Both the position numbers and the translations under genes were made by a program. 64,000 nucleotides of DNA from Rubrivivax sp. (GTDB lineage Bacteria; Pseudomonadota; Gammaproteobacteria; Burkholderiales; Burkholderiaceae_C): positions 1 to 64,000 of the forward strand of contig JAHBZS010000002.1 of the NCBI GenBank assembly GCA_019635285.1, given 5' to 3'. The notes beneath the pieces are model-generated. The model had not been told where the DNA came from, made no database searches, and saw only the letters and a program-made list of their open reading frames with translations. Positions 1 through 64,000 of this stretch are shown piece after piece. Each line of letters begins with the position of its first letter. Position 1 is the first letter of the stretch.

Positions 1-79
1 GAAGATCGCCTCTTCAGCTCGCCCACGCGGTTAAGCCGGCTGCTGGTGAAAGATCCAGGCTAGCGCGCCCGGCCGGCGC

Positions 80-778
80 TCAACCCTGGTAGGCCGCCAG
101 CCGTGGCATGTCGAGGATGTGGATATCGCGCTTGTCGACCTCGATCAGCCGCTCGGCTTCGAGCTCGCGCAGCACGCGCGAGAAGTATTCCGGCGTCAGC
201 GACAGGCGCGATGCCACGGTGGCCTTGCTCACCGGCAGCGACACCGTCAGCCCCGCGCTGCCGCTGCCTTCGCGCGCCTCGGGGTCGCGCAGCAGGTAGC
301 CGATGACGCGCTGCACGCCGTTCTGCAGCGCGTACGCCTGCACGTCGTGCACCAGCCCATGCAGCCGGCGCGACAGCCCGGCCAGCATGCTCAGCGCGAA
401 GCGCGGCTCGCGCTGCAACTCGTCGAACACCGCCGCGCGGCTCACCACCAGCAACAAGGCATCGGACAGCGCCTGCGCATTCACCAAATAGGGCTTGCCC
501 AGGAACATCAGCGCCTCGCCGAAGCTGTGGCCCGGCGCGATCAGTTCGATGACCTTCTCCTGGCCCGTCGGCGACAGCCCGAACAACTTGACCTGGCCCG
601 TGACGACGACGTGGAAGGCATCGCAGGGCTCGCCCTGGCGGAACACCATGTCGCCGCGCTCGCAGCGGCGCAACTGGCAGCCCTCGGCCACGCGCGCGGT
701 CTCCGCCGGGTCCAGGTCACTGAACAGCGGCAGTACCGACAAATAGCGCGGCACGTCGAAGCGGCGGGTGTCGAGCAT
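80..778 (-). CDS. dnr: Crp/Fnr-family regulator, Dnr/Nnr-like
   Basis: This 232-residue protein has the Crp/Fnr layout: an N-terminal cyclic-nucleotide-type beta-roll sensor (about residues 15-130), a dimerisation helix, and a C-terminal winged helix-turn-helix around SKATVASRLSLTPEYFSRVL. It lacks the N-terminal cysteine cluster that holds the Fe-S centre of true Fnr, so it fits the Dnr/Nnr branch, which is known to sense NO through heme. It sits beside the nir genes, and FNR/DNR-like palindromes lie upstream of it, between nirE and nirS, and upstream of the oxidase-like operon, so it is probably the local NO-responsive activator. The ATG at 778 was chosen because the sensor domain begins directly after it; the longer frame upstream is out-of-frame translation of nirE. 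Confidence 0.88.
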   Translation of the reverse strand: MLDTRRFDVPRYLSVLPLFSDLDPAETARVAEGCQLRRCERGDMVFRQGEPCDAFHVVVTGQVKLFGLSPTGQEKVIELIAPGHSFGEALMFLGKPYLVNAQALSDALLLVVSRAAVFDELQREPRFALSMLAGLSRRLHGLVHDVQAYALQNGVQRVIGYLLRDPEAREGSGSAGLTVSLPVSKATVASRLSLTPEYFSRVLRELEAERLIEVDKRDIHILDMPRLAAYQG

Positions 779-844
779 GAGTTCTCCTGCCCGCACATTC
801 TGCCAGAGCTTTGCCGCGCGGCGTCCGCGTGCGCCGCCGCGCTG

Positions 845-858
845 TTGGGCAATATCAA
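845..858. promoter_or_regulatory. candidate DNR/FNR box upstream of dnr
   Basis: The 14-mer TTGGGCAATATCAA has a perfect right half-site (ATCAA) and a degenerate left half (TTGGG against TTGAT). It lies 67 bp upstream of the dnr start codon, so it could mediate autoregulation. It is weaker than the site at 1791. Confidence 0.4.
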
Positions 859-906
859 GACAGATGGATGCCGCGGCGGCCGCCGCGCGGTGCGCGCCCG
901 CGCGGT

Positions 907-1728
907 TCAGGCCGGCGCGGTGCGCGCGCCGGTCGGCGCCAGTTGCTCGTGCAGGGCGACCACGCCGCCGATGAAGATCAGCGCCGGGGCACTCACCTGG
1001 TGCACCAGCGCCAGCGTCGGCAGCGTCTGCACCGTGCCGACGATGGTGCGCTGCGCCGGCAGCGTCGCCTGCTCGACCACCGCCGCCGGCGTGTCCGGCG
1101 GCAGCCCATGGTGGATCAGCTGCGCGCAGATCTGCGGCAACGCGGCCACGCCCATGTAGAACACCACCGTCTGGCGCGGCCGCGCCAGCTGGGCCCAGTC
1201 CAGCGCCGGCGCATCGGCGTCGCCGCCGCACAGGTGGCCGGTGGCCAGCACCAGGGTGCCGGCATGCTCGCGGTGCGTGAGCGGCAGCCCTGCGGCGGCG
1301 GCGGCACCCTGCGCGGCGCTGATGCCCGGGATGACCTCGAAAGGGATGCCATGCGCGCTCAGCGCCTGTGCCTCCTCGCCGCCGCGGCCGAAGATGAACG
1401 GATCGCCGCCCTTGAGCCGCAGTACCGGCTTGCCGGCGCGCGCCAGACGCACCATCAGCTCGATGATGCCCGCCTGCGTCAGCGTGTGGCGGCCGGCTTC
1501 CTTGCCGACATAGATGCGGTCGGCCTGCCGCGGCACCAGGTCGAGCACGTCCTTGCCGACCAGGTGGTCGTACATCACCAGGCTGCAGGCCTGCAGCGCC
1601 CGCGCCGCCTTCAGCGTCAGCAGCTCCGGGTCGCCCGGGCCGGCGCCGACCAGCGAGACCTTGGCCGGCCGCGCCGGCGGCCCGGCCGCGGCCGCGTCGA
1701 ATCGCAGTGGCTCGTCGAGCACGCTCAT
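907..1728 (-). CDS. nirE: uroporphyrinogen-III C-methyltransferase (NirE/CobA type)
   Basis: S-adenosylmethionine-dependent methylation of uroporphyrinogen III at C2 and C7 gives precorrin-2, the entry step to siroheme and heme d1. The 273-residue protein shows the N-terminal GAGPGDPELLTLKA motif, the YVGKEAGRH segment, the LKGGDPFIFGRGGEE loop and the VIPGISAA motif of the SUMT family. It has the SUMT domain only, with no CysG dehydrogenase/ferrochelatase part. It lies divergent from nirS and 128 bp from dnr. Linkage to the heme d1 genes makes NirE the best reading; a siroheme or B12 role cannot be excluded. Confidence 0.9.
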   Translation of the reverse strand: MSVLDEPLRFDAAAAGPPARPAKVSLVGAGPGDPELLTLKAARALQACSLVMYDHLVGKDVLDLVPRQADRIYVGKEAGRHTLTQAGIIELMVRLARAGKPVLRLKGGDPFIFGRGGEEAQALSAHGIPFEVIPGISAAQGAAAAAGLPLTHREHAGTLVLATGHLCGGDADAPALDWAQLARPRQTVVFYMGVAALPQICAQLIHHGLPPDTPAAVVEQATLPAQRTIVGTVQTLPTLALVHQVSAPALIFIGGVVALHEQLAPTGARTAPA

Positions 1729-1790
1729 GAAGCACCCTTCTCGGGGACCGATCGTCGGCCGATTGTCCGAAGCGGGCCGTGGGCGCTTCC

Positions 1791-1804
1791 TTGAACTGGT
1801 TCAA
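1791..1804. promoter_or_regulatory. DNR/FNR-type operator between nirE and nirS
   Basis: TTGAACTGGTTCAA is a perfect inverted repeat that keeps the TTGA-N6-TCAA core of Fnr/Dnr sites. It is 107 bp upstream of the nirS ATG and 63 bp upstream of the nirE ATG, so it could serve either or both divergent genes. Confidence 0.75.
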
Positions 1805-1850
1805 GGACCGGCGGGGTGCGGTGGGAGGAGCATCGCGGCGGTTCCGGTGA

Positions 1851-3626
<1,776 letters not shown>

Positions 3627-3681
3627 TCCATCCACCCCGTCGCGGCGCCGGCCGGCGCCGCACCCCACAAGGAGAGCCTGC

Positions 3682-3996
3682 ATGAGACATTCCCGCATCC
3701 TGCTCGTCGCGGCCCTGGCCGTCGCCACGGGAGGCGCCTGGGCCAGCCCCGAGGAGGCGATGAACAAGGCCGGCTGCATGGCCTGCCACGCCAAGGACAA
3801 GAAGCTCGTCGGGCCGTCCTTCAAGGACATCGCCGCCAAGTACAAGGGCCAGGCCGACGTCGTGCCGAAGCTGATGGAGAAGGTCCGCAAGGGCGGCTCC
3901 GGCGTCTTCGGCCCGGTGCCGATGGCGCCGAACCCGCCCGACAAGATCAACGATGCCGACCTGAAGTCGGCGGTCGAGTTCATCCTGAAGAGCTGA
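3682..3996 (+). CDS. nirM: cytochrome c551 (NirM-like)
   Basis: Small periplasmic class I cytochrome c of 104 residues, probably the electron donor to NirS. It has a signal peptide cleaved after AWA, one CMACH heme motif (C32, C35, H36) and a methionine ligand in the GPVPMAPNP loop, matching the c551/c552 family in length and order. A clear AAGGAGAG ribosome-binding site precedes the ATG. The gap to nirS is 55 bp. Confidence 0.93.
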   Translation: MRHSRILLVAALAVATGGAWASPEEAMNKAGCMACHAKDKKLVGPSFKDIAAKYKGQADVVPKLMEKVRKGGSGVFGPVPMAPNPPDKINDADLKSAVEFILKS

Positions 3997-4010
3997 GGCG
4001 GGAGCGCGGC

Positions 4011-4346
4011 ATGCGCGCCGCCTGCACGCTGATCATCGTGTCCGGATGGCTCGCCACCGCGGCGGGCGCGGCAGAGCCGAGCGTGCCGCGGCAGCAGGCG
4101 CTGGTGCGCATGGTGCGGCAGGACTGCGGCTCCTGCCATGGCATGCGCCTGACCGGCGGCCTGGGGCCCGCGCTGACGCCACAGGCGCTGGCCGACAAGC
4201 CTCTGGCGTCGATGACCGCGACCATCCTGCACGGCCGGCCGGGCACGCCGATGCCGCCGTGGCGTGCGCTGCTCGACGATGCCGACGCGCTGTGGATCGC
4301 CACGCAGCTGCAGCACGGCTTCCCCGAAGAGCCTCGGGCCCGATGA
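4011..4346 (+). CDS. nirC: c-type cytochrome NirC
   Basis: A 111-residue periplasmic monoheme cytochrome with a signal peptide and CGSCH (C39, C42, H43). The GGLGPALTP and GTPMPPW segments are the distal loop and methionine region seen in NirC. In other denitrifiers NirC can donate electrons to cd1 or serve in heme d1 maturation. Its stop overlaps the nirF start, so the two are translationally coupled. Confidence 0.9.
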   Translation: MRAACTLIIVSGWLATAAGAAEPSVPRQQALVRMVRQDCGSCHGMRLTGGLGPALTPQALADKPLASMTATILHGRPGTPMPPWRALLDDADALWIATQLQHGFPEEPRAR

Positions 4347-5536
4347 TGAAGCGGCGTCAATGGCTGCTGGGCGCGGCGTCGGCGCCGCTGCTGGCGGCGC
4401 AGGCCGCGCCTGTTGCCGAGAGCGGCCCGTCGCGCGGCAGCGGCGACCTCGGCGTCGTCGTGGCGCGCGCCCGCGGCGCGCTGGCGCTGGTCGATACCAG
4501 CCATCGCAGCGTGCTGGCCACGATCGAGGGCCTGGGCGACCTGTCGCATGCCTCGGTGGTGTTCTCGCGCGACGGCGGCACGGCCTATGTGTTCGGCCGC
4601 GACGGCGCGCTGACGCAGGTGAACCTGCTCGAGCGCCGCATCGAGCGCCGGGTGATGCAGGCCGGCAACTCGATCGGCGGTGCCATCTCGCAGGACGGCA
4701 CGCTGGTCGCCGCGCAGAACTACACGCCGGGCGGCATCAAGGTCTTCGATGCGCGCACGCTGGAACTGGTGGCCGACATTCCGGCCGAGTTCGCGCCGGG
4801 CCAGCGCTCGCGTGTCGTCGGCCTGGTCGACGTGCCGGGCAACCGCTTCGTGTTCTCGCTGTTCGATGCCGACGCGATCTGGGTCGCCGACCTGTCCGAT
4901 CGCACCCGGCCGCAGCTCACGAAGATCGAGAACGTCGGCCGCCAGCCCTACGACGCGCTGGTCACGCCCGACGGCCGCCACTACATCGCCGGCCTGTTCG
5001 GCGAGGACGGGCTGGCGCTGGTCGACCTGTGGGACGAGCCGTGGCGCGCGCGGCGCATCCTTGCCGGCTATGGCCGCGGCGAGCAGCCGCTGCCGGTCTA
5101 CAAGATGCCGCATCTGCGCGGCTGGGCGGTGGCCGGGCGCCACGCCTACCTGCCCGCGATCGGCCGGCACGAGGTGCTGGTGGTCGACACGCAGAGCTGG
5201 CAGGAAGTCGACCGCATCGCCGTCGCCGGCCAGCCGGTGTTCGTGATGGCGCGCCCCGACGGCCGCCAGGTGTGGGTCAACTTCGCGGTGCCCGACTACG
5301 ACCGCGTGCAGGTCATCGACACGTTGACGCGCCGCGTGCAACGCACGCTGGAGCCGGGCAAGGCGGTGCTGCACATGGAATTCACGCCGCGCGGCGAAGC
5401 GGTGTGGATCAGCTCGCGCGACGCCAACCGCGTGTCGGTGATCGACACGCAGCGCTTCACGACGCTGGCCCAGCTGGAGGTGGACGCGCCGAGCGGCGTG
5501 TTCTTCACCAGCCGCGCTGCGCGCACCGGGTTCTGA
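4343..5536 (+). CDS. nirF: heme d1 biosynthesis protein NirF
   Basis: This 397-residue protein resembles the d1 propeller of NirS but has no CxxCH motif, the hallmark of NirF, which acts late in heme d1 synthesis in the periplasm. The N-terminus MMKRRQWLLGAAS has a twin-arginine-like start followed by a hydrophobic stretch, consistent with export. Several WD-like blades are visible (for example ISQDGTLVAAQNY, VTPDGRHYIAGLF, KMPHLRGWAV). It starts within the nirC stop codon and ends 1 bp before nirDL. Confidence 0.93.
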   Translation: MMKRRQWLLGAASAPLLAAQAAPVAESGPSRGSGDLGVVVARARGALALVDTSHRSVLATIEGLGDLSHASVVFSRDGGTAYVFGRDGALTQVNLLERRIERRVMQAGNSIGGAISQDGTLVAAQNYTPGGIKVFDARTLELVADIPAEFAPGQRSRVVGLVDVPGNRFVFSLFDADAIWVADLSDRTRPQLTKIENVGRQPYDALVTPDGRHYIAGLFGEDGLALVDLWDEPWRARRILAGYGRGEQPLPVYKMPHLRGWAVAGRHAYLPAIGRHEVLVVDTQSWQEVDRIAVAGQPVFVMARPDGRQVWVNFAVPDYDRVQVIDTLTRRVQRTLEPGKAVLHMEFTPRGEAVWISSRDANRVSVIDTQRFTTLAQLEVDAPSGVFFTSRAARTGF

Positions 5537-5537
5537 C

Positions 5538-6560
5538 ATGGCCGCCGCGCTTGACGACCCGCTGGACCTGGCGCTGCTCAATGACTGGCAGCGCGGCTTC
5601 CCGCTGCAGTCCGAGCCGTTCGCGGCGATCGGCGCCGCGCTGGGTGTCGATGCCGCGGCGGTGATCGAGCGCTATCGCGCGCTGCAGGCGCGGGGCGCGC
5701 TGAGCCGCATCGGTGGCGCGTTCGGTGCCGGCGCCGGCGGTGCGGCGCTGCTGTGCGCGCTGGCCGTGCCGCCTGCACGGCTCGAAGCGGTGGCGGCGAT
5801 CGTCTCGGCGCACCCCGGCGTCAACCACAACTACGAGCGCGAGCACGAGAGGAACCTGTGGTTCGTCATCACCGGCGGCGACGCGGCGGCCGTGGCCGAG
5901 GCGGTGGATGCGCTCGAAGCCGCCTGCGGCCTGCGCGCACTGCGGCTGCCGATGCAGCGGGCCTACCGCATCGACCTGGGCTTCGACCTGCGCCGGGCGC
6001 TGGCCGCGCGCGGGCCCCGGGTGCGGCCGGTGGCCGCGCCGGTGCTGCCGCAGGACCGCGCCCTCGCGGCCTGCGTCGAGCACGGGTTGCCGCTGGTGGT
6101 GCGGCCGTTCGCCGCCTGGGGCGACGACTGCGCGCGCAGCGAGGCCGACGTGCTGGCCACGCTGCAGCGCTGGCTGGCGCAGGGCACGCTGCGCCGCTTT
6201 GGCGCCATCGTGCGCCATCACGAGAGCGGCTTCACGCACAACGCGATGACCGTGTTCGAAGTGCCCGACGCGCAGGCCGACGCCTGCGGCGCGCGGCTGG
6301 CGGTGCAGCCCGGCGTGACGCTGGCCTACCGGCGCGGCCGCGACGGGAGCTGGCCCTACAACCTGTACTGCATGGTGCACGGACGCGACCGCGATGCGGT
6401 GGCCGCAGCCGTCGACGCGGCGGTGGCTCGCGCCGGCCTCGACGGCTTTCCGCGCGCCATGCTCTTCAGCCGGCGCCGCTTCAAGCAGTGTGGCGCCCGC
6501 TATTTCGGCAGCGCGCCGCCGGCGCGCCAGCGCGTGGGAGACGCCCGTGTCACGGCCTGA
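5538..6560 (+). CDS. nirDL: siroheme decarboxylase, fused NirD-NirL
   Basis: A 340-residue protein made of two AsnC/Lrp-like modules. The N-terminal half (about 1-155, with HPGVNHNYEREHERNLWFVI) matches NirD. The C-terminal half (about 175-330, with RRFGAIVRHHESGFTHNAM and SWPYNLYCMVHG) matches NirL. NirD/L/G/H together decarboxylate the acetate side chains of siroheme to didecarboxysiroheme on the heme d1 path. Despite the DNA-binding-like fold these are enzymes. Fusion of nirD and nirL is known in several denitrifiers. Confidence 0.92.
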   Translation: MAAALDDPLDLALLNDWQRGFPLQSEPFAAIGAALGVDAAAVIERYRALQARGALSRIGGAFGAGAGGAALLCALAVPPARLEAVAAIVSAHPGVNHNYEREHERNLWFVITGGDAAAVAEAVDALEAACGLRALRLPMQRAYRIDLGFDLRRALAARGPRVRPVAAPVLPQDRALAACVEHGLPLVVRPFAAWGDDCARSEADVLATLQRWLAQGTLRRFGAIVRHHESGFTHNAMTVFEVPDAQADACGARLAVQPGVTLAYRRGRDGSWPYNLYCMVHGRDRDAVAAAVDAAVARAGLDGFPRAMLFSRRRFKQCGARYFGSAPPARQRVGDARVTA

Positions 6561-7053
6561 GGCCCAGGCCGGCGTCGCGGTCGACGCGCGTGATGCGCGG
6601 CTGCTGGAGCGGCTGCACGGCGACCTGCCGCTCACCGACCGCCCCTTCGCCGAGGTGGGCGCCGAGCTCGGCATGGGCGAGGACGAAGTGCTGGAGCGGC
6701 TGCGCCGCCTGTTCACGCTGGGCGTGCTGACACGCTTCGGCCCGCTGGTGCAGATCGAGCGCGCCGGCGGGCGCTTCGTGCTGGCGGCGCTCGAAGTGCC
6801 CGAACCGCGCTTCGACGAGGTGGCGGCGATCGTCAACGCCCTGCCCGAGGTGGCGCACAACTACCGCCGCGAACATGCGCTGAACATGTGGTTCGTGGTC
6901 GCTGCCGAGACGCCGGCGCTGTGCGACGCCGCGCTGGCCCGGGTCGGCGCGCTCACCGGCCTGGCGGTGCATGCTTTTCCGAAGCAGCGTGAGTACTTCG
7001 TCGAGCTGAGGCTGCCGCTGGCGGCCGACAGCGCTGCCAAGGAATCGCTATGA
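6547..7053 (+). CDS. nirG: siroheme decarboxylase subunit NirG
   Basis: A 168-residue AsnC-like heme d1 biosynthesis subunit. It carries the family segments RFGPLVQIERAGG and LPEVAHNYRREHALNMWFVV. The start is taken as GTG 6547, which overlaps the nirDL stop by 14 bp; translation from further upstream would read an unrelated arginine-rich frame inside nirDL, and no in-frame ATG lies nearer. It overlaps nirH by 4 bp. Confidence 0.88.
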   Translation: MSRPEAQAGVAVDARDARLLERLHGDLPLTDRPFAEVGAELGMGEDEVLERLRRLFTLGVLTRFGPLVQIERAGGRFVLAALEVPEPRFDEVAAIVNALPEVAHNYRREHALNMWFVVAAETPALCDAALARVGALTGLAVHAFPKQREYFVELRLPLAADSAAKESL

Positions 7054-7532
7054 AGCTTGCGGAGTTCGACCGCCGCCTGATCGCGGCCACGCAGAGCGGG
7101 CTGCCGCTGGTGCCGCGGCCCTACGAGGCCGTGGGCGCGATGCTCGGCGTCAGCGGCGAGGTGGTGCGCGAGCGCTTCGCGCAGATGCTGCACGACGGCT
7201 TGGTGCGGCGCATCGGCGCGGTGCCCAACCACTACCGCCTGGGCTACACCGCCAACGGCATGACGGTGTGGGACGTCGACGACGCGCGGGTCGACGCGCT
7301 TGGCGAACAGGTCGGCGCGCTGGCCGGCGTCAGCCACTGCTACCGCCGCCCGCGCGAGCTGCCGCGCTGGCCCTACAACCTGTACGCGATGCTGCACGGC
7401 CGCACGCGCGACGCCGTCGAGGCGCAGCGCGTGCAGATCCGTGCGCTGCTCGGCGATGCCTGCCGCGGCGACGAGGTGCTGTATTCGAGCGCGATCCTGA
7501 AGAAGACCGGCTTGCGCATCCGCGAGGACTGA
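7050..7532 (+). CDS. nirH: siroheme decarboxylase subunit NirH
   Basis: A 160-residue AsnC-like protein of the NirDLGH set, with RRIGAVPNHYRLGYTANGM and the RWPYNLYAMLHG signature shared with NirL. It starts in the nirG stop region (ATGA) and lies 5 bp before nirJ, so it is coupled within the heme d1 operon. The NirL-like sequence suggests it forms the active partner of NirG. Confidence 0.9.
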   Translation: MKLAEFDRRLIAATQSGLPLVPRPYEAVGAMLGVSGEVVRERFAQMLHDGLVRRIGAVPNHYRLGYTANGMTVWDVDDARVDALGEQVGALAGVSHCYRRPRELPRWPYNLYAMLHGRTRDAVEAQRVQIRALLGDACRGDEVLYSSAILKKTGLRIRED

Positions 7533-7537
7533 ATTTC

Positions 7538-8758
7538 ATGTTGCGTGTCTCCCACTACCTGCGGCTGCTGGCCGATGCCGAGCGCACGGGCTCGATGGCG
7601 CCGCCCCGCGCCGCTCGCGCGCCCGGCGGTCCGGCTGCCGGCCCGGTGGTCATCTGGAACCTGATCCGCCGCTGCAACCTGACCTGCAAGCACTGCTACG
7701 CGCTGTCGGCCGACCACGACTACGCGGGCGAGCTGGACACGGCCGATGTCTACCGCGTGATGGACGACCTGAAGGCGTACCGGGTGCCGGTGCTGATCCT
7801 GTCCGGCGGCGAGCCGCTGCTGCGCCCGGACCTGTTCGACATCGCCGCGCGGGCGCGCGCCATGGGCTTCTACGTCGGCCTGTCGAGCAACGGCACGCTC
7901 ATCGACGCGGCGATGGCCGAGCGCATTGCCGCGGCGAAGTTCGACTACGTCGGCATCAGCCTGGACGGCATCGGCGCGGTGCATGACCGCTTCCGCCGGC
8001 TGGTCGGCGCCTACACGCGCAGCCTGGCCGGCATCCGGCTGCTCGGTGAGCGCGGCGTCAAGGTCGGGCTGCGCTACACGATGACCATGCTCAACGCCGG
8101 CGAGCTGCCGTCGCTGCTGCAGCTGATGCGCGACGAGGGCGCGCAGAAGTTCTACTTCTCGCACCTCAACTACGCCGGCCGCGGCAACATCCACCGCGCC
8201 AAGGACGCGCAGTTCGCGGCCACGCGCCAGGCGCTGGACCTGCTGTTCGAGACCGCCTGGCGCGACGCGCAGGGCGACGTGCCGCGCGAGTACGTCACCG
8301 GCAACAACGACGCCGACGGCCCGTACCTGCAGCAGTGGGTGCAGCAGCGCTACCCGCAGTGGGCGCCGGCCTTGCGCGAGCACCTGGTCGCCTGGGGCGG
8401 CAACGCCAGCGGCGTCAACGTCGCCAACATCGACAACCTCGGCGACGTGCACCCCGACACGATGTGGTGGCACCACCGCTTGGGCAACGTGCGCGAGCGG
8501 CCGTTCTCGCAGATCTGGGCCGACACCACCGACCCGCTGATGGCCGGGCTGAAGGCCAAGCCCAGGCCGGTGCAGGGGCGCTGCGCGGCCTGTGCCCAGC
8601 GGGACATCTGCGGCGGCAACACGCGCGTGCGTGCGCAGCAGATCACCGGCAACCCGTGGGCCGAGGATCCGGGCTGCTACCTGGACGATGCCGAGATCGG
8701 CGTCGAAACGCACGGTGAGCGCATCGCGGTCACGCCCTTCGCGGCCGTGGGACGCTGA
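7538..8758 (+). CDS. nirJ: radical SAM heme d1 synthase NirJ
   Basis: A 406-residue radical SAM enzyme that removes propionates and installs the oxo groups of heme d1. The radical SAM cluster motif is CNLTCKHC (C46, C50, C53), followed by LILSGGEPLLRPD. The C-terminal SPASM-like region has CAACAQRDICGG and a final DPGCYL, giving ligands for an auxiliary Fe-S cluster as expected for NirJ. The ATG at 7538 directly follows nirH, and the stop is 1 bp from nirN. Confidence 0.95.
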   Translation: MLRVSHYLRLLADAERTGSMAPPRAARAPGGPAAGPVVIWNLIRRCNLTCKHCYALSADHDYAGELDTADVYRVMDDLKAYRVPVLILSGGEPLLRPDLFDIAARARAMGFYVGLSSNGTLIDAAMAERIAAAKFDYVGISLDGIGAVHDRFRRLVGAYTRSLAGIRLLGERGVKVGLRYTMTMLNAGELPSLLQLMRDEGAQKFYFSHLNYAGRGNIHRAKDAQFAATRQALDLLFETAWRDAQGDVPREYVTGNNDADGPYLQQWVQQRYPQWAPALREHLVAWGGNASGVNVANIDNLGDVHPDTMWWHHRLGNVRERPFSQIWADTTDPLMAGLKAKPRPVQGRCAACAQRDICGGNTRVRAQQITGNPWAEDPGCYLDDAEIGVETHGERIAVTPFAAVGR

Positions 8759-8759
8759 C

Positions 8760-10454
8760 ATGCGCTGGCTGGCGACGCTGGGCCGCGTGCTGCTCGCGGC
8801 GGGGCTGCTGGCGATGGGCCTGGACCTGGCGCGTGCCGCCGAGCCCGAGGCGCTGTACCAGCAGCACTGCGCCGCCTGCCACGGCGCAGCGCGCACCGGC
8901 GGCATGGGGCCGGCGCTGCTGCCGGAGAGCCTGGAGCGGCTGCGCCGCCCCGAGGCGATGAAGGTCATCGCCGAAGGCCGCACGGCGACGCAGATGCCGG
9001 GCTTCGGCGCACAGTTGAAGCCCGACGAGGTGGCCGCGCTGGCCGCCTGGATCTACACGCCGGTGACGCCCGCACCGGCCTGGAGCGACGCCGACATCCG
9101 CGCCTCGCGCGTGGTCGTCGCGGACGCGGCCACGCTGCCCGGCAAGCCGCAGTGGCGCGCCGACCCGATGAACCTGTTCGTCGTCGTCGAAGGTGGCGAC
9201 CATCACGTGTCGCTGGTCGACGGCGACCGCTTCGAACGCATCCACCGCTTCGAAAGCCGCTACGCGCTGCACGGCGGGCCGAAGTTCAGCCCCGACGGGC
9301 GCTTCGTCTACTTCGGCTCGCGCGACGGCTGGATCACCCAATACGACCTGTGGAACCTGACGGTAGTGGCCGAGGTGCGCGCCGGGCTGAACATGCGCAA
9401 CGTCGCGGTCAGCAGCGACGGCCAGTGGGTCATGGCCGCCAACTACCTGCCGCGCAACGTGGTGCTGTTCGATGCCGCCTTGAACCTGGTGCGCAGCATC
9501 GACGCCGCCACGGCCGACGGCAAGACGCGCTCGCGCGTGTCGGCGGTGTACGACGCCGCGCCGCGGCGCAGCTTCGTCGTGGCGATGAAGGACATCGCCG
9601 AGCTGTGGGAGATTTCGTACGACCCGAAGGCCGAGCCGATCTACGACGGCATGGTGCACGACTACAAGCTTGGCGAGGGGGTGTCGAAGCCGGGCTTCCT
9701 GGGGGTCCGGCGCACGCTGCTCGACGAGCCGCTGGACGACTTCTTCTTCGACCCGGCCTACCGCTTCGTGCTGGGGGCCACGCGGCCGAAGGCCGCTTCC
9801 CTGGAGGGGCCGAAGGCCGCTTCCCCGGAGCGGCCGAAGGCCGCTTCCCCGGAGGGGCCGAAGGCCGCTTCCCCGGAGGGGCCGAAGGCCGCCGTGTCGG
9901 ACGGGCCCAAGGCGGACGGCGCCGGCAGCGCGCAGGTGGTCGGCCTGGACATCCGGCGCAGGGTGGCGACCTTGCCCATCGCCGGCATGCCGCACCTGGG
10001 GTCTGGCATCAGCTTCGCCTACCGCGGCGCCACGGTGCTGGCCAGCCCGAACCTCAAGGACGGTGCCATCGACGTCATCGACCTGCAGAGCTGGAAGCCG
10101 GTGGCGACCATCGCCACGCCCGGCCCGGGCTTTTTCATGCGCAGCCACGAGGCCACGCCCTACGCCTGGACCGACTCGATGATGAGCCCGACCGCGAAGG
10201 ACACGCTGACGATCATCGACAAGCGCACGCTGCAGCCGGTGGCCAGCGTGCGCGAGCCGGGCAAGACGCTGGCGCACATCGAGTTCACGAAGGACGGCCG
10301 CTACGCGCTGGCCAGCCTGTGGGAGAACGACGGCGCGCTGATCGTCTACGACGCGCAGACCTTCAAGGAGGTCAAGCGCCTGCCGATGAGCAAGCCGGTG
10401 GGCAAGTACAACGTCTGGAACAAGATCACGCGATCGGAGGGGACCTCGCACTGA
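8760..10454 (+). CDS. nirN: dihydro-heme d1 dehydrogenase NirN
   Basis: A 564-residue periplasmic cytochrome with a signal peptide, a CAACH heme c motif followed by GAARTGGMGPALLP, and a NirS-like d1 propeller. NirN oxidises dihydro-heme d1 to the mature cofactor. It is closer to NirN than NirS in its short N-terminus and in the KYNVWNKITRSEGTSH end. An unusual insertion at residues 342-389 consists of tandem 8-residue repeats (RPKAASLE, GPKAASPE) placed between two propeller strands. Its 3' end overlaps the convergent ctaA-like gene by 29 bp. Confidence 0.92.
   Translation: MRWLATLGRVLLAAGLLAMGLDLARAAEPEALYQQHCAACHGAARTGGMGPALLPESLERLRRPEAMKVIAEGRTATQMPGFGAQLKPDEVAALAAWIYTPVTPAPAWSDADIRASRVVVADAATLPGKPQWRADPMNLFVVVEGGDHHVSLVDGDRFERIHRFESRYALHGGPKFSPDGRFVYFGSRDGWITQYDLWNLTVVAEVRAGLNMRNVAVSSDGQWVMAANYLPRNVVLFDAALNLVRSIDAATADGKTRSRVSAVYDAAPRRSFVVAMKDIAELWEISYDPKAEPIYDGMVHDYKLGEGVSKPGFLGVRRTLLDEPLDDFFFDPAYRFVLGATRPKAASLEGPKAASPERPKAASPEGPKAASPEGPKAAVSDGPKADGAGSAQVVGLDIRRRVATLPIAGMPHLGSGISFAYRGATVLASPNLKDGAIDVIDLQSWKPVATIATPGPGFFMRSHEATPYAWTDSMMSPTAKDTLTIIDKRTLQPVASVREPGKTLAHIEFTKDGRYALASLWENDGALIVYDAQTFKEVKRLPMSKPVGKYNVWNKITRSEGTSH
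9783..9902 (+). repeat. 24-bp tandem repeat array inside nirN
   Basis: Five head-to-tail 24-bp units start at 9783, 9807, 9831, 9855 and 9879. The first four are nearly identical (core GGCCGAAGGCCGCTTCC); the fifth diverges in its second half, and a partial sixth follows. The unit length keeps the reading frame, encoding (R/G)PKAASPE. The repeat is proline- and alanine-rich and probably a flexible loop. Confidence 0.95.
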
Positions 10455-11295
10455 GGCCTGGGTCCGTGCGCCCTTCACCCAGGGCGGCCAGCCACGCCAG
10501 CCCCAGCGAAGCGGTGACGGCGTGCAGCAGCACCAGCGCCGGCGGCGCGGCGTCCAGCATGGCGGCGATGCCGAGCAGCATCTGCACCAGCGTCAGCAGC
10601 GCCAGCGCCAGGGCATCGCCGCGGTGCAGGCGATACCAGCCGAACACCCCCAGCGCAAAGGCCGCCAGCAGCGCCGGCGCGGCCAGCGCCAGATGCGCAA
10701 AGGCCGGGACGCTGTCGACGCCGGTGCCCGACAGCGCGCCCAGCCCGGCCTGCACCAGCCACAGCAGCGCGACGGCGCGCGCCCCACGCATGCGGGCCGC
10801 CGTGCTGCCGCGCAGGCCGCGCCAGGCTGTCCAGGCGAGCGCCAGCAGCAGCAGGCCGCCGAGCTGGTTGCCCAGCAACACCCACAGCGAACGGCTGCCC
10901 GGCGTGACGATGCCGAGCGCGGCCAGCGCCAGCGCCATGACGAGCATGGCCAAGGCACGTGCGCCGACGCCCGTGCGGCGCGGACGTCGCGCCAGCGCCA
11001 GCAGCGCCAGCGCGCCCGCGGCCGGCAGCATCGTGGATGCGGCGGCGCGATGCGCGGCGCGTACGCCGGCCAGCACGTCCGAGCGGCCCATCCATGGCGC
11101 CGGCGCGGCGCCGGGCGCGGCCGCCGCATCACGGCAGCCGGGCCAGCTGTTGCAGCCCGGCCGCGGCTGCGCCAGCCGCAGCCAGGCGCTGCTCGTCACG
11201 ACGACGATCATCAGCAGCGCGCAGGCCGAAGCCAGCCGGCGCAGCCAGCGGCTGCGCCCATCGGTGGGCAGGGCAGGGGTGGTCGTCGTCGCCAT
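10426..11295 (-). CDS. CtaA/COX15-like heme A synthase homologue
   Basis: A 289-residue integral membrane protein with about eight predicted helices. It has the layout of heme A synthase: RAAHRAAAS in helix 2, FAHLALAA in helix 6 and LLHAVTAS in helix 8. The fourth family histidine, expected in helix 4, appears replaced in WVLLGNQLGG. CtaA oxidises heme O to heme A. Its place divergent from a heme-copper operon that also encodes heme O synthase suggests heme-cofactor supply for that enzyme. Missing one ligand, it may be altered or lack full activity. It ends inside the 3' end of nirN. Confidence 0.75.
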   Translation of the reverse strand: MATTTTPALPTDGRSRWLRRLASACALLMIVVVTSSAWLRLAQPRPGCNSWPGCRDAAAAPGAAPAPWMGRSDVLAGVRAAHRAAASTMLPAAGALALLALARRPRRTGVGARALAMLVMALALAALGIVTPGSRSLWVLLGNQLGGLLLLALAWTAWRGLRGSTAARMRGARAVALLWLVQAGLGALSGTGVDSVPAFAHLALAAPALLAAFALGVFGWYRLHRGDALALALLTLVQMLLGIAAMLDAAPPALVLLHAVTASLGLAWLAALGEGRTDPGLSARSPPIA

Positions 11296-11343
11296 CAGGT
11301 CTTTCGGGGCGGGCGCATCGTGCCAGCGCGGTGCCCGGATTCC

Positions 11344-11357
11344 TTGACCTGGTTCAT
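11344..11357. promoter_or_regulatory. candidate DNR/FNR box upstream of the NOR-like operon
   Basis: TTGACCTGGTTCAT keeps the TTGA-N6-TCAA pattern with one mismatch and resembles the palindrome at 1791. It lies 67 bp upstream of the first small gene of the plus-strand operon and 49 bp upstream of the divergent ctaA-like gene, a normal position for class II activation. Confidence 0.55.
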
Positions 11358-11423
11358 ATCTGCACGCGATGCGCACGTCACAGAATCGTCCGCATCCGCG
11401 ATGCATGCATGAAGGAGACATCG

Positions 11424-11585
11424 ATGAGCACCCCTCCGCACGACGACCCGAATGAGCCGGTGCCGTGGATGCAGCAGTTGCTCGACAACCCGTTCCTGCT
11501 GCTGTTCCTGGGGGTGTTCGTGCCGATGGTGGTGTACACCGCCTGGGGCGTGTGGGACATCCTGACGCTGCCCGTCGCCAAGTAG
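11424..11585 (+). CDS. 53-residue single-helix membrane protein of the oxidase-like operon
   Basis: Short protein starting MSTPPHDDPNEPVPW with one hydrophobic helix (FLLLFLGVFVPMVVYTAWGVW). A GAAGGAG ribosome-binding site precedes the ATG, and the CuA subunit follows after 16 bp. By size and position it looks like a small structural subunit of a heme-copper complex, comparable to the small helices of ba3- or cbb3-type enzymes. I do not recognise a named family. Confidence 0.7.
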   Translation: MSTPPHDDPNEPVPWMQQLLDNPFLLLFLGVFVPMVVYTAWGVWDILTLPVAK

Positions 11586-11601
11586 GCACGAGGAGCCAAG
11601 C

Positions 11602-12141
11602 ATGAGCGCCATCCTCCCCCCCGCCGAACGGCTTTGGTACAAGCACCCGATCGACCGCGTCGAAGGCACCTGGATCGTCATCGCCCTGCTGTGGTGTCTG
11701 ATCATGTTCGCGATGATGGTCGGCTGGCATATCTGGGGCCACCAGAACCTGTCGACCGAGACCTACCGCACCACGCCTGACAAGTTCATGCCCAAGGTGC
11801 AGGCCATGGTCGACAAGTACACCGTGCGCACCGAGACCGACGAGAAGATTCCGGTGGTGGCGCCGCTGCCGGACAGCGACGTCTACCTGCTGGCGCGGCT
11901 GTGGAACTTCTACCCGATCCTCGAGCTGGAGAAGGGCAAGACCTACCGGCTGCATCTGTCGGCCATGGACTACAACCACGGCTTCTCGCTGCAGCCGGCC
12001 AACATCAACATCCAGATGGTGCCGGGCTTCGAGCACGTGGTCACCGTCACCCCCAACCAGTCGGGCACCTATTCGGTGGTGTGCAACGAGTACTGCGGCA
12101 TCGGCCATCACAAGATGGTCGGACGCATCTACATCAAGTGA
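11602..12141 (+). CDS. heme-copper enzyme subunit II with CuA site
   Basis: A 179-residue subunit II with one N-terminal helix (about 24-45) and a periplasmic cupredoxin domain. The CuA ligands are all present: H126 in DYNHGFSL and C161, E163, C165, H169 and M172 in CNEYCGIGHHKM. It should therefore receive electrons from a periplasmic cytochrome c or cupredoxin and pass them to the catalytic subunit. The single helix and short length recall B-family enzymes. An AGGAGC precedes the start, and the next gene begins 10 bp downstream. Confidence 0.9.
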   Translation: MSAILPPAERLWYKHPIDRVEGTWIVIALLWCLIMFAMMVGWHIWGHQNLSTETYRTTPDKFMPKVQAMVDKYTVRTETDEKIPVVAPLPDSDVYLLARLWNFYPILELEKGKTYRLHLSAMDYNHGFSLQPANINIQMVPGFEHVVTVTPNQSGTYSVVCNEYCGIGHHKMVGRIYIK

Positions 12142-12151
12142 AAGGGCGGCG

Positions 12152-13852
12152 ATGAGCACCGCGACCACGTATCGCACCTGCCCGCGCTCGGGCCTGCAGT
12201 TCGAGCGCCAGGCCGAGATGCTGATGAAGGCCAACGCCTTCGTCGGCGTCGTCTGGCTGCTGATCGGCGGCCTGCTGGCCGTCGGCGTCGTGATGACGCG
12301 CTGGCCGGCGTTCCGCTGGCTCGAGGCCGAGACCTTCTATCAGGTGCTCACGGCACACGGCATCGACATGCTGATCTTCTGGCTGATCTTCTTCGAGATC
12401 GCCGTGCTGTACTTCTGTGCATCGACGCTGCTGCGTTGCCGCATCGCCACGCCGAAGATCGCCTGGCTGGCTTTCGCGCTGATGGTCATCGGCTCGATCA
12501 CCACCAACGTCGCGGTCTACCGCGGCGCCTCCAGCGTGATGATGACCAGCTACGTGCCGATGATGGCCGAGCCCAGCTTCTACCTGGGGCTGATCCTGTT
12601 CGCCGTCGGCGCGCTGGTCGGCTGCTTCGTGTTCTTCGGCACGCTGGTCGTGGCCAAGAGGGACAAGACCTACCAGGGCTCGGTGCCGCTGGTCACCTTC
12701 GGCGCCATCACCGCGGCGATCATCGCCGTGTTCACCATCGCCTCGGGCGCGATCATCCTGATCCCCACCTGGCTGATGGCGCTGGGCGTGGTCAAGGAAG
12801 TGGACCCGCTGGTCTACCGCACCATCTGGTGGGCCTTCGGCCATAGCTCGCAGCAGGTCAACGTCGCCGCGCACATCTCGGTGTGGTACCTGGTTGCGGC
12901 CATCGCCTTTGGCGCCAAGCCGATGAGCGAGCGCGTCAGCCGCACCGCGTTCCTGCTGTACATCCTGTTCCTGCAGCTGGCCAGCGCGCACCACCTGCTC
13001 GCCGACCCGGGGCTGTCGACCGGCTGGAAGGTGGTCAACACCAGCTACTTCATGTACTTCGCCGTGCTGGCCTCGATGCTGCACGGCCTGACCATCCCCG
13101 GTGCGATGGAAGTGGCGCAGCGCCAGAAGGGCTTCACCAAGGGGCTGTTCGAGTGGCTGCGCAAGGCGCCGTGGGGCAACCCCACCTTCAGCGGCGTGTT
13201 CATCGCACTGATCGGCTTCGGCTTCCTCGGCGGCATCTCCGGCGTGATGATGGGCACCGAGCAACTGAACATGATCATCCACAACACGATCTATGTGCCC
13301 GGCCACTTCCATGCCACCGTGGTCATCGGCACCACGCTGACCTTCATGGCGCTGACCTACTACCTGATCCCGGTGCTGTTCAAGCGCGAGATGATCGCGC
13401 CGGGGCTGGCCAAGTGGCAGCCCTACCTGTTCGGCTTCTCGATGTATGCCTTCGCGCTGGTGATGATGGGCGCCGGCACCCTGGGCGTGTCGCGCCGCCA
13501 CTGGGACATGGCCTTCCAGGGCCACGCGCTGGCCTACGAATGGCCCGGCGCCGCGTACCTGATGATGGGCCTGGTCGGGCTGACCGGCCTCATCGCCATC
13601 ATCGGCGGCGCGATCTACATCTACATCACCGTCGGTTCGCTGCTGTGGGGCCGCAAGCTCGACGACGGCACCGTCAGCTCGACCTTCACGCCGATCCCGC
13701 GCACCGCGCCCAGCGTGGCCGCGCAGAGCTACGGCTCGTTGGGCTTCGCGGCGCCCGGCACCTTCGTGCTGGCGATGGTCTTCCTGCTGGCCTTCGTGCT
13801 GTACTACTTCATCAACTGGAAGTACCTGTCCACGCTGTGGGCCCTGAGCTGA
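12152..13852 (+). CDS. heme-copper subunit I lacking the catalytic Tyr; candidate NO reductase
   Basis: A 566-residue polytopic protein. Metal ligands are visible: H69 in helix II, H231 in helix VI (WWAFGHSSQQ), the H280-H281 pair in helix VII (ASAHHLLADPG), and H385/H387 in helix X (VPGHFHAT). HHLLADPG and IHNTIYVPGHFH resemble B-family oxidases. At H+4 in helix VI oxygen reductases of families A and B have the cross-linked Tyr; here it is Gln (Q235). Loss of that Tyr is the known mark of NO reductases within this superfamily, including the CuA-bearing sNOR group described near SenC genes in ammonia oxidisers. Linkage to nirS and DNR sites supports NO reduction; this is inferred, not shown. 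Confidence 0.85.
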   Translation: MSTATTYRTCPRSGLQFERQAEMLMKANAFVGVVWLLIGGLLAVGVVMTRWPAFRWLEAETFYQVLTAHGIDMLIFWLIFFEIAVLYFCASTLLRCRIATPKIAWLAFALMVIGSITTNVAVYRGASSVMMTSYVPMMAEPSFYLGLILFAVGALVGCFVFFGTLVVAKRDKTYQGSVPLVTFGAITAAIIAVFTIASGAIILIPTWLMALGVVKEVDPLVYRTIWWAFGHSSQQVNVAAHISVWYLVAAIAFGAKPMSERVSRTAFLLYILFLQLASAHHLLADPGLSTGWKVVNTSYFMYFAVLASMLHGLTIPGAMEVAQRQKGFTKGLFEWLRKAPWGNPTFSGVFIALIGFGFLGGISGVMMGTEQLNMIIHNTIYVPGHFHATVVIGTTLTFMALTYYLIPVLFKREMIAPGLAKWQPYLFGFSMYAFALVMMGAGTLGVSRRHWDMAFQGHALAYEWPGAAYLMMGLVGLTGLIAIIGGAIYIYITVGSLLWGRKLDDGTVSSTFTPIPRTAPSVAAQSYGSLGFAAPGTFVLAMVFLLAFVLYYFINWKYLSTLWALS

Positions 13853-13912
13853 GTTGAGCAGAGCACGCATGCCGGCCGCCGCGCGCCGGCAGTGCCCACG
13901 AGGAGAGCGCCG

Positions 13913-14836
13913 ATGAACCGCAGCCCACCGCCCGCCGCCGCCAGCCTGGCGGCCGACTCCGGCCTTGCGCGGCGCGGCGCGCGCTGGCGTACGGGCTTAA
14001 GCGTGTTCAAGATCCGCATCGGCGTGCTCATCATGATCACCGCCCTCGGCGGCATGGCGATCGTGCCCGGCAGCCGCTTGAGCCTGGCGCAGGTGCTGTG
14101 GCTGGCGCTGGCGGTGCTGGTGGCCGCGGCCAGCGCCGGCGCCTTCAACCAGTTCGTCGAGGCCGACAGCGACCGGCTGATGGCGCGCACGCGCGGCCGC
14201 GCCTTCGCCAGCGGCGAACTGCCGCGCAGTGCCGGCTGGCTGGCGGCAATCGTCGCCCTGGTGGTGCTGGCCGTCGCGCTGGCCGCCGTGGCGACCAACG
14301 GCATCGCCGCACTCTTCGTCGCGCTCGGCGCCATCACCTACGGCGTCGTCTACACGCTGTGGCTGAAGCGGCGCACCGCCTGGAACATCGTCATCGGCGG
14401 CCTGTCGGGCAGCTTCGCCGCGCTCGCCGGCGCCGCCGCGGTCGACCCGACGATCCCGCCGCAGGCCTGGGCGCTGGCGCTGGTGCTGTTCCTGTGGACG
14501 CCGCCGCACTTCTGGAGCCTGGCCATCGCCGTCGATGCCGACTACCGCCAAGCCGGCGTGCCCATGCTGCCGGTGGTGCTGGGTGTGGAGCGCGCGGCGC
14601 GCATCGTGCATGCCAGTGCGCTGATCTTGGTGGCGTCGTCCTTCCTGCCGCTGGTGTTCGGCGCCGGCTGGGTGGTCGGTGCCGGTGCGGCGCTGGGCGG
14701 CGCGTATTTTCTGTGGCGCACCAAGGCGCTGGCGCGCGCGCCGTCGCGCAAGGCGGCCATGGCGGCGTTCTTCGCGTCGATGGTGCAGCTGAGCCTGCTG
14801 CTGCTGGCGGTGGTGGTCGATGCGGCGATGCGTTGA
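13913..14836 (+). CDS. ctaB: protoheme IX farnesyltransferase (heme O synthase)
   Basis: A 307-residue UbiA-family membrane prenyltransferase. The Asp-rich motif region EADSDRLMARTRGR and LWTPPHFWSLAI are characteristic of CtaB/CyoE, which farnesylates heme b to heme O. A GAGGAGA site precedes the ATG at 13913. Its place inside the heme-copper operon implies that at least one of the linked enzymes uses heme O or A. The stop overlaps the start of the SCO gene. Confidence 0.93.
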   Translation: MNRSPPPAAASLAADSGLARRGARWRTGLSVFKIRIGVLIMITALGGMAIVPGSRLSLAQVLWLALAVLVAAASAGAFNQFVEADSDRLMARTRGRAFASGELPRSAGWLAAIVALVVLAVALAAVATNGIAALFVALGAITYGVVYTLWLKRRTAWNIVIGGLSGSFAALAGAAAVDPTIPPQAWALALVLFLWTPPHFWSLAIAVDADYRQAGVPMLPVVLGVERAARIVHASALILVASSFLPLVFGAGWVVGAGAALGGAYFLWRTKALARAPSRKAAMAAFFASMVQLSLLLLAVVVDAAMR

Positions 14837-15707
14837 TGGACGCGGCGTCTGGCGTCATCGGTGGGCCGGACTGCTGTCGGCGCTGCTGATCCTGCCCGCC
14901 GCGGCGGCCGGTGCCGAGCGCGAACCCGGCACCGTGCCTGCCCTGGACGAGGCGGAGGCGGTGCGCCTGAGCCAGGCGGCAGTGGGCCGCAGCATTCCCG
15001 ACCTGATGCTGCTCGACCGCCAGGGGCGGCCGGTGCGGCTCGCGGCCTACCGCGGCAAGCCGCTGCTGGTCAGCTTCATCTACACCGGCTGCTTCCAGGT
15101 CTGCCCGACGCAGACGCGTGCGCTGTACGAGGCCGTGCAAGGCCTGGAGCGCATGCTCGGCGCACGCCAGTTCAACGTCGTCAGCATCGGCTTCAACCAA
15201 CCCTTCGACGACCCGCAAGCGATGCGCGCCTTCGCGGCGCAGCACCGCATCGACGCAGCGAACTGGGAATTCCTCAGCCCGCCGCGCGACGCCGTGGCCA
15301 CGCTGACGCAGGCTTTCGGCTTCGCTTTCGTCGCCACGCCGGCCGGCTTCGACCATGTGCTCGGCGTCACCGTGGTCGACGCGCAGGGCCGCATCCATGC
15401 GCAGGTCTACGGCGACAAGCTGCGCGCCGACCAGCTCGGCAAGCCGCTGCGCGATCTGCTGCTGGATGCGCCGCCGCCCGCCGAGTCGCGCTTCAGCGAT
15501 CTGGTCGAACGCGTGCGCATCCTGTGCACCGTCTACGACCCCGACACCGGCGCCTACCGCTACGACTACAAGCTGATCTTCGAAGTGATCGGCGGGCTGC
15601 TCTTCTTCGGCAGCGTGGCCGTCTACTTCCTGCTCGAATGGAGAGGGCGGCGCCGCGCGCGCCGACTGTCATGCACGGCCTCGAAACCCTCCGCCGGCAT
15701 GGCCTGA
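14820..15707 (+). CDS. SCO1/SenC family copper chaperone, membrane anchored at both ends
   Basis: A 295-residue thioredoxin-fold protein with the copper-binding CFQVC motif (C91, C95) and the conserved histidine H179 in GFDHVLGV. SCO proteins deliver copper to the CuA site, matching the CuA subunit upstream. It has an N-terminal hydrophobic segment and also an extra C-terminal helix (VIGGLLFFGSVAVYFLLEW), less usual for the family. The ATG at 14820 overlaps ctaB by 17 bp; no nearer in-frame start is visible. Confidence 0.87.
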   Translation: MRRCVDGRGVWRHRWAGLLSALLILPAAAAGAEREPGTVPALDEAEAVRLSQAAVGRSIPDLMLLDRQGRPVRLAAYRGKPLLVSFIYTGCFQVCPTQTRALYEAVQGLERMLGARQFNVVSIGFNQPFDDPQAMRAFAAQHRIDAANWEFLSPPRDAVATLTQAFGFAFVATPAGFDHVLGVTVVDAQGRIHAQVYGDKLRADQLGKPLRDLLLDAPPPAESRFSDLVERVRILCTVYDPDTGAYRYDYKLIFEVIGGLLFFGSVAVYFLLEWRGRRRARRLSCTASKPSAGMA

Positions 15708-17218
15708 ACGGCTGGCGCCGCGTCGAGCGGGGCTTCGATGCGGCCTTCGGTTCGGCGCTGAATCCGCTGCGCCACCTGGGCGCGATCGGCTTCCTTGCGT
15801 TCTGGCTGCTCGCCGCCAGCGGGGTGCTGCTGTACATCGTGCTCGACACCTCGGTCGAAGGCGCGTATCGATCGATCGCCAGCCTGGAGCAGGCGCCGCT
15901 GGCGCTGGGCCGGCTGCTGCGTGGGCTGCACCGCTACGCCGCCGACGTGCTGGTCATCGCGCTCGGCCTGCACCTGCTGCGCGAATGGCTGCACGGCCAC
16001 GAGCGCGGCTTCAGGCGCTTCTCGTGGCTGACCGGGGTGCCGCTGGTGGCCTTCGTCTTCGCCGCGGCGATCGGCGGCTTCTGGATCAACTGGGACCAGC
16101 TCGGCCAGTTCTCGGCCATCGCCACCGCCGAATGGCTGGACGCGCTGCCGCTGCTGGCGGCGCCGCTGGCGCGCAACTTCCTGGGCAGCGCCACGGTCGG
16201 CGACCGCTTGTTCTCGCTGTTCGTGTTCGTGCACCTCGGCGTGCCGCTGCTGCTGCTGTTCGGCCTGTGGTTCCATGTGCAGCGCATCACGCGCGCCGCG
16301 GTGCTGCCGCCGCGCCCGCTGACTCTGGGGCTGGTCGCGGTGCTGGCGCTGCTGGCGCTGGCCGTGCCGGTGACCAGCCACCCGCCGGCCGCGCTGGGCG
16401 CCGTGCCCGGCGTGCTGCGACTGGACTGGATCGTGCTCTTCGTGCATCCGCTGACCTATGCGACGTCGCCGCAGTTCGTCTGGGCGCTGGTCGTGGGTGG
16501 CGCGCTGACGCTCTTCGGCCTGCCGTTCCTGCCGCAGGCCGCCCGGCGCGCGCCGGTGGCCGTGGTCGACGCCGCCAACTGCAGCGGCTGCCGCCGCTGC
16601 CTGGCCGACTGCCCGTATGCGGCGATCACCATGGTGCCGCACCCGAACCAGCGCATCGGGCGTTCGCTGGCCGTGGTCGATGCCGACCTGTGCGCCGGCT
16701 GCGGCATCTGCGCCGGCGCCTGCCCGTCGTCGACACCCTTCCGCGGCATGCAGCAACTGATCAGCGGCATCGACCTGCCGCAGCGCACGGTCGATGCCCT
16801 GCGCCGGCAGTTGCGCACCACGCTGGCCGCGGCGATCGAGCCGCAGCCGCTGGTGGTCTTCGGCTGCGCGCACGGTGCACGCGCCGCCGCCGGCGCGCAC
16901 CACGTCGAGCTGCTGTGCACCGGCCAGCTGCCGCCGTCCTTCGTCGAGTACGCGCTGCGCGACGGCGCGGCCGGCGTGCTGGTGGCCGCCTGCCGCGAAG
17001 GCGGCTGCGAGTACCGTGTCGGTGAGCGCTGGACGCACGAGCGTCTCGACGGTTCGCGCGAGCCGCACTTGCGCCGCGGCAGCGTGCCGGCCGAGCGGCT
17101 GGAACTGGTCTTCGCCGGCCCCGGCGACGACGCGCTGCTGGCGCAGGCGCTGGCGCGGCTGCGGCAGCGCGTGCAGGCGCTGGCCACCGAACCCCGGACG
17201 GCGATGCACCATGGCTGA
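15671..17218 (+). CDS. cytochrome b / 2[4Fe-4S] ferredoxin / MvhD-like fusion protein
   Basis: A 515-residue three-part protein. Residues 1-290 form a cytochrome b/b6-like membrane domain with two His pairs (H87/H101 and H188/H202) for two b hemes. Residues 300-355 are a double-cluster ferredoxin (C304, C307, C310, C314; C341, C344, C347, C351). Residues 393-500 resemble the MvhD/FlpD delta subunit of hydrogenase-heterodisulfide reductase complexes, with C399, C416, C441 and C446 available for a [2Fe-2S] cluster. It probably moves electrons between the quinone pool and a soluble or partner redox protein. It overlaps the SCO gene by 37 bp and the next gene by 8 bp. Confidence 0.85.
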   Translation: MHGLETLRRHGLNGWRRVERGFDAAFGSALNPLRHLGAIGFLAFWLLAASGVLLYIVLDTSVEGAYRSIASLEQAPLALGRLLRGLHRYAADVLVIALGLHLLREWLHGHERGFRRFSWLTGVPLVAFVFAAAIGGFWINWDQLGQFSAIATAEWLDALPLLAAPLARNFLGSATVGDRLFSLFVFVHLGVPLLLLFGLWFHVQRITRAAVLPPRPLTLGLVAVLALLALAVPVTSHPPAALGAVPGVLRLDWIVLFVHPLTYATSPQFVWALVVGGALTLFGLPFLPQAARRAPVAVVDAANCSGCRRCLADCPYAAITMVPHPNQRIGRSLAVVDADLCAGCGICAGACPSSTPFRGMQQLISGIDLPQRTVDALRRQLRTTLAAAIEPQPLVVFGCAHGARAAAGAHHVELLCTGQLPPSFVEYALRDGAAGVLVAACREGGCEYRVGERWTHERLDGSREPHLRRGSVPAERLELVFAGPGDDALLAQALARLRQRVQALATEPRTAMHHG

Positions 17219-17735
17219 GCGCGATACCTCCCAGCGTCGTCCGCTGGCCTGGGCCGGCCAGGTGCTGCTCTACGGTGCCTTCGCGCTGGCCATCGGCGTG
17301 TTCTCGCAATGGCCACCCTACCGCCACCTGCAGCCCGACCAGGCGCTGGTCAAGCTGAGCTTCGTGCGCGTCGGCAAGCCGGTCGGCGACTGCCGAAAGC
17401 TGAGCGACGAGGAACTGGCCAAGCTGCCGCCGAACATGCGCACGCCCACGGTGTGCCCGCGCGAGCGCTCGCCGCTGACCGTGCAGATGGCCATCGACGG
17501 CCGGCCGGTGCTCGACCGCAGCGTGCCACCCACCGGGCTGCGCCAGGACGGCGCGTCCGCGGTCTACGAGCGTGTGGTCGTGCCGGCCGGCGAGCGGCTG
17601 ATCACCGTCAGCCTGTCCGACGACGTGCGCGCGCGCGCCACGCCGCATCGGCGCGAGGAGCGTGTGACGCTGGTGCCGGGTCAGGTGCTGGTCATCGACT
17701 ACGACGCCGAGAAGGGCGGCATCACCTTCCAATGA
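17211..17735 (+). CDS. membrane-anchored protein of unknown function in the NOR-like operon
   Basis: A 174-residue protein with one N-terminal helix (about residues 14-31, AGQVLLYGAFALAIGVFS) and a periplasmic domain of roughly 140 residues with two cysteines (GDCRKL, TVCPRE). The domain contains a predicted beta-rich stretch ending VTLVPGQVLVIDYDAEKG. It overlaps both neighbours by a few bases, so it is made together with them and is probably an assembly factor or accessory subunit. I recognise no family. Confidence 0.8.
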   Translation: MAERDTSQRRPLAWAGQVLLYGAFALAIGVFSQWPPYRHLQPDQALVKLSFVRVGKPVGDCRKLSDEELAKLPPNMRTPTVCPRERSPLTVQMAIDGRPVLDRSVPPTGLRQDGASAVYERVVVPAGERLITVSLSDDVRARATPHRREERVTLVPGQVLVIDYDAEKGGITFQ

Positions 17736-19168
17736 ACACGCTGACGACTCTGCGGCCCTTGCCGCTCGACCTGCGCGCCGACGCGGCGCCTGCGCGCTTT
17801 ACGCTGCCGCAGGTCAGCGCCGCGCAGCGCCCGCTGGCGCGCGCCTGGCTGGTGCTCGGGCTGGCCGCGTTGATCGGTTCGGGGCTGTTCTCGGTGCTGC
17901 TGGTGCTGGCGCGCACGCCGGGCATCAACGCCTGGCTGCCCGCCGGCGACTTCTTCCGCGTCGCGCTGGTCGTGCACGTCGACCTGTCCGTGCTGGTCTG
18001 GTTCGTGGCCATCGCCGGCCTGCTGTGGAGCCTGAACCTGCGGGCGGCGCCGTCGCGCGCCGCGCGTGCCTGCGGCTGGCTGGCGTTGGTGCTGGCCGCG
18101 GGCGGTGCGCTGAGCATGGCGCTCGCCGCCTTCGTCGACCCCGGCGAAGCGATCATGGCCAACTACGTGCCGATGCTCGACAGCGCCACCTTTCGCGCCG
18201 CGGTCGTCGAGTTCGCCATCGGCGCGCTGCTGCTGGTCGGCCTGAGCCTGCGGCGGCCGGCGCCGGTGGGCGCTGCGCTCGACGGTGCCGGCGCGCTGCG
18301 CTTCGGCCTGCATGCCAGCGTGGTCGCGGGGGCGGTGGCGCTGCTGGCCTTCGCCTGGTCGCTGGCCGTGGTGCCGCGTGCGTTGCCGGCCAAGGGCTAC
18401 TACGAGATCCTCTTCTGGGGCGGTGGCCATGCGCTGCAGTTCACCTGGACGCTGCTGATGCTGGTCGGCTGGCTGGCGCTGGCGCAGGCCTGCGGCGGGC
18501 GCATCCCGCTCAGCCCGCGCATCGTGCTGCTGCTGTTCGCGCTGGCACTGGCCGGGGTGTTCGGCACGCCGCTGACCTACCTGATGCACGAAGTCGGCAC
18601 CGTCGAGCACCGCGACATGCACACCTGGGGCATGCGCTTCGGCGGCGGTCTGGCGATCCTGCCGCTGGCGCTGGCCGTGCTCATCGCCGTGGTGCCGCTG
18701 CGCGGGCTGCAGCCCACGCAACGGCCGCTGCGCGCCGCGCTGCTGGCGTCGATGCTGCTGTTCGTGGCCGGCGGGCTGATCGGGCTGACGATCCAGGGCA
18801 GCAACGTGAAGATCCCGGCGCACTACCACGGCTGCATCGTCGGTGTGACGCTGGCGCTGATGGGCGTGGTCTTCCACCTGCTGCCGCGCCTGGGCTGGCA
18901 GGCGCCCGCGGGCCGGCTGGCGGTGGCGCAGCCGTGGCTGTACGGCGTCGGCCAGCTGCTGCACATCGTCGGCCTGGTCTGGTCGGGCGGCTACGGCGTG
19001 CAGCGCAAGGTGGCGGGCAGCGAGCAGGTGTTGCGCAGCGCCGCAGAAGTGTGGGGCATGGGCCTGATGGGCATGGGCGGGCTGCTGGCCATCGTCGGCG
19101 GGCTGCTCTTCGTCGTCGTCGTGCTGCGCGCGATGCGCGGCGCGGCGGCCGGGGCGGCCGCGCGCTGA
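17732..19168 (+). CDS. divergent heme-copper subunit I with GGGH motif (gNOR-like candidate)
   Basis: A 478-residue polytopic protein. Histidines in the expected helices are H82 (VVHVDLSVLVWF, low-spin heme), H233 (FWGGGHALQF, CuB-side helix VI) and H364/H366 (IPAHYHGCIVG, helix X). The residue at H233+4 is Phe, not Tyr, and the usual His-His pair of helix VII is not seen; only MHEVGTVEHRDMHTWG lies there. Similar WGGGH proteins occur with nir genes in other denitrifiers and have been proposed as alternative NO reductases. It overlaps the preceding gene by 4 bp and lies 7 bp before the second cytochrome b fusion. Confidence 0.75.
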   Translation: MNTLTTLRPLPLDLRADAAPARFTLPQVSAAQRPLARAWLVLGLAALIGSGLFSVLLVLARTPGINAWLPAGDFFRVALVVHVDLSVLVWFVAIAGLLWSLNLRAAPSRAARACGWLALVLAAGGALSMALAAFVDPGEAIMANYVPMLDSATFRAAVVEFAIGALLLVGLSLRRPAPVGAALDGAGALRFGLHASVVAGAVALLAFAWSLAVVPRALPAKGYYEILFWGGGHALQFTWTLLMLVGWLALAQACGGRIPLSPRIVLLLFALALAGVFGTPLTYLMHEVGTVEHRDMHTWGMRFGGGLAILPLALAVLIAVVPLRGLQPTQRPLRAALLASMLLFVAGGLIGLTIQGSNVKIPAHYHGCIVGVTLALMGVVFHLLPRLGWQAPAGRLAVAQPWLYGVGQLLHIVGLVWSGGYGVQRKVAGSEQVLRSAAEVWGMGLMGMGGLLAIVGGLLFVVVVLRAMRGAAAGAAAR

Positions 19169-19175
19169 GCCGACC

Positions 19176-21131
19176 ATGGTGAGCCTGCTGCAACGCGCGC
19201 TGCGCGCCGGCTTCATGCGCGCCGAGGCGCTGTTCAACCGCGCTTTCGGCGACCGCCTGAACCCGCTGTACCACCTGGGCGCGATCAGCTTCTTCCTGTT
19301 CTGGGTGGTCGGCGCCACCGGGCTGGTGCTGTACGCGTTCTTCGACACCAGCGTCAGCGGCGCGTACCGCTCGGTGGAGGCCATCACGCACGGCGTCTTC
19401 GGCCTCGGCGGCGTCATCCGCACGGTGCACCGGCATGCCTCCGACGCGATGCTGCTGACGATGCTGATCCACCTGCTGCGCTACTTCGCCTTCGACCGGC
19501 TGCGCGGCTTCCGCTGGTTCTCGTGGGTCACCGGCGTGCTGCTGCTGTGGCTGGTGTACATCGCCGGCGCCAACGGCTTCATGCTGCCGTGGGACCGGCT
19601 GGCACAGTTCGTCACGCAGGCCAGCTTCGAATGGCTGGACTGGCTGCCCGGCTTCGGCGGCACGCTGATCCGCAACTTCATCCTGCCCGAGCACGTCAGC
19701 GACCGGCTGTTCTCGCTGCTGGTGTTCATCCACATCGGCGTGCCGCTGCTGACGCTGCTGCTGATGTGGGTGCACGTGCAGCGCGTGCCCAAGGCCACGA
19801 CCAACCCGCCGCGGCCGATCATGCTGGCGCTGCTGCTGATGTTGCTGCTGCTGGCGCTGGTCGCGCCCGTCGTCAGCCAAGCGCCAGCCGACCTGCGCAC
19901 CGTGCCTCAGGTGCTGCGGCTGGACTGGTTCATCCTGACGATCTTCCCGCTGCTGTATGTCTGGCCGCATGCGCTGACCTGGGGCCTGGTGATCGGCGCG
20001 ACCGCGCTGCTGTTCCTGATGCCGTGGCTGCCGCCGCGGCGCGGCGGCCGCGCGCCGATCCAGCTGACCATGCACCCCGGCCCGGTGCGCCTGGCCGCAC
20101 GTCCCGGCGAGACGCTGCTGGAAGCCGGGCTGCGCGCCGGTGTCGCGCTGCCTTATGACTGCCGCGCCGGCGGCTGCGGCGTGTGCGTCTGCACCGTGCT
20201 GCACGGCCGCGTCGACCAAGGTGCGTACCAGCCCGCGGCGCTGACCGAGGCGATGCGCGCGCGCGGCCAGGCGCTGATGTGCTGCGCGGTCGCGCTCGAC
20301 GACGTCGATCTCGAGGTCGAGGGCGTCGGTGCGTTGTCGCTCGGTGCCGCAGCGGCGCCGCTGCGCCGCTGGCACGCGCGCGTGCAGGCCATGCAGCGCC
20401 TCTCGCCGGACCTGATGCGCGTGCATCTGGCGCTGCCGGCGGGGGAGCACATCGCCTTCGTTGCCGGCCAGTACATCAACATCCTGCTCGACGACGGCGC
20501 CAAGCGCGCGTTCTCCTTTGCCAACGCGCCGCCCGACCCGCAGGCCGCGCCGTCCACCGCCGGCGACGTGATCGAACTGCATGTGCGGCTGATCCCCGGC
20601 GGGCGCTTCACGACGCAGGTGTTCGAGACGATGAAGGTGGGCGATGCCATCGAATTCGAAGGTCCGCTAGGCCGCTTCACCTTGCAGGACAGCCAGCGGC
20701 CGATCCTCTTCGTCGCCGGTGCCACCGGCTTCGCACCGGTGAAGAGCATCCTCGAGGACGCGTTCCGCCGCGGCGTGCAGCGCCCGATGACGCTGTACTG
20801 GGGCGTGCGCACCGCCGCCGACCTGTACCTGCTCGACGAGGTCGAGCGCTGGCAGCGCGAGCACGCCAACTTCCGCTTCGTGCCGGTGCTGTCGGCGGCC
20901 GACGCCGACACCGCCTGGGCCGGCCGCCGCGGCCTGGTGCACGAAGCGATGCTCGCCGACCACCCGGACCTGCGCGGCCACGAGGTCTACGCCTGCGGCT
21001 CGGTGCGCATGGTCGAGGCGGCGGTGCCGGACTTCATCGCGCACGGGCTGGAGGAGCAGTTCTGCTTCTCCGATGCGTTCGTGCCGACGCCCAAACCGCC
21101 GGCGCCGGGCGGTCCTCAGCGGCCCGCATGA
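19176..21131 (+). CDS. cytochrome b / [2Fe-2S] ferredoxin / FAD-NAD(P)H reductase fusion
   Basis: A 651-residue three-part protein. Residues 1-285 are a cytochrome b domain clearly homologous to that of the 15671 gene, with His pairs H85/H99 and H186/H200. Residues 295-385 are a plant-type ferredoxin (C329, C334, C337, C369). Residues 395-630 are a ferredoxin-NADP reductase-type module with the FAD motif RAFSFAN and the NAD(P)-binding VAGATGFAPVKSIL and YACGSVRM. It could pass electrons from NAD(P)H through FAD and Fe-S to b hemes and on to the quinone pool or directly to the NOR-like subunit. It ends the operon. Confidence 0.87.
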   Translation: MVSLLQRALRAGFMRAEALFNRAFGDRLNPLYHLGAISFFLFWVVGATGLVLYAFFDTSVSGAYRSVEAITHGVFGLGGVIRTVHRHASDAMLLTMLIHLLRYFAFDRLRGFRWFSWVTGVLLLWLVYIAGANGFMLPWDRLAQFVTQASFEWLDWLPGFGGTLIRNFILPEHVSDRLFSLLVFIHIGVPLLTLLLMWVHVQRVPKATTNPPRPIMLALLLMLLLLALVAPVVSQAPADLRTVPQVLRLDWFILTIFPLLYVWPHALTWGLVIGATALLFLMPWLPPRRGGRAPIQLTMHPGPVRLAARPGETLLEAGLRAGVALPYDCRAGGCGVCVCTVLHGRVDQGAYQPAALTEAMRARGQALMCCAVALDDVDLEVEGVGALSLGAAAAPLRRWHARVQAMQRLSPDLMRVHLALPAGEHIAFVAGQYINILLDDGAKRAFSFANAPPDPQAAPSTAGDVIELHVRLIPGGRFTTQVFETMKVGDAIEFEGPLGRFTLQDSQRPILFVAGATGFAPVKSILEDAFRRGVQRPMTLYWGVRTAADLYLLDEVERWQREHANFRFVPVLSAADADTAWAGRRGLVHEAMLADHPDLRGHEVYACGSVRMVEAAVPDFIAHGLEEQFCFSDAFVPTPKPPAPGGPQRPA

Positions 21132-21186
21132 CCGGCGTCGGTGATCGACGGTCGGCTGCGGCCTGAACGCCGCCGCCGGGCGGTCT

Positions 21187-22431
21187 TCAGGGCTCGGACC
21201 GCCGCCCGGGCAGCTGCGTCAACCAGGGCTCGGGATTCGCGGCCATGCGCAGCCCGAGGTCGTAGAGCAGCTGCATCTGCGCCGGGTCGAAGACCTCGTC
21301 GCCGATCATGTTCACGTCCTCCGGGATGGTGATCCAGCGGAAGGCGCCGCCTTCTTGTTGCGTGTAGCTCTGGATGCGGAACAGGTCGGCGATGGCCACC
21401 ACGCGCCCGGTGGCGTCGATGACCCGCCCGGCGATGGCCGACAGCGAGCGCGCCACGGGGTCGGGCTGGGGAATGAGCTGGCCGTTGTGGATGACGTAGA
21501 TGTCCTCCTTGCCGCTGCCGCCCTGGCCACCGCGTTCGCGGATCACCGAGCCGCGGATCACCCCGCCGTTGAGGAACACGCGCGCGCCGACGCCGCCGTC
21601 GACGTGCATCTCGTCATAGCGCGGCCCGCCGGGCGCCAGCTCGACGTCGAAGAACACCGGCGGGAAGGCCACCGGAATCGACGCCGACGCCAGCATCACC
21701 TTGCGGAACAGCTCCAGCGCCTCGGGCCGCCCACTGTTGGCGATGAGGCCCATGTTCCACACCACGAAGCGCGGCGCGTCCAGGTTGGCGGTGCCGATGT
21801 ACAGCCGCCGCCCGCGCTGGTGCGCGTCGGCGACGCGGCGCAGCAGCTCGGCATCGACGTGGCGGGCGATCATCGCCTGCAGCGGCCGCGTGTCGGCCAG
21901 CGCCTCGCCGGCGAGCACCTGCCACAGCAGGCCGACCGTGGAACCCAGCAGGAAGATGTCGCGCGAACGCGTGGTGGTGTAGAAGTCCTTCAGCGCGGCG
22001 TCGTATTCCGGCCCGATGAAGGCGAAGGGCGCCATCAGCGCGCCGGTGGACACGCCGGTGACGATCTTGAAGGTCGGCCGCGTGCCGGTGCGGCTCCAGC
22101 CGCTCAGGAAGCCGGCACCGAAGGCGCCGTTGGCGCCGCCGCCGGACAGCGCCAGGTGGGCGTAGTGCACCGAGCCGTCCGCCGCGCGCGGGAAGTCCCG
22201 CGCAGACTCTTGCGCGAAGGACCGCGCCAGGTCCTTCTCCAGCGTTGCACTCGGCTGGCCGGACCAGGCGCGTATGTCGGGGAAGTGCGGGATGCTGCCG
22301 CTGAGCGCATCCTGTGCCGGCGCCGGGTGGCGCGGCAGCGAGCCGCAGGCGCCCAACCCCAGCGCCAGCAGGGCGGCCGCCGCGCGGCAGGCCGCGCGCC
22401 ACCGTCCGCCGCGCTGCATGGTCATGCGCAT
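21187..22431 (-). CDS. patatin-like phospholipase, lipoprotein
   Basis: A 414-residue protein with a lipoprotein signal (LALGLGAC, lipidated Cys about 29). The patatin catalytic features are complete: glycine-rich oxyanion loop [11 protein letters not shown], nucleophile S128 in GVSTG, and D278 in DGG, so it should be an active Ser-Asp lipid acyl hydrolase of the envelope. It lies 28 bp downstream of isocitrate dehydrogenase on the same strand. Three in-frame ATGs are clustered at the start (22431, 22425, 22419); any could be used. Confidence 0.88.
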
Positions 22432-22459
22432 GCGCGCGGCCGGAGCGAAGGGCTGCGCT

Positions 22460-24682
<2,223 letters not shown>

Positions 24683-24931
24683 GCAATGTCTCCGTCGGCT
24701 TGTGGCCGCAAACCAGTCGATGGGGTGGGGCGCCGGCCGGGGTGGGCCCGGCGCTGCCACGCCATTGTGCAGCAGCGCAGGCCCTCTTCCTGGCCGCGGC
24801 CGGCGCGCCCGGCGGCAGGGGCGACGAGCCCTGGGGCGGGCCCTCAAGACGGCCTGCCTTCCTACACCACCGCGCCCCCCGGGCGTGCAGCATGGCCCTG
24901 CGAGGCGAAGCGTGCGCCGCGGGGGATTGCC

Positions 24932-25267
24932 ATGCAGACGAGGTTCCAGGCCGTGGTGGCCTTGTTCGCTGCCTTGCCTTTGGTGGGGGCCGCGCAGGGC
25001 GTCGCCGCACAAGCCAGACCGGCGGAACGCGGCCAGGTTCAGCCGCCGCGGGCCCTGCAGGCCGAGCCGCTGGTGGCGCCGCGGATCAAGCTGCCGCTGG
25101 CCAAGCCGGCGCCGCTGACGGTGGACCCGCCGGCGCTGCAGGGTGGCAAGCCCGCCGCACCGGGCGGCTACGACGACCCCGCCCGGCGCTGCGAGGCGCT
25201 GGCCGACAGTCAGCAGCGCGCGCGCTGCCAGGACAAGGTGGTGCGCGAGACGCCGGTGCGCAACTAG
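24932..25267 (+). CDS. small exported protein of unknown function
   Basis: A 111-residue protein with a Sec signal peptide ([20 protein letters not shown]) and a proline-rich mature part ending [20 protein letters not shown], with two cysteines. Similar short periplasmic proteins ending in a Cys-x9-Cys segment are common in Burkholderiales, but I know of no function. A GGGGGA lies upstream of the ATG. Its stop codon shares the CTAG tetranucleotide with the stop of the convergent Rieske oxygenase gene. Confidence 0.72.
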
Positions 25268-26367
25268 GCGACGGCTTTCAGCGCGGAACGTTCAGCGTCG
25301 ATCCTGTGCGCCAGCGTGCGGCGGAAGTGCACCAGCGCGGCGTCGGCGACGATCGCGTGCATGGGGAACGATGGGTCCGCTTCCAGGGTCTTCTGCTGCG
25401 CTTCGATGATCGCCTTGTCCTCGTTGAAGCCTTCGACCATCGAGTGATACAGCGACAGCGAGACGTTCGGGTCGTCCAGCGCGTAGTCGTGCAGGTAGTC
25501 CCAGAAGAAGTGCGTGCTGGTCGCGGACTCGGGCGTGAAGAACTGGCAGTTGCGGTACTGCTTGGCGCCTGCGGCCTTGTCGGGCGCGGTCTTGTCGGCG
25601 CCGCCGCTGCCGGCGGGCACGAACATCGTTTCCATGAAGAAGATGCCCGGCACGTACATGCGCGCGATGTTGCGCCGGTCGACCATCGCGTCGTCGCGCA
25701 CCACCTTCCGGTGGAACGGCGGCGGCGCCGCGTTCAGGTGCCAGCGCTCGACGCGAAAGCCGTCGTCCAGGCGCTCGATGGCCGTGGGCTTGGACTTGAA
25801 CGCGTATTCCTCCGAGCCGCCGAGCGTCTTGGTGTGCACGAAAGCCAGATGCGCGAAGTCGGCCAGGTTGTCGACGATGAGCAGGTAGTTGGCGTCGTAG
25901 TGCAGGTAGCCGGGGTGGCCGCGCCAGCCCGGGTCGCGCAGGTAGGGAAAGTCCAGGATGCCGGCCGCGTCGGCCTTGGCGGGGTCGCCCATCCAGATCC
26001 AGATCAGCCGGTCGCGCTCGACCGTCGGATAGCCGCGCACGCCCAGCCGCGGCGGGATGTTGTCCTGCCCCGGAATCTGCACGCACTTGCCGGTGGCGTC
26101 GAACTTCAGCCCGTGGTACATGCAGCGCACGCAGTCGCCTTCGACGCGGCCATGCGACAGGCGCGCGCCACGGTGGCAGCAGCGATCGTCCAGCGCCACC
26201 GCGCGGCCCGATTCGCCGCGGTACAGCACGACGGGTTTGCCGAGGATCGTGCGTGCCACCATGCGGCCGTCGATCAGTTCGTGGTCCCAGCCCGCCACGT
26301 ACCAGCAGTCCATGAGGAAGGGCTCGTGAGCCGATGCCTGGTGGACGGCGTCCTTCGGCAATGCCAT
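25264..26367 (-). CDS. Rieske non-heme iron oxygenase (VanA-like)
   Basis: A 367-residue oxygenase large subunit. The Rieske [2Fe-2S] ligands are C63/H65 and C82/H85 (CCHRG, CMYHG). The mononuclear iron motif is D170-F-A-H173-x4-H178 (DFAHLAFVH). This layout matches the vanillate demethylase/phenoxybenzoate-type group, which needs a separate reductase. No typical VanB reductase is next door; the adjacent NDH-2-like flavoprotein on the same strand is a possible partner. AAGGAGA precedes the ATG. The substrate cannot be told. Confidence 0.9.
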
Positions 26368-26697
26368 GGTGGTCTCCTTGGAGGGTGTTCGTGGCTGCAT
26401 AGGGTACGCCACCGGCGAAACCCGCGCCGCCCGGGAGGGCAGGGCGCATGCAGCGGGCGGCCGCGGCCGGCGCGACGCGGCGCCGGCCTGGGCCCGGCGT
26501 GTTCGCGACCCTCACGATGGCCGCAGAGGTTGCAAGGCCGCCTGCGCGGGGCCTTGCGCGGCCCCGAACCATGGCGCGCCGTCAGCCAGGCGTCGGTCGA
26601 TTCGAAGGTCGCGGACCCGTCGCGCGGGTGCGCAGGGCGGGGGTGGAGGCCGGGCGTTGGCCGCCAGCCTGCTCGCGCTGTTCCCGCCGCCTCGGCC
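26368..26697. other. intergenic region, no gene seen
   Basis: About 330 bp between two same-strand genes. It holds only the upstream region and ribosome-binding site of the Rieske oxygenase; open frames here are arginine-rich and show no family likeness. The base composition stays GC-rich. Confidence 0.6.
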
Positions 26698-27897
26698 TCA
26701 AGCCTTCTGAAGTTGTTTCAGCGCCTGCTGCGAGTTCAAGGCGACGGGCGGCGTGTCGGGCGGCTCGACGGCGGTCGTCAGGCCCACGCCTGCGACGGTG
26801 CGGCTGCAGACGTATTCCTTCCACCGCGCCGCGCGCGCGCCGGTCCAGACCTCGGCCAGCGGCCGGTCCATGACGTCGACGAACTGGATCAGGCCGTCCT
26901 GGCGCCCCAGGCTGATGCAGCGGAAGGTGAAGGCGAAATGAAAGGCGGCAGGTTTGGCGCCATCGAGCAGCGCCAGCGCACTCGCCGCCGCGGCTTCACC
27001 CATGGGCCGGCCCGCGGCGCAGCTCATGCGGCACACGCCCGAGGGCTCGGCGTTGACTTCGGCGATGTCGCCCGTGGCGATGATCTGCGGGTGCGACACC
27101 GACTGCAGCGTGGGGGTGCAGGCGATGCGGCCGCCCTTGCCCACGGCGATGCCCGCGCGCTGCGGCAGATCGCTCACGCTGAACCCGCCCGCCCAGATGC
27201 AGCGGTCGAACTCGATGACCTCGCCGCCGGCCAGCACGGCGCGCCCGGCCTGCAGCTTCTGCACCGGCGTGTTCTCCAGGAACTGGAGGTTCAGCCGCTG
27301 GAAGGTGCGGCGCAGGTAGTCGACCGCCGCCGCGCTGTAGCCGCCGGGCGCGTCGCTGGGTGCCAGCGTGGCCGCAGACACCAGGGTGACGCGCAATGAC
27401 GGAAAGGTCTCGGCAAACTCGGCCACCGACTCGAAGGACGTGAGCCCGCCGCCGATCACCAGCAGACGCCCGCCGCCGCGTGCCCAGCGCGCAAGTTCAG
27501 CCGCGTCCTCCACGCTATCGAGGCAGACCGCGTGTTCCGCAATGCCGGGGATCACCGCCTTGTTGGTGCGGCTGCCCAGCGCCAGGATCAGGTGGCGGTA
27601 GGCCCAATCGTGGCGGCTGCCGTCCGCCCCGGCGATGCGCAAGCGGGAGGCGCCGGTGTCGATCGACTCGACCCGGCCTTGCATGAAGCCGGCGCCGATG
27701 GCCTTGAGGTGCGGCTCGTACCGGAAGACCTTGCGTTCGTGCCCGGCGGCGGCCTCGTGCAGCCGGATGCGCTCGACGAACTCGTCCTTGCTGTCGACCA
27801 GCGCCACGCGTGCCGATGGCCGGTGGGCGGCGATCCGATCGACCGCAGTCATCCCGGAATAGCCGCCGCCCACGACGACGATGTCATATGTATCCAT
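26698..27897 (-). CDS. NDH-2-like FAD-dependent NAD(P)H oxidoreductase
   Basis: A 399-residue two-dinucleotide-fold flavoprotein. The N-terminal FAD motif is VVVGGGYSG, the NAD(P) motif LLVIGGGLTSFE lies near residue 150, and the second FAD motif is IIATGDIAEV near residue 290. It lacks the redox-active CxxC of disulfide reductases, so it fits the NDH-2/AIF-like group that passes electrons to quinones or other acceptors. A strong GGAAGGGGGG ribosome-binding site supports the start at 27897. It lies upstream of the Rieske oxygenase gene on the same strand. Confidence 0.85.
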   Translation of the reverse strand: MDTYDIVVVGGGYSGMTAVDRIAAHRPSARVALVDSKDEFVERIRLHEAAAGHERKVFRYEPHLKAIGAGFMQGRVESIDTGASRLRIAGADGSRHDWAYRHLILALGSRTNKAVIPGIAEHAVCLDSVEDAAELARWARGGGRLLVIGGGLTSFESVAEFAETFPSLRVTLVSAATLAPSDAPGGYSAAAVDYLRRTFQRLNLQFLENTPVQKLQAGRAVLAGGEVIEFDRCIWAGGFSVSDLPQRAGIAVGKGGRIACTPTLQSVSHPQIIATGDIAEVNAEPSGVCRMSCAAGRPMGEAAAASALALLDGAKPAAFHFAFTFRCISLGRQDGLIQFVDVMDRPLAEVWTGARAARWKEYVCSRTVAGVGLTTAVEPPDTPPVALNSQQALKQLQKA

Positions 27898-28136
27898 ATC
27901 GATCCCCCCTTCCGCGAAAGCATCCGCGACTGTGACCCGTCTGCGGATTCCAGGCAATCAAAATTGCGCGGCTCACTTGCGGCCGTGCGCGTGCCGTTCG
28001 CCGATCGCCGTTCGGCCAACGCAGGCCTGACCGGCCGGCGGTCGCGCAGCCAGCCTGTGCCCCCGTCCCCCGGCGGCCTGTGAAGCGCAGGGCGACCCGC
28101 GTCGAGGCCATGCCCGACGTGTGCGCGCCGGTGAAG

Positions 28137-28463
28137 CTACGGCGGGGCTGGGCCGCGCCGGCGCGCAGGGGCGACTTCGTGGGCGCCGTCGATTGGCGCC
28201 ACGATCGCCTTGCCCAGCGCCTTCAGGATGCCGTCGTGGTTGTCGCCTACCGTTCTCGGGTCGCGCTGATCGGGCAACTCGTGGGGCATCTCGGCGCCTG
28301 CGGGCGGAGGCGACGGCGTCTGATCCGGCTCGGGGTGAGCGGCGGCCAGGCTGCCCTGGGCACCCTGGACCGGCGCCACGATCGCCTTGCCGATCGAATC
28401 GAGCCAGCTGTCCGTGTGCGGGCGCTTGTCGCCGGATGGCGGATGGGGTGTGGTCGCGGTCAT
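28137..28463 (-). CDS. small hypothetical protein with duplicated GKAIVAP motif
   Basis: A 108-residue hydrophilic protein rich in Pro, Asp and His. Two copies of a short motif are present: SIGKAIVAPVQGA and ALGKAIVAPIDGA, about 50 residues apart, each preceded by an acidic His-Asp stretch. The repetition of amino-acid sequence argues that the frame is coding. No signal peptide or membrane helix is seen. I recognise no family and propose no function. Confidence 0.55.
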   Translation of the reverse strand: MTATTPHPPSGDKRPHTDSWLDSIGKAIVAPVQGAQGSLAAAHPEPDQTPSPPPAGAEMPHELPDQRDPRTVGDNHDGILKALGKAIVAPIDGAHEVAPARRRGPAPP

Positions 28464-28676
28464 GGTCCGCGTTTGATCCCGTGCCCCGTCGTCGGTTCCG
28501 GCGTTGGCGACAATCGACGCCCTGCCGCCCAGGCTCCTAGGGTGCAGCCGGCTTCGCAGCGGCGGTCCGCGTCGCCGCCCGTCGGCCACTTGCATGGCGG
28601 GATCGGCGCATCCAGGCGACGTCGGGCCGCCTGCCTGCCGTCCGCTGCCCTGGCATGCGCGGGCGTCGCCGTCTTC

Positions 28677-29906
28677 TCAGGGTGCCGCCACCGTGGCCGC
28701 CTTGGACGAGCGGCGGGACATCGCCACGGACAGTGCCAGCACGGCGCCGGCCAGCGGCACGAACGAGACCCACAGCACGGTCGCCCAATCGAAGGCCGCC
28801 AGCAGGCTGCCCGACGTGAACGAGCCCACCGCCATGGTGCCGAAGACGATGAAGTCGTTGAACGACTGCACGCGCGTCTTTTCTTCGGGGCGGTGGCATT
28901 CCAGCACGATGGCCGACGCGCCGATGAAGCCGAAGTTCCAACCGATGCCCAGCAGGATCAAGGTCGCCCAGAAGTTGAGCACGGCGATGCCGGTAAGGCC
29001 CACCGCGGCAGACAAGCCGATGAGGCACAGCCCGGCAGCCACCACCCGTCCGGCGCCAAAGCGTGAGATCAGGCGCCCGGTGAAGAAGCTGGGTGCATAC
29101 ATCGCGATCACGTGCCACTGCAAGCCGAGGTTGGAGCTTTGCTGTGGCAGCCCACACAGCGCCATGGCCAGCGGCGCCGCGGTCATCAGGAAGTTCATCA
29201 GCATGTAGGACACGGCGCCGCAGATGACCGCCGTGATGAAGCGTGGCTGGCGGGCGATCTCGGCGAGCGGCCGGCCGCCGGCTTTTTCCGCCGCGCTCGG
29301 CGCCGGCAGGCGCACGCCCCACAGCACGATGGCCGACAGCGCGGCTACCGCCGCCTGCGCCAGGAAGCTCGCCGCAAACAGATGCGGCGGCCACAGGTCC
29401 ATGGTCAGAGACACCAGTTGCGGACCGACCACGCCCGCCGCCACGCCACCGGCCATCACGAAGGAAAGCGCACGCGGGCGCAGCGCGGCGTCCACGCCAT
29501 CGGCGGCGGCAAAGCGGAACGACTGCACCACGGCCGCATAGGCGCCGCCGAAGAACATGGCCGCGCAGAACAGCGTGAAGGATCCGATCAACACCGCCCA
29601 CATGGCCAGCAGGCCCACGGCGACGCCGCACGCGGTGCCCGCGAGGAACGCCGCGCGGCGGCCCTGGCGTCGTGCCAGCGCACCCATGGGCAGGATGCAT
29701 GCCGCCATGCCGACGACGAAGATCGAGATCGGCAGCGTGGCCAAGGATTTGTACGGCGCGAGCGTGTGGCCGATGATCGCCGCGGTGGCATAGACGACCA
29801 CCGCGTTCGCCCCGGCCAGTGCCTGGGCCAGCGTGAGCCGGGCGATGTTGCCGCGCTGGTCTTCCGCGGAAAGCGTGAAGGCGGCAGGGTTTGCAGAGTT
29901 CGACAA
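28677..29906 (-). CDS. MFS transporter
   Basis: A polytopic protein of about 409 residues with some 12 hydrophobic helices and the MFS loop motif [13 protein letters not shown] between helices 2 and 3. The frame stays open upstream, but the part before residue LSNSANPA is arginine-rich and unlike a transporter. The best start is a TTG at 29906 preceded by GAGG; no ATG lies in the likely coding part before helix 1. Substrate unknown. Confidence 0.82.
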   Translation of the reverse strand: MSNSANPAAFTLSAEDQRGNIARLTLAQALAGANAVVVYATAAIIGHTLAPYKSLATLPISIFVVGMAACILPMGALARRQGRRAAFLAGTACGVAVGLLAMWAVLIGSFTLFCAAMFFGGAYAAVVQSFRFAAADGVDAALRPRALSFVMAGGVAAGVVGPQLVSLTMDLWPPHLFAASFLAQAAVAALSAIVLWGVRLPAPSAAEKAGGRPLAEIARQPRFITAVICGAVSYMLMNFLMTAAPLAMALCGLPQQSSNLGLQWHVIAMYAPSFFTGRLISRFGAGRVVAAGLCLIGLSAAVGLTGIAVLNFWATLILLGIGWNFGFIGASAIVLECHRPEEKTRVQSFNDFIVFGTMAVGSFTSGSLLAAFDWATVLWVSFVPLAGAVLALSVAMSRRSSKAATVAAP

Positions 29907-30433
29907 GCAGGGCCTCGGCAGGGTCAGTAAGAAGGGGCGGTCAGGGTCAGCGCCAGGCGCAAAGTCGCCTTGGCGGGTCTGAGCGCGGCAGCACTTCGTC
30001 CGCTCGTTCCCGCGGCAGGGTCTGAACCCTGGGCGACGCATCGGTGAGCCGGCTGAAGCGCGGCGCCTGCTTGCCAACGCAAGGCGTGCCCGTGATCGGC
30101 CCCGACATCATGCCTCGCCACCCGCCAGCAGGCCCGGGCGCCACGGTCGCACGTGCTTCCCGGGCGGCGCGGCGTCGGGCTCGGCGAGTCCGCGCGTCCG
30201 CGACGGGGTGGGCGGCATGGCGCAGTCGCTCGCATTCATCGTCGCTGATTCTCGGCGCTATTGGGCATTCGCGCGCTCTCCTTGATCGCCGTGGGGTCGC
30301 CGGCGTTCGAGCACGCACCGGCCCATGGGAAAGTCCGCTGGCGCCGCCGGGCGTGTGCGACCTCGAAGCCGGCCCGCCCGCCCGCGTCGACCGGCGCGCG
30401 CAGAGGAGGGTGAGCCGCCGGGGTCACGCAGGT
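29907..30433. other. intergenic region, no gene seen
   Basis: About 527 bp between two MFS genes on the minus strand. Short frames on both strands are arginine/alanine-rich with no recognisable motif or consistent ribosome-binding site. I see no RNA gene or strong terminator. Confidence 0.55.
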
Positions 30434-31645
30434 TCAACGGGCGAGCGGTCGGGCGCGCGCCAGCGTGCCAAGGATCGCCGCGCCGGCGAGCAGCGCCGCG
30501 GCCGCGATCTGCAAGGCCAGCGTGAAGCCCGCGGCGGGGCTCGCGCTGTGTTGCAGCAACCAGGCCACCATCGGCGGGCCCGCGATCTGCCCCAGGCCGT
30601 AGGCGGCGGTCAGGCCGCCGATCAGCGCGGAGGCGCCGTGCGGCTGCAGGCGGCGCGCCTCCTGCATGGCGAACAGGGTGATGGCCGTGAACGGCAGGCC
30701 GAGCAGCAGGCTGCCGAGCGCAAAGCCGGCCAGCGTCGGCAGCCACACGCCGAGCAGGATGCCGATGGCCTGCATCGCATAGCAGGCCACCAGCAGGTGG
30801 CGGCGGTCCAGCCGCATCGGCAAGCGCACGGTCAGCAGCGCGCCGACCGCCACACCGACGCCGAAGATCGGCCAGAACAGGTCCAGCCAGACCGAACCGG
30901 GCGCCAGCGCCTGGCGTGCAATCACCGGCAGGAACGTCGCCGTGACGATGTAGCCGAAACCGGCCAGCCCGTAGGCAAGCGTGAAGGTCGCGATCGTGCG
31001 GCGGGACGTCGCTGCGCGCGTGCCGGCCGCGGCCGCGGGGGTGGGTACGGCGCCGCGCAGCTGCGGCCAGGCGAGCACGGCCAGGGCCGCCGCGAGCAAC
31101 GCGAACACCGCCCAGCCGACGGCGGCGCTCAGGCCGCCTGCCACCATGGCCGTGGCGGCAAGGCCGCTGACGGTGATGCCCAGCCCCGGGCCGACGTAGA
31201 TGATGCCGGCCAGCGCGGGCGCGCCCAGCGCGGCCAGCCGCGCCAGGCACCAACCAGAGACGAAGACGAACACGAGCGCGCTGGCCACGCCGGCAAGGAA
31301 GCGCCACAAGGGCCACAGCGACGCCGGCGGCAGCGCCATGCCCAGCGTCAACAGCACCGTGGCGACCAGGCCGATGCGCACGACGCGGGTGTGCCGCAGG
31401 TCCGCGCGGCCGCTGCGCCGCCACAGCATCGGCTGCACCGCACAGGCCAGGGCGCCCAGCCAGTAGCCGAGGTAGTTGGCCGTGGCCAGCCAGCTTGCAT
31501 CGTGCAGATCGACGACACCGTCGTGCAGCATCATGGGCAGCAGCGGGGTGAAGGCGAAGCGGCCGATGCCCATCGCAATGGCCAGGGCGAGCAGGCCGCT
31601 CAACGCGATGGCGATGGGGGTTGGTGGGTGCGCCGCAGGCTTCAT
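30434..31645 (-). CDS. MFS transporter, YbfB/YjiJ-like
   Basis: A 403-residue polytopic protein with about 12 helices, beginning MKPAAHPPTPIAIALSG. The early segment GIGRFAFTPLLPMML and the ATANYLGYWLGAL helix are characteristic of the YbfB/YjiJ group of MFS permeases. The start at 31645 leaves 159 bp to the divergent PAS gene, enough for promoters of both. Substrate unknown. Confidence 0.87.
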   Translation of the reverse strand: MKPAAHPPTPIAIALSGLLALAIAMGIGRFAFTPLLPMMLHDGVVDLHDASWLATANYLGYWLGALACAVQPMLWRRSGRADLRHTRVVRIGLVATVLLTLGMALPPASLWPLWRFLAGVASALVFVFVSGWCLARLAALGAPALAGIIYVGPGLGITVSGLAATAMVAGGLSAAVGWAVFALLAAALAVLAWPQLRGAVPTPAAAAGTRAATSRRTIATFTLAYGLAGFGYIVTATFLPVIARQALAPGSVWLDLFWPIFGVGVAVGALLTVRLPMRLDRRHLLVACYAMQAIGILLGVWLPTLAGFALGSLLLGLPFTAITLFAMQEARRLQPHGASALIGGLTAAYGLGQIAGPPMVAWLLQHSASPAAGFTLALQIAAAALLAGAAILGTLARARPLAR

Positions 31646-31804
31646 GCGCGGATTGTCGGCGCCCATTGCGTCGCTGCGCATGGCTGGCGCCGTGGCTGGC
31701 ACCGGCTGTGGCGGGCGGCGCAAACGATCGTTGCTCGAGGTCCTTGCGCCTTGCGTTGTGTTGCGCATGCCAGGCGTAGACTCCCGTTGCGAAGGGAGAG
31801 CACC

Positions 31805-32242
31805 ATGAACGCGCAAACGTCTGCCGCTTCGACACTGGGCGAAGCGATCATCGAGCACATGGCCGAAGCCGTGATCTATGCCAACCGAGAGGGCACCATT
31901 GAACGCTGGAATGCAGCGGCGGTGCAGATGTTCGATTTCAGCGCCGCCGAGGCGATCGGGCAACGCATGGACCTGATGATTCCCGAGCATCTGCGAGTCG
32001 CCCATTGGCGCGGCTTCGATGCGGCGATGAACAGCGGCGCGTTGCGGCTGAACGGCCGCGCCACCTTGACACGTGGCTTGCACAAGTCCGGCCGCAAGCT
32101 GTACATCGAGATGAGCTTTGCGCTGGTGCGCGACGCCGCGGGTGCCCTTGTCGGATCGGTCGCCGTGGCCCGCGACGTGACCGAGCGCGTGGAACGCGAG
32201 AAGGCCGCCCGCGCCCCCAGCTCGGCGGGCGGGTCGTCTTGA
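31805..32242 (+). CDS. single PAS-domain protein
   Basis: A 145-residue cytosolic protein consisting almost wholly of one PAS fold: MAEAVIYANREGTIERWN, AAEAIGQRMDLMIPEHLR and the closing VGSVAVARDVTERVER, a usual PAS/PAC boundary. No output domain is attached, so it would act through a partner. A GGGAGAG site precedes the ATG. It lies 15 bp before a DUF202 gene. Confidence 0.88.
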   Translation: MNAQTSAASTLGEAIIEHMAEAVIYANREGTIERWNAAAVQMFDFSAAEAIGQRMDLMIPEHLRVAHWRGFDAAMNSGALRLNGRATLTRGLHKSGRKLYIEMSFALVRDAAGALVGSVAVARDVTERVEREKAARAPSSAGGSS

Positions 32243-32257
32243 AGGTCTAGGGCAGCG

Positions 32258-32614
32258 ATGAAACGACCCAAGTGGCAGCTTGAGGGGAACGAGCCGGACT
32301 ACCGGTTCAGCCTGGCCAACGAGCGCACGTTTCTCGCGTGGCTGCGCACGGCGCTGGCCATGGTGGCCGCCGGGGTGTTGCTGCAACAGCTCTCCCCGCA
32401 TGCCATGTCGCGGGGGGTGCACTTGATGGCCATCGGGCTGGCCGTTCTCGGTGGTGCCATGGCCGCGGTCGCCTACGTGCGCTGGAGAGCCAACGAGATT
32501 GCCATGCGGCACTCTCGGCCGCTGGCCCCAGGCGGTCTCATTGCGGCGCTGGCTGCCATGGGGGTGGCCGTCGCTCTGGCGTTTGGCTTGTTCATCGCCA
32601 TCTCCAGCCATTGA
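32258..32614 (+). CDS. DUF202 (YidH-like) membrane protein
   Basis: A 118-residue inner-membrane protein with three predicted helices. The N-terminal FSLANERTFLAWLRTALAM is the DUF202 signature. The function of the family is unknown. It is followed after 5 bp by a second DUF202 gene; such YidH/YidG-like pairs are common. Confidence 0.88.
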   Translation: MKRPKWQLEGNEPDYRFSLANERTFLAWLRTALAMVAAGVLLQQLSPHAMSRGVHLMAIGLAVLGGAMAAVAYVRWRANEIAMRHSRPLAPGGLIAALAAMGVAVALAFGLFIAISSH

Positions 32615-32619
32615 TCGCC

Positions 32620-32922
32620 ATGGCTGGTGATCCAGGGCTGCAGCCGGAGCGCACCGCGCTGGCATGGAACCGCACCGCTTTGGCGGTCGCGGTCAACGGC
32701 GTGCTGGTGGCCCGCGGGGCGGCGCAGCAGGGATCGGCAGCACTGGGCGGCGTGGCCGCCTTGATCTTCGTCGCCGCCGCCGGCTTCGCGATCGTCGGCA
32801 CGCGGCGGCGAGCGGCGCTGCTGGCCGGCAGCGGCGTCTCCGGCGCACCGCATGCCCAACTGATCACCTTTGCCTTTGGCGCGGTGATGCTGGTGTCGGT
32901 GGCCGCCGTCCTCGCCGCTTAG
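32620..32922 (+). CDS. second DUF202 membrane protein
   Basis: A 100-residue membrane protein with about three helices and the DUF202-like start LQPERTALAWNRTALAVAVNG. It pairs with the preceding DUF202 gene, and the two may form one complex. Function unknown. Confidence 0.82.
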   Translation: MAGDPGLQPERTALAWNRTALAVAVNGVLVARGAAQQGSAALGGVAALIFVAAAGFAIVGTRRRAALLAGSGVSGAPHAQLITFAFGAVMLVSVAAVLAA

Positions 32923-33261
32923 GTCGCCGCGGCAGACCGACGAGGGGGTGCTCTCAACCGGCGCTGCATGCAGCTTGAGGGCCTGCAGATCGTCAGCGAT
33001 ACTGCGTGCACTCGGCGCTCCGCTGCGGCTCGCTGAGTACCGCGCATCCAAGCTCTGGCCGGGTTGTGGATCTGGATCATAGAGATCGTCAGAGTCTCTA
33101 CATTGAAGGTTGCCGCCCCATGAGCGAACGGTGATGGTGGGGTTGGGCGCAGGAGGAACCCGATGCTTGCGATGGCCCGGAACATTCGCGCAGCGTGTCG
33201 ACGCATCCTCCTGGGTGCCCGCGACGTCGTTGCCCCTTCGACGGGCCGTGGCGTCAGCCTG
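32923..33261. other. intergenic region upstream of the large lipoprotein gene
   Basis: About 340 bp with lower GC around 33050-33115 than its surroundings, likely holding the promoter of the downstream gene. A GGAGGAA sits before an ATG at 33163 that is an alternative, longer start for that gene. No RNA or repeat is seen. Confidence 0.5.
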
Positions 33262-36200
33262 ATGCAGACCAAGAGAGCGGTCCTGGCACTGGCCGTCAGC
33301 ACGATGGCAGCCGCCTGCGGCGGGGGCGGACGAGCCGTCGAGGTGCCGGTGGTGCAGGCCCCTTCGGACACCACCGCATTGAGCGGGCAGGCGACGACCC
33401 TGAGGCTCAGCGCGACCGACCCCGGCGGCGCACCGGTGACCCTCGCCGCCACCGATCTGCCGCCTTTCGCGACCTTCACCGACCATGGCGACGGCACCGC
33501 GAGCATCGAGGTCAAGCCGGAGGAAGTCGACGCCGGCAGCTACGCCATCCAAGTGGTCGCCACCGGCGCGCAGAACAAGCCACGCCTCACGCAGATCGTG
33601 GTGCCGATCCAGGTCCGCTCGGCGCCGCTGGTCAATGCCTGCCAGCAAAGCAACAACCACGTGCGTGCGATCAGCCGCCCGTTGTCGGAATGCCGCAGCG
33701 CCAATGGCGACGTCACGCTGGGCCCGGGCGAGGCCTGCGAGGCCGCGTATGTCGATCGAGACTACACCGGCACCGATGCGCTCGGGCGGGTGAACATCCT
33801 CGCCGGCGGTGCCCTCTACATGCTCGACGAGACGCGCAATGTCGAGGTGTCGTCCATCCACGTGGCCGGGCTGCTGCAAGCCGGCAGCAAGACCTGCCCC
33901 ATCGGTGCCAAGGACTCGGGGAACACGTTGACGGTGCGCTTCCTCGGCGCCGGACCGACCAGCACCCCACCGCCCCCTGCCGACATGTGCCCCGCGCCGG
34001 ACAAGGGCATCGTCGTGGACCGCGGCGGCCAACTGCAGTTGTACGGCGCGCGCGGCGTGACCGAGGGCTGGGGCGGGCTGACATGGACCCACCTTGCCAA
34101 GCCCGCTGGCCCCGCGGCCTACCAAGACCGCAATGTGGGCATTGCCGCGCCGGTCGAGGCCGGCGGCGAACGCCGGCTCGTGCTGGCGCGTGACGTGACC
34201 AAGGGATCCGCCCCTTGGCGCGCAGGCGACTGGATCGTCGTGGCCACCTCCAGTTTCAGCCCCTTCGAAAGCGAGTTCGTGCAGATCGCCAGCCTCGCGT
34301 CGCAGGGCAGCGGCAGCGTGGTGACGCTGCAGCAGCCGCTGGTGCACTACCACTTCGGCTCGGACGACCCCGGGGTGCCGGGCGCGGCCAACTTCAGTGC
34401 GGACGCGACGAAGAACTTCGGTGTCGACGAACGGGCCGAGGTCGGGCTCATCAGCCGAAACATCCGCTTCACTGCCGTCATGCCCGACGCGGCGTCCAAT
34501 CCGACGAGCACGCAGCTGCACTGGGGCGGTGACATCCGCGTCTGCGGCGGCTTCCAGTCCCTGGCCCTGAGCGGGGTCGAGCTGGAGAAGTTCGGCAAGG
34601 AGCAACTCGGCAGGTATCCGATCCACATGCACATGGCGGGCGACGTGCGCAACGAGCCGTTGATCGATTCCAACAGCATCCACCACAGCTACAACAAGTG
34701 CGTGGCGGTGCACTCGACGAGCAACCTCATCGTCAGCCGCAACGTCTGCGCGCGGGCCGTGGGTCATCTGTTCTACCAGGAGATGGGGGACGAGAAGAGC
34801 ATTGCCTTCTTCGGCAACCTGGGCGTCGGCGCGATGAGCCACTACTTCGGCATCGCCGACACGGTGGAGAAGACGGCCGAAGGTCGACCACGCAACTTCT
34901 GGGAGGGCGACCATCTGGGCCGCGCCATCGGCTATTCGGCGTTCGACGTGCGCAACACGGACAACCAAAACAGTCCGACCCGCGGCAGCTGCTTCGTGCC
35001 CGGCGCGGCCAAGGACGGCCGAGTCGACCTCGTGAAAAGCGCGCCATGCGATCCCGGACAGATGTACATCGAGCCGGCCAGCGGCTTCTGGATCACCCAC
35101 CCCTCGGCAAAGTTGGTCGGCAATTCGATCGCGGGCTGCCAAGGCATCGGCAAGGGCTACTGGTATGTGCCGCCGCCGGATGGCAGCAATGGCGCCCCCA
35201 AGTTCGATCCGACGGGAAGCTTCAGCAACAACCGCGTGCACGCCTGCTACGACGGCCTGTTCAGCGAGGGCCACTTCGGCACGGTCTCCGATCAGTTGTT
35301 CCCGACCCAGGACGGCAAGAGCACGGCCGAACTCGATGCGGTCAACGTCATCGGCCGATTCAGCGGCTTGACCGCCACCCGCAACCGCAACCGTGGCGTC
35401 TGGATGCGGCCGATGTGGACGGTGGTGGAGCACAGTCGCTTCGCCACCAACCGCGACAGCGTCACGCTGGTCAGTTCGGGCGGCAACGACGGCAACGCAC
35501 CCGGCGTCTGGGCCTTGCTGAAAGACTCCGTGCTGGTCGGCGTGAGTCAAAACAACGTCGATCGCTGGGGGCCTTGCCCGAGCACGAGCCTGGGCGACGG
35601 GCCTGGTTGCGTCGACCTGAACCCGAAGGCCAACGAGATCGTCGAGAAGGGCTACCGGACCCCGCGCTGGAATTCCGCCGGCTACATGATCTACGACGGG
35701 CCGGTGCGCATCATCGACAACCGCTTCGTCAACTTCCTGCGCAAGCCGGGCCCCCTGTTGACCCTGGCGGATCGCGAGCATCTTGCCAAGTACAGCGGCT
35801 ACTCGAACAAGGACGCTAAGGCCTACGAAGGCGACGCCGCGCTCGGCTGGTTCCCAGAACAACCAGAGCGCCTATCCCACGGCCACCACGGTCAAGGGCC
35901 TGGTCTGGGACAACGTGGATCTGCGCCACCAGATCTACACCTCCTTGGTCAACCTCGGGGACTTTCGTGACGGCGACCGCAATACGGCGGTCATCGACCT
36001 GGACGGATCGCTGACGGGCTTCAAGGTCGTGGATGCGGCCGGCCAGGCCGTGTCGGGCGCGTTCCCCATTTCGCTGAACAACCTGCCCTTCAACGCGTCG
36101 TCCAATGCGGTCGACGAATGCCTGGCCACGGGGGAACAAGACGAACAGTTCGAAGGCCGGGCGACATCACTGATCTCGCCCGGCTACATGGCGACCCTGG

Positions 36201-37309
36201 AGTTCGAGGCGCAGTGGCCGGCGGGTGATACGTCGTGGCAGGACCTGACCTTCGTCAAGGATTCGCTCGACTACGGCCAACATCAGTCGATGCGGCTGTC
36301 GGGCCGCAACGGCCAGGGCGTCTGGGAGCCCAAGGTGACCAGCGGCTTCGGCTACTCGGTGCTCAGGGCCGAACGATCTTCCGTGCTCGGCGTTGCGACG
36401 GGCGCGCCGGGCATGCCGAAGGTCGTGCGCGTCGGGTTCACCGACGCCGTCAAGCCCCACATGGACACCAAGCCGTTCTATGTGCGGCTGGGCATCTGCT
36501 ACACCGATGCCAACGGGGCTGCGCCGGAGGACAAGTTCACGATCAAGCGCGGCTACAAATCGTGGGGCGGCAATGGCGTGAGTTTCAACAATCCGGCGCT
36601 CAAGCCCTTCTTCAACCAGCTGGTCTCCCGCTACGACGGCCAGACCTGCCACAACCTGGATCATCAGAACCCTGTCGGCAATTTCGGTGCGAAGGGCTGC
36701 CCCGCGGCCGGCGTGACGCCGGTGCCCCATGGCGGCGTGTGCCCGCCGCCGTCGAGGCTGGACACGGCGACGCAGCAGTGCATCTATGACACGACCACGC
36801 TCACCCGCGCTTCATCGCTGGCCGAGCTGACCCACGCCGACGGCACGCCGGCGAGCTTCAACAAGTACTGGTATGACAAGACCGTTGGCATGCTGTACTT
36901 CTATGTCATGCAGGACGCCCAGAACGCGCGGGGCACCGGACCGATCGGCAGTTGCCCCGGCGACCCGGCATGCCCTGGCGCCGACGAACTGGACACCTAC
37001 TACTCGTGTCCGCCGCAAGGATGCTTCAACTACTCGATCGAGTTGAGTGACGACAACTACAACCCGGGCGCGCCCCAATGCGATGCGAAGGCCGGCGGTT
37101 CCGTCTACACGTACAACGGTGGCGTGTATGCGTTGCCCGTGCCGGCCAACCAGAATCAGCTCGCCTACGCGGTGAAGCCCGCCGCGGCTTCGACGACGAG
37201 CGTGCGTGACGGCGAGATCGTGCGTCGCCAGGAGATCGCCGCCAACGGCAAGGGATTTGCGCACAGCGTGCCCACTGTGCAACGCATTTGCGCCGTCAAC
37301 GGTCGCTGA
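33262..37309 (+). pseudogene. large G8/beta-helix (CEMIP-like) lipoprotein gene with one-base frameshift
   Basis: Two overlapping frames form one gene. The first part opens with a lipoprotein-like signal (LAVSTMAAAC), a G8-like domain, and a right-handed beta-helix with YPIHMHMAGDV, NSIHHSYNKCVAVHSTSN and GHLFYQEMGDE, resembling the CEMIP/TMEM2 hyaluronan-binding family. At 35853-35855 the run CCC carries one base too many: removing one C joins GWF to QNNQSAYPTATTVKG and gives a continuous product of about 1348 residues. The second part (to 37309) is a Cys-containing C-terminal domain. A longer start at 33163 is possible. It is either a real pseudogene or a sequencing error. Confidence 0.75.
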
Positions 37310-37450
37310 GCCCGCGCTCGAGGCTGCGGCGCCGTGGCGTGCTGTTGGCGCGGCATGTCACCCTTGCCGGATCGACCATCGCGGCTTTCCGCTTGCGGAG
37401 CCTCACGCATGAGGTGTGCCCTTGTCCTGGCGGACAGAAGAACGGCTTGA

Positions 37451-37630
37451 ACCGAGGCGCGCGCCGACGACCCGCGGCCGCTGCGGCTGGCGCTGGCCAA
37501 GATCTACAGGGCCAAGGGAGATCGTGACGCCGCGATCGCAGAGCTGGAAGCGCTGCGCGACCAGAGTCAGGGTTTTGCCCAGCGCGACGAGGTTCGTTCG
37601 CTGTTGGCCGAACTGCGCCGCGGATCCTGA
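37451..37630 (+). pseudogene. C-terminal fragment of a TPR-repeat protein
   Basis: An open frame of 59 codons before a TGA reads as one TPR-like helical hairpin: LRLALAKIYRAKGDRDAAI followed by AELEALRDQ and SLLAELRRGS. It has no start codon and is closed upstream by a stop at 37448, so it is likely the end of a lost gene. TPR lipoproteins often accompany PEP-CTERM loci, which fits the neighbour, but the fragment is too short to assign. Confidence 0.5.
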
Positions 37631-37748
37631 TCCTCGCCTCATGGATGGGATGGGGCCTTGTTTGTGGCGTCGGTTTTCTTTGCAACCCACCCCCCCATCT
37701 GAGTGAGGCCTGTGGTTTCGCCGTTGATCTAAAGGGAACTTCTATTTT

Positions 37749-37764
37749 TGGCATAACGCTTGCT
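37749..37764 (+). promoter_or_regulatory. sigma-54 (-24/-12) promoter of the PEP-CTERM gene
   Basis: TGGCATAACGCTTGCT matches the sigma-54 pattern TGGCAC-N5-TTGCW with exact GG-N10-GC spacing. It lies 46 bp upstream of the PEP-CTERM start codon in an AT-richer stretch. PEP-CTERM genes are known to be often driven by sigma-54 with the PrsK/PrsR two-component system. Confidence 0.8.
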
Positions 37765-37809
37765 CTTTCCTGTTGGGAAACACTTCCACATCCCAGAGGG
37801 GTAAGCGCA

Positions 37810-38445
37810 ATGAATTTGCTAAGAATCGCAGGAGCAGGCGCCGCGGCTGTCCTGATGTCGAGCGCGGCCCACGCTGCGTTCATCGTCGGCTTGCTCGGTG
37901 TGGCCGGCTCGGTTGTCAACACGCCGACGCTGCCGTCGACGTCCATCGTGTCGCTGCTGCCCTCGGTGCAGACGGGCACGGGCACGGGCGTGACGACGAC
38001 GGGTGCCTTCGTGCCGTCGTTCAGCCGGATCGACGGGTTCTCGTTCACGGTGGATGCCACGCCGGCCACGCTGTTCACGTACAACTTCTTCACCTTCACG
38101 GTGACCGACTGGGGCACGAAGACGGTCACGCCGTTCTCGTGCACCGGCCAACAGTGCACGGACACCGTTGCGTACACGGGCATCTCCGGTTCCGTTTCCG
38201 GCATCGGCTTCGACGCCACGGGTTTCTCCGCTGGTACGTTCAACTACAGCGGCACCTGCAACAGCAGCACCGGCACGAGCTGCACGAGCAATGTGTCTGC
38301 CAGCTACAACGGCACGTTCGCGGCCATCGGCAGTGCGCCCCCGCCCCCGCCGTCCACCGTTCCGGAACCGGCTTCGCTGGTCCTGGTGGGCGTGGCGCTC
38401 GCCGGCGCGGGCATTGCACGCCGCCGCGCTGCCAAGAAGGCTTGA
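37810..38445 (+). CDS. PEP-CTERM sorting-domain exported protein
   Basis: A 211-residue exported protein: signal peptide to SSAAHA, a Thr/Ser/Gly-rich middle with few charged residues and several Cys (FSCTGQQC, CNSSTGTSC), and a C-terminal sorting signal VPEPASLVLVGVALAGAG followed by RRRAAKK. Exosortase (EpsH/XrtA) cleaves such proteins for surface or exopolysaccharide attachment; the exosortase is not in this window. A sigma-54 promoter precedes the gene and a strong terminator follows. Confidence 0.93.
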   Translation: MNLLRIAGAGAAAVLMSSAAHAAFIVGLLGVAGSVVNTPTLPSTSIVSLLPSVQTGTGTGVTTTGAFVPSFSRIDGFSFTVDATPATLFTYNFFTFTVTDWGTKTVTPFSCTGQQCTDTVAYTGISGSVSGIGFDATGFSAGTFNYSGTCNSSTGTSCTSNVSASYNGTFAAIGSAPPPPPSTVPEPASLVLVGVALAGAGIARRRAAKKA

Positions 38446-38481
38446 GGACTTCAGTCGCCCCGACAACGGGGCGTTGATGGC

Positions 38482-38518
38482 AAAGAGGCTGAAGAGCGAT
38501 CTTCAGCCTCTTTTTCTT
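38482..38518 (+). terminator. Rho-independent terminator after the PEP-CTERM gene
   Basis: A perfect 14-bp stem (AAAGAGGCTGAAGA and its complement) with a GCGA loop ends in a T-rich tract, 37 bp after the PEP-CTERM stop codon. Confidence 0.95.
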
Positions 38519-38689
38519 GTGCGCCCGGCACGGGCGCACTCAGGGGCAGCGACCGAAGACGATCGCCTGCGCGCTATACGCACTCAGCGCCGGCCCGAAC
38601 GTCGTCACAAACGTGGCGGCCAACGGCCGGCGCAGGTGGCGCAACAGTGCCAAGCCGCTCAACACGGCGCTGACCGCGGCGGCCAAGGC

Positions 38690-38830
38690 ATCGAGACCCA
38701 GGTGGGTGAGGATCTTCTCGATGACCGGCCGCTCAAGGATCGCCGCGATGATCTTGAGCTCGCCGCCGCCGCAGTTCGGGCCGTGCTGCATGTCGACGTC
38801 GAATACGCGCTTGAGCAGCCGCGCCCAGAG
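38690..38830 (-). pseudogene. remnant of an IS91-like transposase C-terminus
   Basis: A minus-strand frame contains LWARLLKRVFDVDMQHGPNC, then GGGELKIIAAILERPVIEKI and LTHLGLD. This strongly resembles the zinc-finger C-terminal end of IS91/IS801-type transposases, which read KRVFDIDI..CPNCGG..LKIIAAIE. The expected first Cys of CPxC is replaced by Gly (HGPNC), and no catalytic domain is present nearby, so it is a decayed fragment beside a tRNA gene. The rest of 38519-39081 shows no gene. Confidence 0.65.
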
Positions 38831-39081
38831 CTGGCCCAGTACCAGACTTGATTTTGAATGGCGCAGCGACCGTGCGCGCTCAGCGCCTCGCGGGTCGGCT
38901 GGGACAACCAGCGTACGTACCAGATGCCGTGACGCGAGCGGCAGAGGTAGCGGGCGTGGGGCCGGGGGCGGGCGAGGTGTTGCATGCGCGTGCAGGATCT
39001 GGACCCCTTCGATGGACCACTTCCGCACTTTTTGCGACACGACGAAAGGAGCCGTTGAGAATCAACGGCTTGCTGAAAAGT

Positions 39082-39157
<76 letters not shown>

Positions 39158-39221
39158 GAACCGGGCAGAATTCTAGCATCCGGCGCATGCAGCCCGCGCC
39201 GCCACTGAAAGGTTCGAATCC

Positions 39222-40073
39222 ATGTCCCGCTACGACCCCGACTGGCTTAACGCGCAGTACGACAACCGCGCGCGCGTCGCCGACCATGGCCGGCATCTGG
39301 CGCGTTGGCCCGAGGCCTCGGCGCTGGCGCGCGCGCGCAGCGACTGCCGGCTCGATCTGCGCTATGGCGAGGGTCCGTCGGAGACGCTGGATCTGTTTCT
39401 GCCGCCGAAGCCCGGCGCGCCGGTGCTGGTGTACCTGCACGGTGGCTACTGGCGTGCGCTCGACAAGAACGACTTCTCCTTCGTCGCACCGGCCTTCACC
39501 CAGGCCGGTGCCCTGGTGGCGGTGCCGAACTACGCGCTATGCCCGATGGTGAGCATCGAAGACATCACCTGGCAACTGGTGCGTGCCTTGCAGTGGGTGT
39601 GGCAGCACGCGGCGCAGCACGGCGGCGACCCGCAGCGCATCGCGGTGGTGGGCCATTCGGCGGGCGGCCATCTTGCCGCCATGATGCTCAGCTGCCGCTG
39701 GAAGCAGGTGGACGAGTCGCTGCCCGCGCAACTGGTGGGCGGTGCGCTGTCGATTTCGGGCTTGTTCGATCTGGAGCCGCTGCGCCACACGCCTTTCCTG
39801 CAAGGGGACCTGAAGCTCACGCCGGCGTCGGTGCGGCGGCTGAGCCCGGCCTTCTTCCCGCGCCCCAAGGGCAAGCTCTATGCGACGGTGGGCGCCGCGG
39901 AGAGCGAAGAATTCCTGCGCCAGAACCAGCTGATCCGCGACGTCTGGGGACCGACGGCCGTGCCGGTGTGCGAGACGGTACCCGGGCGGAACCACTTCGA
40001 CGTGCTGGAAAGCCTGATCGAGCCCGGTGCCCGCCTGCATGACCTGGCGCTGCGCCTGTTGGGCCTGCGCTGA
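39222..40073 (+). CDS. alpha/beta hydrolase, kynurenine formamidase/esterase-like
   Basis: A 283-residue cytosolic hydrolase with the oxyanion HGGYW motif (about 73-77), nucleophile S146 in GHSAGG, and a likely catalytic His in GRNHFDV near the C-terminus. The layout and length match the arylformamidase-like branch of the HSL/esterase group. No tryptophan-degradation genes lie nearby, so the substrate is open. Confidence 0.86.
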   Translation: MSRYDPDWLNAQYDNRARVADHGRHLARWPEASALARARSDCRLDLRYGEGPSETLDLFLPPKPGAPVLVYLHGGYWRALDKNDFSFVAPAFTQAGALVAVPNYALCPMVSIEDITWQLVRALQWVWQHAAQHGGDPQRIAVVGHSAGGHLAAMMLSCRWKQVDESLPAQLVGGALSISGLFDLEPLRHTPFLQGDLKLTPASVRRLSPAFFPRPKGKLYATVGAAESEEFLRQNQLIRDVWGPTAVPVCETVPGRNHFDVLESLIEPGARLHDLALRLLGLR

Positions 40074-40219
40074 GTCAGGGCCGTTTGTGCAAGTGCAGCA
40101 TCGGCGCAGACTATGGGGCGCATTGAAGCTTCGTATTGGCGCCAAGCATGTCGATTTGCTAGGGTGCCATGCACCGTCGCACGGCGATGGGCCGATCGTT
40201 CACCAACCAGGAGTGTGAG

Positions 40220-40639
40220 ATGGGATTGAAGGGATCGAAGACGGAGCAGAACCTGAAGGACGCCTTCGCGGGCGAGTCTCAGGCCAATCGTCGCTATCTG
40301 TATTTCGCGAACAAGGCCGACATCGAAGGCCAGAACGACGTGGCGGCCTTGTTCCGGTCCACGGCAGAGGGCGAGACCGGCCATGCGCACGGCCACCTGG
40401 AGTTCCTCGAGGCGGTGGGTGACCCGGCCACCGGGCTGCCCATCGGCAGCAGCCGCCTGAACCTGGCCGCCGCGGTGGCCGGCGAAACGCACGAGTACAC
40501 CGACATGTACCCGGGCATGGCCAAGACCGCGCGTGACGAAGGCTTCGACGAGGTGGCGGACTGGTTCGAGACGCTGGCCAAGGCCGAGCGCTCGCATGCC
40601 AACCGCTACCAAAAGGCGCTGGACGCGCTGGTGGACTGA
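40220..40639 (+). CDS. rubrerythrin-type diiron protein without rubredoxin domain
   Basis: A 139-residue four-helix diiron protein. The metal-binding glutamates/histidines are in [33 protein letters not shown] and [11 protein letters not shown]. It lacks the C-terminal rubredoxin domain of classical rubrerythrin, so an outside donor is needed; reduction of peroxide is the usual role. AGGAGTGTGAG precedes the ATG at 40220. It heads a three-gene cassette with an Fe-S oxidoreductase and DUF3501. Confidence 0.92.
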
Positions 40640-40667
40640 AGCCGGCGACCAGCAAGCGCAATCACAA

Positions 40668-40696
40668 CAAGGGGCTTCGTGCCCCTTGCTCGTTTC
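40668..40696 (+). terminator. hairpin after the rubrerythrin gene, possible attenuating terminator
   Basis: CAAGGGGC-TTCGT-GCCCCTTG forms a strong 8-bp stem followed by CTCGTTTC. The T-tract is poor, so it may be an intra-operon processing or partial-termination site rather than a full terminator. Confidence 0.45.
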
Positions 40697-40717
40697 AGGC
40701 ACCCCGAAGGCACCCCC

Positions 40718-42061
40718 ATGCGCGAAGGCAATCTCGAAGCACCGACCCGGCACGCCATCGCCTGGAAGGACCCCGCGTTCTACGACGAGGCCGCGGCCTT
40801 CAAGGAGATGGAGCGGGTGTTCGACATCTGCCATGGCTGCCGCCGCTGCGTCAGCCTGTGCCAGAGCTTCCCGAACCTGTTCGACCTGGTCGATGCCACC
40901 GGCGACGGCGAAGTGCACGGCGTGGCCAAGGCGGACTACTGGAAGGTGGTGGACCAGTGCTACCTGTGCGACCTGTGCTACATGACCAAGTGCCCGTACA
41001 CGCCGCCGCACCCGTGGAACCTGGACTTCCCGCACCTGATGCTGCGCGCCAAGGCCATCAAGTTCAAGAAAGGCGAGGTCAAGGGTGGCGAGAAATTCCT
41101 GGCCAGCACCGATGTGCACGGCCAGTTCGCGGGCATCCCGATCGTCGTGCAGGCGGTGAATGCCGTGAACCGCACCAAGTTCGCACGCAAGCAGATGGAC
41201 ACGCTGCTGGGCGTGCACCCCGACGCCTGGATGCCCGGCCTGGCGACGCAGCGTTTTCGCTGGGGCGCCGTCAAGTCGCCCTCCACCGTGGTCACCAACG
41301 GCCAGCGCACGCCGGGCAAGGTGGCCATCTTCGCCACCTGCTACGTCAACTACAACGAGCCCGGCATCGGCCACGACCTGCTCAAGCTGCTGGCGCACAA
41401 CGACATTCCCTACGTCATCGTCGACAAGGAAAAGTGCTGCGGCATGCCCAAGCTGGAACTCGGCGACCTGGACGCGGTGGCCGCGCACAAGGCGGCCAAC
41501 ATGCCGGTGCTGGCCAAGTATGCGAAGGAGGGCTATGCCATCCTCAGCGCCGTGCCCAGTTGCACCCTGATGTTCAAGCAGGAGCTGCCGCTGATGTTTC
41601 CCGACTGCGCCGACACGGCAGCGGTGAAGGAAGCGATGTTCGACCCCTTCGAGTACCTGATCGCGCGCCACAAGGACGGGCTGTTGAAGCTGGACTTCAA
41701 GGCGGCGCTGGGCAAGGTCAGCTACCACATCCCCTGCCACGGCCGTGTGCAGAACATCGGCAAGAAGACCGAGGAGATGCTCAAGCTGGTGGGCACCAAG
41801 GTCGAGCTGAGCTTGAACACCGTTGAGCGCTGCTCCGGCCACGCCGGCACCTACGGCGTGAAGACGCCCACGCATCCGGTGGCTATGAAGATCGGCAAGC
41901 CGGTGTTCAAGGCCATGGCCAAGGACGCCCCCGACCACATCGGCAGCGACTGCCCGATGGCCGGCCACCACATCGCCCAAGGCATGCAGCAGGCCGGCAC
42001 GCCGGCCAAGGCGGTCACGCACCCGCTGAGCCTGGTGCGCATGGCCTACGGACTGGAGTGA
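40718..42061 (+). CDS. Fe-S oxidoreductase with CCG domains (GlpC/HdrB-like)
   Basis: A 447-residue protein with an N-terminal two-cluster ferredoxin region (CHGCRRCVSLC and CYLCDLCYMTKC) and two C-terminal cysteine-rich CCG-type segments (KCCGMPKLELGD, and IPCHGRV with ERCSGHAG). This is the GlpC/LutA/HdrB-like plan for electron transfer between Fe-S clusters and a partner. The start at 40718 is preferred; the longer ATG at 40679 lies inside the hairpin. Its stop overlaps a GTG of the next gene. The cassette suggests it supplies electrons to the rubrerythrin. Confidence 0.9.
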   Translation: MREGNLEAPTRHAIAWKDPAFYDEAAAFKEMERVFDICHGCRRCVSLCQSFPNLFDLVDATGDGEVHGVAKADYWKVVDQCYLCDLCYMTKCPYTPPHPWNLDFPHLMLRAKAIKFKKGEVKGGEKFLASTDVHGQFAGIPIVVQAVNAVNRTKFARKQMDTLLGVHPDAWMPGLATQRFRWGAVKSPSTVVTNGQRTPGKVAIFATCYVNYNEPGIGHDLLKLLAHNDIPYVIVDKEKCCGMPKLELGDLDAVAAHKAANMPVLAKYAKEGYAILSAVPSCTLMFKQELPLMFPDCADTAAVKEAMFDPFEYLIARHKDGLLKLDFKAALGKVSYHIPCHGRVQNIGKKTEEMLKLVGTKVELSLNTVERCSGHAGTYGVKTPTHPVAMKIGKPVFKAMAKDAPDHIGSDCPMAGHHIAQGMQQAGTPAKAVTHPLSLVRMAYGLE

Positions 42062-42066
42062 ACGCC

Positions 42067-42651
42067 ATGCCCATCACCCCCGACAGCCTGATGACGCTGG
42101 AGGCCTATGCCAAGCACCGCAAGGCGCACAAGCCGCAGATCATCGCCCACCGGCGGCTGCGCAGCGTGCGCTTAGGCGAGCACATGAACCTGCAGTTCGA
42201 GGACGAGCAGACGGTGCGCTATCAGATCCAGGAAATGCTGCGCATCGAGAAGATCTTCGAGGAAGAGGGCATCCGCGGCGAGATCGACGCCTACGCGCCG
42301 CTGGTGCCCGACGGCAGCAACTGGAAGGCCACGGTGCTCATCGAGTTCCCCGACCCGAACGAGCGCAAGCGCGAGCTGGCGCGGCTCATCGGCGTGGAGG
42401 ACCGGCTCTTCGTCGAGGTCGAAGGCCACCCGCGTGTCTATGCCATCGCCGACGAGGACCTGGACCGCGAGAACGACGAGAAGACCTCGGCGGTGCACTT
42501 CGCGCGCTTCGAATTCACGCCGGCGATGCGCCAGGCGGTGCGCGCCGGCGCCGCGGTGCGGCTGGGCTGCGACCATCGCCACTATCCGGCGCACGTGGCC
42601 ATCCCGGCCGAGACGCTGGCCAGCCTGGCCGGGGACCTGGCGGCGCCCTGA
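42067..42651 (+). CDS. DUF3501 family protein
   Basis: A 194-residue cytosolic protein with the DUF3501 start MPITPDSLMTLEAYAKHRK and segments RRLRSVRLGEHMNLQFED and AHVAIPAETLASLAGD. Function is unknown, but it is repeatedly found with rubrerythrin and the CCG Fe-S protein, as here. A GTG at 42058 overlapping the previous stop is an alternative start. Confidence 0.9.
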   Translation: MPITPDSLMTLEAYAKHRKAHKPQIIAHRRLRSVRLGEHMNLQFEDEQTVRYQIQEMLRIEKIFEEEGIRGEIDAYAPLVPDGSNWKATVLIEFPDPNERKRELARLIGVEDRLFVEVEGHPRVYAIADEDLDRENDEKTSAVHFARFEFTPAMRQAVRAGAAVRLGCDHRHYPAHVAIPAETLASLAGDLAAP

Positions 42652-42848
42652 GCGGCGCGCGGGTGTTGTTTGTGTGTCCGGTCGTGCGGCGCGTGTCGTG
42701 CGAAAAGCACAGCTTCGACCTGGTTCTGGGGGCTTCCCCTCGATCGGGGGATGACGCCTCCTTGCACCCGCTGAAAAATTGGTGTCACGCGCCGCGGCGA
42801 TGATGACGCCAGCAGAGCCAGCCAGCGGGCGCGAAGGGAGACCGGGCC

Positions 42849-43391
42849 ATGCCGCAGACCTTGAATGTCGGTTCCAGATCGTTGTTCGTCACGGTGACGG
42901 CCTGGGTCTTCATCGTGCTGGCGGCCATGGCCAGCGTCTCCGCGCTGCTGCAGAACGCCGAAGTCGCCTCATTCCTGCCCGGGCTCACCGTGGTCGGCAA
43001 CGTGCAGCCGCTGCCGCTGCTGACTGGGCTGTTGATGGGTTACCTGCCCTGGCTGGTCGGCGCCGGGCTGCTGGTGTCGCTGGCCACGTTGGCCTGCGCC
43101 ATCGGGCTGCTGCTGCGCCTGGAGTGGGCGCGGCGCATCTTCATCGCGCTGCTGGTGCTGGCCATCGCGGCCAATGTCGCCGGTCTCTGGCTGCAACAGG
43201 AGATGCTGCAGTCGCTGGTCAGCAACACCCTGTCGCGTTCGCCGCTGCCGCCGCTGGCTGCCGATGTGTTTGGCGGCTTCGTCACCGCCGCGCGCGTGAT
43301 GGCCGTGCTCGTCACGGTCGGCGCCTGCCTGATGCTGGTGTGGATCATCCGGCGGCTGATGTCGCCGTCGGTGCGCCAGGAATTCGCCTGA
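42849..43391 (+). CDS. four-helix membrane protein, unknown function
   Basis: A 180-residue integral membrane protein with hydrophobic segments at about 13-33, 56-84, 94-113 and 141-165. It has no signature I recognise. A GAAGGGAG site lies 8-15 bp before the ATG. It ends 12 bp from the convergent MarR-GNAT gene. Confidence 0.75.
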   Translation: MPQTLNVGSRSLFVTVTAWVFIVLAAMASVSALLQNAEVASFLPGLTVVGNVQPLPLLTGLLMGYLPWLVGAGLLVSLATLACAIGLLLRLEWARRIFIALLVLAIAANVAGLWLQQEMLQSLVSNTLSRSPLPPLAADVFGGFVTAARVMAVLVTVGACLMLVWIIRRLMSPSVRQEFA

Positions 43392-43403
43392 GGGCGGTAC
43401 CGC

Positions 43404-44351
43404 TCAGCCCAGGCTGAGCTCCCAGGTTTCGCCGACCAGGTCCTTGCCGAAGCTGTGGTGCGGCTCGCTGGCCAGCAGCCGGTAGCCGGCGCGCTGGTAG
43501 ATGCCGCGCGCGGCCAGCAGCACGCTGTTGGTCCACAGCCGGATGCGCCGGTAGCCGGCCTGGCGCGCGAAGCGCTCGCATTCGGTGACCAGCGCCACGC
43601 CCAGGCCCAGGCCGCGCGCGGACGGCTCCACCAGCAGCATGCGTAGCTGCGCCGTCCCGTCTTCGACGGCCTGCGTCGCTGCGTCGCGCGCCTGCACCAG
43701 GAAGACGCTGCCGATGCGCTGGCCGTCGCGCTCGGCAATCCAGCAGGCTTCGCGCGCCGGGTCGAACTGCTCGACGAACTGCGCCGCGATCTGCGCCACC
43801 AGCGCCTCGAAGCGCATGTCCCAGCCGTACTCCTGCGCATACAGCGCGCCGTGGCGCGACGCCACCCAGCCGATATCGCCGGGGCGATGGGCGCGCAGCA
43901 CGAAGGCGCCCGGCGCGCTGCGGCCCCCCAGCAGGGCCTGGATGCGCGCGGCGGCCGCCAATAGCTCTTGCTGCTGCGCATCGTCCAGTGTGGCGAGCAG
44001 CGCCGACGCCTCGGCCTGCGAGCGCCGCTCCAACGGCGCGAAGGCGCGCCGGCCGGCGGCGCTGAGCGCCAGCCGCGTCTGGCGCGCATCGGTCTGCGAG
44101 CGGCTGGTCTTGACGAGGCCGCGCTCCTTCAGCCCGCGCAGCAAGCGGCTCAGGTAGCCGGGGTCCAGCCCCAGGCTGCGCGCCAGGTCGGCGGCGGTGG
44201 TGTCGCCGGTGTGCGCCAGTTCCCACAGCAGGCGCGACTCGGTCAGCGAAAACGGGCTGTCGAGCAGGCCCTCGTGCAGCACGCCGATGCGGCGCGTGTA
44301 GAAGCGGTTGAACTCGCGCAGCGCCAGCGCGCGCTCGGCAAGGGCGGACAT
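43404..44351 (-). CDS. MarR-type regulator fused to GNAT acetyltransferase
   Basis: A 315-residue protein. The N-terminal half (1-150) is a MarR winged helix with DLARSLGLDPGYLSRLLRGL as recognition region. The C-terminal half (160-315) is a GNAT fold with the acetyl-CoA motif PSARGLGLGVALVTECERFA. Such fusions couple DNA binding to an acetyltransferase whose substrate is unknown. The ATG at 44351 is chosen because GAGGAGTC sits just upstream; an ATG at 44378 is in frame. Confidence 0.9.
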   Translation of the reverse strand: MSALAERALALREFNRFYTRRIGVLHEGLLDSPFSLTESRLLWELAHTGDTTAADLARSLGLDPGYLSRLLRGLKERGLVKTSRSQTDARQTRLALSAAGRRAFAPLERRSQAEASALLATLDDAQQQELLAAAARIQALLGGRSAPGAFVLRAHRPGDIGWVASRHGALYAQEYGWDMRFEALVAQIAAQFVEQFDPAREACWIAERDGQRIGSVFLVQARDAATQAVEDGTAQLRMLLVEPSARGLGLGVALVTECERFARQAGYRRIRLWTNSVLLAARGIYQRAGYRLLASEPHHSFGKDLVGETWELSLG

Positions 44352-44405
44352 CGCGGACTCCTCGACAATCACGGCCATTGTCAAGTGGATACTTGCTTTT
44401 GGCAA

Positions 44406-44861
44406 CTATGTGAGGCGACTGCAAAGCCAGGCGCCGAGCGTCGGCGCGGCCAGCATCAGCAACAAGCCGAAGAGCATCAGGCCGCCTTGCCGCGGATCGA
44501 ACTCGGCGGCCAGCTGCGCGGCATCGAGGCCGCGCAGCTGGCCGATGAGCAGCTCGAAGCCGGCCATCAAGCCGCACCACAGTGCGCCGACCCGCCAGCG
44601 CTGCGCCGCAGTGCAGGCGCCGAGCCAGCGGCTCGACAGCGTGGCGATGCCCAGCACGAGGAGGCAGCCGACGACGAAACCGACGCGCCGCGCCGCGGGC
44701 TCGCCGATCTGCGGCACCAGCCACCAGCCGCGCAGCACGCCGTGCACGGTCTCGGCCAGCGCGATCGACAGCCACACGGCCCCGGCGCGCCCCCCCAGGC
44801 GCCGGCGGCCGGCTTTGCCCGACACTACACGCAGTTGTTGCTCCACCTGCCGATGATCCAT
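44406..44861 (-). CDS. membrane protein, unknown function
   Basis: A 151-residue protein with about four hydrophobic helices (VWLSIALAETVHGVLRG, VGFVVGCLLVLGIATL, GALWCGLMAGFELLIG, LMLFGLLLMLAAPTLGAWL). The ALAETVHG and PAARRVG segments recur in uncharacterised proteobacterial membrane proteins. It lies 54 bp upstream of the MarR-GNAT gene on the same strand, and its start overlaps the upstream region of the divergent GST gene by only 17 bp. Confidence 0.7.
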   Translation of the reverse strand: MDHRQVEQQLRVVSGKAGRRRLGGRAGAVWLSIALAETVHGVLRGWWLVPQIGEPAARRVGFVVGCLLVLGIATLSSRWLGACTAAQRWRVGALWCGLMAGFELLIGQLRGLDAAQLAAEFDPRQGGLMLFGLLLMLAAPTLGAWLCSRLT

Positions 44862-44878
44862 CCGTTGTCGAGGTTCCG

Positions 44879-45604
44879 ATGATCGACCTGTACTACTGGC
44901 CCACACCCAACGGCTGGAAGATCTCCATCATGCTCGAGGAGTGCGGGCTGCCCTACACCTTGCGGCCGGTGAACATCGGCCGCGGCGAGCAGTTCAAGCC
45001 CGCGTTCCTGGCCCTCAGCCCGAACAACCGCATGCCGGCGATCGTCGACGACGACCCGCCCGGCGGCGGGCCGCCGCTGTCGGTGTTCGAAAGCGGCGCC
45101 ATCCTCATCTACCTGGCCGAGAAGACCGGCCGCTTTCTGCCCGCCGACCTGCGCGGCCGCAGCGCGACGCTGCAGTGGCTGATGTGGCAGATGGGCAACC
45201 TGGGCCCGATGGCCGGGCAGAACGGCCACTTCATCCTCTATGCGCCGGAGAAGGTGCCCTATGCGCTGGAGCGTTATGCCAAGGAGGTGAACCGGCTCTA
45301 TGGCGTGCTCGATGGCCAGCTCGGCCGCACCGGCGCCTTCGTCGCCGGCGACGACTATTCGATCGCCGACATGGCCATCTTCCCGTGGATCCGCGTGTGG
45401 AAGGCGCAGCAGGTGCCGTTGTCCGACTTCCCGCACGTCAAGGCCTGGTACGAGCGCCTGATGCAGCGCCCCGCGTTGCGCCGCGGCATCGAGCTCGGCA
45501 AGGCGCTGCGCGCGTCCGGCGTCGACGACGAGGCGCGCAAGGCGCTGTTCGGGCAGACCGCGCAGACGCTGCGCGATGCCGAAGCTTCTGGAGGTACCCG
45601 ATGA
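44879..45604 (+). CDS. glutathione S-transferase, Ure2/YfcG-like
   Basis: A 241-residue GST. The N-terminal thioredoxin fold starts MIDLYYWPTPNGWKISIML, with the Asn region used by Ure2p/YfcG-type GSTs in place of Ser/Cys, and the glutathione-binding VFESGAILIYLAEK. The C-terminal helical domain has DDYSIADMAIFPWI. YfcG-type enzymes act on disulfides or peroxides. It is coupled (ATGA overlap) to a DsbA-like gene. Confidence 0.92.
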   Translation: MIDLYYWPTPNGWKISIMLEECGLPYTLRPVNIGRGEQFKPAFLALSPNNRMPAIVDDDPPGGGPPLSVFESGAILIYLAEKTGRFLPADLRGRSATLQWLMWQMGNLGPMAGQNGHFILYAPEKVPYALERYAKEVNRLYGVLDGQLGRTGAFVAGDDYSIADMAIFPWIRVWKAQQVPLSDFPHVKAWYERLMQRPALRRGIELGKALRASGVDDEARKALFGQTAQTLRDAEASGGTR

Positions 45605-46206
45605 TCGAATTCTTCTTCGACTGCAGCAGCCCCTGGACCTACCTGGGCTTCCACAACATCCAGCCGCTGGCGACCGAGCTGAAGGTGCCCATCCGCTGGC
45701 GGCCGATCCTGGTGGGCGGCGTGTTCAACAGCGTCAACCCCAGCGTCTATGCCTCGCGCGAGAAGCCCGTGCCCGCCAAGCGCGACTACATGCTCAAAGA
45801 CCTGCAGGACTGGGCGCGTTCCAGCGGCCTGCACATCGTCATGCCGCCGACCGTGTTTCCGGTGAACAGCGTCAAGGCGATGCGCGGCTGCCTGTGGCTG
45901 GAGCCGCAGGGCAAGCTGGTGCCGTTCGCCACCGCGGTGTTCGAGGCCTACTGGGGCCGCGACGAGGACATCGCGCAGGATGCGGTGCTCAGTGCCATCT
46001 GCAGGCAATGCGGCATCGAGCCCGAGGCCTTTTTCGCCGGCATCGCGCAGGACGCCGTCAAGGCGCAGCTGAAGGCCAACACCGACGAACTGATCCGCCG
46101 CGGCGGCTTCGGCTCGCCGACGATCTATGTCAACGGCGACGACATGTACTTCGGCAACGACCGGCTGCCGCTGGTGCGCGAGGCGCTGCTCAGAGGTTGT
46201 CGATGA
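45601..46206 (+). CDS. DsbA-family / HCCA-isomerase-like protein
   Basis: A 201-residue protein of the 2-hydroxychromene-2-carboxylate isomerase branch of the DsbA/GST-kappa fold. The active-site region is EFFFDCSSPWTYLGF, with C8-S-S-P rather than CxxC, so it is a glutathione-dependent isomerase-like protein, not a disulfide oxidase. GGFGSPTIYVNGDDMYFGNDR is the family C-terminal signature. It is translationally coupled to the GST gene. Its end overlaps the convergent S9 peptidase by 17 bp. Confidence 0.9.
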   Translation: MIEFFFDCSSPWTYLGFHNIQPLATELKVPIRWRPILVGGVFNSVNPSVYASREKPVPAKRDYMLKDLQDWARSSGLHIVMPPTVFPVNSVKAMRGCLWLEPQGKLVPFATAVFEAYWGRDEDIAQDAVLSAICRQCGIEPEAFFAGIAQDAVKAQLKANTDELIRRGGFGSPTIYVNGDDMYFGNDRLPLVREALLRGCR

Positions 46207-48115
46207 GCAGCGGCGCCACCGCGCCGGCCAGTTCGAAGCCGAGCACCCGCGCATAAAAGGACGCCTCGGCTTCCAGCGCGCGCACGATGTTCCTGGCGTC
46301 GCGGAAGCCGTGCTGCTCGCCCGCGAACTCCAGGTAGGCCACCGGCACGCCCCGCGCCTTCAGCGCCGCATGCATGCGGCGCGACTGCTCGGGCGGCACC
46401 ACCTTGTCCTCGGCGCCTTGCAGCAGGATCAGCGGGCACTTCAGCCCGTCCAGGTGATGGATCGGCGAGCGGTCCAAGTAGGTCTGGCGCGCCTCGGGCC
46501 AGGGGCCGACCAGGCGGTCCAGGTAGCGTGATTCGAACTTGTGCGTGTCCGCGGCCAGCGTCTGCAAGTCGCCGATGCCGTACAGGCTGGCACCGCAGGC
46601 GAAAGCGTCGTGGAAGGCCAGCGCGCTCAGCGTGGTGTAGCCGCCGGCGCTGCCGCCGCGGATGATCAGCCGGCGGCCGTCGACCTCGCCGCGCTGCACC
46701 AGAAACTGCGCGCCGTGGATGCAGTCCTGCACGTCGACCACGCCCCAGGCGCCGTCCAGCCGTTGGCGGTAGGCGCGGCCGAAGCCCGAACTGCCGCCGT
46801 AGTTGACGTCCAGCACGGCGATGCCGCGGCTGGTCCAGTACTGCACGCCGGCGCGGTAGGCGTCCGCGGCCATGCTGGTGGGGCCGCCGTGGCTCATCAC
46901 CAGCAGCGGCGGCTGCTCGCCGTCCGGCCCGCGGAAATCTTGGTTGCGCGGCGCATAGTGGAAGGCATGCGCCGTCCGGCCGTCGGCGCTCGGAAACTCG
47001 ATGGCCTGGGCCACCGAGGTGTAGTCCGGGTCGGTGTCCAGCGTGCTGCCGCGCCGCAGCAGCTCGATGCGCCCGGTGTCCAGCTGCAGCAGATAGACCG
47101 ACGTGGGCTGCAGTGGCGACGCGCCGGTGAAGAGCGCGCGCCCCTCGGCCGCGGCGACGTGGCCGAAACTGCTGCAGGGCGTGGCCAGGTCGCGCAGGTG
47201 CAGGCTGCCGGTGTCGAGCACGGCCAGCCGCGACACGCCCCGCTGGCCGATGCTGCACACCAGATGCCGCGCCGACGCGAAGGCATAAGTGGACAAGCCG
47301 AGGTTCCACATCGGCTGGCCGAACTCGGCCTGCATCGGGCACAGCGCGTCGGCACGCTCGTCGCTCCAGCGGTACAGGTTCCACCAGCCGCTGCGGTCGG
47401 AAACAAAATGCAGCCGCCCGTCGGGCGACCATTGCGGCTGCTGCACGGCCTCGTCGCGGCCGCCGGCGATGCGCCGGGCATCGTGCAGCCGGCCCGCGCC
47501 GTCGACGCCGGCCAGCCACAGTTCGCAGCCGTCCCAGGGCATGTCGGGATGGTTCCAGCACAGCCAGGCGAGCCGCCGGCCGTCGGGACTGAGGCGCGGG
47601 GCGGCATAGAAGTCATGGCCTTCGGCGACGACGTGGCCGCCGTCGGCATCGGCGTCCGCGCGCAGCGCGACCAGCGTGTTGCGCGGCTCGCCGGGCGCGC
47701 GGTGGTCCTCGCGCACCGCCCACAACAGGCCGCGCGCGGGGCCGGCGCACAGGTCGGCGAAGCGCAGCGCCCCCTCGGGCGTGATCGGCCGCGGCGCCTG
47801 GCCCGCATCGACGCGGTACAGCCGCTGGTCCACGAAGTGGCTGAAGAACAGCACGCCGCGGTGCATCAGGTAGGCGCCGCCGCCGTATTCGTGCACGCGC
47901 GTGCGCGCATTGAAGGGCGCGGGGTTCAGCTCCTGCAGCGTGCCGTCGGCAGCCCGCCGCATGACGACGCTGCGGCCTTTTTCGGTGGGCCGCGACTCCA
48001 GCCACACCAGGCTGTCGCCGTCGAAGGCCACCTCGCCCAGGCCGATGCCGGCGGCCACCGCGCGCTCGGCGCTCAGCGGCGAGGTCCAGCTGCCGTAAGG
48101 GGCGGTCTGCGGCAT
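46190..48115 (-). CDS. S9 family prolyl oligopeptidase-like serine peptidase
   Basis: A 641-residue protein with an N-terminal beta-propeller (about 20-380) and a C-terminal alpha/beta hydrolase domain. The nucleophile is S489 in GGSAGG; the Asp is in QGAEDKVVP and the His in GEQHGF, completing the triad. HGGPTSM supplies the oxyanion region. No signal peptide is present, so it is cytosolic. Its start overlaps the stop of the thioesterase gene upstream. Confidence 0.92.
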   Translation of the reverse strand: MPQTAPYGSWTSPLSAERAVAAGIGLGEVAFDGDSLVWLESRPTEKGRSVVMRRAADGTLQELNPAPFNARTRVHEYGGGAYLMHRGVLFFSHFVDQRLYRVDAGQAPRPITPEGALRFADLCAGPARGLLWAVREDHRAPGEPRNTLVALRADADADGGHVVAEGHDFYAAPRLSPDGRRLAWLCWNHPDMPWDGCELWLAGVDGAGRLHDARRIAGGRDEAVQQPQWSPDGRLHFVSDRSGWWNLYRWSDERADALCPMQAEFGQPMWNLGLSTYAFASARHLVCSIGQRGVSRLAVLDTGSLHLRDLATPCSSFGHVAAAEGRALFTGASPLQPTSVYLLQLDTGRIELLRRGSTLDTDPDYTSVAQAIEFPSADGRTAHAFHYAPRNQDFRGPDGEQPPLLVMSHGGPTSMAADAYRAGVQYWTSRGIAVLDVNYGGSSGFGRAYRQRLDGAWGVVDVQDCIHGAQFLVQRGEVDGRRLIIRGGSAGGYTTLSALAFHDAFACGASLYGIGDLQTLAADTHKFESRYLDRLVGPWPEARQTYLDRSPIHHLDGLKCPLILLQGAEDKVVPPEQSRRMHAALKARGVPVAYLEFAGEQHGFRDARNIVRALEAEASFYARVLGFELAGAVAPLLIDNL

Positions 48116-48516
48116 CAGCCCAGGACCAGCTGGGTCTGCGTGACCACGGCGCACAGCTTGCCGGCGTCGTTGCGGATCGTCGTCTGCCAGACCATCGTGG
48201 TGCGGCCCTTGTGCAGCGGCGTGCTTTCGCCGGTGACGGTGCTGCCGACCTTGGCCGCGCCGATGAACTTGGTGCTCGACTCCACCGTCGTCGTGCCCTT
48301 GCCTTCGGGCAGGTTGACGAAGGTGCCCACGGCGCCCAGGGTGTCGGCAAAGGCCATGTGCGCGCCGCCGTGCAGGATGCCGCCGGAGGTGCACAGGTCG
48401 GCGCGCACGGGCATCGTGGCGACGATGCGGTCGGGCCCCACCTCGGTGAGCTGCAGGCCCATCAGGCCCGGAAAGAGGGGTTGCAGCCGCTGCTGCAGCG
48501 CGTCGACCTGGCTCAT
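48115..48516 (-). CDS. hotdog-fold acyl-CoA thioesterase (PaaI-like)
   Basis: A 133-residue hotdog thioesterase. The catalytic region CTSGGILHGGAHMAFADTLGA matches the PaaI/YbgC-like HGG motif; the rest has the usual beta-strand VESSTKFIGAA and GRTTMVWQTTI segments. It is likely to hydrolyse a medium-chain or aryl acyl-CoA. It is cotranscribed with the S9 peptidase, with overlapping stop and start. Confidence 0.9.
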   Translation of the reverse strand: MSQVDALQQRLQPLFPGLMGLQLTEVGPDRIVATMPVRADLCTSGGILHGGAHMAFADTLGAVGTFVNLPEGKGTTTVESSTKFIGAAKVGSTVTGESTPLHKGRTTMVWQTTIRNDAGKLCAVVTQTQLVLG

Positions 48517-48627
48517 GCGTGTCCTCTCGTGGGTGGGTGGTCGGTCAAGCATAGCCGCAGCACCGCCGCCGACGCACAATCGCCAGCACACAGCCGCCCG
48601 CTGCGGCACCCAAGGAGGAGAGCCAGC

Positions 48628-49437
48628 ATGACCCGCAGATCCACGCACGCCGGACGCACCGCACTCGTCACCGGAGCCTCTTCGGGCATCGGCGAGGAGC
48701 TCGCGCGCTGCTTCGCCAAGGGGGGGCTGGACCTGGTGCTGGTGGCCCGCAGCGCCGACAAGCTACGCGCGCTGGCGTCGGACCTGCAGGCCGCGCACGG
48801 CGTCACGGTCCACGTGCAGCCGGCCGACCTGTCGCAGCCGGGCGCCGCGGCGACGCTGGCCGCTGCGCTGAAGCGCCGGCGCCTGACGGTGGATGTGCTG
48901 GTCAACAACGCCGGCGTGCTGGAGCAGGGCGCCTTCTGCGATATCGCGCCATCGCGGCACCAGGAACTCATCGCGCTGAATGTCGCGGGCCTGACCGCCA
49001 TGCTGGCGCAGTTCCTGCCCGGCATGCGCGAGCGCGGCTGGGGCCGGGTGCTCAACGTGGCGTCGATCGCCGCCTTCCAGCCGGTGCCGACGCTGGCCAC
49101 CTATGCGGCCACCAAGGCCTATGTGCTGTCGCTGACCGAGGCGCTGTCCGAGGAACTCAAGGGCAGCGGCGTCAGCCTGACCGCCTTGTGCCCGGGCATC
49201 ACGGCCACGCCGATGGTCAGTCGCGCCACCGAGAGCAGCCAGGGCATGCTGCAGGTGCCCAGCTTCATGGTGGGCGACCCGGCGCAGGTGGCCGCCGAGG
49301 GCTACCGGGCCTGCATGCGCGGCGAGGTGATCCGCGTGCCCGGTGTGGTCAATTTGGCCGGCACCTTGGCGGCGCGCGCCACGCCGAAATGGCTGCTGCG
49401 CGGCCTCAGCGGGCTGATGGCCCGGCGGGGCCTGTAG
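48628..49437 (+). CDS. short-chain dehydrogenase/reductase
   Basis: A 269-residue classical SDR with the Rossmann motif TGASSGIG, the NNAG motif, the catalytic Ser in NVASIAAF and YAATK. The C-terminal part is about 40 residues longer than the minimal SDR and ends GLSGLMARRGL. AAGGAGGA precedes the ATG. Substrate unknown; similar proteins act on fatty or steroid-like alcohols. Confidence 0.92.
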   Translation: MTRRSTHAGRTALVTGASSGIGEELARCFAKGGLDLVLVARSADKLRALASDLQAAHGVTVHVQPADLSQPGAAATLAAALKRRRLTVDVLVNNAGVLEQGAFCDIAPSRHQELIALNVAGLTAMLAQFLPGMRERGWGRVLNVASIAAFQPVPTLATYAATKAYVLSLTEALSEELKGSGVSLTALCPGITATPMVSRATESSQGMLQVPSFMVGDPAQVAAEGYRACMRGEVIRVPGVVNLAGTLAARATPKWLLRGLSGLMARRGL

Positions 49438-49443
49438 AAGGCG

Positions 49444-49629
49444 CTATCTCAGCGCGATGCCGTAGGGCCCCAGCGCCGCCACCTCACGGCGGCCGCGGTC
49501 GAGCTGGCGCATCCGGGTCTCCAGATCGTGCAGATCGAGCGCCTCGGACAGGTACTGCTCGTCGCTGTAGGGCACGTCGGCCGACGTGGGAACCAGCAGA
49601 CGGGCCAGGGCATGGAAAAGGGAAAGCAT
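49444..49629 (-). CDS. DUF3563 small protein
   Basis: A 61-residue protein with DEQYLSEALDLHDLETRMRQ, the DUF3563 pattern (tyrosine, then acidic helix with DLERRMRELD). The family is short and largely betaproteobacterial, with no known function. A GGTGGA lies upstream. An alternative frame over the same bases lacks this pattern. Confidence 0.8.
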   Translation of the reverse strand: MLSLFHALARLLVPTSADVPYSDEQYLSEALDLHDLETRMRQLDRGRREVAALGPYGIALR

Positions 49630-49722
49630 TTCAATCCACCAGGGGATGATTCAACACAGCCATCATTCTAAGGGTTAACCCTAGATCATGCTCCCTAACA
49701 GCCCAACTGGGACAATCGCCTC

Positions 49723-51915
<2,193 letters not shown>

Positions 51916-51918
51916 CGA

Positions 51919-51948
51919 CCGATCTGCGGCGTTCGCGCCACAGATCGG
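51919..51948 (+). terminator. weak hairpin after ygiQ
   Basis: CCGATCTG and CAGATCGG form an 8-bp stem with a 14-base loop right after the ygiQ stop. No T-tract follows, so termination is uncertain. Confidence 0.3.
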
Positions 51949-52078
51949 CATGCCACGCATGGCCGCGGGGCCAATGCCTATATGTTGCGTCGCGATACGT
52001 GAGATATGCTGCACTCAAGACGCTCCGGCCTGTGGCTGAGACAGTCTGAAAAAGTACTAGTCGTTGGGGGAAGCGGGC

Positions 52079-52768
52079 ATGAGCAGCTGTGAATTGGGCT
52101 TGACGCTCAATGTGGTGTCGTCGCACCAGGATCTTCTGGATGCGTGTCTGGTGCGAGCTCAGGCTTACGGACACCACATGCCCGAGTTGGGACAGAAGCT
52201 GCTCGAACCCGACGCACTGGACCACGACCCCGGCACGACGGTCTTCATCTGCCGCGACAAGCTGACCGGCTTGTGCACCGGCACCATGCGCATCCAGTCG
52301 AGTAGCTACGGCCCGTTGCTGATGGAAGGCAGCTTGCGCCTGCCGCCTTGGCTGGACAGTGTCAGCCGTGTCGAGATTACCCGCTTGGCGGTGCGAGTCG
52401 GTGCCGACCCGTTGACGCGCTTGTGCCTCTGGAAGGCGAGCTATCTCTTCTGCATGGCCAACCAGCTTCAGTGGATGGTGGTCGGTGCGCGCAACGAGGC
52501 CTTGATACGCAATTACCGGCGGCTGGGTTTTGTCGATGTCTTCGCGCCTGACCAAATGATGCCGCTCGCGCACACCGGTGGGCTGCCGCACCGCATCCTG
52601 GCCCTGGACAACAACGTGCTGAAGCGCCGCTGGGGCGAGACGCGCCACCCGCTGTATCAGTTCTTCTTCGAGACGCAGCACGCCGACCTGGAAGCATCGA
52701 CGATGCCCGTGCTGCACACCGTGCCCGGCGACGCGGCCGAAGGCCGGCATCTGCCGGCCCTTGCCTGA
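52079..52768 (+). CDS. FeeM-like N-acyl amino acid synthase / GNAT-fold acyltransferase
   Basis: A 229-residue protein of the FeeM/autoinducer-synthase-like GNAT group. Visible family parts are RAQAYGHHMPELG, VFICRDKLTGLCTGTMRIQS, SRVEITRLAVR, and GARNEALIRNYRRLGF. These enzymes join acyl chains from acyl carrier protein to an amino acid amine. The ATG at 52079 follows GGGGGAAG; a TTG five codons upstream is also in frame. It converges on a hybrid histidine kinase with a 12-bp gap. Confidence 0.8.
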   Translation: MSSCELGLTLNVVSSHQDLLDACLVRAQAYGHHMPELGQKLLEPDALDHDPGTTVFICRDKLTGLCTGTMRIQSSSYGPLLMEGSLRLPPWLDSVSRVEITRLAVRVGADPLTRLCLWKASYLFCMANQLQWMVVGARNEALIRNYRRLGFVDVFAPDQMMPLAHTGGLPHRILALDNNVLKRRWGETRHPLYQFFFETQHADLEASTMPVLHTVPGDAAEGRHLPALA

Positions 52769-52780
52769 CGCGCTTCGGCG

Positions 52781-54661
52781 TCAGCTGGTCACCGCGACTT
52801 TTCGTCGGGTCCAGCGCTGCAGCACACGCTGCAGGTCTTCGCGCGTGTAGGGCTTGGACATGAAATCGTCCATGCCTGCATTCAGGCAAAGCTGGCGGTT
52901 GATGTCGGAGGTGGTCGCAGTCAGCGCGACGACAGGCACCCGCGGCAGGCCGAGGCACTCCTCCTGCTTGCGAATCTCGCGTGTTGCCATCATCCCGTCC
53001 ATCGTCGGCATGCGGCAGTCCATCAACACCAAGTCGGGCCGATCAGTCTCGCGCAGCGCTTGGTGCACCGCGAGGCGACCGTCCTTCACGCGCTCGGCGT
53101 TGATGCCCATGTGCTCCAGGTAGGCAGTAGCGATCACTGCGTTGACGTCGTCATCCTCGGCGATCAGCACGCGGCACGTGCTGGGTCCGTCCGCCAGCAG
53201 GTGGTCGAACGTTTCCGGCACAGCCGCGGGCTCGGTAGGTGCCGCCGCCGGCAGCATTGCCGTAAAGAGCGCACAAGTGCCCACACCGACCTGGCTGCGC
53301 ATGCTGATGTCGCCGCCCATGGCCTGCGCGATGTCGCGTGCGATGGTCAAGCCCAGTCCGGTGCCTTCGAAAGGCCGGGACGCAGCGCCACCAACCTGGC
53401 GGAACGCCTCGAACACATGGGCCAAGTCCTCCGCCTCGATGCCGGGCCCGGTGTCTTGCACTTCTGCACTGAGTCGGCCTGTCTCGGTATCGCGCATCAG
53501 TGTGAGCGTGATCGTGCCCCGCTGCGTGAACTTGACGGCATTGCCCAGCAGGTTGTGCAGCACCTGGCGCACGCGTGCTGGATCGCCGGTGACCCAGCAG
53601 GGCTCGTCCAGCTGCAGGTTGAGTGTGAACTCCAGCCCCTTCTCGACGGCGCGGACCGTGTAGAGGTCGGCCAGGTTCTGCACCACCGCCCCCAGCTCGA
53701 AGCGCTCGCGGCGCATCGCAAACTGCCCGGCCTCGATGCGCGAGATGTCGAGGAGGTCGTTGATCAGTCCCAGCAGGTGGGTGCCCGACGACTCGATCAG
53801 TTCCAGACGACGTGTCACCACGCTGTCACTGGCATCCAGACGCAACAGGCGCGTCACACCCAGGATGCCGTGCAGCGGGGTGCGCAGCTCATGGCTCACA
53901 TTGCTGATGAACTGTGTCTTCACCGCGCTTTGGCGCAGGGCCAGCTTCAGTGCTTCGTCCTTCTCGAGCGACAGTGCCTGCGCGCGCAGGCGCAGCGTCA
54001 GCATATCCACCAGGCGCTTTTCCGAGGCCACGGCGGTCGCCAGCAGCAGTCCGAGCAGCATCAGCAGTCCGGTGCCGGCGATCGACCCGATCTGATCGCC
54101 ACGCGTGAGCAGGCCCAGCGCGGTGAGCGTGAGGATGGGTGCCACGTAGGCGGCGGTCGAGCGCTTGCTGAACTGCAGGCCGAAGGTGGCGACGCAGGAT
54201 ACGCAGCCCATGACCACGCAGGCCAGTGCCGCCAGTTCGACTGGCGAAGACATCAACGTGTAGCCGGCCGCGCCCCACACGATGCCGTCGGCCAAGAGCC
54301 AGCCGTCCGTCGTACGGCTCCAGCCTGGGCCACCGGGCCGGCCCAGCCGGTCGTAGTGCACGCTGATGCAGATGCGCGCCGCAGCGACGCCCAATTTGGC
54401 CACCAGCCAGCCATCGACGATCCAGGCGGGCAGCGCCGTACCGCGCAACTGCAGCGCCAGGAACACGGCAAACGCGGTAGCTACCAACGTGCCCAGCCGG
54501 GTGTGGCCGAGCACCATGTTCAGCTGCTCGTTGCAGACCTCGGGCAACAGTGCCGCGTCGACCTTGGTACCGAAGCGCTCGCCAAATCGGGACGCACGAA
54601 AGGACACCGGCACATCGCCCTGGCCCTGGCCCTGGATCGAAATGCGCGGTGCGTCGTTCAC
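52781..54661 (-). CDS. membrane hybrid sensor histidine kinase
   Basis: A 626-residue protein with an N-terminal membrane sensor of about six or seven helices (55-215), a coiled-coil link, HisKA with phosphoacceptor H257 (FISNVSHELRTPLHG), an HATPase domain (LLGNAVKFTQ, DTGPGI, GTGLGL) and a C-terminal receiver with D548 (LVLMDCRMPTMDG). The start is a GTG that overlaps the stop of the upstream gene. No separate response regulator or phosphotransfer gene lies adjacent, so the output is unknown; the neighbouring acyltransferase hints at a lipid-signal link. Confidence 0.93.
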   Translation of the reverse strand: MNDAPRISIQGQGQGDVPVSFRASRFGERFGTKVDAALLPEVCNEQLNMVLGHTRLGTLVATAFAVFLALQLRGTALPAWIVDGWLVAKLGVAAARICISVHYDRLGRPGGPGWSRTTDGWLLADGIVWGAAGYTLMSSPVELAALACVVMGCVSCVATFGLQFSKRSTAAYVAPILTLTALGLLTRGDQIGSIAGTGLLMLLGLLLATAVASEKRLVDMLTLRLRAQALSLEKDEALKLALRQSAVKTQFISNVSHELRTPLHGILGVTRLLRLDASDSVVTRRLELIESSGTHLLGLINDLLDISRIEAGQFAMRRERFELGAVVQNLADLYTVRAVEKGLEFTLNLQLDEPCWVTGDPARVRQVLHNLLGNAVKFTQRGTITLTLMRDTETGRLSAEVQDTGPGIEAEDLAHVFEAFRQVGGAASRPFEGTGLGLTIARDIAQAMGGDISMRSQVGVGTCALFTAMLPAAAPTEPAAVPETFDHLLADGPSTCRVLIAEDDDVNAVIATAYLEHMGINAERVKDGRLAVHQALRETDRPDLVLMDCRMPTMDGMMATREIRKQEECLGLPRVPVVALTATTSDINRQLCLNAGMDDFMSKPYTREDLQRVLQRWTRRKVAVTS

Positions 54662-55014
54662 GACTCGGTGGTCAAGGCGTCAAAACCCGTCGGCACCTCG
54701 ATGTGCAGCGTCTCGCAGGCGGTGCGGAACATCGCCAGCCGTTCGCCGGCTGCCAGGCCTTCGGTGCCTCCGGTGAGTTCCTTGGCGAATTGTGTCATCG
54801 CCTCGTGGCGATAACGGGCCAGCGAGCGTTGCCAGTCGCGCAGGAGCTCCAGCTTGACCAGGCTGGAACAGGCGAGGAAATCGCTGGTCAGCCGGATCGA
54901 CCCGCGCCCCAGTTCGAGGTCGGCGTACAGGCCGCTCAGCGGCAGCTGGAATTCGTCCGCATCGGAGGTGCCGGTATGCCGCATCGGAGCAACGCTTGGC
55001 GCAAGGTCTTTCAT
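54658..55014 (-). CDS. hypothetical protein coupled to the hybrid kinase
   Basis: A 118-residue cytosolic, mostly helical protein with no membrane segment. Segments LTSDFLACSSLVKLELLRDW and LARYRHEAMTQFAKELTGG look amphipathic. I recognise no family. A GCGAGGAGA site precedes the ATG and its stop overlaps the kinase start (GTGA), so it is made with the kinase and may modulate it. Confidence 0.75.
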   Translation of the reverse strand: MKDLAPSVAPMRHTGTSDADEFQLPLSGLYADLELGRGSIRLTSDFLACSSLVKLELLRDWQRSLARYRHEAMTQFAKELTGGTEGLAAGERLAMFRTACETLHIEVPTGFDALTTES

Positions 55015-55182
55015 CGGGTCTCCTCGCTCATGACCGGCCTGATTCTGGGACGGGCCGGCGCCGCAGAAGCGTCCGTAAGCTTGTGTATCCGACCCTTTTC
55101 TCGCGGTTCGCGTCTGCAGGCGCTGCCATGAACGGGTGTTCAGCCGCGATCATGCCACCGCGGCCACGCGCGCAAAAGCCAA

Positions 55183-55758
55183 CTAATGCGCGCTCTCGCC
55201 GGGGCCTGGCCGGGGCGGCACGAACAGGTCCGGCGCGCCGGTCGGGCTGGCGCCTTCAAGGGTCAGCAGCTGCAGCTTCGTCTGCAGGCCGCCCCGGGCG
55301 GAGAAGCCGCCCGGCCGGCCATCGGCACCCAGCACACGGTGACAGGGCACCACCGGCGCAAATGGGTTGCGGGCCAGCGCGCGGCCGACGGCGCGTGCCA
55401 GCAGGCGATCGCCCAACTGCGCGGCGACCTCGCCGTAGGTGAGGGTGGCGCCGCAGGGGATGCGGCGCACGACCTCGTAGACGCGGCCGTCCAGCGCCGG
55501 CACGCGCGCCAGGTCCAGCGGCACCTGCGAAAGGTCCACGGTCTCGCCGCGCAGCAGCGCCGCAATGCCTGCGGTGAGCTGCTGCACCCAGGCGGGCGGC
55601 GGCACTTCGGGGGCGCCGGGCACCCGCCGCCGCAGCCGCGCGCGCAGCGCCGCCGCATCGGGCTCGGGCAGCTGCGCGGCGCACAGGCCGCGTGCGTTCC
55701 AGGCCACGCCGCAGGGCCCGAGCGCGGTGTCGAACAGCGCAAAGCCCGCGGCCTTCAT
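55183..55758 (-). CDS. ogt: methylated-DNA-protein cysteine methyltransferase
   Basis: A 191-residue O6-alkylguanine-DNA alkyltransferase. The acceptor cysteine lies in VVPCHRVLG; the helix-turn-helix YGEVAAQLGDRLLARAVGRAL and NPFAPV complete the DNA-binding domain. There is no Ada domain, so this is the Ogt-like repair enzyme. It overlaps the DedA gene by 4 bp. Confidence 0.93.
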   Translation of the reverse strand: MKAAGFALFDTALGPCGVAWNARGLCAAQLPEPDAAALRARLRRRVPGAPEVPPPAWVQQLTAGIAALLRGETVDLSQVPLDLARVPALDGRVYEVVRRIPCGATLTYGEVAAQLGDRLLARAVGRALARNPFAPVVPCHRVLGADGRPGGFSARGGLQTKLQLLTLEGASPTGAPDLFVPPRPGPGESAH

Positions 55759-56336
55759 GGCGCCCTGCGGTGCCGCCAGCGCCACCACAGCGGCAGCACC
55801 ATCGCCGCCAGCAGCAGCACCACCAGCACGCCTTCTTCGACATCGCGCAGGTCCTTCAGCCACCACTGCAGCGCGTTGCCGAACTGGTAGCCCAGCAGCG
55901 CGAACGCGGTGGACCACAGGGCCGCCCCCAGCAGGTTGAACAGCACGAACTTCCAGGGCGGCACGCCCAGCGCGCCCAGTGCGATGGGCCCCGCCGTGCG
56001 CAGGCCATACAGGAAGCGCACGCTGAAGATCGCCACGTTGGGATGGCGCTGCAGCAGCGGCTGCAGGCGTTCCAGTTCGGCTTGCAGGGTCGGGAAGCGC
56101 GCCAGCAGCCGCGGGCCGTGGCGTCGCCCCAGATAGAAGTAGATCTGGTCCCCCAGGGTGCTGGCGACGAAGGCCAGCGCCACCACCCAGCGCAGTTCCA
56201 GCAGGCCGCGGTGCGCCGCAAAGCCGGCGGCGAGCAGCACCGATTCGCCCTCGAGCAGCGTGCCGACGAAGACCATTGCGTAGCCGTACTGGGCGACCAG
56301 CGCGGACACGCTCAACGACGAGGCCATGCGCGGCAT
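55755..56336 (-). CDS. DedA family membrane protein
   Basis: A 193-residue membrane protein with the SNARE-associated/DedA pattern: GTLLEGESVLLAAGFAAHRG, STLGDQIYFYLGRRHG and RFLYGLRTAGPIALGALG with conserved acidic and arginine residues. DedA proteins are implicated in lipid-carrier flipping and envelope homeostasis. An ATG three codons later is an alternative. The gene is coupled to ogt. Confidence 0.92.
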   Translation of the reverse strand: MPRMASSLSVSALVAQYGYAMVFVGTLLEGESVLLAAGFAAHRGLLELRWVVALAFVASTLGDQIYFYLGRRHGPRLLARFPTLQAELERLQPLLQRHPNVAIFSVRFLYGLRTAGPIALGALGVPPWKFVLFNLLGAALWSTAFALLGYQFGNALQWWLKDLRDVEEGVLVVLLLAAMVLPLWWRWRHRRAP

Positions 56337-56412
56337 TGTGCAGCGCGGCGGCGGCGCGTCGCCGGGCGATCGGCTACCCTTGCCGGCCGCCTGCGGGCGG
56401 TTGCTGGAGACC

Positions 56413-58335
56413 GTGTTGTTCGCCGCCTTCGAGAAACTCGTGCCACCCTATCCGCCGGGCGCGCCGCTGCGTCCGCCGCGTGGCTTCATGCGCTTCGTCT
56501 GGGCGTGCAGCCTGGGCCTGCGCCGCTACATCGTGCTGATGACGCTGTTCACGGCGGCCATCGGCGTGTTCGAGGCGCTGCTCTTCGCCATGCTGGGCAG
56601 AATCGTCGACTGGCTCGGCCCGGTGGCCCCCGACCGGCTGTGGGCCGAGCACGGCAGCACCCTGGGGCTGCTGGCGCTGGTGCTGCTGGCCAGCACGCTG
56701 CTGGTGGCGCTGCAGACGATGTTCAAGCACCAGGCGATGGCCGGCAACTTCCCGATGCGCCTGCGCTGGAACTTCCATCGCCTGCTGCTGCAGCAGAGCA
56801 TGAACTTCTACCAGGACGAGTTCGCCGGCCGCATCGCCACCAAGCTGATGCAGACCGCGCTGGCCGTGCGCGACGTGTGGATGATCCTGGCCGACATCCT
56901 GGTGTTCGTGCTGATCTATTTCGTCACCATGGTGGCGGTGGTCGGCGGCTTCGACGCTTTGCTGCTGCTGCCCTTCGTCGTCTGGGTGCTGCTGTACCTG
57001 CTGGCGCTGCGCTTCTTCGTGCCGCGGCTGGCGACGAGCGCCAAGGCGCAGGCCGATGCGCGCTCGCTGATGACCGGGCGCATCACCGACGCCTACACCA
57101 ACATCGCCACCGTCAAGCTGTTCTCGCACGCCGGCCGCGAGGCCGGCTACGCGCGCAGCGCGATGCAGGAGTTCCTGACCACGGTGTACGCGCAGATGCG
57201 GCTGGTCAGCGGCTTCGAGATCATGAACCACCTGCTCGGCATCGGCCTGATCCTGGCCACCGCCGGCGCCACGCTGGCCTTGTGGTCCAAAGGGCAGGTG
57301 GGCGTGGGCGCGGTGGCCGCGGCCACCGCCATGGCGCTGCGGCTCAACGGCATCTCGCACTGGGTGATGTGGGAGATGGCCAACCTGTTCGAGCAGGTGG
57401 GCACGGTGCAGGACGGCATCAACACCTTGTCGCGGCCGCAGACCGTGCTGGACCGGCCCGACGCCGTGCCGCTGCAGGTCACGCGCGGCGAACTGCGCTT
57501 CGAGGACCTGAGCTTCCGCTACGGCGCCGGCCACGGGCCGCGCGTGGTGGACCGGCTGACGCTGCAGGTGCGGCCGGGCGAAAAGATCGGACTCGTCGGC
57601 CGTTCCGGCGCCGGCAAGAGCACCATCGTCAACCTGCTGCTGCGTTTCTACGACGTCGAATCCGGCCGCATCCTCATCGACGGCGTGGACATCGCCGGCG
57701 TCACGCAGGACAGCCTGCGCGCGCAGATCGGCATGGTCACGCAGGACACCTCGCTGCTGCACCGTTCGGTGCGTGACAACATCCTCTACGGCCGGCCCGA
57801 TGCCACCGAGCAGGACATGGTCGCCGCCGCCATGCGCGCCGAGGCGCACGAGTTCATCCTGTCGCTGAGCGACCCGGCCGGCCGCAAGGGCTACGACGCC
57901 CATGTCGGCGAACGCGGCGTCAAGCTGTCGGGCGGCCAGCGGCAGCGCATCGCCATCGCGCGGGTGATGCTCAAGGACGCGCCGATCCTGCTGCTGGACG
58001 AGGCCACCAGCGCGCTGGACAGCGAGGTCGAAGCCGCCATCCAGGCCAGCCTGTACCGCCTGATGGAAGGCAAGACGGTGGTGGCCATCGCCCACCGGCT
58101 GTCGACCATCGCCGCCATGGACCGGCTGGTGGTGCTGGACAAGGGCCGCATCGTCGAGACCGGCGACCACCGCAGCCTGCTGGCGCAGGGCGCGCTCTAT
58201 GCCCGGCTGTGGGCGCACCAGAGCGGCGGCTTCCTGGTCGACAGCGGGGACGACGACGCGCCGCTGGCCGACGCGCTGCCGCCGGCGGATGCGCCGGCCG
58301 ACCGCACGCTGACGGTGCCACCCGCATTTCGGTGA
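56413..58335 (+). CDS. ABC exporter, fused membrane and ATPase domains
   Basis: A 640-residue half-transporter: six helices in residues 25-330, then an ATPase with Walker A GRSGAGKST (about 396), signature LSGGQRQRIA, Walker B ILLLDEATSALD and the H-loop IAHRLS. It fits the B-family lipid/multidrug exporters. The GTG at 56413, preceded by GGAGA, is preferred over the ATG at 56326, which lies in sequence unlike the family and overlaps the divergent DedA gene. Substrate unknown. Confidence 0.9.
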   Translation: MLFAAFEKLVPPYPPGAPLRPPRGFMRFVWACSLGLRRYIVLMTLFTAAIGVFEALLFAMLGRIVDWLGPVAPDRLWAEHGSTLGLLALVLLASTLLVALQTMFKHQAMAGNFPMRLRWNFHRLLLQQSMNFYQDEFAGRIATKLMQTALAVRDVWMILADILVFVLIYFVTMVAVVGGFDALLLLPFVVWVLLYLLALRFFVPRLATSAKAQADARSLMTGRITDAYTNIATVKLFSHAGREAGYARSAMQEFLTTVYAQMRLVSGFEIMNHLLGIGLILATAGATLALWSKGQVGVGAVAAATAMALRLNGISHWVMWEMANLFEQVGTVQDGINTLSRPQTVLDRPDAVPLQVTRGELRFEDLSFRYGAGHGPRVVDRLTLQVRPGEKIGLVGRSGAGKSTIVNLLLRFYDVESGRILIDGVDIAGVTQDSLRAQIGMVTQDTSLLHRSVRDNILYGRPDATEQDMVAAAMRAEAHEFILSLSDPAGRKGYDAHVGERGVKLSGGQRQRIAIARVMLKDAPILLLDEATSALDSEVEAAIQASLYRLMEGKTVVAIAHRLSTIAAMDRLVVLDKGRIVETGDHRSLLAQGALYARLWAHQSGGFLVDSGDDDAPLADALPPADAPADRTLTVPPAFR

Positions 58336-58435
58336 CAAGCTGCGCTGCAGCGCGACGGCGCCTCCGGGCCGGCGCTCAAGCCGCGGCCGGCGCGGCCGAA
58401 AAGCGGCGTCACACGCCCGCCGCACGCCGCCGTCG

Positions 58436-59545
58436 ATGCAGATCAGCTTGCCCCACCAGACGCAGGATTGGCTGTTCGGCAGCGACCCGAAGCAGCGCAT
58501 CCGCCTGCGCCGCACGCTGGGGGCCTCGGGCATCTACCTGCTGGCGGCGATCGGCCAGTGGTGGTCGGCCGAACTCGAGCTGGCCCAGCCGCAGCTCGCG
58601 CATGCGTTGATCCTGTGTCTGGCGCCGGGCCTGTGCGGCTTCTACCTGCTGATGCGCAGCGGTCTGAACCAGCCTTTCGCCGACCCGGCGCTGACCCTGC
58701 AGCAGATGGTGTTCGCCATCGTCGCCATGGCCGCGGCCTACGTCATCAACCCGCCGGTGCGCGGCATGCTGCTGATGATCGTCGCGCTGGTGCTGATGTA
58801 CGCAGCCTTCATGCTCAGCCCGCGCGCCTCGCGTGCGCTGGGCTTCTTCGCGGTGACCCTGCTCGGCCTGGTGATGCTGGCCATGGCCACCTACGCGCCG
58901 CAGGTCTTCGACCCGACCATCGAGGCCATCCACTTCGTGTTCGCCGCGGTGATCCTGCCGGTGGTCTCCATGCTGGCCGGCGACCTGTCGGCGATGCGCA
59001 CGCGGCTCAAGGAGCAGAAGGCCGAGCTGCAGGACGCGCTGGCGCGCATCCACAAGCTGGCCACGCGCGACGACCTGACCGGCCTGATCAACCGCCGTCA
59101 CATGGAAGAGCTGGCCACGCTGGAGCAGCGCCGCGCGCAGCGCAACGGCGGCCTGCCGTGCCTGTGCCTGGTCGACATCGACCACTTCAAGCGCATCAAC
59201 GACGTGCACGGCCACGCCGCCGGCGACGAGGTGCTGCGGCTGTTCGCGCGCCATGCGTCGGCGTCGATGCGCGAGACCGACGTGCTGGCGCGCTGGGGCG
59301 GCGAGGAATTCTTGGTGATGCTGCCGGACACGCGGCCCGAGGAGGCGCGCACGGGTTTCGAGCGGCTCAAGCGCGTGCTGTCGCGCGACGAGGCCTGGGG
59401 CGGGCGCCTGCACCTGCGCGTGAGCTTCTCCGCCGGGCTGACCGCGTGGCGTCCGGGCGAGACGCTGCGCGACGCCTTGGCGCGCGCCGACCACGCGCTG
59501 TACGAAGCCAAGGCCAGCGGGCGCGACCGGCTGGTCGAGCGCTGA
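58436..59545 (+). CDS. membrane-bound diguanylate cyclase
   Basis: A 369-residue protein with an N-terminal membrane region of about six helices (30-185), a short coiled coil, and a GGDEF domain (205-369). The active site is GGEEF (288-292), and the inhibitory I-site RETD (279-282) sits exactly five residues upstream, so product inhibition by c-di-GMP is expected. No EAL or PAS domain is present. Confidence 0.94.
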   Translation: MQISLPHQTQDWLFGSDPKQRIRLRRTLGASGIYLLAAIGQWWSAELELAQPQLAHALILCLAPGLCGFYLLMRSGLNQPFADPALTLQQMVFAIVAMAAAYVINPPVRGMLLMIVALVLMYAAFMLSPRASRALGFFAVTLLGLVMLAMATYAPQVFDPTIEAIHFVFAAVILPVVSMLAGDLSAMRTRLKEQKAELQDALARIHKLATRDDLTGLINRRHMEELATLEQRRAQRNGGLPCLCLVDIDHFKRINDVHGHAAGDEVLRLFARHASASMRETDVLARWGGEEFLVMLPDTRPEEARTGFERLKRVLSRDEAWGGRLHLRVSFSAGLTAWRPGETLRDALARADHALYEAKASGRDRLVER

Positions 59546-59624
59546 GGGCCGGCGCCGTGGGCGCCTTGCACTACTTTACATAGGCCTGCAAGGCCGGCAA
59601 CAGCGCGCCGGCAGACTGCCGGCC

Positions 59625-61055
59625 ATGCATTCGAGACGACCGACCCGGGCGGCCGCGCTGCTGGGCCTGCTGTGGCTCGCGGGCTGTGCGGTCGGCCCGG
59701 ACTACCGCCCACCCGCCGCCGGCGTGCCCGCCAGCTGGGCCGCGGTGGATGGGCCCGGCACGGCTCCGGCGCCCGCGCCGGACCTGCAATGGTGGCGGCG
59801 CTTCGACGATGCGCTGCTCGACCAGCTGATCGACCGCGCAGTGGCCGCCAACACCGACGTGCGCAGCGCGCGGGCGCGGCTGCGCGCGGCACGCGCGGCA
59901 GCAGCACAGGCCGAAGGCGCGCTGTGGCCCAGCGTCGGTGCCTACGGCTCGGCCACGCGCTCGTCCGACGGCGGGCAGGGCGCCGTCTCCAGCTATGGCG
60001 CGGGCTTCGATGCGCGTTGGGAGATCGACCTGTTCGGCGGCCTGCGGCGCGGCGCCGAGGCGGCCCAGGCCGATGCCGACGCCAGCGCCGCGACGCTGGC
60101 GCAGACGCAGGTCTCGCTGGCGGCCGAGGTGGCGCGCAGCTACGTGCTGCTGCGCAGCTACCAGCGGCGGCTGCAGATCACGCAGGCCAACCTGGACAAC
60201 CAGTCGCAGACCTTGCAGATCACCGCCTGGCGCGCGCAGGCCGGCCTGGTGGGGCAGCTCGACGTGGAACAGGCCCGCGCCAACCGCGAGCAGACCCGCG
60301 CCCAGGTGCCGCAGCTGCAGGACGCGGTGGCGCAGATGCGCCACGCGCTGGCGGTGCTGCTGAACCAGCCGCCCGAGGCGCTGGCGGCGCAACTGGCCAC
60401 GGCCATGCCGCGGATCCCCGATGCCGCGGCGCAGCCGCTGCTCGGCGTGCCGGCCGACCTGCTGCGCCGCCGCCCCGACATCGTCGCCGCCGAGCGCGGC
60501 CTGGCCGCGGCCACCGCGCGCATCGGCGAGGCCGAGGCCGCGCGTTACCCGTCGTTGAGCTTGTCCGGCACGCTCGGCCTGCAAGGCGCGGCGCTGTCGG
60601 CGCTGAGCGGCAGCGCGGCGGCCACGCGGCTCATCACCGGCAGCCTGGCGGCGCCGATCTTCGACGCCGGCCGGCTGCGCCAGCAGGTGCTCATCCGCAC
60701 GGCCGAGCAGGAACAAGCGCTGGCCGCCTACGAGGCCGCGCTCACCGGCGCGCTGCGCGACGTGGAGGACGCCCGTACCGCATGGGCCCACGGCCAGGAC
60801 CGCGCCGATGCGCTGGCGCAGGCGGTGCAGGCGGCGCGCAATGCGGCGCTGCTCGCCGGCTTCCGCTACCGCTCGGGGCTGGTGGATTTCCAGACCGTGC
60901 TCGATACCGAACGCAGCGTGCGCACGCTGGAAGACAGCCAGGCCACGACCGAGGCCGACCGGACGATCGCCCTGATCCAGCTCTACAAGGCGCTGGGCGG
61001 CGGCTGGTCGGCCCAGGCGCTGGCCGTGGCCGCGCCGGAAGACACCCCACCATGA
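59625..61055 (+). CDS. TolC/NodT-type outer membrane efflux lipoprotein
   Basis: A 476-residue outer-membrane factor with a lipoprotein signal (LLWLAGCAVGPDY), the NodT-like opening PAAGVPASW and the two OEP repeats (for example VPADLLRRRPDIVAAERGLA and APIFDAGRLR). It would form the trimeric outer-membrane duct of the efflux system encoded just downstream; its stop overlaps the start of the adaptor gene (ATGA). Confidence 0.94.
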   Translation: MHSRRPTRAAALLGLLWLAGCAVGPDYRPPAAGVPASWAAVDGPGTAPAPAPDLQWWRRFDDALLDQLIDRAVAANTDVRSARARLRAARAAAAQAEGALWPSVGAYGSATRSSDGGQGAVSSYGAGFDARWEIDLFGGLRRGAEAAQADADASAATLAQTQVSLAAEVARSYVLLRSYQRRLQITQANLDNQSQTLQITAWRAQAGLVGQLDVEQARANREQTRAQVPQLQDAVAQMRHALAVLLNQPPEALAAQLATAMPRIPDAAAQPLLGVPADLLRRRPDIVAAERGLAAATARIGEAEAARYPSLSLSGTLGLQGAALSALSGSAAATRLITGSLAAPIFDAGRLRQQVLIRTAEQEQALAAYEAALTGALRDVEDARTAWAHGQDRADALAQAVQAARNAALLAGFRYRSGLVDFQTVLDTERSVRTLEDSQATTEADRTIALIQLYKALGGGWSAQALAVAAPEDTPP

Positions 61056-62356
61056 CCCCACCGACCCCCGACGCCGGCGAACCCGGCCTGCAGCAACTGC
61101 TGGGCGACGACGCCGAGCGCCCTGGGTGGCGACGCCCCGCCCTCTGGCTGGGGCTCGGGCTCGTGCTGGCCCTCGTGCTGGCCGCGCTGTGGATCGCGCG
61201 CAGCCGCGCCGCCGAGGCGCAGCGCGCGCCGCGCTTCCAGACCGAGGCCGTGCAGCGCGGCACGCTCGACGTCAAGGTGGTGGCCAACGGCACATTGGCA
61301 CCGACGCTCACCGTCAGCGTCGGCAGCGAGCTCTCCGGCACGGTGGCCAAGGTGCTGGTGGACATCAACGACCAGGTGAAGAAGGGCCAGGTGCTGGTGG
61401 AGCTGGACACCTCCAAGCTGGGCGACCAGATCGCGCGCTCGCGCGCCGCGCTGGCGTCGTCCGAGGCCAAGGTGGCATTGGCCCAGGCCACGGTGAAGGA
61501 GGCGCGCGCCAACCTGGCGCGCCTGGACGAGGTGTCGCGGCTGTCGGGCGGCCGCGTGCCGTCGGCCACCGAATTCGACACCGCGCGCGCCAACGCCGAC
61601 CGCGCGGCGGCCGACGAGGCCGCGGCACGTGCCGCGGTGGCCGATGCGCGGGCGGCGCTGCGCGTGGACGAGACCAACCTGTCCAAGGCCTCGATCCGCT
61701 CGCCGATCGACGGCGTGGTGCTCACGCGCACGGTGGACCCGGGCAATGCCGTGGCCGCGTCGCTGCAGGCGGTGACCTTGTTCACCATCGCCACCGACCT
61801 GAAGCACATGAAGCTGCAGGTCAACGTCGACGAAGCCGACGTCGGCCAGGTGCAGGTCGGGCAGAGCGCCGGCTTCACGGTGGCCGCATGGCCCAACCGC
61901 AGCTTCCCGGCGACGATCACGCGCGTGGGCTTCGGCGCCACCACCAAGGAGAACGTGGTCACCTACGTGGCCGAGATGAGCGTCGCCAACGGCGAGCTGC
62001 TGCTGCGCCCCGGCATGACGGCCACGGCCAGCATCGCCGCAGTGCATCGCGATGGCGTGCTGCTGGTGCCGAACGCGGCACTGCGCTTCACGCCGACGGC
62101 GCCGGGTGCGCCCGCTGCCGCGCCCGCGGGCGGCGGCATCGTGTCCAAGCTGATGCCGCGGCCGCCGCGCCCGGCCAAGCGCGCCGGTGCTGCCGACACC
62201 AAGGGCGGGCAGCGCCAGCTGTGGCTGCTGCGCGAGGGCACGCCGCAGGCGGTGACGGTGCAGGCCGGCCTGAGCGACGGCCGCCAGACCGAGGTCCGCG
62301 GCGACGTGCACGAGGGCGACGCCGTGATCGTCGACGAACTCGCGACGACGCCGTGA
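61052..62356 (+). CDS. MacA-like periplasmic adaptor (membrane fusion protein)
   Basis: A 434-residue adaptor anchored by one helix (about 29-48, LWLGLGLVLALVLAALWIA). It has the lipoyl half-motifs (VKVVANGTLAPT, IRSPIDGVVLTRTVDPG), a helical hairpin (LASSEAKVALAQATVKEARA), and beta-barrel and membrane-proximal parts. MacA-type adaptors link an ABC permease to a TolC duct and stimulate its ATPase. The ATPase gene starts in its stop codon (GTGA). Confidence 0.93.
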   Translation: MTPPTPDAGEPGLQQLLGDDAERPGWRRPALWLGLGLVLALVLAALWIARSRAAEAQRAPRFQTEAVQRGTLDVKVVANGTLAPTLTVSVGSELSGTVAKVLVDINDQVKKGQVLVELDTSKLGDQIARSRAALASSEAKVALAQATVKEARANLARLDEVSRLSGGRVPSATEFDTARANADRAAADEAAARAAVADARAALRVDETNLSKASIRSPIDGVVLTRTVDPGNAVAASLQAVTLFTIATDLKHMKLQVNVDEADVGQVQVGQSAGFTVAAWPNRSFPATITRVGFGATTKENVVTYVAEMSVANGELLLRPGMTATASIAAVHRDGVLLVPNAALRFTPTAPGAPAAAPAGGGIVSKLMPRPPRPAKRAGAADTKGGQRQLWLLREGTPQAVTVQAGLSDGRQTEVRGDVHEGDAVIVDELATTP

Positions 62357-63062
62357 ACGGCCCGCCGCTGATCAGCCTGCGCGGCGTGACGCGCGTCTAT
62401 GGCCAGGGCCAGGCGCGGGTGCTCGCCCTGGCCGGCGTGGACCTGGACATCGACGCCGGGGAGTTCGTCGCCATCATGGGGCCCAGCGGCTCGGGCAAGT
62501 CCACGGCGATGAACATCCTGGGCTGCCTGGACACGCCGTCCAGCGGCGCCTACCTGTTCCGCGGCGTGCACGTGGAGCAGCTGGCGCGCGACCCGCGCGC
62601 GCGGCTGCGGCGGCGCCACCTGGGCTTCGTGTTCCAGGGCTTCAACCTGCTGGCGCGCACCAGCGCGCTGGAGAACGTCGAGCTGCCGCTGCTCTATCGC
62701 GGCGAGCCCGCGGCCCGGCGCCATGCGGCGGCGCGCGAGGCGCTGGCCGCGGTGGGGCTGCAGGGCCGCGAAGGCCACACGCCGGCGGAGCTGTCCGGCG
62801 GGCAGCAGCAGCGCGTGGCCATCGCCCGTGCCGTGGTCACGCAGCCCACCGTGCTGCTGGCCGACGAGCCCACCGGCAACCTGGACACGCGGCGCAGCCA
62901 GGAGATCATGGCGCTGCTGTCGGCGCTGAACCGCGAGCGCGGCATCACCGTGCTGATGGTCACGCACGAGCCCGACATGGCCGCCTACGCGCGCCGCACC
63001 GTGCGCTTCGTCGACGGCCGCATCGCCGAGGACACGCGCGCAGCGATGGCGGAGCCGGCCTG

Positions 63063-63063
<1 letters not shown>
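62353..63063 (+). CDS. MacB-type ABC transporter ATPase
   Basis: A 236-residue ATPase with Walker A GPSGSGKST, Q-loop VFQGFNLL, signature LSGGQQQRVA and Walker B VLLADEPTGNLDT of the LolD/MacB group. Unlike E. coli MacB, the ATPase and permease are separate genes here. The GTG start overlaps the adaptor stop. Confidence 0.95.

Positions 63064-64000
<937 letters not shown>

Follow-up and report, generated by a model that had tools for sequence, protein, structure and literature searches.

Our results suggest, with a probability of roughly 0.78, that the operon following the nirS cluster of this Rubrivivax sp. genome encodes an eNOR-type nitric oxide reductase that is co-expressed with nirS and replaces norCB, and that HCO2, the second heme-copper-oxidase-like protein of the operon, serves as an assembly or electron-transfer partner and not as a second NO reductase. 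In the window, that is, the whole stretch of 64,000 nucleotides that was analysed, nine tightly packed genes run on the forward strand from 11409 or 11424 to 21131. They encode, in order, a small membrane protein (11424..11585, with an in-frame ATG also at 11409), a CuA-type subunit II (11602..12141; PF00116, 25.2 bits against a cut-off of 22), the eNOR-type subunit I HCO1 (12152..13852; PF00115, 216 bits), a heme O synthase of the CtaB/CyoE type (13892..14836, possibly starting at 13913; NCBIfam TIGR01473, 254 bits against a cut-off of 210.3), a SCO/SenC copper chaperone (14820..15707; PF02630), a fusion of cytochrome b with two [4Fe-4S] domains and a FlpD/MvhD domain (cytochrome b-Fd-FlpD, 15671..17218; PF00033, Fer4 models and PF02662), a 174-aa protein of no known family (p174, 17211..17735), HCO2 (17732..19168; PF00115, 53.6 bits), and a fusion of cytochrome b with [2Fe-2S], FAD and NAD(P)H reductase domains (cytochrome b-FNR, 19176..21131; PF00033, PF00111, PF00970 and PF00175). 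The gene content originally claimed (CuA, two subunit I proteins, heme O synthase, SCO and two cytochrome b fusions) was thereby borne out, and the genes were judged real. The small membrane protein and p174 matched no Pfam or NCBIfam model. The former has homologues 5' of CuA on Defluviimonas and Thermomicrobium plasmids, and p174 keeps C61 and C82 in 82/82 rows. Conservation is equally strict in the SCO protein (C91, C95 and H179 in all 75 aligned rows), in cytochrome b-Fd-FlpD (H87, H101, H188, H202 and twelve Cys in 78/78 rows) and in cytochrome b-FNR (H85, H99, H186, H200, C329, C334, C337 and C369 in 77/77).

HCO1 bears, as judged from its residues, the published signature of eNOR, an NO reductase family that is already in print and little studied. 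In a published account (PMC8756737), eNOR is recognized by a Gln at the Tyr position of oxidases together with a cupredoxin subunit II immediately upstream, and is reported from Archaea, Chloroflexi and Proteobacteria, with a Thermus sequence among the candidates; papers that cite Hemp & Gennis 2008 and Murali et al. 2024 credit them with this Gln-type, CuA-containing NO reductase. HCO1 matches this description because Gln235 occupies the Tyr position in 74/74 rows, all six canonical His ligands are present, and the subunit II encoded immediately 5' of it keeps its CuA ligands (H126, C161, C165, H169 and M172) in 70/70 aligned rows. Q234, H231, H280, H281 and H385 are likewise found in 74/74 rows, and H69 and H387 in 73/74. 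The helix VI motif is GHSSQQ, in contrast to the HLWVEGVWE-type motif of NorB rows, whose Glu motif is absent from HCO1. In helix VII, HHLLADP stands against HHLLYTA of CcoN, so that a Tyr supplied from this helix as in cbb3 oxidases is unsupported. The motif table confirmed that neither HCO1 nor HCO2 has the cross-link Tyr of oxygen reductases, as had been claimed. In a phylogenetic tree whose A, B, C oxidase and cNOR groups were labelled from motifs and plasmid annotation, and which contains long branches, HCO1 clusters with Thermus, Thermomicrobium and Defluviimonas homologues (support 100/99), apart from the A, B, C oxidase and cNOR rows. A place inside an oxygen-reductase clade with a Tyr supplied elsewhere, which the original prediction had named as evidence against itself, was thus not found for HCO1. 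The eNOR of Rhodothermus marinus, the biochemically tested enzyme, is absent from the tree. The predicted model of HCO1 was poor (AF2, pLDDT 60.1) and was left out of all readings. HCO1 as a new class of NO reductase is ruled out by the presence of the eNOR residue, Gln, and the description of the operon as apparently undescribed therefore fails for this subunit.

Together, the CuA subunit II and HCO1 would form an NO reductase for which the operon supplies a dedicated heme O synthase and SCO chaperone. Periplasmic electrons would pass to CuA, then to the low-spin heme and to the heme-CuB site of HCO1, where, with Gln235 in place of Tyr, NO would be reduced to N2O. Two further products, cytochrome b-Fd-FlpD and p174, are members of the broader eNOR core, probably with a redox or accessory role. 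The proposed reaction and the place in the pathway are those of cNOR (NorCB) and qNOR; in contrast to cNOR, none of the nine genes encodes a cytochrome c domain, and CuA is found instead.

The operon is linked to nirS and probably co-regulated with it, as its neighbourhood indicates. Directly upstream lies a nir cluster (1878..10454, forward strand), in which Pfam and NCBIfam models identified nirS (1878 or 1911-3626) and nirF-like (4340-5536), nirDL-like (5538-6560), nirJ-like (7430-8758) and nirN-like (8760-10454) genes, in agreement with the nirS set claimed to precede the operon. A small cytochrome c (3682-3996) and a further ORF (7050-7532), both on the same strand, were taken from the ORF list and named by eye, as was a nirE-like gene from the sequence. 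Also among the nir-side genes upstream is one of the CRP/FNR type (80-778). A divergent CtaA-like gene (10426..11295, reverse strand; PF02628 partial, 32.7 bits against a cut-off of 29.9) has a divergently oriented homologue within 700 bp in 23/63 loci drawn from the best 80 of 404. The DNR-like box that had been proposed is present upstream of the operon (FNR/DNR-type, TTGACCTGGTTCAT, 11344..11357, forward strand), a similar box (TTGAACTGGTTCAA) lies 5' of nirS at 1791-1804, and the pattern TTGA-N6-TCA[AT] occurs 35-180 bp 5' of the first gene in 41/67 loci, compared with 0.35 expected from shuffled sequences. A regulator of the CRP/FNR family, presumably DNR-like, may therefore drive the operon together with nirS. 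Among the best 80 of 404 loci, a nirS match was found near the operon, in flanks of up to 10 kb, in 14.

The nine-gene order is conserved in relatives. It was found in 59 of 64 usable loci, taken from the best 80 of the 404 found by HCO2, a choice that favours close relatives; the other 16 of the 80 did not extend far enough for gene order to be scored. The small membrane protein and the CuA subunit II immediately 5' of HCO1 are each present in 64/64 of these usable loci. Within the same best 80, the layout with HCO2 and two cytochrome b fusions occurs in Burkholderiales and in some metagenome-assembled genomes labelled Lysobacterales or Gammaproteobacteria; Simplicispira and Comamonas granuli are among the cultured bacteria that have the operon. 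Compared with eNOR as published, with which it shares the Gln and the upstream cupredoxin subunit II (PMC8756737), the operon adds ctaB, SCO, cytochrome b-Fd-FlpD, p174, HCO2 and cytochrome b-FNR, and the three plasmid homologues examined have no HCO2 or cytochrome b-FNR adjacent. As far as checked, what is new is the conserved CuB-less partner with its two cytochrome b fusions: no earlier description of this layout was met in the literature searched, outside which the main eNOR paper lay, and a literature search for CuB-less homologues returned nothing. Of the new layout for NO respiration that had been proposed, the two catalytic-type subunits are unsupported.

This last point follows from HCO2 itself. 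H82, H233, Q236, E292, H364 and H366 are present in 82/82 rows, so that the His ligands of the low-spin and high-spin hemes are retained (H82, H364 and H366), as is one CuB His (H233); two of the three CuB His are missing. The helix-VII His-His pair of CuB occurs in 0/82 close copies when the whole region is checked, its place being taken by A, I or T followed by Tyr (81 rows) or His (1 row). The reading of HCO2 as a normal catalytic subunit alongside HCO1 is accordingly rejected, and the claim of two catalytic-type subunits is left unsupported. Nor are HCO1 and HCO2 recent duplicates, as they share ~25% identity and the stem in the tree measures 2.45 changes per column; their sister relation has a support of only 94/84, in a tree flagged for long branches. 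The predicted structure of HCO2 (AF2, pLDDT 89.1) has the overall subunit I fold, with a ba3 oxidase as the best Foldseek match (E 4.8e-08, TMq 0.68); predictions were made from 41/82 HCO2 rows and 24/74 HCO1 rows. By sequence, HCO2 matched nothing in the PDB or among plasmid sequences, and together with four other HCO2-type proteins it matched no NCBIfam model.

HCO2 would be a heme-binding subunit I homologue without an ordinary CuB site, most likely an assembly aid or an electron carrier acting with cytochrome b-FNR. These roles are likelier than catalysis because its relatives often adjoin oxidase-assembly or nir genes. HCO2-type proteins were found in 30/274 sampled genomes of the class. 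In 18 loci HCO2 is found apart from a complete eNOR operon; eight of these are near assembly genes (for cox, heme or cytochrome c) and five near nir genes, one having both. The neighbours of L211, L215 and L220 are uninformative, and a sigma factor gene lies beside L206 and L208. The HCO2-type proteins beside assembly genes elsewhere in the class share the CuB-less residue pattern, but mostly have no eNOR subunit I adjacent and no detected cytochrome b-FNR. One version of electron transfer, in which HCO2 and cytochrome b-FNR form a module that delivers electrons to eNOR or the quinone pool, with NAD(P)H or ferredoxin as donor, is a real possibility that we rate somewhat below even. HCO2 and cytochrome b-FNR are encoded side by side in the operon, their heme and Fe-S ligands are conserved, and contig C6 has another such pair next to genes like those for 2-oxoacid:ferredoxin oxidoreductase, an arrangement that suits electron transfer more than assembly. 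However, 38 more distant HCO2 loci, of which some are short, yielded no homologue of the FNR part, and HCO2 is therefore not dependent on it.

It would be tempting to see in HCO2 another protein that processes (or senses) NO, at a novel site where heme, His233 and Gln236, perhaps with Tyr283, Glu292 or His293, stand in for CuB. Y283 is kept in 81/82 rows and H293, a nearby His, in 79/82, which makes some other metal site possible; H233 and Q236 persist in 31/31 rows of a set that includes distant relatives; and HCO2 accompanies HCO1 in 19/24 eNOR genomes of the class sample. This role is nevertheless unlikely, given the loss of two CuB His, the presence of Tyr283 in only 23/31 and Glu292 in 17/31 rows of the wider set, and eleven class genomes that have HCO2 without eNOR, six of them also without a d1 protein (E 1e-100). 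In the most distant rows the helix-VII region is difficult to align; in L215, one of these rows, a His-His occurs elsewhere in the region and a Tyr occupies the low-spin heme position.

For the eNOR itself, the distribution of NO reductases across genomes supports the replacement of norCB. The original prediction had found no cNor or qNor gene in the window; in the whole genome (94.5% complete), no NorB-type (cNOR/qNOR) match was obtained at E 1e-20. Clear NirS was defined as a d1 match above 450 bits, which retained 25 of 61 relatives and 32 of 54 d1-positive genomes (22 left out) among 274 of the class, and cNOR as a match to the NorB query of 39% identity or higher, with weaker rows tallied separately. 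Among the relatives, cNOR occurs in 0/16 genomes with eNOR and 7/9 without; in the class sample, in 3/15 and 15/17, respectively. When the two samples are pooled, 27/30 genomes with eNOR have no cNOR and 22/26 without eNOR have it (p 1.4e-8 with kinship ignored, a value too small since the genomes are related). The result is kept when all 54 d1-positive class genomes are used (4/21 versus 29/33) and when weak NorB matches, mostly of qNOR length, are counted in them (7/21 versus 29/33). Replacement is not absolute, as some eNOR genomes also have NorB or cNOR: four (G074, G265, G272 and G307) carry both eNOR and cNOR at 39% identity or more, and any NorB match at all is present in 7/30 pooled genomes with NirS and eNOR. 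The central inference is upheld: by its sequence, the operon is of the NO-reductase type, and it occupies the place that norCB would have. That it encodes instead a B-type-like oxygen reductase is very improbable: ba3/B-type subunits are the best sequence matches of HCO1 among solved structures and the eNOR group lies beside the B oxidases in the tree, but HCO1 differs from them by Gln for Tyr in 74/74 rows, lacks Tyr at the helix-VII position used by the C family, belongs to a genome already equipped with aa3-like and cbb3-like oxidases, and is of a type that complements cNOR across genomes.

Surveys based on norB only would label such nirS denitrifiers NO-leaky in spite of a conserved eNOR operon. 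Since no TAT-type NosZ was found over the cut-off in this genome, these bacteria may release N2O. More tentatively, and at slightly less than even odds, the proteobacterial eNOR may be a larger complex that includes a heme-only, CuB-less HCO2, which would be the first assembly protein of the heme-copper oxidase fold for an oxidase or NO reductase, or else an electron wire in the membrane that connects NAD(P)H or ferredoxin, through cytochrome b, with the reduction of NO. HCO2 thus raises the question of what role this fold plays without its copper site, and either function, if true, would be a new job for it.

Nine close-set or overlapping genes on the plus strand, from 11409/11424 to 21131, make up the operon. 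According to Pfam and NCBIfam they encode, in order, a small protein with no match in either database, a protein with a COX2-type periplasmic domain (the CuA subunit II), the oxidase-like subunit I HCO1 (12152-13852; COX1, 216.5 bits), heme O synthase (254 bits against a cut-off of 210.3), a SCO1/SenC protein, a cytochrome b with 4Fe-4S and FlpD domains (cytochrome b-FlpD), a 174-aa protein (p174), again with no match, the second subunit I homologue HCO2 (17732-19168; COX1, 53.6 bits), and a cytochrome b with 2Fe-2S, FAD and NAD domains (cytochrome b-FNR). On the 5' side, the same databases identify nirS, nirF-like, fused nirDL-like, nirJ-like and nirN-like genes and a CRP/FNR-type gene; a small cytochrome c gene and, on the opposite strand, a nirE-like gene were identified by eye from the sequence. 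A partial CtaA-like gene (10426-11295) diverges from the operon, and such a divergent gene lies at most 700 bp away in 23 out of 63 loci. The nirN-like protein (8760-10454) contains a repeated GPKAASPEG-type insert (9758-10009), and its match to d1, the domain used for NirS, falls into two separate pieces. A search of the genome for TAT-type NosZ gave none above the cut-off, the sole match being the operon's own CuA subunit II.

HCO1 is predicted to be the subunit I of an eNOR, the Gln-type, CuA-containing family of NO reductases. Where the oxidases have their Tyr, HCO1 reads GH-S-S-Q-Q235; the motif table sets this against a Tyr in the A and B oxidases and the HLWVEGVWE motif of NorB, and HCO1 also lacks a Tyr where the C family has one in helix VII. 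Q234, Q235, H231, H280, H281 and H385 are kept in all 74 rows, and H69 and H387 in 73 of them, while H126, C161, C165, H169 and M172 of subunit II, which we take to be the CuA ligands, are kept in 70 out of 70. In a 47-row tree built without the R. marinus eNOR, reportedly the biochemically tested member of the family, HCO1 clusters with Thermus, Thermomicrobium and Defluviimonas homologues (support 100/99), separate from the A, B and C oxidase and cNOR rows, whose labels come from motifs and plasmid annotation. PMC8756737 describes Gln in place of the oxidase Tyr and a cupredoxin subunit II directly upstream as the eNOR hallmark, and lists eNOR from Archaea, Chloroflexi and Proteobacteria. 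HCO1 carries this published residue, with a cupredoxin subunit II upstream, so that the operon can no longer be called an apparently undescribed NO reductase type (PMC8756737). This paper and four others (PMC10734462, PMC8114936, PMC12569097 and PMC9270275) take eNOR as a known NO reductase type, and three of the five refer to a proposed channel or pump for protons. The HCO1 of a Thermus thermophilus plasmid (L033, 10001-11662) has Lys for the second helix-X His (GHFK rather than GHFH). An odd subunit I homologue in genome G047 (L148, 308-2077) has a Tyr in place of one CuB His (YH) and another at a heme-ligand position (GYFH), and forms a long branch beside eNOR and HCO2 in the tree.

The predicted eNOR operon probably takes the place of norCB, which encodes cNOR, in many nirS denitrifiers, with exceptions. 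With a NorB query that matches the solved cNOR 3o0r (E 1.4e-234), the search of the whole genome (94.5% complete) found no NorB at E 1e-20; this genome encodes five COX1-type proteins, one aa3-like, one cbb3-like, HCO1, HCO2 and a further HCO2 copy at the end of a contig. Taking a d1 match above 450 bits as clear NirS and at least 39% identity to the query as cNOR, we found HCO1 in 17, clear NirS in 25 and both in 16 out of 61 relatives. cNOR occurred in none of these 16, three of which have a more distant NorB match, compared with seven of the nine NirS genomes without eNOR. Across 274 gammaproteobacterial genomes (eNOR in 24, clear NirS in 32, both in 15), cNOR accompanied clear NirS in 3 out of 15 with eNOR and 15 out of 17 without. 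Pooling both samples, with the genome studied here entered once, gives 3/30 versus 22/26 (Fisher p 1.4e-8), in keeping with the proposed substitution, and the full set of 54 d1-positive genomes in the class sample gives 4/21 versus 29/33, or 7/21 versus 29/33 (p 6e-5) with weak, mostly qNOR-length matches included, both p values being too optimistic because the genomes are kin. The exceptions are four genomes with eNOR and cNOR (G074, G265, G272 and G307) and seven with eNOR and a weaker NorB match (G001, G029, G058, G154, G162, G180 and G216). Two eNOR-bearing genomes (loci L162 and L163) encode NorB-like proteins with HYWVEGVWE, 31-32% identical to the cNOR query and neither clearly cNOR nor qNOR.

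The gene order, too, recurs as the original prediction had proposed to check. Among the best 80 of 404 loci, where the closest named copies belong to Rubrivivax-, Aquincola- and other Burkholderiales-labelled MAGs, 64 are of adequate length, and 59 of these have all nine genes in order; four have no ctaB match, and in one (L108) the top cytochrome b-FNR match landed on the other cytochrome b gene. In more distant genomes a core of small protein, CuA, HCO1, (ctaB), SCO, cytochrome b-FlpD and p174 recurs with or without HCO2. On a Defluviimonas plasmid a hemerythrin-family gene comes after this core, and HCO2 is absent. Thermomicrobium has the small protein, CuA, HCO1 and heme O synthase, and Thermus CuA and HCO1 followed by other genes. 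From these layouts, HCO2 and cytochrome b-FNR appear to have been added to an eNOR core.

The motif TTGA-N6-TCA[AT] lies 35-180 bp upstream of the first gene in 41 out of 67 loci, compared with a mean of 0.35 (maximum 2) in shuffles, 0 for a scrambled motif and 2 in an operon-internal stretch. This bears out the DNR-like box noticed in the window, TTGACCTGGTTCAT upstream of the operon, with TTGAACTGGTTCAA upstream of nirS. On the stricter TTGAY-N4-RTCAA, 33 out of 67 loci score 9 or 10 out of 10, versus 1.9% of shuffles, and the window's own box scores 8, which ~21% of shuffles equal or exceed. Since two-mismatch sites are frequent in the window (52 observed, 21.5 expected), only the position and conservation of the box count. 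We infer that the regulator is DNR.

HCO2 departs from the two catalytic-type subunits originally envisaged, as the helix-VII His-His of CuB is found in none of its 82 close copies; most of the copper site appears to be gone from the sequence. At that place stands Ala (79), Ile (2) or Thr (1), followed by Tyr (81) or His (1). H82, H233, H364 and H366 are kept in all 82 copies, and a later His, H293, in 79. In a 31-row set including distant HCO2, H233, Q236, H364 and H366 are kept throughout, H82 in 29, Tyr283 in 23 and Glu292 in 17. The confident AF2 model (pLDDT 89.1) has the subunit I fold, with ba3 oxidase as top Foldseek match (E 4.8e-08), and profile comparison with HCO1 gives a probability of 99.7 at 25% identity. 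HCO2 occurs in 30 out of the 274 class genomes, namely 19 of the 24 with eNOR and 11 others.

Two roles compete for HCO2. Electron transfer is favored by a second pair of HCO2 (~60% identical) and cytochrome b-FNR in L030 (7465-10627), cut by the end of contig C6, beside genes that are presumably 2-oxoacid:ferredoxin-oxidoreductase-like. The neighborhoods outside an intact eNOR operon (18 loci, L206-L222 and L225; Pfam on neighbors in nine) make assembly of heme-copper enzymes a rival to electron transfer: 8 out of 18 lie near cox, heme or cytochrome c assembly genes, namely SCO, CtaA, CtaB, SURF1 and CoxIII (L210), CoxIII and CtaB (L212), CoxI and SCO (L209), CoxII and CoxI (L225), CtaA (L216), ResB, cytochrome c assembly and thioredoxin-like genes (L214), and CtaB-like genes found by tblastn (L213 and L218). 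Five loci have nir genes nearby (L207, L216, L219, L221 and L222), and L216 and L225 have genes that we take to be NosR-like, for which Pfam gives Fer4_5 alone. HCO2 follows a cytochrome b-FlpD-p174 stretch in L217, and an HCO2-type gene adjoins a sigma-70-type factor gene in L206 and L208, both from genomes without an eNOR match. No telling neighbor was found in L211, L215 and L220 (penicillin amidase in the last).

In the literature searched, no title or abstract opening concerned HCO2, cytochrome b-FNR or the operon layout, and the layout is only provisionally new. In summary, this conserved and enlarged gene set is predicted from its sequence to encode an NO reductase of a known family, and the CuB-less HCO2 with its redox neighbors is what makes it interesting.
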